Shown piece by piece: positions 1 through 47,602 of a stretch of DNA of 47,602 bases (positions are counted from its first letter, which is position 1; each line of letters opens with the position of its first letter). A program made the position numbers and the translations under genes. Origin of the DNA: Parcubacteria group bacterium GW2011_GWA2_43_11 (GTDB lineage: Bacteria; Patescibacteriota; Minisyncoccia; Phycocordibacterales; UBA12088); the NCBI GenBank assembly GCA_000998805.1, contig LCFC01000005.1, positions 1-47,602 of the forward strand, read 5' to 3'. The notes beneath the pieces are model-generated. The model did no database searches, had not been told where the DNA came from, and worked only from the letters and a program-made list of their open reading frames with translations.

Positions 1-114
1 CTAGATCAACTGACGGTAAGTACCTCTGGCTCTGGTTCAGGAACCACCCCTCCACCACCGAGTGGGGGAGATATCACTCCGCCGGCTGTGCCGACAGGGT
101 TAATGGTGTCGTAA
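1..114 (+). CDS. C-terminal end of a truncated protein with an FN3-type Pro/Gly-rich tail ([37 protein letters not shown])
   Basis: Open frame from base 1 to TAA at 112-114; tail nearly matches the C-terminus of the next gene ([14 protein letters not shown]). Confidence 0.7.
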   Translation, partial: LDQLTVSTSGSGSGTTPPPPSGGDITPPAVPTGLMVS

Positions 115-411
115 AAAGTACTAGTATAATATAAGTAGAAAGTGAAGTAATCCACGAGCAATGATACCGAGTGGTTGTTTGATGCTGGTATACTACTATT
201 TATAATCAATAAAATATGAGGAAAACTCTTTTTAAACCACATGTTGCTACATTACCAAAGCAAAATATTTTAATGCAGTTGAGATAGAAAATTTATTTTA
301 ATTAATATTTAATTTAATATTATTATTTAAAATTTATTATAATATATTGTTGTATAATTTTTTAATTATAGTCCTCATATATTTAATAGTAATATTTTTA
401 TAAATTGAAAT

Positions 412-1881
412 TTGTTTATGAAAAATCTTTTAAAAACAACCTTGTTTCAAGGTATTATTACTACGTTAGTAATAGCGATTATATTTTTTGGTTTAACTAA
501 AAATTCTTATGCTATCTGTGATTCTAATCAGCTATCACAGTTGGAAGCGGATATGACCTCGATTTTGAATAGTACTGCTGTGAATACTAGTATTACGACA
601 AGTCCTGATTTTTCTGTATTGTTGAAAGCGAAAGACGGCAGGTCATTTATTTATAATCATGGCAACTCATCTCCTACAAAATTGTATGAATCCGCGTCCA
701 CTTCCAAATTTCCCGCAGCTGTAATTATTCTTACGTTAGTTGATAAGGGTTATTTATCGCTTGATTCAAAAGCGCATGATTTAATAAGCTTTTGGATAGG
801 AGAATCAGATATTACACTTAGACATCTTTTAAGTTTTACTTCTGGTTTGAATGATGAGCCATCATGCCTGATCAATCCAACAAGTACAAATTATGAGGAT
901 TGTGTTAAGAAAATTTATGATCAGAATCTAATTACTAGGGCTAGACCAGGAACAAGTTTTTATTATGCTAGCACACATCTGCAAGTTGCGGGATTAATGG
1001 CAATGAAAGCGACAGGAAAAACATGGAGTGAAATATTTTCTGAATTCAAGCAACAGACAGGCTTATTTTCTAATTCAGCATTTGATTTGCCTATGGTTAA
1101 CAATCCTCGGCTTGCTGGCGGAATGCATTGGACGGCAAGTGATTATCAGGAATTTTTGAATGCATTATATAGGAATAAAAGAGTTAGTGACAATCAGATA
1201 CTGTTGAGTCAGAATACCTGGAATGAATTATTTGCTAATCAAAGAGGAAGTGCGACAGTAAGTTATTCCCCGATTCGATCCAGATTGAATGAGGATTGGG
1301 CTTATGGATTTGGTAATTGGCTAGAATGCCCTACAGCCAGAGCCGCTAATTCATATAATTGCGGGGTAGGACATAGAAACTCAAGCCCAGGCGCTTACGG
1401 CGCTTATCCCTTTATTGATTTTGATTATTCATATTCAGGAATCATAGCTAGGGATGGAGGCATGAGCACTTTTCATGAAGGAGTTAATATTTTCCGTTCA
1501 TTTCAGACGTGTGCTCAGAAATGGGCAGATTATAATACTATTCTTCCAATAGACACCACCCCGCCATCCGTACCATCTCTCACAGCAACCGCAGTCTCTT
1601 CTTCACAAATCAACCTCTCTTGGACTGCATCGACTGACAACGGAGGTGTAACAGGCTACAAGATATACCGAAACGGTACCTACCTCACCATAACCACTTC
1701 CACTTCGTACAACAACACTGGTCTCACCGCTTCAACTGCCTACAGCTACCGAGTCTCTGCTGTTGACGCAGCAGGGAATGAATCCAGTCAATCTACAGCG
1801 AAGAGTGCGACAACACAGGCAGGGACAGGGGGAACAGACACGACTCCACCCGCTGTGCCGACAGGGGTAACGGTAATATAA
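412..1881 (+). CDS. Secreted beta-lactamase-class-C-like serine hydrolase with a C-terminal fibronectin type III domain
   Basis: Signal-peptide-like N-terminus; SxxK-like [12 protein letters not shown] motif; [42 protein letters not shown] is a classic FN3 sequence. Confidence 0.85.
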
Positions 1882-1920
1882 GCGTTTCTAGACAACTCCT
1901 TCAGAAACGTCTATCCATTC

Positions 1921-1970
1921 AATTATAAATACTAGTATTAATTACAGTAGTAATACTAGTATTTATAATT
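1921..1970. repeat. 20-bp perfect inverted repeat with 10-nt loop containing ATACTAGTAT; likely bidirectional terminator between convergent genes
   Basis: AATTATAAATACTAGTATTA / TAATACTAGTATTTATAATT are exact reverse complements. Confidence 0.85.
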
Positions 1971-2000
1971 TAACAACTAGATATTTTAATTTAACTTTAT

Positions 2001-2876
2001 TTAGTTTCGTCTCCACTCCACCTTACCCAACCGTTCAGTGATGTATCCCTTGAGCTCAAGTGATGCAAGAAGAATATTTGCCTCAGAAACGGGGAGCTTA
2101 AGTTTTTGCACAAGAGTATCTCTAAAGAGAGGCTCGTGAAGCAGGGCAAACACACTGGTCTCCGCGGCTGTAAGGTGAAGCGGAATTTTGCATTGTGCTA
2201 CAAGGTCTTCCTTGCGAATACCGAGCGCATCTAGAATATCACCACTTGAAGCAATGAGTGCTGCACCTTTCTGTATAAGCATGTGTGTACCTTGTGATGT
2301 GGTGCTGTGTATAGGTCCCGGAATAGCGAGCACGTCTCTGTTGTATTCTCCTGCTAGCTTAGAAGTGATAAGTGTTCCGGACTTGTACTCAGCTTCGACT
2401 ACCAGCACCGCGTGACTCATGCCCGCCATAATGCGGTTCCTCTGAGGAAAGCTCTCTAGGCGCGGTCGCCAATCGGGTGCAAACTCAGAGACGAGTGCGC
2501 CACCTTGATCGAGTATATCTCGTGCAAGTTTTCTGTGCGTGGCAGGGTAGAGCACACTATCACTCAATCCTGAAGCAGGGACTGCTACCGTGGTAAGCGA
2601 AGCATCAAGAGCTGCTTGGTGCGCAATACCGTCTATACCAAGTGCCAGACCAGAGACTATGACGACAGGGTATCCGCGGAGACCGTGTATAAGTGTTTCG
2701 CACGCCTGTCTGCCGTAGCTCGTATACTTGCGCGAACCAACTACTGATAAGAATTTAAGGTCAGAATTAGTAGGGAAGGTGCCACGGACAGTTAGCTTCT
2801 TCGGAGCATCGGTAATTTCTTGCAAGAGGGCAGGGATAGCAAGTGTTTGTATGGGATACATTTCTTCCAGAGGCAT
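2001..2876 (-). CDS. dprA: DNA-processing protein DprA (Smf)
   Basis: VVGSRKYTSYGRQ, SGLALGIDGIAHQAAL, FPQRNRIMAGMSHAVLVVEA, KSGTLITSKLAGEYNRDVLAIPG; C-terminal winged-helix-like segment. Confidence 0.95.
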   Translation of the reverse strand: MPLEEMYPIQTLAIPALLQEITDAPKKLTVRGTFPTNSDLKFLSVVGSRKYTSYGRQACETLIHGLRGYPVVIVSGLALGIDGIAHQAALDASLTTVAVPASGLSDSVLYPATHRKLARDILDQGGALVSEFAPDWRPRLESFPQRNRIMAGMSHAVLVVEAEYKSGTLITSKLAGEYNRDVLAIPGPIHSTTSQGTHMLIQKGAALIASSGDILDALGIRKEDLVAQCKIPLHLTAAETSVFALLHEPLFRDTLVQKLKLPVSEANILLASLELKGYITERLGKVEWRRN

Positions 2877-3066
2877 TTGAAAATAGTAACATGAACAGTG
2901 TGCAAATTTAGTAGATATTTACAGAGCGCAAAGATAGGAGTCGAAAGGTGTAAAAGAGGCAGTAATACGCATAATCTAACAACCAGTACTGGTAAAAGAT
3001 AGCTTACATGCTACACTTTCTAAGTATACCTATATTGTTAGTTTATACGTAGTATCATTACGACCT

Positions 3067-4347
3067 ATGTTAGATATAAAATTTATTCGAGAACACCTAG
3101 ACCTCATCAAAGCTGCTGCGAAAAAAAAGCACATTGAAGTTGACCTAGATCTTCTGGTGAAACTCGACACGAAAAGAAAAAAACTTCAACAGAGTTATGA
3201 TGATGCTCGTGCCAAACAAAACGAAGTAAGTGCGAAAATTGCACAAGCAAGTGACCCCACAGAACGAGAAAAAATGATTGCTGATATGAAGGTGGTAAAG
3301 GAAACACTACAAAGTGGTGAGGTTGAGCTTAAAAAAACATTGAAGAAGTGGCAGGCGCTTATGGTACAGGTGCCCAACGTACCTGATATCACTGTGCCAG
3401 ATGGAGATAGTGACGAGGATAATGTTGAGGTGCGAAGGATTGGTGAGATTCCTACATTTGCGTTTACTCCCAAGAGTCATATAGAGCTCATGCAAAACCT
3501 CAGTATGATTGACTTAGATAGAGGCACAAAAACATCTGGTTTTCGCGGATACTATCTTAAAAACGACGGTGTTCGTCTCTCCTTTGCCCTCTGGCAATTT
3601 GTGTTTGATACGTTTGCAAAAAAGAATCCTGAATTTCAACCCATGATAGTACCGTCGCTTGTACGTCGAGAACCATTTATGGGTACTGGATACCTTCCAC
3701 AAAGTGAGGAGGATTTGTACAAAACACAAGATGGCGACTTTCTCGCTGGTACCGCGGAGGTGGCGATGATGAGCTACTACATGGATGAAGTACTTGAGAA
3801 AAAGGATTTGCCTATCAAGTTTCTAGCTTTTTCCCCATGCTTCCGACGTGAAGCGGGAAGTCATGGTAAAGATACCAAGGGACTTATCCGTGTGCATGAG
3901 TTTTATAAGGTAGAGCAAGTCGTCCTCTGTGAGGCAAATCACCAAGAGTCCGTCGAACATCACGAACAGTTGACCAAAAACTCTGAAGAGTTGCTTCAAG
4001 CCCTCGGTATTCCTTACCATGTTGTCGTGAACTGTGGTGCAGATATTGGACTGGGTCAGGTAAAAAAGTACGACATCGAAGCATGGGTACCTACGGAGAA
4101 CAAATACCGAGAAACACACTCTTCTTCCTACTTCCATGACTTTCAAACACGTCGGCTCAATATCAGATACAAAAACGACGACGGAAAACTTCAATTTGTA
4201 CATTCGCTCAACAATACTGCACTTGCATCCCCGAGGATTATTGTTCCTATCATCGAGAATTACCAGCAGGAAGATGGTTCAATACTCATCCCAGAGGTGC
4301 TTCGACCGTACATGAATAACAAAGAACGAATTGTGCCACGCGCATGA
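3067..4347 (+). CDS. serS: Seryl-tRNA synthetase
   Basis: MLDIKFIRE N-terminus, coiled-coil arm, class II motifs (FSPCFRREAGSHGKDTKGLIRVHEFYKVEQV; NNTALASPRIIVPIIENYQQEDGSILIPEVLRPYM). Confidence 0.98.
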   Translation: MLDIKFIREHLDLIKAAAKKKHIEVDLDLLVKLDTKRKKLQQSYDDARAKQNEVSAKIAQASDPTEREKMIADMKVVKETLQSGEVELKKTLKKWQALMVQVPNVPDITVPDGDSDEDNVEVRRIGEIPTFAFTPKSHIELMQNLSMIDLDRGTKTSGFRGYYLKNDGVRLSFALWQFVFDTFAKKNPEFQPMIVPSLVRREPFMGTGYLPQSEEDLYKTQDGDFLAGTAEVAMMSYYMDEVLEKKDLPIKFLAFSPCFRREAGSHGKDTKGLIRVHEFYKVEQVVLCEANHQESVEHHEQLTKNSEELLQALGIPYHVVVNCGADIGLGQVKKYDIEAWVPTENKYRETHSSSYFHDFQTRRLNIRYKNDDGKLQFVHSLNNTALASPRIIVPIIENYQQEDGSILIPEVLRPYMNNKERIVPRA

Positions 4348-5219
4348 TACAGAGACAAAAATTCAGAACAAAACAAGCAAGAAAACGAGAAAGAGTACGA
4401 CTAGCAATTAAGGCAACCTCAATTCTTTTTGGAATCAGTTTTTTTCTTGGACTAATTGCCTACGGTAGTCATACCGAGCATCTTCGGTATAAAGATATTC
4501 ACGTACAAACAGAAAGCTCTCCCTTACGTGAAGAACTAGCAAGTGTTATTACAACCGAATTACAAGGCTCTTACTATGGTATATGGCCAAAAGATTCGGT
4601 TTTTTTGGTACCGCAAGACTACGTTGAAGAAGTATTGGAAACGAAGTTTCCTAGAATTGATCATGCGCAGATTAAACGTACCGGTTTGTATACACTTAGT
4701 GTGTCTGTAGAGGAACGCATTCCCGTAGCGCTGTGGTGTGGTGATGTTGTTCCACCTATTGCCCACGCACAGCGAGTTGACACAGGTGAGCAAGACTCCA
4801 GTGATGTGTGGGGCACCTGTTACTTGGTTGACAAAAAAGGATACATTTATGCACGTGCACCTTTGTTTTCAGGTAATGTGTTTCCTCGATACTACGGTTC
4901 ATTGTCACATGGTGAGCCGATAGCACAGCAGTATATTCCTGAGGAAGAATTTATTGTGTGGCAACAATTTTATACGTCTCTTGAGGATACAAATGGGTCA
5001 GTACCTCAGGCGCTTCTTTTTGTAGATGAGCGAGATATAGAACTATATCTGAGTAGTGGACTGCGTGTACTCATACCAAGAAAAGAAAGTCCCGAAACGA
5101 TTACACGAAGGCTTACTGCACTCTTTGAATCGGAACATATACAGGACGTAACAAAAGTTGAGTATATTGACTTGCGGTTTGGTACAAAAGCGTTTGTTAA
5201 ATATCTCTCAACAGAGTGA
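4344..5219 (+). CDS. FtsQ/DivIB-like cell division protein (single TM, POTRA-like)
   Basis: Overlaps the serS stop; N-terminal TM followed by POTRA-like IHVQTESS...VEEVLETKFPRIDHAQIKRTGLYTLSVSVEERIPVALW. Confidence 0.6.
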   Translation: MIQRQKFRTKQARKRERVRLAIKATSILFGISFFLGLIAYGSHTEHLRYKDIHVQTESSPLREELASVITTELQGSYYGIWPKDSVFLVPQDYVEEVLETKFPRIDHAQIKRTGLYTLSVSVEERIPVALWCGDVVPPIAHAQRVDTGEQDSSDVWGTCYLVDKKGYIYARAPLFSGNVFPRYYGSLSHGEPIAQQYIPEEEFIVWQQFYTSLEDTNGSVPQALLFVDERDIELYLSSGLRVLIPRKESPETITRRLTALFESEHIQDVTKVEYIDLRFGTKAFVKYLSTE

Positions 5220-5262
5220 TTTTAGAAGCCTTGTTATGATACAATTATAAATAACACTTCGT

Positions 5263-5649
5263 ATGCGTTTCGCTCTCTACTATATCAGGTGGCATTACTC
5301 ACAAGGGATTGTGGATTTGATTGGTGTGGTACGAAACTTCATCTGGTTTTTCTATACTTTTTTCTCTATACCGCTTTTACTTAAGACACTTTTCCAACCA
5401 TTTGAGCGGTTGGGCGAACGCTATAGTAAAGGGTTTGACCCAGGGGCTTGGGCACAAGTTTTTGTTGTCAACTCGCTTATGCGAGTCGTTGGTGCGCTTC
5501 TCAGATTATTCCTTGTCCTTATTGGCATTATCTTTATTATATTGACGATAGTTGTTGGTGTATTGTTTCTTGTGGCATGGATATTAGCACCGCTACTTTT
5601 GTTTTTTCTTGTTACATACGGTCTAAAGCTTATGTCACTTGGTCATTAA
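5263..5649 (+). CDS. Small multi-pass membrane protein of unknown function
   Basis: Two to three hydrophobic segments; directly upstream of the HSP100 gene. Confidence 0.65.
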   Translation: MRFALYYIRWHYSQGIVDLIGVVRNFIWFFYTFFSIPLLLKTLFQPFERLGERYSKGFDPGAWAQVFVVNSLMRVVGALLRLFLVLIGIIFIILTIVVGVLFLVAWILAPLLLFFLVTYGLKLMSLGH

Positions 5650-5651
5650 AT

Positions 5652-8156
5652 ATGCCTTTTTCAACTCTCAAAAAAATAATATTTGAAATATATGAGCCTG
5701 CGCTTTTGTTGCGTGGTGTGCTTCCACCTGAGAGGCGTCATCTGATGTATAAGAACATTCTGATAGCTTGCGCGTTTATCTTCACACTCGCCGCGCTTGC
5801 ATTTGCTGTAGACAACCTGGCAACAGGAATCTTACCGGGGTTTTCCATCATTAGTTCTCTTGCAAACAGGATTTATGGGATTTTTCTTATTGTCTTCTCA
5901 GCAGCATTTGTTTTTTCTGCATTTGAAGCAATGCATCGTTCATACTACTTTAAGGGGTTGGAACAAATCCTTGAGGAGTCCAATGACCCTGTACAAATAC
6001 CTACAAGTTGGGAAGTGGCCACTATAATTTTCGAGACGCAGGGTTCTGATATTACGGGAGGTTTTTTCAACTCTACGTATGGACAAGAAGTACTTTTTAG
6101 AACAGGTATTTCTGCGGAGACTTTCGAGACCTTCGAGACAAATCGTACAGGAGGCGTACAGGAGGAGGGATTTATTGTTGAGCGAGACAAGGGTGTTGAC
6201 CTTGCTACGTATGCGAAGAGTATTTACAAACAAGACGAAGAGTTGCGTACCTTGTTTGCCAAAAACAACATAAATCTAGAACAGTTTATGCGCGCTGCCG
6301 AATGGGTAACCTCGATAGAGCGTAAGGATCGCCAGCTTCATCGGTGGTGGTCTCGTGATAATTTGGGGAGAATCCCAGGCTTGGGTAAGACGTGGAGCTA
6401 TGGCCCTACGTTTCTTTTGCAACGTTTTGGTCATGAGATTACTGAGGATCATATATGGCAGACTGCACTCATGACTCGTCGAGAAGAAGATGATGAGGTA
6501 GAGGAGCTAGAGCAGATTCTGGCACGAGGGCGACAAACAAACGTACTCCTGCTGACTAATGACGTACTCGTGGCTCGCCAGCGCACAGCTCAGTTGTACC
6601 ACAAAATACGTGAAGGGCATGCGCTGCCACCGCTTGAGTCACGAAGAGTTTTCTATATAGATATGGAGGCAATCGTTATTGCATCGGGTGAAAAAGGTAT
6701 TTTCGAGGCAAACCTGCGCCAGACGTTTACACAAGCAGTTGATTCAGGAAATATTATTTTGTATTTTGAAAATATTGATACTGCTATACGGAGTGCACAA
6801 ACTCTCGGTGTCGACTTGGTCGATATTCTCTCACCATATTTTGAGTCCTCGGAAATACAGATAGTTTTTGCCGAACTCTCTGAAAACTATAACAAGCACT
6901 TATCTCACGAGAGTAGGCTAGCCCAAGCGTTTGATGTAATACAGATGAAAGATGTCGGTATGTCGGGTATTATTGATCTTCTCCAACAGCGTGCACACAT
7001 GCATGAGCGGAGAAGTTCTGTAGTATTTACGATTCCTTCTCTTGAAAAAATCGCAGATGTTGCTGATAGGTACTTCCCGACGGGTGTGATGCCGGACAAA
7101 GCCTTTGATTTGCTTGAAGAACTTGTTACGTATGCCAATGCTGAGGATATTGAACAAATTTTAGCTTTTCATGTAGAAAATTTTGTTTCGAAGAAGACCA
7201 ACGTGCCTATTGGGGAGCCTAGTGAAGAAGAGAAACAAAAACTCTTGTCACTCGAAGATGTTATGCACAAGCGAGTTATTGCGCAAGAGAATGCGGTATC
7301 TGCAGTAGCCAAGGCTCTACGACGTGCACGTTCAGGAATAGCCAATTCAAAAAAACCCCTAGGAACATTTCTGTTTCTGGGTCCTACTGGTGTAGGTAAA
7401 ACAGAGACCGCGAAGGCACTTGCTGAAGTATTGTTTGATGACGAAGAAGCAATGACCCGTCTTGATATGTCTGAGTTCCAAGCCGAGAATGCGGTTGAAG
7501 AGCTCATTGGATTTGCAGACACGGGCAAGTCAGGAAGACTAGAGGCTCTTGTGCGCCAGAGGCAATATGGCGTACTCCTTCTCGATGAGTTTGAAAAAGC
7601 AGATAAAGGTGTACATGATTTGTTTCTACAGATACTTGATGAGGGGCACTTTACCGATGCGACAGGTACGAGTGTCAACATGCGTAATTTGATAATTATA
7701 GCGACGAGCAACGCAGGGGCTGACTTGATATGGGAGATGGAGAAGCAACACAAAGATGTTTCTGAAGAGAAGCGCGTACTCGTTGATTATATTGTTTCAA
7801 AAGGTCTCTTTAGACCAGAGCTTCTAAACCGTTTCGATGAAATAGTAGTCTTTCATGCGCTACAAATGGAACATGTGCGTGAGATTGCAAAGATACACAT
7901 TATGAACTTTGCGAAGCGGATTGCTGAAGAAAAAAATATTACTGTAGATGTGACCGATGATCTCGTGAATTATGTAGCGAGTAAAGGGTATGACCCACAG
8001 TTTGGTGGAAGACCACTCGAGCGCGCAATTATGGAAGAGTTGGAACAAGTCATAGCTGATGAAATGCTTAAGGGAACATTACGCTCTGGAGATACATTTA
8101 CCTTTCAATCGAAAAATGAAGTAAACCAAGAGCCTAACCCTGAGTTAAAGCAGTAA
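5652..8156 (+). CDS. Membrane-anchored Clp/HSP100-family ATPase with degenerate first ATPase domain (start re-assigned from 5448)
   Basis: D2 Walker A GPTGVGKTE, Walker B VLLLDEFEKAD, sensor IIIATSNAGAD, LFRPELLNRFDEIVVF and GYDPQFGGRPLERAI. ATG at 5652 just after the upstream stop gives MPFSTLKKIIFEIYEPALLLRG. Confidence 0.9.
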   Translation: MPFSTLKKIIFEIYEPALLLRGVLPPERRHLMYKNILIACAFIFTLAALAFAVDNLATGILPGFSIISSLANRIYGIFLIVFSAAFVFSAFEAMHRSYYFKGLEQILEESNDPVQIPTSWEVATIIFETQGSDITGGFFNSTYGQEVLFRTGISAETFETFETNRTGGVQEEGFIVERDKGVDLATYAKSIYKQDEELRTLFAKNNINLEQFMRAAEWVTSIERKDRQLHRWWSRDNLGRIPGLGKTWSYGPTFLLQRFGHEITEDHIWQTALMTRREEDDEVEELEQILARGRQTNVLLLTNDVLVARQRTAQLYHKIREGHALPPLESRRVFYIDMEAIVIASGEKGIFEANLRQTFTQAVDSGNIILYFENIDTAIRSAQTLGVDLVDILSPYFESSEIQIVFAELSENYNKHLSHESRLAQAFDVIQMKDVGMSGIIDLLQQRAHMHERRSSVVFTIPSLEKIADVADRYFPTGVMPDKAFDLLEELVTYANAEDIEQILAFHVENFVSKKTNVPIGEPSEEEKQKLLSLEDVMHKRVIAQENAVSAVAKALRRARSGIANSKKPLGTFLFLGPTGVGKTETAKALAEVLFDDEEAMTRLDMSEFQAENAVEELIGFADTGKSGRLEALVRQRQYGVLLLDEFEKADKGVHDLFLQILDEGHFTDATGTSVNMRNLIIIATSNAGADLIWEMEKQHKDVSEEKRVLVDYIVSKGLFRPELLNRFDEIVVFHALQMEHVREIAKIHIMNFAKRIAEEKNITVDVTDDLVNYVASKGYDPQFGGRPLERAIMEELEQVIADEMLKGTLRSGDTFTFQSKNEVNQEPNPELKQ

Positions 8157-8163
8157 TAAAAAA

Positions 8164-8191
8164 TAAATACTAGTATTAATACTAGTATTTA
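8164..8191. repeat. 28-bp perfect palindrome TAAATACTAGTATTAATACTAGTATTTA between convergent genes
   Basis: Self-reverse-complementary; shares the ATACTAGTAT core with 1921-1970. Confidence 0.85.
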
Positions 8192-8220
8192 ATTTTTCAC
8201 TGCAGGCTATATATTTCAGT

Positions 8221-9219
8221 TCAAGATTTGTTTTGCGCTTTTAACTTTAAACATTCAACCTTTAACTTCTCCACAGCTTCTGCAATATTTTCGCAAGCAA
8301 ACAGCTCTACACGCAACTCCTTTGCACCTTTAAAATCCGTAACGTATGACTTGAAATGGCGCTTCAAGAGTGCGAAGCTTTTGTGTGCACAGAGCTTATC
8401 AAACGCTTTCGAATGCTCTATGAGCACCTCAAGCTTCTCCTCAAGTGTCGGTATCTTTTCTGAAAAAAGCCAAGGGTTGCCCAGGATACCTCTCCCTATC
8501 ATTACTCCATCCGCACCAGTCTCCATAGCGAGAGTGCGTGCTTGTACAGCACTATCGACGTCACCATTCCCAAAAATAAGCACCTTTTCCTTGTTTGAGA
8601 GTTTATCACGTATCTCCACAGCCTCACGGACATGTTCCCATCGAGCTGGTACATTTGAGAGTTCTTGACGAGTTCGTGCATGTACTGTAATAAGTGCAGG
8701 ATCTTCTTTGAGTAGTTCAGGAAGCCATGTTGATAAATCATTGTGGGCGTATCCAATACGTGTCTTTACTGAAACTGGTATTCTGCCTTGCGTGCCTTTC
8801 TTGGCACTTTGTATGAGCGCCCGAGCAAGCTCAGGTTTCTTCATAAGTGAAGCACCCGCTCCCTGCTTTTCAATAGCACGATATGGACAACCCATGTTGA
8901 TATCTACACCGTCGAATCCAAGCTCAGTTACTAATCGAGATGCGTACTCTATCATGTTAGGTTGTGCAGAAAAAAGTTGCGCTACGATAGGGTGTTCACC
9001 TGGTTCGTAAAATAGGTCTTTCATGAGGGGATTATCCGCATCAGGTATCTTGTGAATTTCGCGCGTATGGTAAAGCCCATCAGCGGAGACGAACTCTGTC
9101 CATAGCACATCTGGTTTTCCGTATTTTGCAATAATACTGCGAAAAGCAGGGTCCGTGATTTCGGCCATGGGTGCCAGAACAAGTACAGGTCTTGACAAAG
9201 TCTGCCAAAAATTATGCAT
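8221..9219 (-). CDS. dus: tRNA-dihydrouridine synthase (DUS family)
   Basis: VLAPMAEITDPAFR, GVDINMGCPYRAIEKQGAGASLMKKPELA, VSVKTRIGY, ITVHARTR, GADGVMIGRGILGNPWLF. Confidence 0.95.
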   Translation of the reverse strand: MHNFWQTLSRPVLVLAPMAEITDPAFRSIIAKYGKPDVLWTEFVSADGLYHTREIHKIPDADNPLMKDLFYEPGEHPIVAQLFSAQPNMIEYASRLVTELGFDGVDINMGCPYRAIEKQGAGASLMKKPELARALIQSAKKGTQGRIPVSVKTRIGYAHNDLSTWLPELLKEDPALITVHARTRQELSNVPARWEHVREAVEIRDKLSNKEKVLIFGNGDVDSAVQARTLAMETGADGVMIGRGILGNPWLFSEKIPTLEEKLEVLIEHSKAFDKLCAHKSFALLKRHFKSYVTDFKGAKELRVELFACENIAEAVEKLKVECLKLKAQNKS

Positions 9220-9466
9220 TACAACATAATAACTTCTAGGAATATTTCGTCAAATGGGTCGAGTACCGAGTAGCTAGTGACGAGTTAGCATATTTTTCAT
9301 TTATCACACCACTCTTTTCATCTCAGAACTTTTTCTCTCGCAACACGCACTCGCTGTACACACCACTCGTAACTCGCCTTACTTTTAACATTCAACCCCG
9401 TACCAGAGCAGAGCTCGGTACAGGGCTTCGCTTTAAACTTTCAACTTCGTAGGGTATACTTCATCA

Positions 9467-10504
9467 ATGTCAGGTGTCGCACTTTATAGAAAATACCGAC
9501 CAAACACCTTCGCTGAAGTGCTTGGACAAGAACATGTGATTACTGCACTTAAGGGAGCGATATCTCTTGCTAATATTAGCCATGCGTACCTCTTTGCGGG
9601 TACTCGAGGTACTGGTAAAACATCACTTGCGAGAATATTTGCATCAAATATTGGTACCAAGATGAGAGATCTTCACGAGATAGATGCCGCGAGCAATCGG
9701 GGTGTGGACGATGTACGAGCACTTCGAGAGGAAGTGCACACACTTCCGTTTGAGTCGACCTATAAGGTGTATATTATCGATGAGGTCCACATGCTTACTA
9801 AAGAAGCCTTTAATGCGCTCCTCAAGACTCTTGAGGAACCGCCAAAGCATGTGGTATTTATACTGGCGACAACAGAGTTAGAAAAGTTACCTGATACTAT
9901 TATTTCGCGATGTCAAACGTTTACCTTTAAAAAACCAACTACCGAGCTACTCAAGCAAATGGTACTTCGTGTGGCAAAGAGTGAGGGGTATACACTCGAG
10001 CCTTCAAGTGCAGACTTATTGGCACTTCTGGCTTCTGGTTCGTTTCGAGATGCACTTGGCTACGTACAACAAGTGATAGCAAGCTCAAAGGATAAGTCCA
10101 TAACACCTGAGGAAGTCGAAGCGGTAACAGGTGCACCGAGAAGCATGCAACTATTGAAGCTTGTTGACGCGGTCGCAGATGGAAATCTCGACAGTAGTTT
10201 GCACATTGTGCATGAGATAGCAGCTTCAGGACTCGATATGCGCACTGTCTTTGTCTTACTTTTAAGATTACTGCGTGCGATACTCCTTTTGCGTGCCGCT
10301 CCTTCACTTACGAATGAACTGCAGAAAGAGTTTACCGAAGAAGAGTATGTGGCACTTGTACGACATGCAAAAGATTCTAAAACACACATACACTCCAGGT
10401 TGCTCCTAGCACTGCTTGATGCACACATGCGCATCGGCACGACCTATACACCAGAGCTACCCCTTGAACTAGCACTTATACAACACCACGAAAACACACC
10501 ATAA
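9467..10504 (+). CDS. dnaX: DNA polymerase III gamma/tau subunit, short form
   Basis: ALYRKYRPNTFAEVLGQEHV, GTRGTGKTSLARIFA, EIDAASNRGVDDVR, YIIDEVHMLTKEAFNALLKTLEEPP, SRCQTF. Confidence 0.95.
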   Translation: MSGVALYRKYRPNTFAEVLGQEHVITALKGAISLANISHAYLFAGTRGTGKTSLARIFASNIGTKMRDLHEIDAASNRGVDDVRALREEVHTLPFESTYKVYIIDEVHMLTKEAFNALLKTLEEPPKHVVFILATTELEKLPDTIISRCQTFTFKKPTTELLKQMVLRVAKSEGYTLEPSSADLLALLASGSFRDALGYVQQVIASSKDKSITPEEVEAVTGAPRSMQLLKLVDAVADGNLDSSLHIVHEIAASGLDMRTVFVLLLRLLRAILLLRAAPSLTNELQKEFTEEEYVALVRHAKDSKTHIHSRLLLALLDAHMRIGTTYTPELPLELALIQHHENTP

Positions 10505-10515
10505 CACCAAATACT

Positions 10516-11202
10516 ATGTCCTCTGCAACAACAAAAAAACGAATATACTTTATCCGTCATGGACAGAGTATGGGAAACTTGCGACAAATTTTTCAAAATG
10601 CTGATGACCCTCTCTCAGAAGCGGGCACCATACAAGCGAAAATAGTGGCACGAAAAGCGCTATCGTTTAATGCAGACGTTATCCTTACAAGTCCGATGGT
10701 GCGAGCGTACCAAACAGCAGAGACGATACGGTTAATGACCAATCTTCCTCTTGAAACACTTGATACTCTTCATGAGTACAGAGCACCATCGAAGCTTAGG
10801 AATAAATCAGTAACCTCACCTGAAAGTAATGAGTTTTATAAGGAAATACTTGCGCACCTGCATGTACCTGATTGGCACTACGATGATGAAGAAAACTACT
10901 CCGACCTTTATGCTCGTGCGATATTACTTCTTGATAATCTTGCAGAACGGGAAGAGGAGACTATTATTGCTGTCACTCATGGTGCGTTTATGCGTATACT
11001 ACTTGCCACTATGATGACCGAGGGTAATGCGGATGCACTTACGGCGATACGGCTGGTGCGATTCTTGAGTCAAAGGAATACTGGTGTTACAAGTTGTGAG
11101 TACTCTCCTGAATCATACGTGGGGAACAAGTGGCGTCTCGTCGCTTGGAATGATTATTCTCACTTAGATACATCAACTTCCGAACAAACTCCTTTTATGT
11201 AA
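10516..11202 (+). CDS. Histidine phosphatase (phosphoglycerate mutase-like) family protein
   Basis: YFIRHGQSMGN RHG motif; TSPMVRAYQTAE; VTHGAFMR. Confidence 0.9.
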   Translation: MSSATTKKRIYFIRHGQSMGNLRQIFQNADDPLSEAGTIQAKIVARKALSFNADVILTSPMVRAYQTAETIRLMTNLPLETLDTLHEYRAPSKLRNKSVTSPESNEFYKEILAHLHVPDWHYDDEENYSDLYARAILLLDNLAEREEETIIAVTHGAFMRILLATMMTEGNADALTAIRLVRFLSQRNTGVTSCEYSPESYVGNKWRLVAWNDYSHLDTSTSEQTPFM

Positions 11203-11204
11203 TC

Positions 11205-11867
11205 ATGAAGCACATCTATTTTCTTCGTCACGGGCAGACACTCTTTAATAAAAAAATGAGACATCAGTATGCAAGTACTCCTCTTTCAGCAGAAGGGAGA
11301 GATCAGGCTCGCGCTATTGCAAATAAAATTAAAAAGCTACATATAGATTATATTCTTACAAGTCCCTATGAACGTGCAAAAGAAACTGCAGAGCTTGTTG
11401 CGGAAGTGATAGGGAACCCACCTATCGAATGTTCCGACTTACTGGTCGAACTTCGACGACCAAAAACACTACATGGCACGAGCTGGTTTTCTCCAAAGTC
11501 GGTTTGTATTATGGGTTTAGTATACCTTTTTGCATCACGCAAAAACTGGCACTTCAGTGATGAGGAAAACTTAGAGGAATTTCGCACGCGATCTAAAGAG
11601 GCTCTTGATTACATTGTGAGCAAGGAAGGGAAGAATATTCTTGTAGTTACACATGCTGGTCTTATGTCGAATTTTATTAGCAGTATAAAACACGATGGTT
11701 TAGACTCACTTCACGAATACAAACGAGCACTTTGGAAAACACTCCGTATCGGAAACTGCGTTTTTGTGAGTGCAAAATGGTCCCCGAGAGGTACATATGG
11801 AGAAACACTTGATGGCACGTGGAGTATTGAGGGGTCTAAAACATGCCCGAAAGTTGTTAACAATTGA
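11205..11867 (+). CDS. Histidine phosphatase family protein (tandem paralogue)
   Basis: YFLRHGQTLFN; TSPYERAKETAE; VTHAGLMSNF. Confidence 0.9.
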   Translation: MKHIYFLRHGQTLFNKKMRHQYASTPLSAEGRDQARAIANKIKKLHIDYILTSPYERAKETAELVAEVIGNPPIECSDLLVELRRPKTLHGTSWFSPKSVCIMGLVYLFASRKNWHFSDEENLEEFRTRSKEALDYIVSKEGKNILVVTHAGLMSNFISSIKHDGLDSLHEYKRALWKTLRIGNCVFVSAKWSPRGTYGETLDGTWSIEGSKTCPKVVNN

Positions 11868-11907
11868 ACAGCTATAACATGTAATGTTGTATGCTATCAT
11901 GGTTCTA

Positions 11908-12606
11908 ATGATAGCAAAACAACAAGAAAAAGAAAAAGCGATTCTGCTTCGTAAACAGGGAAAAACATACAGTGAAATACTCAAAGAAATTCATGTTGCA
12001 AAGTCATCTTTATCACTTTGGTTTCGTGAAGTTAAGTTGTCCAAACCTCAAGTACAGAAAATCACACTGAAAAGAAAGAATGCACAAATAAAGGGTGCAC
12101 AAGCAAAAAGAAGTCAAAGAATAAGTCGTGAAAACATAATTATTGCTGAAGCAAGTAATCAAATTGGTATATTAACAAATTTTGAATTTATGCTTGTTGG
12201 AATAGCACTGTATTGGGCAGAAGGATCAAAAGCAAAACCTCACAATATAAGTCAGGGTGTAGACTTCGGAAATAGTGATGCAAATATGATTTCTATTTAT
12301 ATGGAGTGGCTTCGCAAGTCTCTTAAAGTATCGAACGAAAGAATTACAATCAGTCTATATATACATGAAAATAGTAAATATAAAATTAATGAAGTAATAC
12401 AACACTGGTTAAAGATTACTAAATTACCTAAAACGCAATTTCAAAATGTTTTTTACAAAAAACATAATCCAGTAACAAAAAGGAAAGTAATTCAAGATTC
12501 TTACTTTGGACTATTGAGAGTAAAAGTAAAAAGAAGCACAGATTTAAACCGCAAAATACAAGGTTGGATATTGGGAATAACAAGAAACTGTGGTAGTCTA
12601 TCGTAG
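11908..12606 (+). CDS. HTH protein with a possible LAGLIDADG-like C-terminal domain (start re-assigned from 11884)
   Basis: N-terminal HTH (AILLRKQGKTYSEILKEIHVAKSSLSLWFR) plus ALYWAEGSK...VDFGNSDANMISIYMEWLRKSL...ITISLYIHEN. The endonuclease-like assignment is by eye. Confidence 0.6.
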   Translation: MIAKQQEKEKAILLRKQGKTYSEILKEIHVAKSSLSLWFREVKLSKPQVQKITLKRKNAQIKGAQAKRSQRISRENIIIAEASNQIGILTNFEFMLVGIALYWAEGSKAKPHNISQGVDFGNSDANMISIYMEWLRKSLKVSNERITISLYIHENSKYKINEVIQHWLKITKLPKTQFQNVFYKKHNPVTKRKVIQDSYFGLLRVKVKRSTDLNRKIQGWILGITRNCGSLS

Positions 12607-12609
12607 TAT

Positions 12610-12683
12610 TGCCGGATCGTCTAATGGTAGGACTTCAGCTTTTGGCGCTGAATATCTAGGTTCGAGCCCTAGTCCGGCAGCCA
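12610..12683 (+). tRNA. tRNA-Gln (anticodon TTG), CCA encoded
   Basis: Acceptor TGCCGGA/TCCGGCA, D-arm GTCT-AATGGTA-GGAC, anticodon arm TCAGC-TTTTGGC-GCTGA, T-arm CTAGG-TTCGAGC-CCTAG, then G-CCA. Confidence 0.95.
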
Positions 12684-12776
12684 AGCACCAGTCGGTGCTC
12701 GGCAAGCAAGTACTGTGTGGTACATGACTTGTCGACATCGCTACTGTGCTTGGGGATGTACTGTATAGTACGTCCC
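12684..12776 (+). other. Cluster of hairpins immediately 3' of the tRNA
   Basis: AGCACC-AGTC-GGTGCT (12684-12699) and GGGATGTACT-GTAT-AGTACGTCCC (12753-12776). Confidence 0.6.
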
Positions 12777-12794
12777 TTGGTACAGTAAAAGTAT

Positions 12795-13058
12795 ATGTCC
12801 TTTCAGTATGTATATGTGTTACAGAGCATCAACAAAGATTTTTTATATATTGGGTGTACTTGTGATTTAAAGCGTAGACTGAAAGAGCATAACAACAAAG
12901 AAGAGTTATCTACAAAACACTACGCACCATTTAAGCTAGTGCACTATGAAGCGTATCTAAATACAAAAGATGCACATCGAAGAGAAATCTATTTAAAAAC
13001 TTCGAAAGGGAAGACGACTCTGCGTACAATGTTGAAGGAGTATTTTGAAAGTGCTTAG
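12795..13058 (+). CDS. GIY-YIG domain protein
   Basis: YVYVLQSINKDFLYIGCTCDLKRRLKEHN...HRREIYLKTSKGK. Confidence 0.9.
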   Translation: MSFQYVYVLQSINKDFLYIGCTCDLKRRLKEHNNKEELSTKHYAPFKLVHYEAYLNTKDAHRREIYLKTSKGKTTLRTMLKEYFESA

Positions 13059-13210
13059 TTCGTGCCTGACTTATAAAAACAGGTTCTCGTGCACTGTGCG
13101 TGTAGGAAAAGAGTCTTGTTAGACAGGAAAAATGAAATCCAACAAACAGCATATTGCATCAAACTTTGTAAAAGTATTTTAAAGGTGTCAACAATTGCTA
13201 TAATAAATGT

Positions 13211-14194
13211 ATGGGGGAAATCCTTAAAAAAATTAACACACAATATGGATTAAACATATCTTCCTCTGAAATGGTAGATAAAGGTTTTCTCAGTAAAAAT
13301 TATATTCTTACTGGTGAAACTACAAAGTACTTTCTAAAAAAATATCGCTTCAACAAAGAAGAAAAAATACAGGAAATTCATGCTGCAAAACAGTATTTCG
13401 CAGACGGTGGAATTCCAGTTATCCTTCCGATTGTAAATAATGTAGGACAGACATATTTCTCTTTTGAGGACGGGTACTATGCAATCTTCCCATGTATCAA
13501 CGGGCGCCACATTGAAAGAGGTAATCTCACTGAAGCAGCAACGATTTCTTTAGGGGAAATGCTTGGGAAGATGCACCTTCGAAGCAAAAAATCCACACTT
13601 TCAATACAAGATCATTTTAACGGTTGGGATAAGGGAAAGTTTATCGCACAGGCTGAACAACTTATTTCGATTATTAATGCAAAAGAAAAACTTGATGAGT
13701 TTGATATAAATGCCTTGGAGGGAATACATATTCGAAAAGAATTAATTCAAGCCAATACTGTTACTTTTGAAGATTTAGCTATCCCTAACAACTGTTTGAT
13801 TCAAGGCGATTATCATGATGAAAACGTTTTTTTTGATGAGAATGACCATGTACAATATGTTTTTGATTTTGAAAAAGTTTCTTATGCGCCACGAGTATTT
13901 GAGTTGATTCGGTCTATGATGTACATGTTCTTTAACGAAACGCTCGAAATACAGAGAATTGAACTAGCGAGACTGTATATTGAGGTTTATTCAAAAATGT
14001 ATCCGATTTCGAAAGAAGAATTACAGAAAGGTTTAAAACTGCATTATCTTCGACAACTTCATAGTTTTTGGGTTGAAAGTGAACATTATATAAACAAGAA
14101 CTATCGCGTTGATCAATTTCTGGTTGGCAAATATAAATCCACCCAATATCTCTCAAAAAATTTAAACGTACTAGCTGATAAATTATTTACTTAA
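13211..14194 (+). CDS. Phosphotransferase (aminoglycoside phosphotransferase/homoserine kinase-like)
   Basis: NNCLIQGDYHDENVFFDENDHVQYVFDFEKVSYAPRVFEL = catalytic HGDxHxxN...DFE-type motif. Confidence 0.8.
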   Translation: MGEILKKINTQYGLNISSSEMVDKGFLSKNYILTGETTKYFLKKYRFNKEEKIQEIHAAKQYFADGGIPVILPIVNNVGQTYFSFEDGYYAIFPCINGRHIERGNLTEAATISLGEMLGKMHLRSKKSTLSIQDHFNGWDKGKFIAQAEQLISIINAKEKLDEFDINALEGIHIRKELIQANTVTFEDLAIPNNCLIQGDYHDENVFFDENDHVQYVFDFEKVSYAPRVFELIRSMMYMFFNETLEIQRIELARLYIEVYSKMYPISKEELQKGLKLHYLRQLHSFWVESEHYINKNYRVDQFLVGKYKSTQYLSKNLNVLADKLFT

Positions 14195-14220
14195 GTCAGT
14201 ATTTAAAGAGGAGTTAATCG

Positions 14221-14394
14221 GATAACAGCTTATGGAAATTAAATCAGACATCGGAACTCGCAGTAAAGACATCCTTCGAGGTGTTTTTACGTAGAGCTGG
14301 TGGAGTAAGTAAACAGCCACCAATTGGCGGATTGCTCGAGTACAAATTGCAAAGTATACATCTAGAAACATGGAACTCCTCTACGAGGCCTTAA
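14221..14394 (+). pseudogene. Possible coding relic without a start codon
   Basis: Frame 14221-14394 reads DNSLWKLNQTSELAVKTSFEVFLRRAGGVSKQPPIGGLLEYKLQSIHLETWNSSTRP* with no upstream ATG before a stop. Confidence 0.3.
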
Positions 14395-14502
14395 CAAGAA
14401 TTTCATCAAATGATTGCTAAAATTATAACATGGACCTGAAGTCTGTTTTTGTGAATAGACTATGGAAACAGAAGGTACCATTATTAGTAATCAATAAAAT
14501 AT

Positions 14503-14922
14503 ATGAACAAAATGAATCCAGTAGCCCACTTTGAACTGCCAGGAGAAGACATGGAACGCATGAGAAAGTTTTATGAGGATACTTTTGGCTGGGAAACAAA
14601 TCAATTAGGTAAAGATATGGGTGAATATGTTGTTGTTCACACGACAGAGACTGATAAAAATGAGATGGTAAAAACCCCAGGCACTATTAATGGTGGGTTT
14701 TACAAGAAAACGAGTGATGTTTTAAGCCAATACCCTTCCGTGGTTATTATGGTGGACGAAATACAGGAGGCAATGAAAAAGGTAAAAGAGTCCGGTGGAC
14801 AAGTGATTGGAGGTCAAAAGAAAGACGGTACACCAGACGAAATTCCTGGCGTCGGACTTTTTGCGTCCATTATTGATACCGAAGGTAATCGTATTAGTAT
14901 TTTGCAACCAAGGAAAGTGTGA
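14503..14922 (+). CDS. VOC (glyoxalase/bleomycin-resistance-like) family protein
   Basis: MNPVAHFELPGEDMERMRKFYEDTFGWE ... GVGLFASIIDTEGNRISILQP. Confidence 0.9.
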   Translation: MNKMNPVAHFELPGEDMERMRKFYEDTFGWETNQLGKDMGEYVVVHTTETDKNEMVKTPGTINGGFYKKTSDVLSQYPSVVIMVDEIQEAMKKVKESGGQVIGGQKKDGTPDEIPGVGLFASIIDTEGNRISILQPRKV

Positions 14923-15039
14923 TAAAAATGTAAAATTATCCTGTGCCACAAATAGGGACAGTCCATTTTCTCTAAGTATGATTGAGAACAAAAACATAGG
15001 GTTTTTAATCATTTCAAAATTATATGCTAGAGTTATGTC

Positions 15040-15678
15040 ATGAATAGTAAAAAACTACTACTTAGTGGTGGGGGAGATGAAGTTGTTGCAAAAGAATTCA
15101 ACGATTTCTATGCAAGCCTTTTACCTTCTAAACCTAAGGTGCTGTACATCCCTATTGCATGGAAGTCGGCTGATTTTGATGCATGTTTAGATTGGTTTTC
15201 TGGCACGTTTAGCAAACTCGGTTTCTCTATTGAAATGCTTACAGACTTAAAAAGTGCAAAGGAAGATTATGTAAGCAAATTCGATTCAGTATATATAGGA
15301 GGGGGAAATACATTCTCTTTACTGTATGATTTACGTGAGTCAAATTTTCTAGGAATTCTTCAAAACTATTTAGCTTCAGGAAAACTGGTGTGTGGGGGAA
15401 GTGCGGGAGCAATTATATTTGGAAAAGATATCCGTACTGCATCATTGGGTAAAGATTCAGATACGAATGAAGTCGGGCTTACCGATTTTTCAGGTCTTAA
15501 CCTGGTCAAGGAGTATGCTGTCCAATGTCACTACGAAGCTAATCAATACATAGAGTTACAAGAGTATGCAAAGAGGGGAGCAATGAATGTCTTTGCTTTA
15601 CCTGAAGAAAGCGGTTTGTTTATAGACGGTAATACTATACAGCATATTAATGAAGTCATTGAAATTAATGCGCTGTAG
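15040..15678 (+). CDS. Peptidase S51 (dipeptidase E-like) family protein
   Basis: LLSGGGDEVV; YIGGGNTFSLL; VCGGSAGAIIFGKDI (nucleophile GGSAG); CHYEANQYIE. Confidence 0.85.
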   Translation: MNSKKLLLSGGGDEVVAKEFNDFYASLLPSKPKVLYIPIAWKSADFDACLDWFSGTFSKLGFSIEMLTDLKSAKEDYVSKFDSVYIGGGNTFSLLYDLRESNFLGILQNYLASGKLVCGGSAGAIIFGKDIRTASLGKDSDTNEVGLTDFSGLNLVKEYAVQCHYEANQYIELQEYAKRGAMNVFALPEESGLFIDGNTIQHINEVIEINAL

Positions 15679-15752
15679 TTTCTTTCAGTCTTCCTGAATA
15701 AAATATGAAATTGAAAGAAAAGGTACATTTTTTTATATAACACTGGAATCTT

Positions 15753-16145
15753 ATGGGCTTACACCATTCGGCAGCTATCATAATCCAAGATCAAAAAGTC
15801 TTGTTTATCAAACGTTCAACACTGGAAGATTCCGAACCAAACAAGTGGTGTGCCCCGAATGAGACTCTAAAGGAAAATGAATCACCCGAAAGTGCTGTTG
15901 TTCGTGGTGTACAAGAGGAACTTGGATTGAGGTTTGTTATTTCTAAACAACTTTCTAATCACTCGTACCTGGGACATACAACCTTTGTATTTCTAGGCAC
16001 TGCTGAAGGAGAGATTGTTCCAAACCCAGATGAAGTTGCTGAGTATGCTTGGTTTACATATACAGATGCCATGCGTTTAGAATTTGCGTATGGGTATGAC
16101 AAGGTTATCAAAAACTTACACAACTTGGCACTGCTGGCTGACTAA
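15753..16145 (+). CDS. NUDIX hydrolase
   Basis: NETLKENESPESAVVRGVQEELGL = NUDIX-box-like segment. Confidence 0.85.
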   Translation: MGLHHSAAIIIQDQKVLFIKRSTLEDSEPNKWCAPNETLKENESPESAVVRGVQEELGLRFVISKQLSNHSYLGHTTFVFLGTAEGEIVPNPDEVAEYAWFTYTDAMRLEFAYGYDKVIKNLHNLALLAD

Positions 16146-16196
16146 AATTTACCTGTTATAATCCTTTACTCTAATAGTTACATTGGTTAAAGAAAC

Positions 16197-16838
16197 ATGA
16201 AAATTACAGGATCAAAAGACACTATCGATTGGTATGATAGCAATGCGGAAAAGTATTGTGCTGGTGGTGATAAGGTGACCTTCGAGAACAATGCAAAAAT
16301 CCTTCTTGGTAAATTAAAGTCAAATCCAAAAGTGCTTGATGCCGGTTGTGGGGATGGTCGTGATTCACAGACACTGAGTTCTTTAGGTGCCACTGTGGTT
16401 GGAATTGATTTATCTCAAGGAATGATTGAACTAGCTAAAAAGAATAGACATGGTATTCAATTTTTACATGCAGATTTTCTTAGTATACCGTTCCCAGACG
16501 CTTCGTTTGATGGTATCTGGTCGCATGCTTCACTTGTTCACTTAGATACCCTGATAGAAGTCAAACAGGCTTTGGATGAGTTTAACCGAGTATTGAAACC
16601 AGAAGGTTGGTTGTATATTTACGTTAAAGAACAGAAGGGTTCCGAAGAAACAGCGATTGTATCAGATTCATTATCAAACCATGAAAGATTTTTTAGATAT
16701 TTTACAAAAGAACAACTATCAACACTCCTTGAGGAATCAGGATATATGGTTGGAGATGTCACCATTGTAGAAGATTTTCATGGAAGGAAAGAAATTTTAT
16801 GGATAAGAGTATTTGCAGGAAAGATATCTGACAAATAA
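16197..16838 (+). CDS. Class I SAM-dependent methyltransferase
   Basis: VLDAGCGDGRDSQTLSSLGATVVGIDLSQGMIELAKK. Confidence 0.9.
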   Translation: MKITGSKDTIDWYDSNAEKYCAGGDKVTFENNAKILLGKLKSNPKVLDAGCGDGRDSQTLSSLGATVVGIDLSQGMIELAKKNRHGIQFLHADFLSIPFPDASFDGIWSHASLVHLDTLIEVKQALDEFNRVLKPEGWLYIYVKEQKGSEETAIVSDSLSNHERFFRYFTKEQLSTLLEESGYMVGDVTIVEDFHGRKEILWIRVFAGKISDK

Positions 16839-16908
16839 ATAATTGGTTATTTGGGATAAGTATCCCCAATAGTACATCCATGTTGCATTCAACTTTTAAA
16901 TAAAAACA

Positions 16909-16932
16909 CCCGACAGTTTTGAGACTGTCGGG
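16909..16932 (-). terminator. Intrinsic terminator for the small gene 16958-17266
   Basis: CCCGACAGT-TTTGAG-ACTGTCGGG with a U-rich tail on the minus strand (TGTTTTTA). Confidence 0.8.
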
Positions 16933-16957
16933 CGTACTTAAGCGAGGGAGGGATGGA

Positions 16958-17266
16958 TCAATACCTGTTTCGTGATTCATCTCGGTATTGCTGATCGGGA
17001 TTAGTCCATTTCCATTTATTGTATTGAGGTGTTTTGTAGGTGGGGCGGGGAGGAGGATTTGGTCTAACGTTGGTTAGAACTGGTGGCTCGTTAAACCAAT
17101 TCTCACCATCACAGGAGTACAGTCTTCTATACACTGGCCCTCCAAACTTATTCAACTCTCTTTTTTGTTCAAACGTCTTCTCTTGAAGGTTACACCTTCC
17201 CTCGCATATTGTAGCAGATGAGAAGATGACAAATATTCCAATTACAAGACAACATAGTGTTTTCAT
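16958..17266 (-). CDS. Small secreted Cys-containing protein, unknown function (start re-assigned to MKTLCC)
   Basis: Signal peptide MKTLCCLVIGIFVIFSSATICEG; GGGGGGAAG directly upstream of the internal ATG acts as SD. Confidence 0.65.
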   Translation of the reverse strand: MKTLCCLVIGIFVIFSSATICEGRCNLQEKTFEQKRELNKFGGPVYRRLYSCDGENWFNEPPVLTNVRPNPPPRPTYKTPQYNKWKWTNPDQQYRDESRNRY

Positions 17267-17353
17267 ACTTCCCCCCAAAATGGTTATGGAACAAAGGATT
17301 TTGCTTCACTTTCTTAGTATGTTATACCACGTATTTGCAAAATGTATATTTAC

Positions 17354-17381
17354 TTGACAAAGTCACACAAACATGTATAAT
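17354..17381 (+). promoter_or_regulatory. Consensus sigma-70-type promoter TTGACA-N16-TATAAT
   Basis: TTGACA at 17354-17359, TATAAT at 17376-17381. Confidence 0.8.
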
Positions 17382-17387
17382 ATATGC

Positions 17388-17584
17388 ATGTTCTTATAAA
17401 AATTGTTTGTGCTACGTTCAGCTGGTAACTGAACTAGAAAACTGGGCATTGATGCTGTCGATGATGGACAACGGCTCTTAGACAAGCGTACAGTGGTACG
17501 TATGGCATATTAGACTACAGGTCCTGACATGCCCAAAAGCACAAAAAAACAAACGGTCTGGGGGATGCCTAGGCCGTTTTTTTA
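17388..17584 (+). ncRNA. Candidate structured non-coding RNA, about 195 nt
   Basis: Consensus promoter, intrinsic terminator, no plausible CDS. Perfect pairings: TTTGTGCT(17406-17413)/AGCACAAA(17538-17545); GTTCAG(17416-17421)/CTGAAC(17429-17434); TGGGCAT(17443-17449)/ATGCCCA(17529-17535); CGTAC(17487-17491)/GTACG(17496-17500). Confidence 0.7.
17552..17584 (+). terminator. Intrinsic terminator of the candidate ncRNA
   Basis: AACGGTCT...AGGCCGTT stem (one G.U) ending in TTTTTTT. Confidence 0.85.
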
Positions 17585-17651
17585 TAAGATTAGGGACACC
17601 AAATAACACAAGGGCAGGATTTCTCCCGCCCTCGCTTCACATGGTATACGT

Positions 17652-17978
17652 TTACACAATCTTCACATTACGTGGCTCTTCTCCATTCATGCTTCGACGA
17701 ATGTCACCATAGTAGAGGTTTTCTTTAATTTTTATAACGATTATTTCCCTCTCTATGATTACATTATAGAAATGTCTCCATATTTTGTACAAAAAATACA
17801 AAAGACCACAACTCAGAATACATGCTCCAAAAAGATTATTACCTTCTGTAAAAAATAAATAACCCGTATAAACGATTACCCCAGTACCAAAGAGACTGAA
17901 AACAAACAGTACTCTTAATAATGGTTTTGTTGTTCCTTTATTCGCTGCAATAACCACTTCTTTGGATATTGTTGGCAT
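17652..17978 (-). CDS. Small two-TM membrane protein, unknown function
   Basis: 108 aa with two hydrophobic helices; AAGGGGGTAACC-ATG start region. Confidence 0.65.
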   Translation of the reverse strand: MPTISKEVVIAANKGTTKPLLRVLFVFSLFGTGVIVYTGYLFFTEGNNLFGACILSCGLLYFLYKIWRHFYNVIIEREIIVIKIKENLYYGDIRRSMNGEEPRNVKIV

Positions 17979-18141
17979 GGTTACCCCCTTGGTTGAGTTC
18001 GAAGTATACGGACCATTTTTCTAATGTCAGTATAGCATTATAAGTATGTGGTGGTGATGGCAATTGGAATAATACTATTTAGTTTTGAATCTTCCTCAAA
18101 AACTTGCAATATTAGGCAATGTGTGTTAATATATACAAATC

Positions 18142-18252
18142 ATGAATACAAACATGTCACAACTACATAAAAACAATAACGAGCGCATTGTCGTTGCGAG
18201 CGTTATTGGAGCATCCTCTGAAATAAAGTGGCATGTTGTTATAAGTATTTGA
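18142..18252 (+). CDS. Possible 36-aa micro-ORF upstream of the ABC exporter
   Basis: MNTNMSQLHKNNNERIVVASVIGASSEIKWHVVISI*; ends 33 nt before the exporter GTG start; no clear SD. Confidence 0.3.
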   Translation: MNTNMSQLHKNNNERIVVASVIGASSEIKWHVVISI

Positions 18253-18284
18253 TTACCTACTAAAAAAATCGATTTCTTAGAACA

Positions 18285-20051
18285 GTGTGCCGAAAGCACA
18301 CCAAGAAAACATGGCTTTACTCAAAAGGTAATCGAAAGAAAATAGTCACTTTCTGGTCTATGTTTACCATGGCCCAGATTGTTGAACTTTTCTTCCAACC
18401 TTTGGTCTGGGCAGCTATTATGAACATTGTTCAGAAAGAAGGTATCACACAAGAAAGTTTTAGGAAGATGTTTTTCCTCCTGCTTTTGACGTTTGTAAGC
18501 GATCTGCTGTTTTGGGTTTTCCATGGACCTGCAAGGGTTATGGAACAAACCAACTCCTTCATGGCACGCATGCACTATCGCAAGTCGCTTCTCAAAGGAG
18601 TGATGACACTTCCGATGGAATGGCATGTCGACCATCATTCAGGTGACACGATAGACAAAATTGAGAAAGGAACACATGGTTTGTATTCCTTTTCTCAAGA
18701 AAGTTTTCTTGTTATCTATGCAGTCGTCAACCTTACAGGAAGCTATGTGATACTAGTCTACTTCAGTCCGCCCGCAGCATTTATCGTCCTCGCTATGCTC
18801 ATGATGAGTGCTTGGATAACCATTCGCTTCGACAAAGTACTGATGACTCAGTATAAGGAGCTCAACAGAGCGGAAAATCAAATCTCAGAAGGCGTTTTTG
18901 ACGCTATCTCAAACATTACCACGGTGATTATTCTGAGAGTCGAGAAGTTGGTCTTCAAGGCACTTGTCAACAAGATAGAAAAGCCGTTTGCGCTCTATAA
19001 GAAGAATGTAACGATAAGTGAAACAAAGTGGTTTTTAACCAATGTCTGCGCTACAGTGATGACTATCATCGTGATGACGGTCTACTTTTGGCAAAACATG
19101 AACACAGCACAAGGGGTGTTGATAGGTAGTGTCTATTTACTTACCAAATATCTTGGTCAGATCAGTCAGCTTTTCTTCAGATTTACCAGTATGTACAGTG
19201 ATATCGTGAAGTACAAGTCTCGTGTCCTGAATGCGGAAGAACTTTCGGAAGATTTTGTGAGTGAAAATTTCACGAACCATGTTTTACCTACTTCGTGGCA
19301 ACATCTTAAAGTGAGAGATCTCAATTTCTCATATCATGGTGATAGCAACGAAGCACTGCATCTTGAAGACATCTCGTTGTCTATTATGCGAGGTGAACGC
19401 ATAGCCTTTGTAGGTGAAAGTGGCAGTGGTAAAACGACGCTTCTTAAAATTATTCGGGACTTGTATCACCCACGAAGCTTAGAACTTACAGTGGATGAAA
19501 AGAAAATCCCCGAAGGTTTCAGAGGTATCAGTCGCGCGATTGCTCTTGTACCGCAAAATTCGGAGATTTTTGCTAGCACAATATTGGAAAATATCACGTT
19601 GGGAGCAGAGCACGATTTGGATTTTGTACGACAGTTTACCGACATGGCATGCTTTACGGATGTTGTTCTAAACTTACCAAAGAAGTTTGACTCTTCAAAC
19701 AAAGAAAAAGGTGTCAATCTTTCAGGTGGTCAACAACAACGCCTAGCTCTCGCGAGAGGACTGCTTGCATGCCATGATAAGGATGTGGTACTACTCGATG
19801 AACCAACGTCGAGTCTTGACACTGCCACAGAGATGAAAGTCTACAGAAACATTTTTCGAGAGTTTCAAGAAAAAACGATTATTTCATCTATTCATCGACT
19901 TCATCTTCTGCCATTGTTCCACAAGAGCATAGTCTTCAGTGGAGGTAGGATTATCGCTTCTGGAAGTATTTCAGAACTGGTTAAGAACTGCCCTGAGTTC
20001 CGAGAGTTATGGTATCGGTATCATGAACAAGACGTTACGATGGTAAATTAA
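18285..20051 (+). CDS. ABC exporter (fused TM + ATPase half-transporter)
   Basis: Walker A GESGSGKTT, signature LSGGQQQRLALARGL, Walker B DVVLLDEPTSSLD; N-terminal TM domain. Confidence 0.92.
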   Translation: MCRKHTKKTWLYSKGNRKKIVTFWSMFTMAQIVELFFQPLVWAAIMNIVQKEGITQESFRKMFFLLLLTFVSDLLFWVFHGPARVMEQTNSFMARMHYRKSLLKGVMTLPMEWHVDHHSGDTIDKIEKGTHGLYSFSQESFLVIYAVVNLTGSYVILVYFSPPAAFIVLAMLMMSAWITIRFDKVLMTQYKELNRAENQISEGVFDAISNITTVIILRVEKLVFKALVNKIEKPFALYKKNVTISETKWFLTNVCATVMTIIVMTVYFWQNMNTAQGVLIGSVYLLTKYLGQISQLFFRFTSMYSDIVKYKSRVLNAEELSEDFVSENFTNHVLPTSWQHLKVRDLNFSYHGDSNEALHLEDISLSIMRGERIAFVGESGSGKTTLLKIIRDLYHPRSLELTVDEKKIPEGFRGISRAIALVPQNSEIFASTILENITLGAEHDLDFVRQFTDMACFTDVVLNLPKKFDSSNKEKGVNLSGGQQQRLALARGLLACHDKDVVLLDEPTSSLDTATEMKVYRNIFREFQEKTIISSIHRLHLLPLFHKSIVFSGGRIIASGSISELVKNCPEFRELWYRYHEQDVTMVN

Positions 20052-20068
20052 AAAGCCATTCACTAACA

Positions 20069-20106
20069 ATAGACCGCCAATGCGAAAGCAAAGGCGGTCT
20101 ATCTTT
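20069..20106 (+). terminator. Intrinsic terminator after ABC exporter
   Basis: ATAGACCGCC...GGCGGTCTAT then CTTTT. Confidence 0.8.
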
Positions 20107-20226
20107 TGAAAAATGGTATTAAGTACAATGTATTTTTGAAAACGTTGACACAATAATGGTTTATTGGTAAAACCTGGACAGGAAACGATACGATCTAAAC
20201 AACTTTCATTGGAAAGGAGGCACTTT

Positions 20227-20595
20227 ATGACAACAGGAAGGGAAAATGCGAACCCAAATGTGGCACCGTACTATATAGATTTGCAAGGTAAATCCATCGT
20301 TCAAGTGCTTTGGTTGCTATCAAGCGCCGGCTTCACAGTGAGTGCAGTCAAAACAAGTATGTGGAATTCACGTCCTGACACACGGTGTGGAAAAGACGAG
20401 CCTGACCCGCCGGTATTTGTCGTATGGATAAACGACGGTGAAGCGGAGAAACTCACTGTTAAAAATAGTGGCGATGATAAAATAACACTTTTACCTGGAC
20501 ATGATTTACACTACTTTACTGCACCAGAAAGCGTTAAGTACATTTTCAATGATGCAGAATGGTGTGTCATAAAGAGTTTGCATGTAATGAGGTAA
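20227..20595 (+). CDS. Hypothetical protein, 122 aa (start re-assigned from 20164)
   Basis: Strong SD AAGGAGG just upstream of ATG 20227. Confidence 0.65.
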   Translation: MTTGRENANPNVAPYYIDLQGKSIVQVLWLLSSAGFTVSAVKTSMWNSRPDTRCGKDEPDPPVFVVWINDGEAEKLTVKNSGDDKITLLPGHDLHYFTAPESVKYIFNDAEWCVIKSLHVMR

Positions 20596-20626
20596 TTTGA
20601 GACAACGTTTTTTGGAGGTACTAGCT

Positions 20627-20851
20627 ATGTACTTGGAAGAAATCAAAGTTGTTAAGGAATATCCACTCATACTTTTGCTAAGACTTTCTGATGGTGTGAG
20701 TGAAGGACGTTGGGATGCTGCTGAAAACTTTGCTGAACTTTTTGCTGAAGTTAGGATACAATGCCCTAATATTCAGTTTCAGTTCATACCCTTTACATAC
20801 AAAACAGTTGGGAACTGTACAGCGGTAACATCAATACTTGCCATTGGCTAA
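20627..20851 (+). CDS. Hypothetical protein, 74 aa (start re-assigned from 20597)
   Basis: SD TTGGAGG upstream of ATG 20627; MYLEEIKVVKEYPLILLLRLSDGVSEGRWDAAENF... Confidence 0.6.
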   Translation: MYLEEIKVVKEYPLILLLRLSDGVSEGRWDAAENFAELFAEVRIQCPNIQFQFIPFTYKTVGNCTAVTSILAIG

Positions 20852-20883
20852 CGCTCACGGAATTCGCTTCTTGTGAGCGTTTT
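20850..20883 (+). terminator. Intrinsic terminator
   Basis: AACGCTCAC...GTGAGCGTT followed by TT. Confidence 0.7.
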
Positions 20884-21025
20884 CCGATATTTCGTAACAA
20901 GTGTTACTTACATATTACGATTTATTGCATATATTTTTGTTTTAAGCTAAGGTACCTTCAGAATCTAAGTAATTTGACAAATACATGTAGGTAACGCAGT
21001 CTCTCTCAACAAATGGAGTGATGAT

Positions 21026-22195
21026 ATGACGAACATGACATATGCAGGCACGGGTGTGAACTACGATGAGATGGATCCCTTTAAACGGAAAGCACAGCTT
21101 GCCGCGCGAGAAACAGCCGGAAACATCGCTCGTCTCAATAGCGGTGAATTTCGAGAATTCAAACCATCAAGAGGCGAAAGTGCATACTTGATTGAAGCGG
21201 CCAAAAGCTACTTTGCTCACGTCGAGGAAGGTCTTGGTACCAAAAACTTGGTCGCGGATGCAATGTATGATCTCACCGGTAAGTCGTATTACAATAACAT
21301 TGCTCAGTGCACTGTTGCCATGATTGTAAACGATATAATCACACTCGGAGCACTTCCGCTTTCAGTGGCGATGCATATCGCCGTATGTAATTCAGACTGG
21401 TTTAATGACGAACAACGTTCCGATGATCTTATAGCTGGTTGGAAACATGCGTGTGATCTCGCTCGTTGTGTCTGGGGTCCAGGCGAGACACCAACATTAA
21501 ATGGTCTTGTGGTCTCTGAGAAGTCACTACTCGCAGGCTCAGCAATGGGAATTATAAAACCAAAGGAGAGATTAATTACTGGAAACATCCAACACGGCGA
21601 TGTAATCGTCATCATCGAAAGCTCAGGCATACATGCCAACGGCCTCACTCTAACGAGACATATAGCTGAACGTACAGATGGTTTTTGGAGAAAAATGGGA
21701 CATAGATTATTTCCTCATACCATCAACCTACGTGCACTGCAAGATGGGTATCTCACACTACTTCCTGACGGCAGAACCTATGGAGAAACCCTGCTTGAGC
21801 CGACTTTGATTTATGTCGACGTCGTCGAGGACTGCCTTGATGCTGGTATCGACATACACTATGCGGTAAATGTCACGGGCCACGGTTGGCGCAAGTTTAT
21901 GCGAGCAACTCAACCTTTCACGTACGTGATAGATACCCTCCCAACTCAGTTACCCATCTTTAACTTTATACAGGAGCATGGACCGGTTGATGATTTGGAA
22001 GCGTATGGTAACCTCAACATGGGTGCGGGGTTTGCGCTGTACGTACCCGAGAGTCAAGGGAAGCAAGTCGTTGAAATCGCCAAGCATCTTGGTAAATGCG
22101 CATTTATTGCTGGCTATATTGAAAAAGGTGAAAAAAAAGTAATAATTCGCCCGAAAAATATCGAATTTGCCAGTAAAACACTGGCGGTTCGGTAA
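21026..22195 (+). CDS. PurM-like (AIR synthase-related) protein
   Basis: TYAGTGVNYDEMDPFKR; VIVIIESSGIHANGLTLTR; AVNVTGHGWRKFMRA; NLNMGAGFALYVPE resemble PurM blocks. Confidence 0.8.
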   Translation: MTNMTYAGTGVNYDEMDPFKRKAQLAARETAGNIARLNSGEFREFKPSRGESAYLIEAAKSYFAHVEEGLGTKNLVADAMYDLTGKSYYNNIAQCTVAMIVNDIITLGALPLSVAMHIAVCNSDWFNDEQRSDDLIAGWKHACDLARCVWGPGETPTLNGLVVSEKSLLAGSAMGIIKPKERLITGNIQHGDVIVIIESSGIHANGLTLTRHIAERTDGFWRKMGHRLFPHTINLRALQDGYLTLLPDGRTYGETLLEPTLIYVDVVEDCLDAGIDIHYAVNVTGHGWRKFMRATQPFTYVIDTLPTQLPIFNFIQEHGPVDDLEAYGNLNMGAGFALYVPESQGKQVVEIAKHLGKCAFIAGYIEKGEKKVIIRPKNIEFASKTLAVR

Positions 22196-22255
22196 AACGT
22201 TCCTTATTGAAGGTAATACATTGACTAGTTTCGGCTATAGATGTGTTTGATATGT

Positions 22256-22296
22256 AAACCGTCAGAGAAGAATAGCTCTCTGACGGTTTAATTTTT
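22256..22296 (+). terminator. Strong intrinsic terminator (12-bp stem)
   Basis: AAACCGTCAGAG...CTCTGACGGTTT followed by AATTTTTT. Confidence 0.9.
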
Positions 22297-22415
22297 TACG
22301 CAACAGTAATTCTGTTATGGCCAGTTTGGGAAAATTGGTGGTAATCGTACGGCTTTGTTATTCCAAAAAGTAATGCGTGTGACACTCAGAGAGTGTAGAA
22401 TAGTACATAATCTGC

Positions 22416-22898
22416 ATGCATCCATTACCAAAAAAATTTAAACATTTACGGACCGATATTTGGCGTGAGGGCAAGTGGCTTGACCTTTGGAGCGTTGTGC
22501 ATGTGCTCTCGGGGTTGCTCGTTGGTTTCTTTTTTTACTTCTTGCATTTGGATGCTGTTTTTGGAATGATACTCGCGGTAGTAGTACTTACCGCATACGA
22601 ACTGTTTGAGATATATGCAGAAATTGAGGAAGCTCCTACCAACAGGTACATGGATATTGTTGTTGGTATAGTGGGGTATGTTCCTGCCTTTTTTCTTATA
22701 TCACCAATTCTTACAAAAGAGGACCTTATACTAACTTTTGTATTGCTACTGGTACTCAACAGCGTCCTAAGTGTCAGTGGTTGGCGCGCATCTCAGAAAG
22801 CGCTTGATATTGAAAAGCACCTTCGTACAAGACTTACTGCTGACCGCAAACGGCTAAAAGAACGAAGTAAGCGCTTTCGTTCAAAACACCATTTTTGA
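22416..22898 (+). CDS. Four-TM membrane protein, unknown function
   Basis: Multiple hydrophobic helices and a basic C-terminal tail. Confidence 0.65.
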   Translation: MHPLPKKFKHLRTDIWREGKWLDLWSVVHVLSGLLVGFFFYFLHLDAVFGMILAVVVLTAYELFEIYAEIEEAPTNRYMDIVVGIVGYVPAFFLISPILTKEDLILTFVLLLVLNSVLSVSGWRASQKALDIEKHLRTRLTADRKRLKERSKRFRSKHHF

Positions 22899-23036
22899 GT
22901 ACCATTTACCTTCTTAACTTACATGTTGTACATTCCTGTTTCCCGAGAATCGGGTGATTATACTGCGTGTTTATGTCATTTTTACTAAACTTTGCTATAC
23001 TGCAGTTTACGAAATTATTTTTTGATTCATATATTT

Positions 23037-23480
23037 ATGCGTATAAAAAATTACACCATTGATATTCAAAGTTCAGAAGGTCTAGAATTTATCGATGTAA
23101 CAGACAAGATTAATGAGGCAATTACAACTCATGGACCAAAAGATGGAATTGTGAATATCCAAAGCCTCCACACAACTATGGCAGTACTAATAAATGAAAA
23201 TGAGCCTCTTTTAATCAAAGATATGAAGGCAATGCTTGAGCGTCTTGCACCGAGCAATATAGAATACCACCACGACAACTTTGATATTCGAACAGTGAAC
23301 ATGTGCGATGGGGAATGTGACAATGGTCATTCACATTGTAAGGCAGTGCATTTATCTCCTGCACAGATTCTCAACATAGTCGACGGCAAGCTACAACTGG
23401 GAACATGGCAACGTGTTTTTGCACTTGAGTTAGATCGTGCACGACCACGACAACTCGCACTACAAATGATTGGTGTTTAG
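23037..23480 (+). CDS. YjbQ/UPF0047 family protein (start re-assigned from 22992)
   Basis: IDVTDKINEAI, GIVNIQSLHTTMAVLINENEP, QLGTWQRVFALELDRARPRQLALQMIG. Confidence 0.92.
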   Translation: MRIKNYTIDIQSSEGLEFIDVTDKINEAITTHGPKDGIVNIQSLHTTMAVLINENEPLLIKDMKAMLERLAPSNIEYHHDNFDIRTVNMCDGECDNGHSHCKAVHLSPAQILNIVDGKLQLGTWQRVFALELDRARPRQLALQMIGV

Positions 23481-23536
23481 AATTTTCTAGATACGAGGGG
23501 CAAGAAAAGTGCCGAAATATTTATTTTTTGAACAAT

Positions 23537-23563
23537 AAAGCCCCCGATTTGCTCGGGGACTTT
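23537..23563. terminator. Intrinsic terminator between convergent genes
   Basis: AAAGCCCCCGA...TCGGGGACTTT with one mismatch, T-rich both ways. Confidence 0.75.
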
Positions 23564-23675
23564 TATGTTTGTTTTATAGCACACATGTTTTAGCACCTAT
23601 ACAATACTAAGAAATATGTTTATTTAAAATATCTTCAAACAATAAGGCAATCTATTGCTTGAATCTATCAATAAG

Positions 23676-24296
23676 TCACAGATGCACTATTGGGGAAGAT
23701 ATTAAGATATTGTTAGCATCTAAATCGTTGCGCATAGCCTCTACAGTAAGACCGCAGCCTATTGAACTGTTTGCGATGAGCATGTTCAACATTCCAACAA
23801 CTTCACCTCTGGTGTTGAAAACGGGCGCACCTGAGCTACCGAAGAAGCGAGCTATTTGATACAAATAGTTTTGGCCTACAAACGGCGGTTCTTTGTCAAT
23901 GAAACCGTCCTTCATTACGTAGCCGTAGCTGTATGAAAAAGAAAGTAGTTTATAGTTTATAGGATGACTAATCATGTGGACATAATCAGCAATCTTTGCG
24001 TTACATTTTGCAAGTTTTAGTGGAGTAAGACCATGGTTTTCATCCTTGATTTTTAATACAGCCAGATCAATATTAGGTGATCTGTATAGGACCTCAAGGT
24101 TTATTTTTTTGTCTTCAGCTTTTTTAGTGATTGCGTAATAGATAACTTCACTGTTTTCTACTACGTGTTTAGCCGTAAGTAACAAGTCGTTTCCAATATA
24201 AAAACCTGTACCATGTCCAAGTGAACTTTGGATTATTACAACTGAATTTACGTGTGTGTCGTATGAGAATGCGGGACTCTCAACTTTTTTACCCAT
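23676..24296 (-). CDS. Trypsin-like serine protease lacking an obvious signal peptide
   Basis: LLTAKHVVE (His), NIDLAVLKI (Asp), FFGSSGAPVFNTRGEVVGML (Ser); SD AAGGAGGTGG upstream. Confidence 0.85.
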   Translation of the reverse strand: MGKKVESPAFSYDTHVNSVVIIQSSLGHGTGFYIGNDLLLTAKHVVENSEVIYYAITKKAEDKKINLEVLYRSPNIDLAVLKIKDENHGLTPLKLAKCNAKIADYVHMISHPINYKLLSFSYSYGYVMKDGFIDKEPPFVGQNYLYQIARFFGSSGAPVFNTRGEVVGMLNMLIANSSIGCGLTVEAMRNDLDANNILISSPIVHL

Positions 24297-24452
24297 TGTG
24301 GTGTATTACCACCTCCTTTTTTACGTCTATTCAATTTTCAAAAAACGGTTAATGCCACTATTACAAACAAGGCATCTCTACATTTCAATATAGCACCAAT
24401 CTGTAATAAAAAATGGATAATTCACACCCAGGTATAAATAAATGTGATTTAA

Positions 24453-24551
24453 GACAAAGATATACACAAATTATGCCCCGAAGAAGTCGAGGAGTGCTAC
24501 TGCGCTCTGGAGCCAGCAATCCTTAGCTGGATCGAGTGGGTAAACAGGTAA
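24453..24551 (+). pseudogene. Coding-like fragment without a start codon
   Basis: DKDIHKLCPEEVEECYCALEPAILSWIEWVNR* follows a stop; no ATG/GTG/TTG in frame. Confidence 0.3.
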
Positions 24552-24578
24552 ACGAACGTTCTTTTCACTAAAATCTTT

Positions 24579-24611
24579 CCCGCCACGTTGCAAGACGTGG
24601 CGGGAATTATT
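24579..24611 (+). terminator. Strong intrinsic terminator
   Basis: CCCGCCACGT-TGCAAG-ACGTGGCGGG then AATTATTTTT. Confidence 0.85.
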
Positions 24612-24729
24612 TTTGCCACCAAATCAAATTCTATTTCAAAATGTACCACTGAAAATTATCTTAGGTCATAGTTCACAGTACGCGATTGCGGCCCGCTACA
24701 CATACATGCTTATATGAGTAATACTAATC

Positions 24730-25128
24730 ATGATTAAAACATTCATGTCAAAAAAAATTATCATATTTTCAGTTTGTGCTGCGCTTTTTTTATTTTTCAT
24801 TTTCTGGTTACTGTTTTATAGAAATTCAATACAAAATACTGGTGAGACTTTCCTTTCTTGGAATGCCTCAGAAGGAGATATAGAAGGGTATCGTGTGTAT
24901 TATGGTACAAATCCACGAACCGATTCTTGTCCGCAAGGTGGCTATACAGAAAATGTAGATGTAGGAAACACTACTCAGTACACTCTCACAGGTCTAGAAA
25001 ACAACACCACATATTACTTTTCAGTTACCTCATATAACTCAAGGAAAATAGAAAGTTGTTTTTCAGAAGAGGTGAGTAAGGTAGTTACAATAAGTCTAAT
25101 GGATAGGCTAAAAAATATTATTAAATAA
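24730..25128 (+). CDS. Single-TM protein with one FN3 domain
   Basis: N-terminal TM, then FLSWNASEGDIEGYRVYYGTNPR...YTLTGLENNTTYYFSVTSYNS. Confidence 0.85.
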   Translation: MIKTFMSKKIIIFSVCAALFLFFIFWLLFYRNSIQNTGETFLSWNASEGDIEGYRVYYGTNPRTDSCPQGGYTENVDVGNTTQYTLTGLENNTTYYFSVTSYNSRKIESCFSEEVSKVVTISLMDRLKNIIK

Positions 25129-25226
25129 TCTACATTTTATTATCCCCACATCTATAAGGGTGTGAAATAAAATTTATTATTTTTTGTGTACAATACTTAA
25201 TATAATTAATATTTATAAGAAATAAA

Positions 25227-26153
25227 ATGTATATGAATAAAATAGTTTTATCAAAGATTACACTGTCAATTATTGGTCTTATCCTTCTACCATTTTCGTT
25301 TTCACATGCGCAAATGCTGAATGCGAACTACGGAGATTTGGGAGTAACGATTGACGGTGATTCTGTTGATGTGGAAACGGAGGGACTTGATGTTGCTGTT
25401 GATGGAGACAATGTTGACGTGACAGCGGGCGATTTGGATGTAGACGTGCGAGATGATTCTGTTGAGGTTAAAACAACAAATACACCTGCGACCACGGCTA
25501 CCCCGGCACAACAAAATGTGACCTCAGTACGTACTGACTCAAGTGGCAACGTGCAAGTAGATACAGATCAAGCAAGTATTCGTACAAATGCAAAAACAAA
25601 CACATCTAGCGTTTCAACGGATGTTGGTGGTCTCAGTGTAATGATGCAAGATGGCTCCGTATCTGTCGAAACAGAAGGTATGCTTGTAGATATCGATGAT
25701 AACTCACGAGTCTTGTTCCAATCAGAAAGTGATGTACGTGCCTATGCAGATATTGTTGAGAAGAGAGATAACAAAATTGCATCTATTGAATCTACAAGCG
25801 ACGGTGTGGAGGTTGAATACATGACAGAAGGTCGTCTTTTCGGTATTTTTCCAAAAACATATATATCCCGTGTAACTGTACGTGATGGTGGGGAAGTTGA
25901 AGTAAAGGGACCTTGGTACTCTTTCCTTATGACGAACAAAGCTCATGCGCAGGTAAAAAGTGCCGTTGAGTCAAAACTAGCCACTATGACACTTGCGGTC
26001 GAAGCTGAAGAAAAACCTTTTGCACACGCTCAAGTTATTGATGTTGTAACTGACAGTTTGCAGGTGCAGGTTGGTAAACAAGGGGTATCGGTTGACACTG
26101 GTGATGTGTCTGTCGATGTGAGCGATGGAAATGTAAACGTAGATTTGCGTTAA
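25227..26153 (+). CDS. Secreted Asp/Val-rich repeat protein, predicted beta-rich
   Basis: Signal peptide (FSFSHAQ); repeated VxVDGDxVDV-like units at both ends. Confidence 0.7.
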   Translation: MYMNKIVLSKITLSIIGLILLPFSFSHAQMLNANYGDLGVTIDGDSVDVETEGLDVAVDGDNVDVTAGDLDVDVRDDSVEVKTTNTPATTATPAQQNVTSVRTDSSGNVQVDTDQASIRTNAKTNTSSVSTDVGGLSVMMQDGSVSVETEGMLVDIDDNSRVLFQSESDVRAYADIVEKRDNKIASIESTSDGVEVEYMTEGRLFGIFPKTYISRVTVRDGGEVEVKGPWYSFLMTNKAHAQVKSAVESKLATMTLAVEAEEKPFAHAQVIDVVTDSLQVQVGKQGVSVDTGDVSVDVSDGNVNVDLR

Positions 26154-26173
26154 TTAATTTTTAAAAATGTAGG

Positions 26174-26209
26174 TATAAAAAATGCCTGTACATACAGGCA
26201 TTTTTTATA
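26174..26209. terminator. 16-bp perfect stem bidirectional terminator
   Basis: TATAAAAAATGCCTGT-ACAT-ACAGGCATTTTTTATA. Confidence 0.92.
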
Positions 26210-26351
26210 CCATACTCATGATATCAATCATAAATAGACATTTTTTGGTTTAGGAAAATCTTGACATATTTATGAATTAGCCAATAATCAAGTACAGAAA
26301 TTGTAGTCATTGGAATCGTACGTTACATCAAAAATACGAATGAGGTGAGAA

Positions 26352-27413
26352 ATGATTAAATTGCTAACTTTCTGCTCAATGAGTTGTCTTCTGTTTGTGA
26401 CTGATGCAGGGGCCCATGAGTTAACTGCATTTCAAAATTTACTCGTAACTTGGGTAACACCAACAAATATACTACTTGTTGTGTGTTGTATTGTGGGGGC
26501 ATCAGCGTTACTGTATCTGATTGAGAAATTTTTTAAGAACTTAAAAGTTCCAAGAGTGATTTGGGAAGGCTTGTTATACATCTCCGGGATGGTATGCATA
26601 GTGTACGGATATTTTGTAGCAGGTACACATACATGGGTCTTTGGTCTTGTGGGTGCTTTAGTAATGACAGGAGCACTCGAAGTGTCTGATATAAGCAAGA
26701 GATCGTTCATGAATAGATGGCGATACTATCTTTTTGCCTCCATTATCTGGTCGGTGACAACACTCATATATCAGTTTGAGGCATTTGGTTTCATAACTGC
26801 GATGTGTTTGTTCATGGTATGTACCATCTATATTTCCGAAAAGTATGTGTCAGGCTTGGAAAACTTTGATGCATATCCGGAAGCGAAGAGGCGACTAGAC
26901 AATTCAGCTATACATCTGTTTCGTGATAGCTTGTCATCACTCGGTATATTAGTTCTCTTCATCCTGATGCAGGTGTCCTCGGTTGTGCTTCAAAGTCTTC
27001 AGGTATTTCTCCTAGGCTTTGCTGTTGTTGGGGGTGTTATACTCGTGATTGATATGCTTTACATTTCCTTGAGGCGACATTACTACGCAAGTATAGAGAA
27101 TCCACTTCGCCTCGATGCAACACACCCGTTGGACATGGGAAGGTACTTGCGCACACAGTTCATGACGCTTCTTATCGCGCTTATAGTTGGGCTCACAGGA
27201 TACCTAACTGACATAAGGGAATTGTCTCTCGTGGCGTACATTTTTATCGTACTTTACGTACCATTAAAAATATTCGACGCTGTAGATAATTCTATGTGGA
27301 GGAGTGCTGTCAGCCTGATGGGATGTATTGTGTTGGGTGTTATCGTGTACTTGCATAAGGATGCCCTCGGGGTCCTAACACTGAGTGATATTTACTCGTT
27401 TTTCCGCCTTTAG
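26352..27413 (+). CDS. Multi-pass membrane protein with signal peptide, unknown function
   Basis: MIKLLTFCSMSCLLFVTDAGAHE then many hydrophobic segments; upstream GAGGTGAG. Confidence 0.7.
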   Translation: MIKLLTFCSMSCLLFVTDAGAHELTAFQNLLVTWVTPTNILLVVCCIVGASALLYLIEKFFKNLKVPRVIWEGLLYISGMVCIVYGYFVAGTHTWVFGLVGALVMTGALEVSDISKRSFMNRWRYYLFASIIWSVTTLIYQFEAFGFITAMCLFMVCTIYISEKYVSGLENFDAYPEAKRRLDNSAIHLFRDSLSSLGILVLFILMQVSSVVLQSLQVFLLGFAVVGGVILVIDMLYISLRRHYYASIENPLRLDATHPLDMGRYLRTQFMTLLIALIVGLTGYLTDIRELSLVAYIFIVLYVPLKIFDAVDNSMWRSAVSLMGCIVLGVIVYLHKDALGVLTLSDIYSFFRL

Positions 27414-27469
27414 CTGTGTGGATACAAGAGACTTGTAACGGGTGACTACACCCTATAGGTTGTTCAATA

Positions 27470-27509
27470 AAAAGTGCTCTGTCGATGCGAATCGACAGAG
27501 CACTTTTTT
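27470..27509. terminator. 17-bp perfect stem terminator
   Basis: AAAAGTGCTCTGTCGAT-GCGA-ATCGACAGAGCACTTTTTT. Confidence 0.92.
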
Positions 27510-27590
27510 ATTACAGTCATTAAGTAGTGCTAGTGGTGAAGATAAAAAGTCACCATATCTTCACGAAAATTACGTATACTAGCAAGACTT

Positions 27591-28187
27591 ATGAGAAAGA
27601 TTATTGTACTCTCCTTTATTACTCTAGATGGCGTTATGCAGGCACCTGGTGGACCTGAAGAAGACACCTCAAATGGTTTTGAGTACGGAGGTTGGACGGT
27701 ACCTTACTTTGATGAGTTTGCAGGCAAGGTCATGGCTGAACAAATGAAACAACCCTTCAGCTTACTCCTTGGGAGAAAAACATTTGAAATCTTTGCATCG
27801 TATTGGCCACAGCACGAAGGGGAGTGGCCTGGTATTACTAAATCTACCAAGTACGTGGTTTCGAACACAATTAAGAAGAGCGAGTGGAGTAATTCAATAT
27901 TTATAAACGGCGATGTGGTGATGAAGATAAAAAAACTAAAACAAGAAATAGGTCCTGATATACAAGTACACGGTAGTGGTGATCTTGTTCAAACGCTACT
28001 GAAACATAATTTAGTGGATGAATTGTGGCTCAAGATATTTCCTGTAACCTTAGGTGAAGGTAAGAGATTGTTTGCTGAAGGAACCATACCTGCGTCGTTT
28101 ACTCTCTTCAAGAGCACTGTATCCCCTAGTGGAGTGCTATTTGCTTCGTATAAACATGCTGGAGAAGTTAAAACAGGCTCGTTTTAA
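27591..28187 (+). CDS. Dihydrofolate reductase/RibD C-terminal-like family protein
   Basis: MRKIIVLSFITLDGVMQAPGGPEED; LLLGRKTFEIFASYWP; IQVHGSGDLVQTLLKHNLVDELWLKIFPVTLGEGKRLF. Confidence 0.92.
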   Translation: MRKIIVLSFITLDGVMQAPGGPEEDTSNGFEYGGWTVPYFDEFAGKVMAEQMKQPFSLLLGRKTFEIFASYWPQHEGEWPGITKSTKYVVSNTIKKSEWSNSIFINGDVVMKIKKLKQEIGPDIQVHGSGDLVQTLLKHNLVDELWLKIFPVTLGEGKRLFAEGTIPASFTLFKSTVSPSGVLFASYKHAGEVKTGSF

Positions 28188-28334
28188 GTGATTTCAGCTC
28201 CTATAAATATTGCAATCTCTTGACAAGATTAAATACTTTGATAGTCTGCTGACTAGGTATTATTACAGCAGAAAAGTTTGGAAAAGTGGATGTTTTACGT
28301 AAGAAAAACAAAAAAACTTTGACAGGAGGAAAGT

Positions 28335-28544
28335 ATGCGCAAAAACATTGATCCGAATAAGATTACGAAACTCTGTGGTGGTTGCGGTGGCGGATGTCCC
28401 AGTATCGATGAGAACAACCCCGATGAAACCAAATTCTCTGATGACTTCGGTGGTACGGTCCGGCTCAACGATGCCGAATGCCGGTTGCTGTGTGAGCATT
28501 TGATGCGCCGGTTCAATCTGACTGCACCCAGCTCCATCGAATAG
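28335..28544 (+). CDS. Cys-rich 69-aa micro-protein (CxxCxxxC)
   Basis: Strong SD AGGAGG at 28324-28329; MRKNIDPNKITKLCGGCGGGCPSIDENNPDETKFSDDFGGTVRLNDAECRLLCEHLMRRFNLTAPSSIE; terminator downstream. Confidence 0.75.
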   Translation: MRKNIDPNKITKLCGGCGGGCPSIDENNPDETKFSDDFGGTVRLNDAECRLLCEHLMRRFNLTAPSSIE

Positions 28545-28600
28545 ACCTCTGCCCCCCCGCCTGTACCTTTCGCTAGTGAGATTACCTCGCTGGCACAACT

Positions 28601-28638
28601 GTAACCCCCTTACTTCGGTAACGGGGTTACGTTTTTTT
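28601..28638 (+). terminator. Intrinsic terminator with TTCG tetraloop
   Basis: GTAACCCC-C-TTAC-TTCG-GTAA-C-GGGGTTAC then GTTTTTTT. Confidence 0.92.
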
Positions 28639-28926
28639 ATACTCCACAACAAAAACTGTATTACTTACTCACTCGTAGATAGTGTGATTCATCGTCACAC
28701 GGTACGAGGTACCCCTCATATGTTTTTTTCTAAATAAATATTGCGAGAGAAAGGTATGTAAATGGTTACGTAATTAGTACTAGTATTATATAGTTACATT
28801 CATTTTACATTTTAAATACCGTGAGCCAACCTTGCTGCCATATCACCTTGACCCCACTACGGTGTGGTAAGTTTTTTATGTGGATAATATAGAGCGCCTG
28901 TCCTGTATTTATGCTGAAATATACGT

Positions 28927-29433
28927 ATGAATGAAAATATATCAACGCATACTGACTCGACTCCTCAAGAGGATGAGTGTTGTGCGCCATTCCTTCCAAC
29001 ACTATGGGATGGAAAAACATTTGAATGGGATCACAAAAAATTTATCAAAAACAAAGTTTTCACGCTTTTTTATATGCCTGTGAACTTTGGTGCGGTTATG
29101 ATGAGGTCCAGTGCCGCTATAGAAAAATCAGGTTCCAAGATACTTGATGAAATGTGGCTGGCTGAACATACATCACTATGGAACATGTATCTGTACACCG
29201 CAGTAGACAAGGAAGTTGCCGATTCTGAAAATATTGCTATGAGTGGAAAATATATATCCAAGGTGTATGAAGGTGCATTTAAAGAAGTCGGTGCATGGGA
29301 TAATGATTTTAAGCACTATGTCAAAGAATCAGGAAACACCCTACTGAAGACATACCAGTGGTATACCACCTGTCCGAAATGTGCAAAGAAATATGGAAAA
29401 AATTACGTAGTCTTTGTAGGGCAGATACAGTAA
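28927..29433 (+). CDS. Conserved hypothetical protein with C-terminal CPKCAKKYGKNYVV motif
   Basis: 168 aa; ECCAPFLPTLWDGKTFEW...LYTAVDKEV...TTCPKCAKKYGKNYVVFVGQI. Confidence 0.7.
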   Translation: MNENISTHTDSTPQEDECCAPFLPTLWDGKTFEWDHKKFIKNKVFTLFYMPVNFGAVMMRSSAAIEKSGSKILDEMWLAEHTSLWNMYLYTAVDKEVADSENIAMSGKYISKVYEGAFKEVGAWDNDFKHYVKESGNTLLKTYQWYTTCPKCAKKYGKNYVVFVGQIQ

Positions 29434-29591
29434 ATTCATACATATTTCAGGTTCATGATACATACTGACTCAAACGGTATGTTTATTTCTGTTGTTTTTT
29501 CTGACTCAGCAAGAGTGAATATCCTTCATTTCAAGTAACTTTATATCCCATGTGTCAGTTCTAGTAATTATACATATTTAACCTTAACTAT

Positions 29592-31412
29592 ATGTGTGGA
29601 ATATTTGCATACACAGGGAACAAACAGTCACTACCGATACTTCTCGAAGGACTACAGTCGCTTGAGTACCGAGGGTATGACTCTGTGGGTATATATATAC
29701 CTAATGCCGGTATAGTTAAATCAGTTGGTGCAGTACAAGAGCTTAAAAAGAAACTTACAAACAGAATGGTCGGTACGAGCGGAATCGCGCATTTGCGTTG
29801 GGCGACACACGGTGAACCGACTGAAGTAAACGCGCATCCACATGTAGACTGTAGTAATACGATACATGTGGTACACAACGGAATTATTGAAAATTACAAA
29901 GAGCTTAAAGAAAAACTTATATCACTTGGACACACATTTTTATCAGAAACCGATACGGAAGTACTTGCTCATCTCATAGAACATCAACTTAAAGAGACAG
30001 AAAATTTTGAGCTTGCAGTGGTTGCATCGCTGCAAAAAGTGAAAGGAACATACGGCATAGCAGTGTCATATGATGGTGAGCCTGAAAAAATCATAGCCGC
30101 ACGTCTCGGTGCACCTGTGGTACTTGGAATTGGAATAAACAGACATTTTGTTGCATCAGATGCATCACCACTTCTGCGTCACACAAAAGACGTTGTTTAT
30201 CTGCATGACGGCGACATTGCTGTTCTTACACCTCAGAATTATCGAATACGCACCTATGCAGATGTTGAAGTTGTTCGTAAAAAACAAGTACTTGATTTTG
30301 ATGTAGAGCAAGTAAAGAAAGATGGCTATGAACACTTTATGCTCAAAGAAATAATGGAAGGTCCACAGGTTATCGAAAACACTACACGCGGAAGACTTAT
30401 ACCTGAAAAGGGCCTCGTAAAACTTGGTGGTTTAGACTCCGTAAATGAACAACTTCAAACTATAGAAAGAATTATTATCGTTGGGTGTGGTACTGCGTAC
30501 TACGCTGGGCTAGTAGGTGAGTACATGTTGGAGGAATATGCAGGTATACCTGTCGAAGTAGAAATAGGTTCAGAGTTTCGCTACAGAAACGCTCCTGTTG
30601 ACGCTCATACCGCACTACTCGCTATATCACAGTCCGGAGAAACTGCAGACACACTGGAAGCCATCCGTGAAGCAAAGCGCAAAGGTGCACTTACGTTGGG
30701 AATAGTAAATACAGTCGGTTCAACTATTGCACGAGAAACGGATGCCGGTATCTATAATCATGCGGGGCCGGAAATAGGAGTAGCCTCTACCAAGGCATTC
30801 ATGTCGCAACTTACCGCTCTTGCTTTACTTACAGTGCATCTCGGACGTCAGCGAAGTATGAGTGTCGACGTCGGTAAGAGTATCACCAGGGAACTACAGC
30901 TTCTTCCTCAGAAGATACAATCGATACTTGATCAGAGGAACATGGTACACGGTCTAACGCAAAAGTATGCGGACAGTCGTGACTTTCTTTACATGGGCCG
31001 TAAGTATAACTATCCTATTGCCTTTGAAGGTGCACTCAAGCTTAAAGAAATCTCATACATACATGCTGAAGGGTGTGGTGCAGGAGAAATGAAGCATGGT
31101 CCTATAGCCATGATAGATACGGAATTTCCGACACTTGCCATTGCTCTTAATGATAGTGTGTACGAAAAAATGCTCTCAAATATTGAGGAGATACGTGCGC
31201 GCAAAGGGAGAGTGTTGGCTATCGCAACAGAAGGAGACACGCGACTTGTTGATATCACAAGTGACATCTTCTATATACCCCATACTCTAGAAATGCTTAC
31301 ACCTATTTTATCAGCTGTACCAATGCAACTTTTTGCCTATTACATCGGTGTTGCGAAGGGTTTCAATGTCGATAGACCAAGAAACCTCGCAAAGTCTGTA
31401 ACAGTGGAGTGA
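29592..31412 (+). CDS. glmS: Glutamine--fructose-6-phosphate aminotransferase (isomerizing)
   Basis: MCGIFAYTGNKQ (Cys nucleophile), LEYRGYDSVGI, HLRWATHGEPTEVNAHPH, SQSGETADT, C-terminal NLAKSVTVE. Confidence 0.98.
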   Translation: MCGIFAYTGNKQSLPILLEGLQSLEYRGYDSVGIYIPNAGIVKSVGAVQELKKKLTNRMVGTSGIAHLRWATHGEPTEVNAHPHVDCSNTIHVVHNGIIENYKELKEKLISLGHTFLSETDTEVLAHLIEHQLKETENFELAVVASLQKVKGTYGIAVSYDGEPEKIIAARLGAPVVLGIGINRHFVASDASPLLRHTKDVVYLHDGDIAVLTPQNYRIRTYADVEVVRKKQVLDFDVEQVKKDGYEHFMLKEIMEGPQVIENTTRGRLIPEKGLVKLGGLDSVNEQLQTIERIIIVGCGTAYYAGLVGEYMLEEYAGIPVEVEIGSEFRYRNAPVDAHTALLAISQSGETADTLEAIREAKRKGALTLGIVNTVGSTIARETDAGIYNHAGPEIGVASTKAFMSQLTALALLTVHLGRQRSMSVDVGKSITRELQLLPQKIQSILDQRNMVHGLTQKYADSRDFLYMGRKYNYPIAFEGALKLKEISYIHAEGCGAGEMKHGPIAMIDTEFPTLAIALNDSVYEKMLSNIEEIRARKGRVLAIATEGDTRLVDITSDIFYIPHTLEMLTPILSAVPMQLFAYYIGVAKGFNVDRPRNLAKSVTVE

Positions 31413-31503
31413 ACGAGCTTGCCCCGCTGTGGCGGGGTCTACGCAATGAATGTTGTATAAACCTGTCGATAGGTTAAGTAAATAGTTATATACTTTCAGT
31501 ACT

Positions 31504-32094
31504 ATGGAAAATAAATTTTTACAGGGGCTTTTAGGCATTTACTTCGTTTTATTTTTTGTGTTGGCGATAAATCCTGTAGACAGACCTACATGGTTCGTAG
31601 AAAACCTCACTGTATGGATACTTATAGCAGTAATTCTTGTTCTCTATGCCAAGCAGATTCGTTTTTCAAAAACTGCATACGGTTTCATGTTTGTACTCAT
31701 TTACTTACACACCATAGGAGGACACTACACCTTTGCGGAAGTACCGTTTGGCTATATAACCGACCTTTTTAATTTTTCTAGAAATCACTTTGATCGCATC
31801 GCCCATTTCTCCGTAGGATTTTACGCGTTTGCTATCGCGGAATTATTATATACGAAGGAACTTGTAAAAAGTAAATTTCTATTGCTTACATACCCAGTGT
31901 TTGCAATAGCAACTATTGCAATGAGTTACGAACTCATAGAATGGGTCTATGCTGCGAGTACGAGCCCTGAAGCAGGACTTGCGTACCTAGGAAGTCAGGG
32001 GGACATTTGGGATGCACAGAAGGACATGCTTGCCGATACACTCGGAGCACTTGTTACAACCACTATTTTTTTCAAGTTTCGAGTGAAAAAATGA
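31504..32094 (+). CDS. YjdF/DUF2238-like membrane protein
   Basis: Six hydrophobic segments; FNFSRNHFDRIAHFSVGF...YELIEWVYA...QGDIWDAQKDMLADTLGAL. Confidence 0.8.
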   Translation: MENKFLQGLLGIYFVLFFVLAINPVDRPTWFVENLTVWILIAVILVLYAKQIRFSKTAYGFMFVLIYLHTIGGHYTFAEVPFGYITDLFNFSRNHFDRIAHFSVGFYAFAIAELLYTKELVKSKFLLLTYPVFAIATIAMSYELIEWVYAASTSPEAGLAYLGSQGDIWDAQKDMLADTLGALVTTTIFFKFRVKK

Positions 32095-32281
32095 TTTCCT
32101 AAAAGTACTCAGCTTGAGCTCCACCTCCTCACATATCATTTACAAGGTCGCATGCTTTGGTACGATGAACCATACGTGGGGCTTCATGACAAAATTACTC
32201 ACACATGTATTTTTTAATCGACCTGCCGAATTAGTTAATAACTCTTTAGTTTTCACACGCATCTCCTAGTATACTCAAATC

Positions 32282-35200
32282 ATGGATGAGTCTGTGGAGA
32301 ACCATTCCGAAACAGTTTCAAACGAAGGTGTGGTGGCACCAGTTGTATCGCATACGTTTCTTAACACTCTATGTAGTAAGCTGCGTAGTCATGTTCAACT
32401 GTTTCGCATTAGACTAAACCTTTTTATAAGTTACGCAAAAGCACACTGGCGGAAAAAACACTACATTTTTGTCGGTGTGATATTGGTGCTCGTCGTGTTG
32501 ACTGTCGCAAGACTTGTTTTTGACTTTGGACGTGACCCGCTTTGGCTTGCATATAGTGGTAGCTACCGTCTTGTTCCAGATTCTATTTCTCAAAGTGCCA
32601 TACTCCCTATCTCTATCCCTGAAGAAGCAGGTCATGTTACCAAAGAGCAAGTACAATTTCTTCCAGAACTCCAAGGAGATTTTATTGAATCTAATCAAGA
32701 GGACATCTTACTCTTCAAGCCTCACGAACTACCTCAAATAGGTTCTTTTTACAATGTAGCCCTAACCTACGATGAAGTAACTATAGACGCTGACTTTAAA
32801 GTTGCTGAAGACCCTTTTGTGGTATCTATATTGCCAACTTCAGACACCGAGGTCCACGAAGATACAAAAGTCTCTGTTATTTTCAACAGACCCATGGTAC
32901 CTCTTTCCACTCGTGATGAGTTAGACAAAGAAGTGGTACCAGTCAAGATAGAACCAGATGTCGCTGGTGTTTGGAAATGGAAAAGCACACGTTTGCTCCA
33001 ATTCATTCCTGATGAAGATTTACAACGTGCGACTAAATATACCGTAACGGTCAACGAAGGATTTCGCTCACTCGATGGTGTACCGGTAAGAGGCTTTACA
33101 CATTCTTTTACTACACGCACATTAAAGCACCATCCCGTTGCTCCTATGGTTCGATTCAGTCAACCTCTTGAAATAGCTTTTAATCAAAATGTGGATTTAG
33201 AACGTACCGCGAAGGAAGTAACACTCACACAAAATGGAGAAAAGAAAAAAGTGCGTATTGAGTATGCAAAGCAAGAAGAAAAGAAAAAAAGAGGATTCTT
33301 AGGACTAGCTTTCTTTGGTTCTGAAAAAGAATACGACAAATCAAAAATTCTTATCCGTCCACGTGAAGATACTCATGGTCGAGAAGGTTTGTGGGATTTT
33401 GAATCAACTTACAACCTAGAAATCAAAACAATGTATCCTTTGGAAGGTGATATTCCCCTAGAGGAGCAGTTTACTTGGTCATACACCATACCTGCTGTAG
33501 TGTCTTCTGTACAAGCAAAGTCTAAACGTTCAAGTCACGTAGAGCCTGGCTTTTTTGACCCACAAGGTACACTTGCTGTGTATTTTCAAGAACCGATTGA
33601 TATCTCAAAAACAAACGTTACTTTGCATGGATTAGAAGAGGTGTTGTATGGAACAGTGTGCAAGTTTGATACTGACGGAGCAGTTATATACAAGAAAGAT
33701 TCTCAAGATTGTGAAGAAGAGGAAGACAAAAAACAATTGTTGTTGCGAGTGAACCCGAGTGCATATCAACCGAGTCAATCAAATACACTTGTTTTTGAGA
33801 AAATTACAAGTGAAGACGGCTATGTATTAAACGCAAAACCACTAGAATATTCTGTGACTAGTTTTCCGTCGCTACAGATACATAAAACGGTCCCGAGTGA
33901 TGGTTCGAATGGTGCAAGTCTTACTGATCTCACAATCTGTAGTAACACACCCCTTAAACGACCTGAATCAATACGAAATGCACTCAATACAGAGGGTTAT
34001 ATTGTTTTTCCAAATGACTTGTGGAGAAACTCAGAAAGAATAACTTCAGATTACAGGAAACCGATTTGTAGCACGGGCGAATTTCAAACTACGATCAGAT
34101 ACGGATTGCATCCTCAAACGAAATACATGCTTAAGCTATCACTTGAAGATGAGTTTGGTTCACGAACACAACGTGACCTACAGTTCACAACAGGATCTGC
34201 GTCAAGCAACTATACCCGATTTTATAATCTCCAGAAATACTATAACGTTAGCGTCCCAGGGAAATCTCGCTTGACCTATGGTGTTGAAAACCTACCCTAT
34301 GTACAGGTACATATCTGTAAAGTTAGTGCAAATAATTTTTTGCGCATTCTTGATGAGGGCACTGACAGTGATAACAAGCCACCCACATCTATTTGCGAGA
34401 CGGTGAAGGAAGTGACGGTTGATTTACCTGATACATACTGGGTAAATAACTACTTCCACTTTGATGTTGCTGACCACTTCGAAGACACTCGTGGTCACTA
34501 CGTAATTTCATTCACCCATCCAAACTACAAAAATGAAAAAGGTGTGCAAATGTTTGACCGAACATTACTTTCTATTTCTAACTTTACCGTAGGAGAAAAA
34601 AGACTTGACTGGTATACGGACGAATACACACCTTTGACACGAGGGGCAAAAGTGGTTGGCAACAATCTCTACTGGGTCTTACATGCAAACTCACTTGAGC
34701 CAGTATACGGCGCAACGGTTGAAACTTTTGCTGGTAAGAACCTGTTCAGTACAGAAAAACAAACAACGAATATTGAGGGTATTGCACAGCTACCAGCACA
34801 CGAGAACACACGTGGTGCCGTCGTGACCCTAGGTGGTGATACTGCAGTCGTTTCTGCTGCTATGGACACGCTTGCATATAATTGGAATATCGGAACACAA
34901 TCAGCGACATATCTTTACACTGACAGACCTATCTATCGTCCCGGTGATACAGTACAGATTAAAGGTATTGATAGAGTCGGGTATGACAATACGTGGAGCA
35001 CTGCAAATACGTACAACGCTACCGTAGAAATAATTGACAGTCGTAATGATACCATTTCAAAACAAACGGTACCTGTATCTGTGTACGGTACATTTAATCT
35101 CTCTATAGAACTACCGAAGGATGCACCTCTTGGACGGTACAGTATTTCCACTTTCCAAGGCTATGGTTGGTTCGATGTAGAAGAATATGTAGGAGCACCT

Positions 35201-38200
35201 TTCAAGGTTGATGTACAAACAGAAACTTCTGAATACATTGCAGAAGAAACTGCTAGATTGGAAGTGGATGCTCGTTACTACTTTGATATGCCTGTAGCGA
35301 ATGGCGAGCTTGAATACACGGTACTTGCACAAGACTATCACTTTGACCGCTACACAGATGAATATTTTTCATTTGGAAGTGACTGGTATAGTTGCTATTG
35401 GTGCGGATATGGTGATGAATTTATAACTCGATCTACGGTAACACTTGATGAAAATGGAAAGGCCTTCATAGATGTACCACTAACCTTTACTACTTATTTT
35501 GAAAAACCAGAAGAGACAGGTAGCAAACTCTTTACCGTCATAGCCAGAGTAACAGATGCAAACGGTAAGCAAATCACTGGTCAAAACACCGTTGTTGTTC
35601 ACAGAGGAGAATACTACCTCGGTATTAAAACAGACAAGTATGTTGCTATACAAGATGAACCACTCGGTGTACGTATAAAGAGTGTTGACGTACAAGGTGT
35701 GCCACAAGCGATTAAAAACCTATCCTTACAAGTCATACGTGTCGAATGGGTATCATATCGACGTCAGGAAGTCGATGGTGGATATTACTGGCATTCTGAA
35801 GAAAAGAAAACACCTATCGAAACACGCACGATACACACAAATGATTCTGGAGATGCAACAGATAACGTAGTATTTACACAACCCGGAGTCTACGAGCTCA
35901 TACTTACAGGTAAGGACAAAGATAGCAACCCTATACGCTCAATGACACAACTGTATGTATCAGGAAAAGGTACTACAGATGTTCGTCCTACCAACAATGA
36001 AGCCCTTACTGTAAAAACCAACAAACCAAGCTACTCGACCGGTGAAGAGGCTACTATTGTTTTTGAGTCACCCTACGCAGATGCGCGTGCACTCATCACT
36101 GTTGAACGAGGTGCTGTTTACGAGTACTGGATTCAGCGAATAACAAATTCTATTGGTACACAAAAGATACCTATACATAAAAACTATGCTCCATCTGTAT
36201 ATGCGAGTGTGCTCCTCCTAGGTCCTGGTCCTGAGGTAAAGTATGGAGCGACTGAGATTCGCACGGATGTTGCAGATCATGAACTTACTATCGACGTTGT
36301 TCCTAGCAAACAATCATATCTTCCGGGTGAAGAAGTGACACTCACCGTCAAAACTACTGATCATACAGGAGCATCCGTGTCTGCGGATGTATCACTCGCT
36401 ATCGTTGATATGTCGGTTCTTGCTCTCATGGGTAATCCTAAAAAAGATCCAATAAGTTTCTTTTATGGTAGTTTGCCACTTGGCATTTCTACTTCTCACA
36501 GTGCCAAAAATATGCTAATTGAACAAGAAATACCCACAGGCACCAAAGGGGGTGGAGGTGACAGTGAAGATCTTGAAACTCGCAAACGAGGAATATTTAA
36601 AGACACTGCATATTGGGAGGCAAGTGTCGTTACAAACGCGACAGGAGAAGCGACTGTGCGCTTTGTCTTGCCAGACAATCTCACGACATGGCAAATAGAG
36701 TCTCTCGGAGTAACTCAGGATACCAAGCTAGGAGTGTCTTATGAAGAATTTACAACAAAGAAAAATCTTATGGCTATTCCTCAGCGACCACGATTCGTCA
36801 TTCCTGGTGACGTCGTATGGCTTGGTATACAGGTTGCAAATAATACCAACGAAGACATTACAACGCTTGCACACATTGAGTCAGCTACACTTACTTTAAT
36901 TGATACGAAACCAAAATCTGTACACGTGAACGCAAACTCACAAAAAACAGTCTACTTTGCTACGCAAGCACCACAGAATATTACCAAAGGAAGTCATCTT
37001 GTTACCTTTTATGCTAAGAATGACGCTGTAAAAGACGTTGTAGAGCAACGTATACCTATTCTCGAAGACATGACCTATGAAGTGACGGCCACCGCAGGGA
37101 TGACAAAAGGTGGTTCGATATCTGAATCTATATATGTACCAGACTATGTTCTTGAAAACCAAGGTGAACTTATTGTGCGTGCTCAACCAACTCTTATCAC
37201 TTCATTATTTAGTGCTATTTCTGTTATGTCTCGCTATCCCTATGAATGCACAGAACAGATAGCAAGTAGACTTGCATCACTTGCGACGATACATCGAATG
37301 AGTAATCTCTATGACGAAGAGACACTGTCAAAAGTCACAAGCCAAGTTTTTGACGATCCATCGTACTCCGTGGATGACTCCATAGAGACTGATCTTACAG
37401 AACTTCTTGGTCGGCAAACAGGAGAAGGTGGATTTTCGTTCTATAGTGGTTCACCAGCAAGTATGCATCTTACTGTAGAAGTGATAACTGCACTTACAAC
37501 CCTCAAAGATGCAGGGTACACCGTACCTGATGAAGTTTTTAATCGTGCAGTAAAATATATTTTAGAAGCTTTTGCACAGAGTGGACAATATAATTCAAAT
37601 GATTTAGTTGCTCGAATAGCATATGCGTTATCTTCACCGTATGTATCAATTGAAGATAAGCAAGAAATTGCACCTAGAGTTATCGCTCTAGCCAATACTA
37701 CCTTAACGCTTGAACAGCTGTCGTCAACTGCCTTGGGATACCTTGCGGTAGCAACATACGAAGGTCCGTATCCCGACAACATTGCTGAAGCGTATTATTC
37801 AGCATTACAAAACAGACTTACCTTGGATGCTCGAGGAGCGTTTGTAACAAATGGGCCTAAAACTGAGTACGTCTGGTTTGAAAGTAATGAAAAAAATACA
37901 GTGTTACTTCTTCGAGCTATCACACAGAGAGGTGGAGAACATGTAGCACTTGATACTATGTTACGTTGGCTTATGGTAAGTAAACAAGCAGATGGTGGCT
38001 GGGGCTCAACCAACGCTACCTACATGGTTCTTGACACGATTCTACGTCTCGCAGAGAAACGAGAAGAGAATCGTTCGGCATATCTTCTTGAACTATTTAA
38101 AGACACAACTTCTGTTGCAACACATAGAGTCACACCCCAGTCACTTTTTGATTCATTATCATACACTTTTCCAATCTCAGAGTTCACTCGTGAAAAAATT

Positions 38201-38791
38201 CATCACATAACTATAAAAAAGTCTGAGGAATCGAAGCCAGAGACGGTGTACTACGACATGCAACTCAGGTATGCATTGCCCCCTGACTTGGTGCCTCCTC
38301 GTGATGAAGGATTTACTATTGAACGAACTCTTGTAAAACACGGTACGAGCGAAGCGATACAGAAAGCACATGTAGGAGATATTGTGACAGGAAAAATCGA
38401 AATTACCGTTCCGAGAATATCTCATGCAGTAAGTGTGGAAAGTTACATACCAGCTGGGTTTGAGTTAGTGAATTTCAAATTTGCTACAGAAGAATCTCGT
38501 GATTTGAGCTATGATGACAATGGAGAAGCTTATGAAGATATAGCAGAGGTTCCTTGGGATGACCCCGAGCCAGGGCAACGAAAGTGGCCAACAACGTATG
38601 AGGAAATGCGCGATGATAGAGTATTTACCTTTACAGAAGAAGTACAGCCGGGTACCTATGTGTATGAGTATACGCTTCGAGCTCTCATCCCTGGCACATA
38701 CCGTCACATGCCTGCAGTAGTACAAGAAATGTACACCCCAGAAGTGTATGGTCGTACCTACGGTAGCTCATTTACTATAGAACCTACGTAA
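32282..38791 (+). CDS. Bacterial alpha-2-macroglobulin family protein, N-terminal TM anchor, intact thioester motif
   Basis: 2169 aa; MG-like domains; YLYTDRPIYRPGDTVQIKGI; SRYPYECTEQIASRL (CxEQ); LLGRQTGEGGFSFYSGSPASMHLTVEVITAL. Confidence 0.95.
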   Translation: MDESVENHSETVSNEGVVAPVVSHTFLNTLCSKLRSHVQLFRIRLNLFISYAKAHWRKKHYIFVGVILVLVVLTVARLVFDFGRDPLWLAYSGSYRLVPDSISQSAILPISIPEEAGHVTKEQVQFLPELQGDFIESNQEDILLFKPHELPQIGSFYNVALTYDEVTIDADFKVAEDPFVVSILPTSDTEVHEDTKVSVIFNRPMVPLSTRDELDKEVVPVKIEPDVAGVWKWKSTRLLQFIPDEDLQRATKYTVTVNEGFRSLDGVPVRGFTHSFTTRTLKHHPVAPMVRFSQPLEIAFNQNVDLERTAKEVTLTQNGEKKKVRIEYAKQEEKKKRGFLGLAFFGSEKEYDKSKILIRPREDTHGREGLWDFESTYNLEIKTMYPLEGDIPLEEQFTWSYTIPAVVSSVQAKSKRSSHVEPGFFDPQGTLAVYFQEPIDISKTNVTLHGLEEVLYGTVCKFDTDGAVIYKKDSQDCEEEEDKKQLLLRVNPSAYQPSQSNTLVFEKITSEDGYVLNAKPLEYSVTSFPSLQIHKTVPSDGSNGASLTDLTICSNTPLKRPESIRNALNTEGYIVFPNDLWRNSERITSDYRKPICSTGEFQTTIRYGLHPQTKYMLKLSLEDEFGSRTQRDLQFTTGSASSNYTRFYNLQKYYNVSVPGKSRLTYGVENLPYVQVHICKVSANNFLRILDEGTDSDNKPPTSICETVKEVTVDLPDTYWVNNYFHFDVADHFEDTRGHYVISFTHPNYKNEKGVQMFDRTLLSISNFTVGEKRLDWYTDEYTPLTRGAKVVGNNLYWVLHANSLEPVYGATVETFAGKNLFSTEKQTTNIEGIAQLPAHENTRGAVVTLGGDTAVVSAAMDTLAYNWNIGTQSATYLYTDRPIYRPGDTVQIKGIDRVGYDNTWSTANTYNATVEIIDSRNDTISKQTVPVSVYGTFNLSIELPKDAPLGRYSISTFQGYGWFDVEEYVGAPFKVDVQTETSEYIAEETARLEVDARYYFDMPVANGELEYTVLAQDYHFDRYTDEYFSFGSDWYSCYWCGYGDEFITRSTVTLDENGKAFIDVPLTFTTYFEKPEETGSKLFTVIARVTDANGKQITGQNTVVVHRGEYYLGIKTDKYVAIQDEPLGVRIKSVDVQGVPQAIKNLSLQVIRVEWVSYRRQEVDGGYYWHSEEKKTPIETRTIHTNDSGDATDNVVFTQPGVYELILTGKDKDSNPIRSMTQLYVSGKGTTDVRPTNNEALTVKTNKPSYSTGEEATIVFESPYADARALITVERGAVYEYWIQRITNSIGTQKIPIHKNYAPSVYASVLLLGPGPEVKYGATEIRTDVADHELTIDVVPSKQSYLPGEEVTLTVKTTDHTGASVSADVSLAIVDMSVLALMGNPKKDPISFFYGSLPLGISTSHSAKNMLIEQEIPTGTKGGGGDSEDLETRKRGIFKDTAYWEASVVTNATGEATVRFVLPDNLTTWQIESLGVTQDTKLGVSYEEFTTKKNLMAIPQRPRFVIPGDVVWLGIQVANNTNEDITTLAHIESATLTLIDTKPKSVHVNANSQKTVYFATQAPQNITKGSHLVTFYAKNDAVKDVVEQRIPILEDMTYEVTATAGMTKGGSISESIYVPDYVLENQGELIVRAQPTLITSLFSAISVMSRYPYECTEQIASRLASLATIHRMSNLYDEETLSKVTSQVFDDPSYSVDDSIETDLTELLGRQTGEGGFSFYSGSPASMHLTVEVITALTTLKDAGYTVPDEVFNRAVKYILEAFAQSGQYNSNDLVARIAYALSSPYVSIEDKQEIAPRVIALANTTLTLEQLSSTALGYLAVATYEGPYPDNIAEAYYSALQNRLTLDARGAFVTNGPKTEYVWFESNEKNTVLLLRAITQRGGEHVALDTMLRWLMVSKQADGGWGSTNATYMVLDTILRLAEKREENRSAYLLELFKDTTSVATHRVTPQSLFDSLSYTFPISEFTREKIHHITIKKSEESKPETVYYDMQLRYALPPDLVPPRDEGFTIERTLVKHGTSEAIQKAHVGDIVTGKIEITVPRISHAVSVESYIPAGFELVNFKFATEESRDLSYDDNGEAYEDIAEVPWDDPEPGQRKWPTTYEEMRDDRVFTFTEEVQPGTYVYEYTLRALIPGTYRHMPAVVQEMYTPEVYGRTYGSSFTIEPT

Positions 38792-38902
38792 ACGGATGCA
38801 GTTCTAGAAAAACGAACAAAATGGAATGAGCTGTACACGTCGTACAGTGAACGACATTTTGTGAAGTTTGACAACGAAGTGCGCCGTTTACGTAGGTTCT
38901 AT
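38777..38902. repeat. Inverted-repeat element (19-bp perfect arms), copy 1 of an ACCTACGYAAACGGAT family
   Basis: ATAGAACCTACGTAAACGG (38777-38795) / CCGTTTACGTAGGTTCTAT (38884-38902); internal CTGTAC-ACGTC-GTACAG and ACAAAATG/CATTTTGT. Confidence 0.85.
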
Positions 38903-38903
38903 G

Positions 38904-40991
38904 CTATTTCGGAATCCTAGTCGGCTCACTAACAACCCTAACTTCTATTTGCTCATCCTGTGTAGCACTACTTGCGCTAATACTATACGTTCCTTCGTGC
39001 GTCGGATACCACGCATCACCCATGTGCTCTTTTCCATCTATTGACCACACAACGTCATCCCGTGCTGTGAGTGGTACACGCATACCCTCGGTAAATAAAA
39101 AAGTATCAAAATTGTGTGGAAAAAGAATCAAAGTGTTGCTTTCAAGTAATGATCTCGCTACTTCAACATTATCTGAAGCAAGACCCCAAGAATGCCCACG
39201 ATTGCTCGAAACAGGAACTACAGAAGAAAGATCTATGGGTGTTTTTTTGTCATAGGGTGTCGTGAACATAAGCTCCATAACATCATGCCATACCATACCA
39301 GCTCCTGCTGAACCTGAAACCATATTCATAGGGGTGTTTTTTACATTACCAATCCATACACCCACCGCGAAATCACCTGTGTATCCAACAGTCCAGCTGT
39401 CATGGTAGTCTCTTGAAGTTCCTGTTTTGACTCCATATCCTCCACGTGAGAGGTGTAAACTTCCCGTAATTCCGAATTGCTCCACCCCTGCAGTGCGATC
39501 TGTCAGGATGGCATTTATAAGGGCTACTTCGTCGGGATTTGCAATCACTGTATCCTCACGTAAAACAGAATGTGGTGGCGTGAAGTAATATGGATTACCA
39601 TCCTTCGTATGTGCTGAGACAAGACGTCGTAAGACTCCATGGTTTGCTAGGGCAGAAAACGAGTGTGTAAGTGTGACAAGATCTAGTTCCAACCCTCCTA
39701 GCGCAATACCATAGGCATACGAATCCCAAGATTGACGCGGAGAAAAACCCAAAACATTTTCAAGATACGCGTATGTATCAGGTAAGGTTATGAATCGTTG
39801 CACTTCTACCGTTGGTACGTTAAGACTATTCGCAAGTGACTCCTCAAGCGTAACCATACCTCGATATTTTCCATCATAGTTTTTTGGGTAGAGTGGAAAG
39901 CCTGTCTCTATTTCATATTTATACTCCCTATCCTCCACACGCGTATACGGACGAAGTCCTTTTGTGAAGCCGAGTAGATAAAGAAAAGGTTTAATAGTGC
40001 TTCCGATAGGTCGGGTCTCAAGTGCCATATTTATCCGCATTCCTTCAGTTTCAGTATCTGGAGCAGGTGATCCGACGAGAGCCAGTATCTCACCAGTGTG
40101 TACATCTACTACAGCAACGGCACCGTGTGTACTCCCATACTTCAGACCACGCTCAACATGGTCTGCAAGAATACTTCTGATACGTTCCGTAAGATCTACA
40201 TCTATTGTGGCCGTACATGACGTGCACCCCTCAAGTAAATCTGAAAGTTCAAGCCAAACACCACTATCATTTTTCGTTGCATTTGCTGTTTGTAGTGGCA
40301 TATGTGTACCGAGTGTATTTGCGAGCTCAAGTGCTTGTGCAAAATTTGTATCCGTGTGAGGTCGTGCACTATTTGGGTTTGAAAGTGCTGAGATAAGCTG
40401 GAGGATTTCATTCTCATTGAGCTCCGCGACTTGTTTACCAAAGTATGCGCGTGCTGCAGCAGGAAACCCTTGAATATTTCCACCCAAGGGAACGGTATTG
40501 AGGTACATCACCAGTATGTCATCTTTCGAATGGTAGAGCTCAAGTATACATGCAACACCAAGCTCATACAGTTTGTTAGTAAAGGTTCGTTCACTCGTGG
40601 TATGAAGTACTGTTTTCCCAAGTTGTTGTGTAATGGTACTGGCTCCTCCGTGAGGACTATTATTGAGATACTCAATCGCTACACGTATAAGACGAAATAT
40701 GTGCACGCCGGGATGATAGTAAAACCAGTCGTCTTCTTTGCGCAATACAAGAGAAGAAAGTTGCTTTGGAAATGTCGTAGCAAACATGCACACTTGTTCA
40801 TTCGGATTTAAATCTATGCGGATAACTTGTCCAGTTCTGTCGTACGTGACTTCCGAAGCCAGTAATGCATATTCACGCATGATTTTTTTATCAATCGAAT
40901 AAGAAATTAAGAACACGCTTAGTAGTACGCTCGAGAAAATAACACAAAAAAGCAGTATGCGTTTGCGAGACGCATTTCTTATCGATATCAT
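38904..40991 (-). CDS. pbpC: Penicillin-binding protein 1C (start re-assigned from 41048)
   Basis: Glycosyltransferase HGGASTITQQLGKTVL; transpeptidase ETRPIGSTIKPFLYLLGF and YGVKTGTSRDYHDSW; C-terminal beta domain VVWSIDGKEHMGDAWYPTHEGTYSI. Confidence 0.93.
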   Translation of the reverse strand: MISIRNASRKRILLFCVIFSSVLLSVFLISYSIDKKIMREYALLASEVTYDRTGQVIRIDLNPNEQVCMFATTFPKQLSSLVLRKEDDWFYYHPGVHIFRLIRVAIEYLNNSPHGGASTITQQLGKTVLHTTSERTFTNKLYELGVACILELYHSKDDILVMYLNTVPLGGNIQGFPAAARAYFGKQVAELNENEILQLISALSNPNSARPHTDTNFAQALELANTLGTHMPLQTANATKNDSGVWLELSDLLEGCTSCTATIDVDLTERIRSILADHVERGLKYGSTHGAVAVVDVHTGEILALVGSPAPDTETEGMRINMALETRPIGSTIKPFLYLLGFTKGLRPYTRVEDREYKYEIETGFPLYPKNYDGKYRGMVTLEESLANSLNVPTVEVQRFITLPDTYAYLENVLGFSPRQSWDSYAYGIALGGLELDLVTLTHSFSALANHGVLRRLVSAHTKDGNPYYFTPPHSVLREDTVIANPDEVALINAILTDRTAGVEQFGITGSLHLSRGGYGVKTGTSRDYHDSWTVGYTGDFAVGVWIGNVKNTPMNMVSGSAGAGMVWHDVMELMFTTPYDKKTPIDLSSVVPVSSNRGHSWGLASDNVEVARSLLESNTLILFPHNFDTFLFTEGMRVPLTARDDVVWSIDGKEHMGDAWYPTHEGTYSISASSATQDEQIEVRVVSEPTRIPK

Positions 40992-41057
40992 GCATAAAGT
41001 ATAGCAGTTTATGTATATAATAGGATCTATAAAATAAATATATTCCAATACATTTCC

Positions 41058-41540
41058 ATGAAAGAAAAAATGCCAGAAGAAGAATTTTATAAATCACTCC
41101 CACGAAAGCGGATGGCGGCAGGTGTTTTGTTTTTCAATGACAAACAGGAAGTGCTTTTGGTAAAAATGAGCTACAAGGATGGATGGGGAATTCCAGGAGG
41201 AGTGATTGATGCGAACGAATCTCCACTACAAGGCGCGCTCCGCGAGGTGCAAGAAGAACTTAATCTTACTATTCCTACAGAAACACTCTCATTAGTGTGT
41301 CTTGCCTACTACCCTGGAAATGGACACATAACTGAATCACTGCAGTTTATGTTTTATGGGGGAGTACTGATAGAAGAGCAAATACAAAGCATTTCACTAC
41401 AAGAAGATGAGCTAACTGAGTGCCGGTTTTTTGAAAAGGATGAAGCTATTCCATTACTCTCAAACCAAAAGTTGGGTAATCGCGTCCGCCGGTCCTATGA
41501 AGCAATTGAGAATAACACATTTTATTATCTAGATAATTAA
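41058..41540 (+). CDS. NUDIX hydrolase
   Basis: GVIDANESPLQGALREVQEELNL = NUDIX box. Confidence 0.92.
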   Translation: MKEKMPEEEFYKSLPRKRMAAGVLFFNDKQEVLLVKMSYKDGWGIPGGVIDANESPLQGALREVQEELNLTIPTETLSLVCLAYYPGNGHITESLQFMFYGGVLIEEQIQSISLQEDELTECRFFEKDEAIPLLSNQKLGNRVRRSYEAIENNTFYYLDN

Positions 41541-41642
41541 TTCTAGTATTCTCACTAGTATTAGTTACGTAATTAAAAGTTTCTTAGTATCCTAATTCGT
41601 AAACTCTCGGCTTTTCCACTCCTTTACGGTATAATCGAATCT

Positions 41643-43145
41643 ATGCAAACTGAACACACTACTGATGAAGAACGGAAACCTGAAGAGCGTGCTGACCGTA
41701 TCAAGAAACTGGAACTTATCAAGGAGCTTGGCATGGCACCGTATGCCAGCAAGTATGAAAGGACTCACACTATTACTGAGGCACGTAGTTTAGTGGTAGG
41801 AACTCCAAACGTCCGCATTGCCGGAAGAATCATCCTTTCGAGAAATATGGGAAAGATGGGTTTTTGTCAATTACAGGACTTTTCAGGAAAGATACAGCTC
41901 GTGCTCAAGGTTGGTGAAGTTGACCAAGAAACATACAAAAACTTTTTTGCGATTCTCAGTATCGGAGACTTTGTGGGTGTTGAGGGTGAAATTTTTACAA
42001 CACAAAAGGGTGAGCTGTCCGTATTGGTAAAGTCATTCACATTTCTGAGCAAAGCACTTCGAGCACTTCCAGAGAAATGGCACGGGCTTAAAGATATAGA
42101 AACGATGTACCGCAAACGATATCTCGATCTCATTACTAACAAAGAAACTTTTGATCGTTTTAAATTCAGAAGTGATTTTATCTGGGAACTCAGGAAATTT
42201 TATGTGGAAAACGGTTTTCTGGAAATAGACACTCCAGTGCTTTCAAACACAGCATCAGGTGCACTTGCCAAGCCTTTTACAACACACTACAACGCTCTTG
42301 ATCTTGATGTATACCTACGCATAGCACCTGAACTTTTCCTCAAGGAAGCTATCGTCGGTGGTTTTGACAGGATATTTGAGGTAGCCCGCGTATTCCGCAA
42401 CGAAGGTATGGACTCAAGTCATCTGCAGGAATTTACGATGATAGAACATTATGCAGCCTACTGGGATTTTGAAGACAACATGCGGTTTACGGAGAAGATG
42501 TTGACTGAAGTAATACAAAAACTGAAGGGGAATCTTGTAATGCAGATATACAACAAAGACGAGGAGCTGGTAGATGTTGATTTTAGTGGACCATGGCAGA
42601 GAGTGTCTTTCCGAGAGCTCTTACTTCAAGATTGTAATATTGATATTGACGCATTTCCTACAGCAGAAGACTTACGAGAGGAGATTAAAAAGAAAGGTAT
42701 TAACATCGTGGATATTGAAAAGCTAGGTAGAGGCAATCTTATTGACTCACTCTACAAGAAAGTGTCACGACCCAAGTTGGTGAAACCTGTGTTTTTAATA
42801 AACCACCCCCTAGACCTTTCCCCCCTCGCACGCAAGAATGACACTAACCCACTCATAGTTGATCGCTTCCAGCTTGTCATAAACGGTTGGGAAATACTTA
42901 ATGCATATAGCGAGCTTATTGATCCTATCGACCAAAACGAACGATTTGATTTTCAGACTAAAGCAAAACTTGGCGGGGACGAAGATGCGATGACTAAGGA
43001 TGATGATTACGTAGAGGCTATGGAGTATGGTATGCCCCCAATCTCCGGGTGGGGAATGGGGCTTGAGAGGATAGTAGCACTTCTTACACAACAAAAAAAT
43101 CTTCGCGATGTGGTCATGTTTCCACTTTTGAGGCCAAAAGATTGA
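41643..43145 (+). CDS. lysS: Lysyl-tRNA synthetase (class II)
   Basis: RIAGRIILSRNMGKMGFCQLQDFSGKIQL; YRKRYLDLITN; RIAPELFLKEAIVGGFDRIFEVARVFRNEGMDSSHLQEFTMIEHYAAYWDF; ISGWGMGLERIVALL. Confidence 0.98.
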   Translation: MQTEHTTDEERKPEERADRIKKLELIKELGMAPYASKYERTHTITEARSLVVGTPNVRIAGRIILSRNMGKMGFCQLQDFSGKIQLVLKVGEVDQETYKNFFAILSIGDFVGVEGEIFTTQKGELSVLVKSFTFLSKALRALPEKWHGLKDIETMYRKRYLDLITNKETFDRFKFRSDFIWELRKFYVENGFLEIDTPVLSNTASGALAKPFTTHYNALDLDVYLRIAPELFLKEAIVGGFDRIFEVARVFRNEGMDSSHLQEFTMIEHYAAYWDFEDNMRFTEKMLTEVIQKLKGNLVMQIYNKDEELVDVDFSGPWQRVSFRELLLQDCNIDIDAFPTAEDLREEIKKKGINIVDIEKLGRGNLIDSLYKKVSRPKLVKPVFLINHPLDLSPLARKNDTNPLIVDRFQLVINGWEILNAYSELIDPIDQNERFDFQTKAKLGGDEDAMTKDDDYVEAMEYGMPPISGWGMGLERIVALLTQQKNLRDVVMFPLLRPKD

Positions 43146-43346
43146 TGAGTTAAAAGTTAAATGTTGAAAGTTTAAAGTTCTTGCCACGCTGTGGCGGAGC
43201 GGGTATCGCTCTGAGAGGTAAGTTTTGAGTCAACGAAGTAAATACTAAAATTAATTTTAGTATTTTAAGATTTATGCTCTCAGCCATCTACCTAGCGAAG
43301 TCTGTGTTTTTGACTTTCAACATTTAACTTTTAACTTTCAACTCAT
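43145..43346. repeat. Interspersed AGTTAAA-type repeat in inverted orientation, arms 27/34 bp
   Basis: Left ATGAGTTAAAAGTTAAATGTTGAAAGT; reverse complement of right arm is ATGAGTTGAAAGTTAAAAGTTAAATGTTGAAAGT (identical but for a 7-bp insertion). Confidence 0.85.
43240..43265. repeat. 26-bp perfect palindrome AAATACTAAAATTAATTTTAGTATTT
   Basis: Self-reverse-complementary; layout resembles the 8164-8191 palindrome. Confidence 0.85.
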
Positions 43347-43404
43347 AAATTGCCACTTATTTCAGAATTTAAGTCAATAACAAGATACTGGTATACTATT
43401 CAAC

Positions 43405-44247
43405 ATGAAAAACCCAGTAGTTATAGGAGGAATTACTCTCTTGGTGCTCGGATTGATTCTAGTTGGTGTGCGTATGTTGCCAGAAAAATCATCTGAAACT
43501 AGTGAGGATACCAAAACAACAAGTGTGGATGACGTTGCACAGGCTATTACAATAACCCCCATAGAACACGCAACGGCAGTTATTAATATTGCGGACAAGG
43601 TCATATACGTTGACCCTGTAGGAGGAGGTATTGCATTTTCCGGCAAGCCAACAGCAGATATTATTTTGATTACTGACATCCATGGAGATCACTTCAATAC
43701 ATCAACATTGAATGCTGTTGTTGGGGATACGACCATCATTGTTGCGCCTGCTCAAGTTGCAGCTCAACTTCCGATTTCACTTAAAGATAAAACAATCACA
43801 CTTACAAACGGAGAAAAAACTGAACAGAAAGGTGTCACGATTGAGGCAATTCCTATGTACAACATCCCTGAACGCTCTGACGAGGCTCATACGAAGGGGA
43901 GAGGAAATGGCTATGTTCTGGAAAAAGACGGTGCACGTGTGTATGTGGCAGGTGATACTGAAGGTACGCCAGAAATGCATGCACTTAAAAATATACATGT
44001 TGCACTTATTCCCATGAATTTGCCATACACTATGTCAGTGGAAGATGCGGCGGAGGCAGTCTTGGCCTTTGCACCCGCAATGGTGTATCCCTACCACTAT
44101 CGAGGTAGTGCTGGACTGAGTGATGTTGAAAAGTTTAAAAACCTCATAAATCAAGGTAATCAAAACATTGAGGTAGTACTCCTTGATTGGTATCCTGCGG
44201 AACCTTCATCATCTCCCGATACTGCAACAAGGGTGCGTGTTGATTAG
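43405..44247 (+). CDS. MBL-fold metallo-hydrolase (UlaG-like), N-terminal TM/signal anchor
   Basis: ILITDIHGDHFN; VYVAGDTEGTPEM; MVYPYHYRG. Confidence 0.9.
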   Translation: MKNPVVIGGITLLVLGLILVGVRMLPEKSSETSEDTKTTSVDDVAQAITITPIEHATAVINIADKVIYVDPVGGGIAFSGKPTADIILITDIHGDHFNTSTLNAVVGDTTIIVAPAQVAAQLPISLKDKTITLTNGEKTEQKGVTIEAIPMYNIPERSDEAHTKGRGNGYVLEKDGARVYVAGDTEGTPEMHALKNIHVALIPMNLPYTMSVEDAAEAVLAFAPAMVYPYHYRGSAGLSDVEKFKNLINQGNQNIEVVLLDWYPAEPSSSPDTATRVRVD

Positions 44248-44357
44248 ATGCTTCATAATTTACAAAAAAAATATATACTTGACTTATTATTATAAGAATG
44301 ATTTAACTTGTAGGGACTTACGAACCTTATCTGTTGAATAAAACATAAGGAGATACC

Positions 44358-45404
44358 ATGTTAGAAAATGAGATTATCGAATTAAACAAGGGGAGGAGTG
44401 CTGTGTATTGCTCTCAAGCAGCTCAAGATGAACGAGCAAGGTACGTAGCGAATCACCCAACGAACATCTTGGTTTTCAAATGTATGGATGGAAGAATTAA
44501 CCTTCCTTTCATCACCGGTGTTCCTATAGGTGTATTTCGCCCGTTCCGCCATGTTGGGGGCAAGTTTACACTTCTTGGAGACCCTTACCTTAATCACCTC
44601 GTTCGTGAAGAAAATGAGGAGGCAATGCGACAAGGCAGACCGACCTTGTCACTCTGTACATACCACTTTTCAAAAGGCGACAAACATCGCGGATGTGCAG
44701 GACACAAATATGATACTGCGTCTGCTCGCAGTGGTGCCATAGCACTCAAGAAGGAGTTTGATGTTGTGTTTGGTACACACAACATCGAAATGGGGGCTAT
44801 ACTTCTTGGTATAGAGACTGATGAAGATTCAATCGTCTTTACAAACGAAGCAGGTGAAACTTTCTCTATTGCTGAAAACACTGAGGTAGCAGATGCTACT
44901 GCAATACGTGTTAAGCTTTCTCGTATCTACCCGGACATTTCAGAACAGATGCTCAATGATCTTCTACCACTTGCATATGGAGATCGTGCTCACGTACGCA
45001 CACTCAAACTTGCTGGTGCCAGACCTCATTCTGAGCTTGTACATGGAGAAGACATTATTTGTGTAGGGCGTGGTTTTGATTGGCTACACCTACCTAACCG
45101 TGCGCTCATAATTGGCCCTTACAAATACTACGACCACACGTGGAAAGATGCGATAGCAATTGCGGGCAACATCGTTCGAGGCAACTTTGAGAGCAATCCT
45201 AACTTAAAAAAAGGGGGAGCACTTCTTATTATTTCAGCACCATATCGAAACCTTGAGGAAAAAGGAATTGCAATGACGCAGTCAGATTCCTATTCCAAAG
45301 TTGCACAAGATGCACTTGGAGAAAATATCAAAAATCTCAATATGAAAATTCTTGTCGGCGTTACCGACATGACAACGATGAAGTTCCACCAACTTAAAAT
45401 CTAG
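44358..45404 (+). CDS. Conserved hypothetical protein with beta-carbonic-anhydrase-like metal motifs
   Basis: LVFKCMDGRIN (CxDxR-like) and KGDKHRGCAGH (HxxC-like); strong SD AAGGAGAT upstream. Confidence 0.6.
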   Translation: MLENEIIELNKGRSAVYCSQAAQDERARYVANHPTNILVFKCMDGRINLPFITGVPIGVFRPFRHVGGKFTLLGDPYLNHLVREENEEAMRQGRPTLSLCTYHFSKGDKHRGCAGHKYDTASARSGAIALKKEFDVVFGTHNIEMGAILLGIETDEDSIVFTNEAGETFSIAENTEVADATAIRVKLSRIYPDISEQMLNDLLPLAYGDRAHVRTLKLAGARPHSELVHGEDIICVGRGFDWLHLPNRALIIGPYKYYDHTWKDAIAIAGNIVRGNFESNPNLKKGGALLIISAPYRNLEEKGIAMTQSDSYSKVAQDALGENIKNLNMKILVGVTDMTTMKFHQLKI

Positions 45405-45428
45405 CGATTACTTTTTTCAATTCAACAA

Positions 45429-45456
45429 AAAGACCCGGGGTTCGCTTCGGGTCTTT
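45429..45456 (+). terminator. Intrinsic terminator
   Basis: AAAGACCCG...CGGGTCTTT. Confidence 0.85.
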
Positions 45457-45558
45457 GTATTTTCCTACACTAAATGGGAATACAAGCGATAGTAGGTCTG
45501 TTTCTTCATGAAAAATTCTTGAATGTCATTGAGAGAAGAGTATTCTTACCTGTAACCA

Positions 45559-46827
45559 ATGAACGCAAAAAACGCAAACGACGAAGATAACAAAGTATGG
45601 GACGTAATTGTCATAGGTGGTGGTCCTGCAGGTATGATGACTGCTGGTAGAGCAGGAGAACGAGGACATTCAGTACTGCTACTTGAAAAAAATCCAATCT
45701 TTGGAAAGAAACTACTTCTAACCGGTGGTGGCAGATGTAACATTACCAACAACAAAACAAATGTCCGGGAAATGGTTCTTAAATACAAAACTGGAAGTAA
45801 ATTTTTATACTCCACATTTGCACAACACGGTGTCACTGACTCAATGAAATTTTTTGCTTCGAAAGGTATTGCACTTAAAGAAGAAAATGAAGGGAGATTA
45901 TTTCCTGTTTCTAATTCTGCAAAAACAGTTCGCGATGCGCTCGTTACCTATATGGAACACAGCAAAGTCACAGTGCGTACAAGATGCACCGTGACAGCGA
46001 TTACTAAAGATGAAAAAAGTGGTTTGTTTTATATTACTCTACTAAACACAAAGCGTGTTTGCGCAAAAAAATGCGTTGTTGCTTCAGGTGGCGTATCCCA
46101 CCCAGAAACAGGGTCAACCGGAGAATGTTTTACATGGCTTTCAACACTCGGACATGAAGTGCAAAAAAATAACTACGCACTTGTGCCTATTTCACTCAAG
46201 GATACATGGGTAAAAAAACTTGCAGGAATTGCACTACCAGAATGCAAACTTACTCTCTACTGTGATGAGAAAAAGCAGTGTGTACAGTCTGGAAAAGTAC
46301 TTTTTACTCATGTTGGCCTGAGTGGTCCTCTGGTCCTTAACTTAAGTAAAACAATAGGAACACTACTCTCTCAGGGCACGGTCACGCTCAAACTTGATGT
46401 ACTTCCGACACACGAAATTGGCGAATTGCGAAAAACTTTCCAAACTCTACTTGCGCAAGAATCCAATAAAAAAATAAAAAATGTCTTGGGAATATTTATC
46501 CCCTCAGGCATGGTGGGGCCTCTACTAGAAATAACAGGTGTCGACGGAGAAACACCAAATCACTCACTTCGTGCGCACGATAGAGTAAAAATTGTAACAT
46601 GCATGAAAGCCTTAACCTGTACGGTTAACCGTTTACTTGGCGCTGAGAAAGCGGTCATATCTTCAGGAGGAATTTTGCCTACTGAAGTAAACTTCAAAAC
46701 AATGGAATCTCGCCTTGTACAAGGTCTATATATTGTGGGTGATGTGCTCAATATTGACAGGCCTTCAGGTGGCTACAGTCTACAGCTCTGCTGGAGTACT
46801 GGGTATGTAGCTGGCTCTCACATCTAA
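45559..46827 (+). CDS. HI0933/YhiN-family flavoprotein (NAD(P)/FAD-dependent oxidoreductase)
   Basis: WDVIVIGGGPAGMMTAGRAGERGHSVLLLEKN; KLLLTGGGRCNITNN; GLYIVGDVLNIDRPSGGYSLQLCWSTGYVAG. Confidence 0.95.
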   Translation: MNAKNANDEDNKVWDVIVIGGGPAGMMTAGRAGERGHSVLLLEKNPIFGKKLLLTGGGRCNITNNKTNVREMVLKYKTGSKFLYSTFAQHGVTDSMKFFASKGIALKEENEGRLFPVSNSAKTVRDALVTYMEHSKVTVRTRCTVTAITKDEKSGLFYITLLNTKRVCAKKCVVASGGVSHPETGSTGECFTWLSTLGHEVQKNNYALVPISLKDTWVKKLAGIALPECKLTLYCDEKKQCVQSGKVLFTHVGLSGPLVLNLSKTIGTLLSQGTVTLKLDVLPTHEIGELRKTFQTLLAQESNKKIKNVLGIFIPSGMVGPLLEITGVDGETPNHSLRAHDRVKIVTCMKALTCTVNRLLGAEKAVISSGGILPTEVNFKTMESRLVQGLYIVGDVLNIDRPSGGYSLQLCWSTGYVAGSHI

Positions 46828-46830
46828 ACT

Positions 46831-47172
46831 AGGACCTACGCAAACGGATACACCACAAGGGCACCACAGGAGTACTTCATTTTTCTAATTCGTTCCTCAT
46901 AAGAAAAATTGGTCGCATTCCTGTTTTCATAATCGCTGCGCTCCTTGAAAACAATGGCTCATTTCTTTGTTACGCTACACAAAATAATTCTCATCGTACT
47001 GCCTATACGCCTCGTATTATTTTGTTTGCACGCCGATGAAGTGCGACCAATTTTTGTTAGCCGAAGGCGTACACGACATTGTTTTCTTGCGACCAAAGGG
47101 AGCTAGAAAACAAGAAGTACTCTTGTGGTGAAAATGAAGTACTCTTGTGGTGTATCCGTTTTCGCAAGTCCT
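46831..47172. mobile_element. MITE-like nested inverted-repeat element, copy 2 of the ACCTACGYAAACGGAT family
   Basis: 29-bp terminal inverted repeats with 3 mismatches (46831-46859 / 47144-47172); internal AAAAATTGGTCGCA/TGCGACCAATTTTT and GAAAACAATG/CATTGTTTTC; 22-bp-spaced direct repeat GAAGTACTCTTGTGGTG. Confidence 0.6.
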
Positions 47173-47424
47173 AATCGCACGCAAGTACCAAGTATGTATT
47201 TACGGCGCCAGAAAACATGGTGTTAATTTTTTTGTTACACAAAATATTTAATACTTCACATAAGTTTCATTGTATTTCCCTATACTCTTAGAAAACGAGT
47301 AGTTGTATTGCGTAATCTAAAGCTATATAGAAATACTCATTTTTAGAACAAGTACATGTAGAGAAAAAGTGCCAAGCACACTTTCTATATATATAACCAA
47401 ACATTATTTACTAACAAAACAGTT

Positions 47425-47602
47425 ATGAAAAAGATAAGAAACAAACATGTGGCAACGTCATGGTCTAGTCAAACAGAACATGAACCTGAAAATATATACT
47501 TTGGAGAACAAACAACTTCTCTCGTAACCAAGGAAAGGGGGATGCGTATAGCACTTGAAACCGTTGCAGTGGTTGGACTTGGGTATGTCGGCTTGCCATT
47601 GG
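47425..47602 (+). CDS. Nucleotide-sugar dehydrogenase (UDP-glucose/GDP-mannose DH family), 5' part
   Basis: MKKIRNKHVATSW...LETVAVVGLGYVGLPL Rossmann start; runs off the window. Confidence 0.85.
   Translation, partial: MKKIRNKHVATSWSSQTEHEPENIYFGEQTTSLVTKERGMRIALETVAVVGLGYVGLPL

Follow-up and report, generated by a model that had tools for sequence, protein, structure and literature searches.

A candidate structured RNA gene shared by two sister species of Parcubacteria at non-orthologous sites

The window analysed here is the whole stretch of 47,602 nucleotides from contig LCFC01000005.1 of Parcubacteria group bacterium GW2011_GWA2_43_11. Within it, two small opposite-strand genes flank a locus carrying the signals of a plus-strand RNA gene (Table 1). 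A sequence-only reading had proposed that this locus encodes a structured non-coding RNA with its own TTGACA-N16-TATAAT promoter and a U7 intrinsic terminator, and both signals were recovered: the promoter is exact (motif score 12/12) and is the single occurrence in the window, against 0.03 expected by chance, while the terminator consists of a stem-loop followed by T7. Its remark that the only plus-strand open reading frame begins upstream of the promoter was essentially right (a 74-aa frame, 17257-17481). Downstream, the adjacent gene (17652-17978) is encoded on the minus strand, and a co-directional gene first starts 700 nt on. Two further features of the window are a 106-aa putative secreted protein (16958-17278, minus strand), which has no Pfam match and for which the searched parts of the sister genome yielded no relative, and a very long, 2169-aa ORF (32282-38791) in a genome of ~0.93 Mb.

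Table 1. Positions of the predicted RNA gene and its structural elements in the window.
Feature	Position	Strand	Remarks
Sigma-70 type promoter TTGACA-N16-TATAAT	17354..17381	+	Exact match
Predicted ncRNA transcript, ~195 nt	17388..17585	+	Promoter, terminator, homologue at E 2.4e-15
Conserved box TGTTCTTA, predicted transcript 5' end	17389..17396	+	Identical in homologue; putative start site
P1, 5' strand	17406..17413	+	Partner strand 17538-17545; both copies retain the inner 5 bp, GUGCU/AGCAC
Side hairpin GUUCAG/CUGAAC	17416..17434	+	Invariant stem; the loops of the two copies differ
P2, 5' strand	17443..17449	+	Pairs with 17529-17535; two double compensatory pairs, one one-sided change
P4, 5' strand	17452..17458	+	Pairs with 17502-17508; both copies form 7 bp, with a compensatory C-G to U-A change
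27-nt internal loop, conserved sequence CGAUnAUGnnCAAnGGCUC(U)UAGAnnA	17459..17485	+	Unpaired in consensus fold; presumed functional core
P3 hairpin GCGUAC/GUACGU	17486..17501	+	One double compensatory, one one-sided change
P4, 3' strand	17502..17508	+	Partner of 17452-17458, common to both copies
P5 small hairpin GACU-ACA-GGUC	17513..17523	+	Inside conserved GACUACnGGUCCUGA; stem invariant
P2, 3' strand	17529..17535	+	Pair-by-pair count over two copies
P1, 3' strand	17538..17545	+	Pair-by-pair count over two copies
Intrinsic terminator, 12-bp stem + T7	17551..17585	+	Stem-loop 17551-17579, then T7

When folded with its terminator, the region 17380-17590 was more stable than 200/200 dinucleotide shuffles (z = -4.1). 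A covariance model built from the window RNA sequence alone (R1) returned one homologue in a same-genus genome (E = 2.4e-15), that of the sister species Parcubacteria bacterium GW2011_GWD2_42_14 (LCCS01000031.1, 1358-1498, minus strand). The homologue keeps the core, the -10 TATAAT and, where the 5' end is expected, the TGTTCTTA box; no recognisable -35 was found when looked for. Its 3' end is likewise a stem-loop followed by a T run; the stem sequence differs. The two copies are identical at 112/156 ungapped columns, and the homologue's own fold is of modest stability (z = -2.0). The consensus fold calculated with RNAalifold reached -26.4 kcal/mol compared to a mean of -11.3 for column shuffles that preserved match, mismatch and gap classes, none of which (0/1000) was as good (z = -4.9).

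The single-sequence minimum-energy fold proved wrong in the interior, and the two-sequence consensus takes its place. This consensus is a rod built of P1-P2-P4-P3, from which two side hairpins branch. All four helices of the sequence-only reading are present in it and nest, namely P1, the hairpin at 17416-17434, P2 and the CGTAC hairpin (P3, 17486-17491/17496-17501). Two elements were missing from that reading's list: P4, which is also absent from the single-sequence fold, and P5, which is kept in the homologue. Both of the larger unpaired stretches belong to the 5' side: one of 29 nt (hairpin included) faces 2 nt, and the other, of 27 nt, faces 0 nt. Within the 27-nt loop, a pairing of GUC with GGC (17457-17459/17473-17475) may form.

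Counted pair by pair, 97% of the positions are paired over the two copies, compared to 28-43% once the partners are slid by 1-3 columns. Compensatory changes in relatives, the check that had been proposed for this fold, were found as four double changes in three helices (two in P2, one each in P3 and P4); the homologue has lost the pair that closes the P3 loop. Neither P1 nor the side hairpin carries covariation evidence, since their conserved cores are invariant. With two sequences compared, at least four double changes were reached by 30/500 pair shuffles. Because there are only two sequences, the covariation comes down to these four pairs and is suggestive, short of final.

Window positions 7244-25123 are broadly syntenic with the homologue's contig, and the RNA copies lie at different places there. 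In the sister species, the RNA is found within a 1.6-kb insert between a protease gene and an FN3 gene, alongside a saccharopine-dehydrogenase-like gene. In each genome the place where the other species carries the RNA was searched for a remnant of it, and none was found. The copies differ more than the surrounding genes (median ortholog identity between the two species, 89%) and occupy separate insertion sites in one hypervariable syntenic region. Two blocks of the window are missing from the sister species' syntenic contig: 12680-17831, with small enzymes and the RNA, and 18041-20923, with an ABC transporter and two small genes. Both sit between tRNA-Gln and an AIRS-domain gene. The AIRS-domain protein (window 21026-22195) occurs, within the family, only in the two RNA-carrying species, a co-occurrence that may be due to how closely they are related and not to any functional connection. 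On the sister contig (LCCS01000031.1, 7116-7338 and 6070-6168), the tRNA-Gln 3' end is followed by a perfect 99-bp sequence, past which stands a second copy of the tRNA-Gln 3' end (GAGCCCTAGTCCGGCAGC). The 99-bp sequence is repeated ~1 kb off, on the far side of a 284-aa gene; another contig of the window's genome carries 41 bp of the sequence. The arrangement in the sister species looks like an integration site or a small mobile element.

The search for further members was extended well beyond this pair. BLAST of the RNA against 60 related genomes found no relative, and the weak matches at E up to 10 were rejected as unrelated DNA. Covariance models built from both sequences found no third member in 387 class-level and 397 order-level genomes, nor did a core-pattern search of 382 phylum-level genomes and the GTDB contig collection. 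Three model matches at E 0.004-0.01 (genomes G333, G798 and G1066) lay within or antisense to protein genes and lacked the 3' core; all three were rejected as chance because the two order-level matches among them lost score when the correct helices were added to the model. A core-pattern match in Saprospiraceae was rejected because it had no covariance-model support. Plasmid and phage DNA collections gave no match to the RNA, and it was absent from congeners that are 92-100% complete.

The RNA was then compared with known classes. Across the whole window, Rfam 15 at the gathering score reported a tRNA only and nothing at the RNA locus; at E up to 10, the window RNA stretch and its homologue returned only noise. 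The earlier statement that the RNA belongs to no recognised family thus held under the Rfam check. Like tmRNA (RF00023) it is a structured stand-alone RNA, but it lacks the tRNA-like domain. A tmRNA identity was rejected, since a tRNA-like domain plus tag reading frame is missing and ARAGORN found no tmRNA in the window; the genome's own tmRNA was found elsewhere. A cis-regulatory leader or riboswitch was also rejected: such a role is unlikely because the next gene is convergent, the RNA ends in a terminator and no co-directional gene lies close by. Orphan structured ncRNA motifs from intergenic comparative genomics are known in bacteria (PMC2864571, PMC8632094, PMC11109978). The window RNA resembles these motifs in being intergenic and structured, with compensatory changes and no assigned function, whereas they come from other genome sets and here there are two members in one CPR genus with no Rfam match, a comparison of general kind rather than motif by motif.

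Could the locus be unexpressed intergenic DNA whose promoter and fold are fortuitous and which the two species share by recent descent alone? The identity of the two RNA copies is 73% ungapped and 67% gapped, compared to medians of 81% and 62% for orthologous intergenic DNA between these two species, and is thus not clearly above it, as this explanation would have it. The evidence for an RNA is therefore the shared fold at non-orthologous sites rather than simple conservation. That fold outdoes every one of the 1000 column shuffles, and with the copies at non-orthologous sites their sharing is left unexplained by passive descent in place; we consider a chance origin decidedly improbable. A small mRNA is less probable still, to the point of being hard to credit. 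It would be translated from a 24-codon core frame starting at ATG 17452 (homologue sequence, MLSIMSKGSRGAWKGMYDILDYGS), and in the homologue this frame is open to a TGA, with a few of the differences synonymous. In the window copy, however, one extra base ends the frame after 9 codons. Substitutions fall 5/6/6 at codon positions 1/2/3 by hand count, with no third-position excess, there is no well-spaced ribosome-binding site, and the changes in P2, P3 and P4 are paired instead. The promoter, terminator, homologue and covarying fold are established by sequence, and a real structured ncRNA gene at the locus is very likely. Given the lack of a third member in the searches made, the non-orthologous sites and an identity no higher than that of intergenic DNA, the family is narrow, fast-evolving and locally moved.

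How such an RNA might act was considered under several models. A base-pairing regulatory sRNA would use the 27-nt stretch, which is conserved and unpaired in the consensus, to pair with the translation starts of target mRNAs. A joint search of 349 ortholog starts in both species gave best duplexes of -20/-22 kcal/mol, and the best joint duplexes, at rpmF-like and GspF-like leader regions (about -20 kcal/mol), included some matched changes. The result was promising with 60 controls, but not with 600, where the best target was equalled by 42/600 permuted controls (p ~0.07) and the best-five mean by 119/600, so that base pairing with target mRNAs is neither supported nor refuted by the search. 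The conserved core also exceeds the usual seed in length, and Hfq was not found by tblastn in parts of both genomes, which counts against this mode; we regard it as doubtful. The 6S-like architecture suggested by the sequence-only reading fared worse than its proposal of a structured ncRNA bounded by a promoter and a terminator of its own, which the homologue with compensatory changes upholds. 6S RNA is a housekeeping RNA whose central bubble mimics an open promoter; it binds RNA polymerase and templates a product RNA. The window RNA is similar to 6S RNA (RF00013) in standing alone, in its length of ~195 nt, in having a terminal stem that closes the RNA and in its terminator, and in 41 genomes of the order a 6S covariance model gave no canonical 6S above cut-off, while control genomes do match. 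Against a functional analogue that sequesters RNA polymerase, the locus has no Rfam 6S match, the consensus lacks a large symmetric central bubble, and the distribution is very narrow for a housekeeping RNA, congeners of 92-100% completeness being without it. Such an analogue is very unlikely.

Taken together, these observations favour, as the more probable reading from sequence, an independent gene for a new, lineage-restricted, stand-alone and trans-acting structured ncRNA of a small Parcubacteria lineage. The RNA is narrowly distributed, probably new as a family and ordinary in kind. In the proposed mechanism, the locus would be transcribed as an independent gene, and the folded rod would position the GACUACnGGUCCUGA segment and the 27-nt stretch at 17459-17485, which is conserved and unpaired, for recognition by a partner, a protein being likelier than one dedicated mRNA. 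The length of the conserved core and the failure to find Hfq both favour a protein partner, which is proposed tentatively as the main mode of action. It is rather unlikely that the RNA represents a protein-partnered structured class that travels as a self-contained promoter-to-terminator cassette; the different sites of the two copies, and their greater divergence than that of the genes around them, are what would be expected of a small RNA gene that is mobile or has been acquired repeatedly, not of a core regulator.

No paper on ncRNAs of reduced CPR bacteria was found in a full-text literature search, and to judge from their genomes the CPR cells studied here seem to be without Hfq and a recognisable 6S RNA. 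For such cells, a new family of structured ncRNA whose fold can be tested would offer a first handle on RNA regulation. Moreover, the changed place of the RNA between sister species opens RNA-gene turnover in CPR genomes to study.
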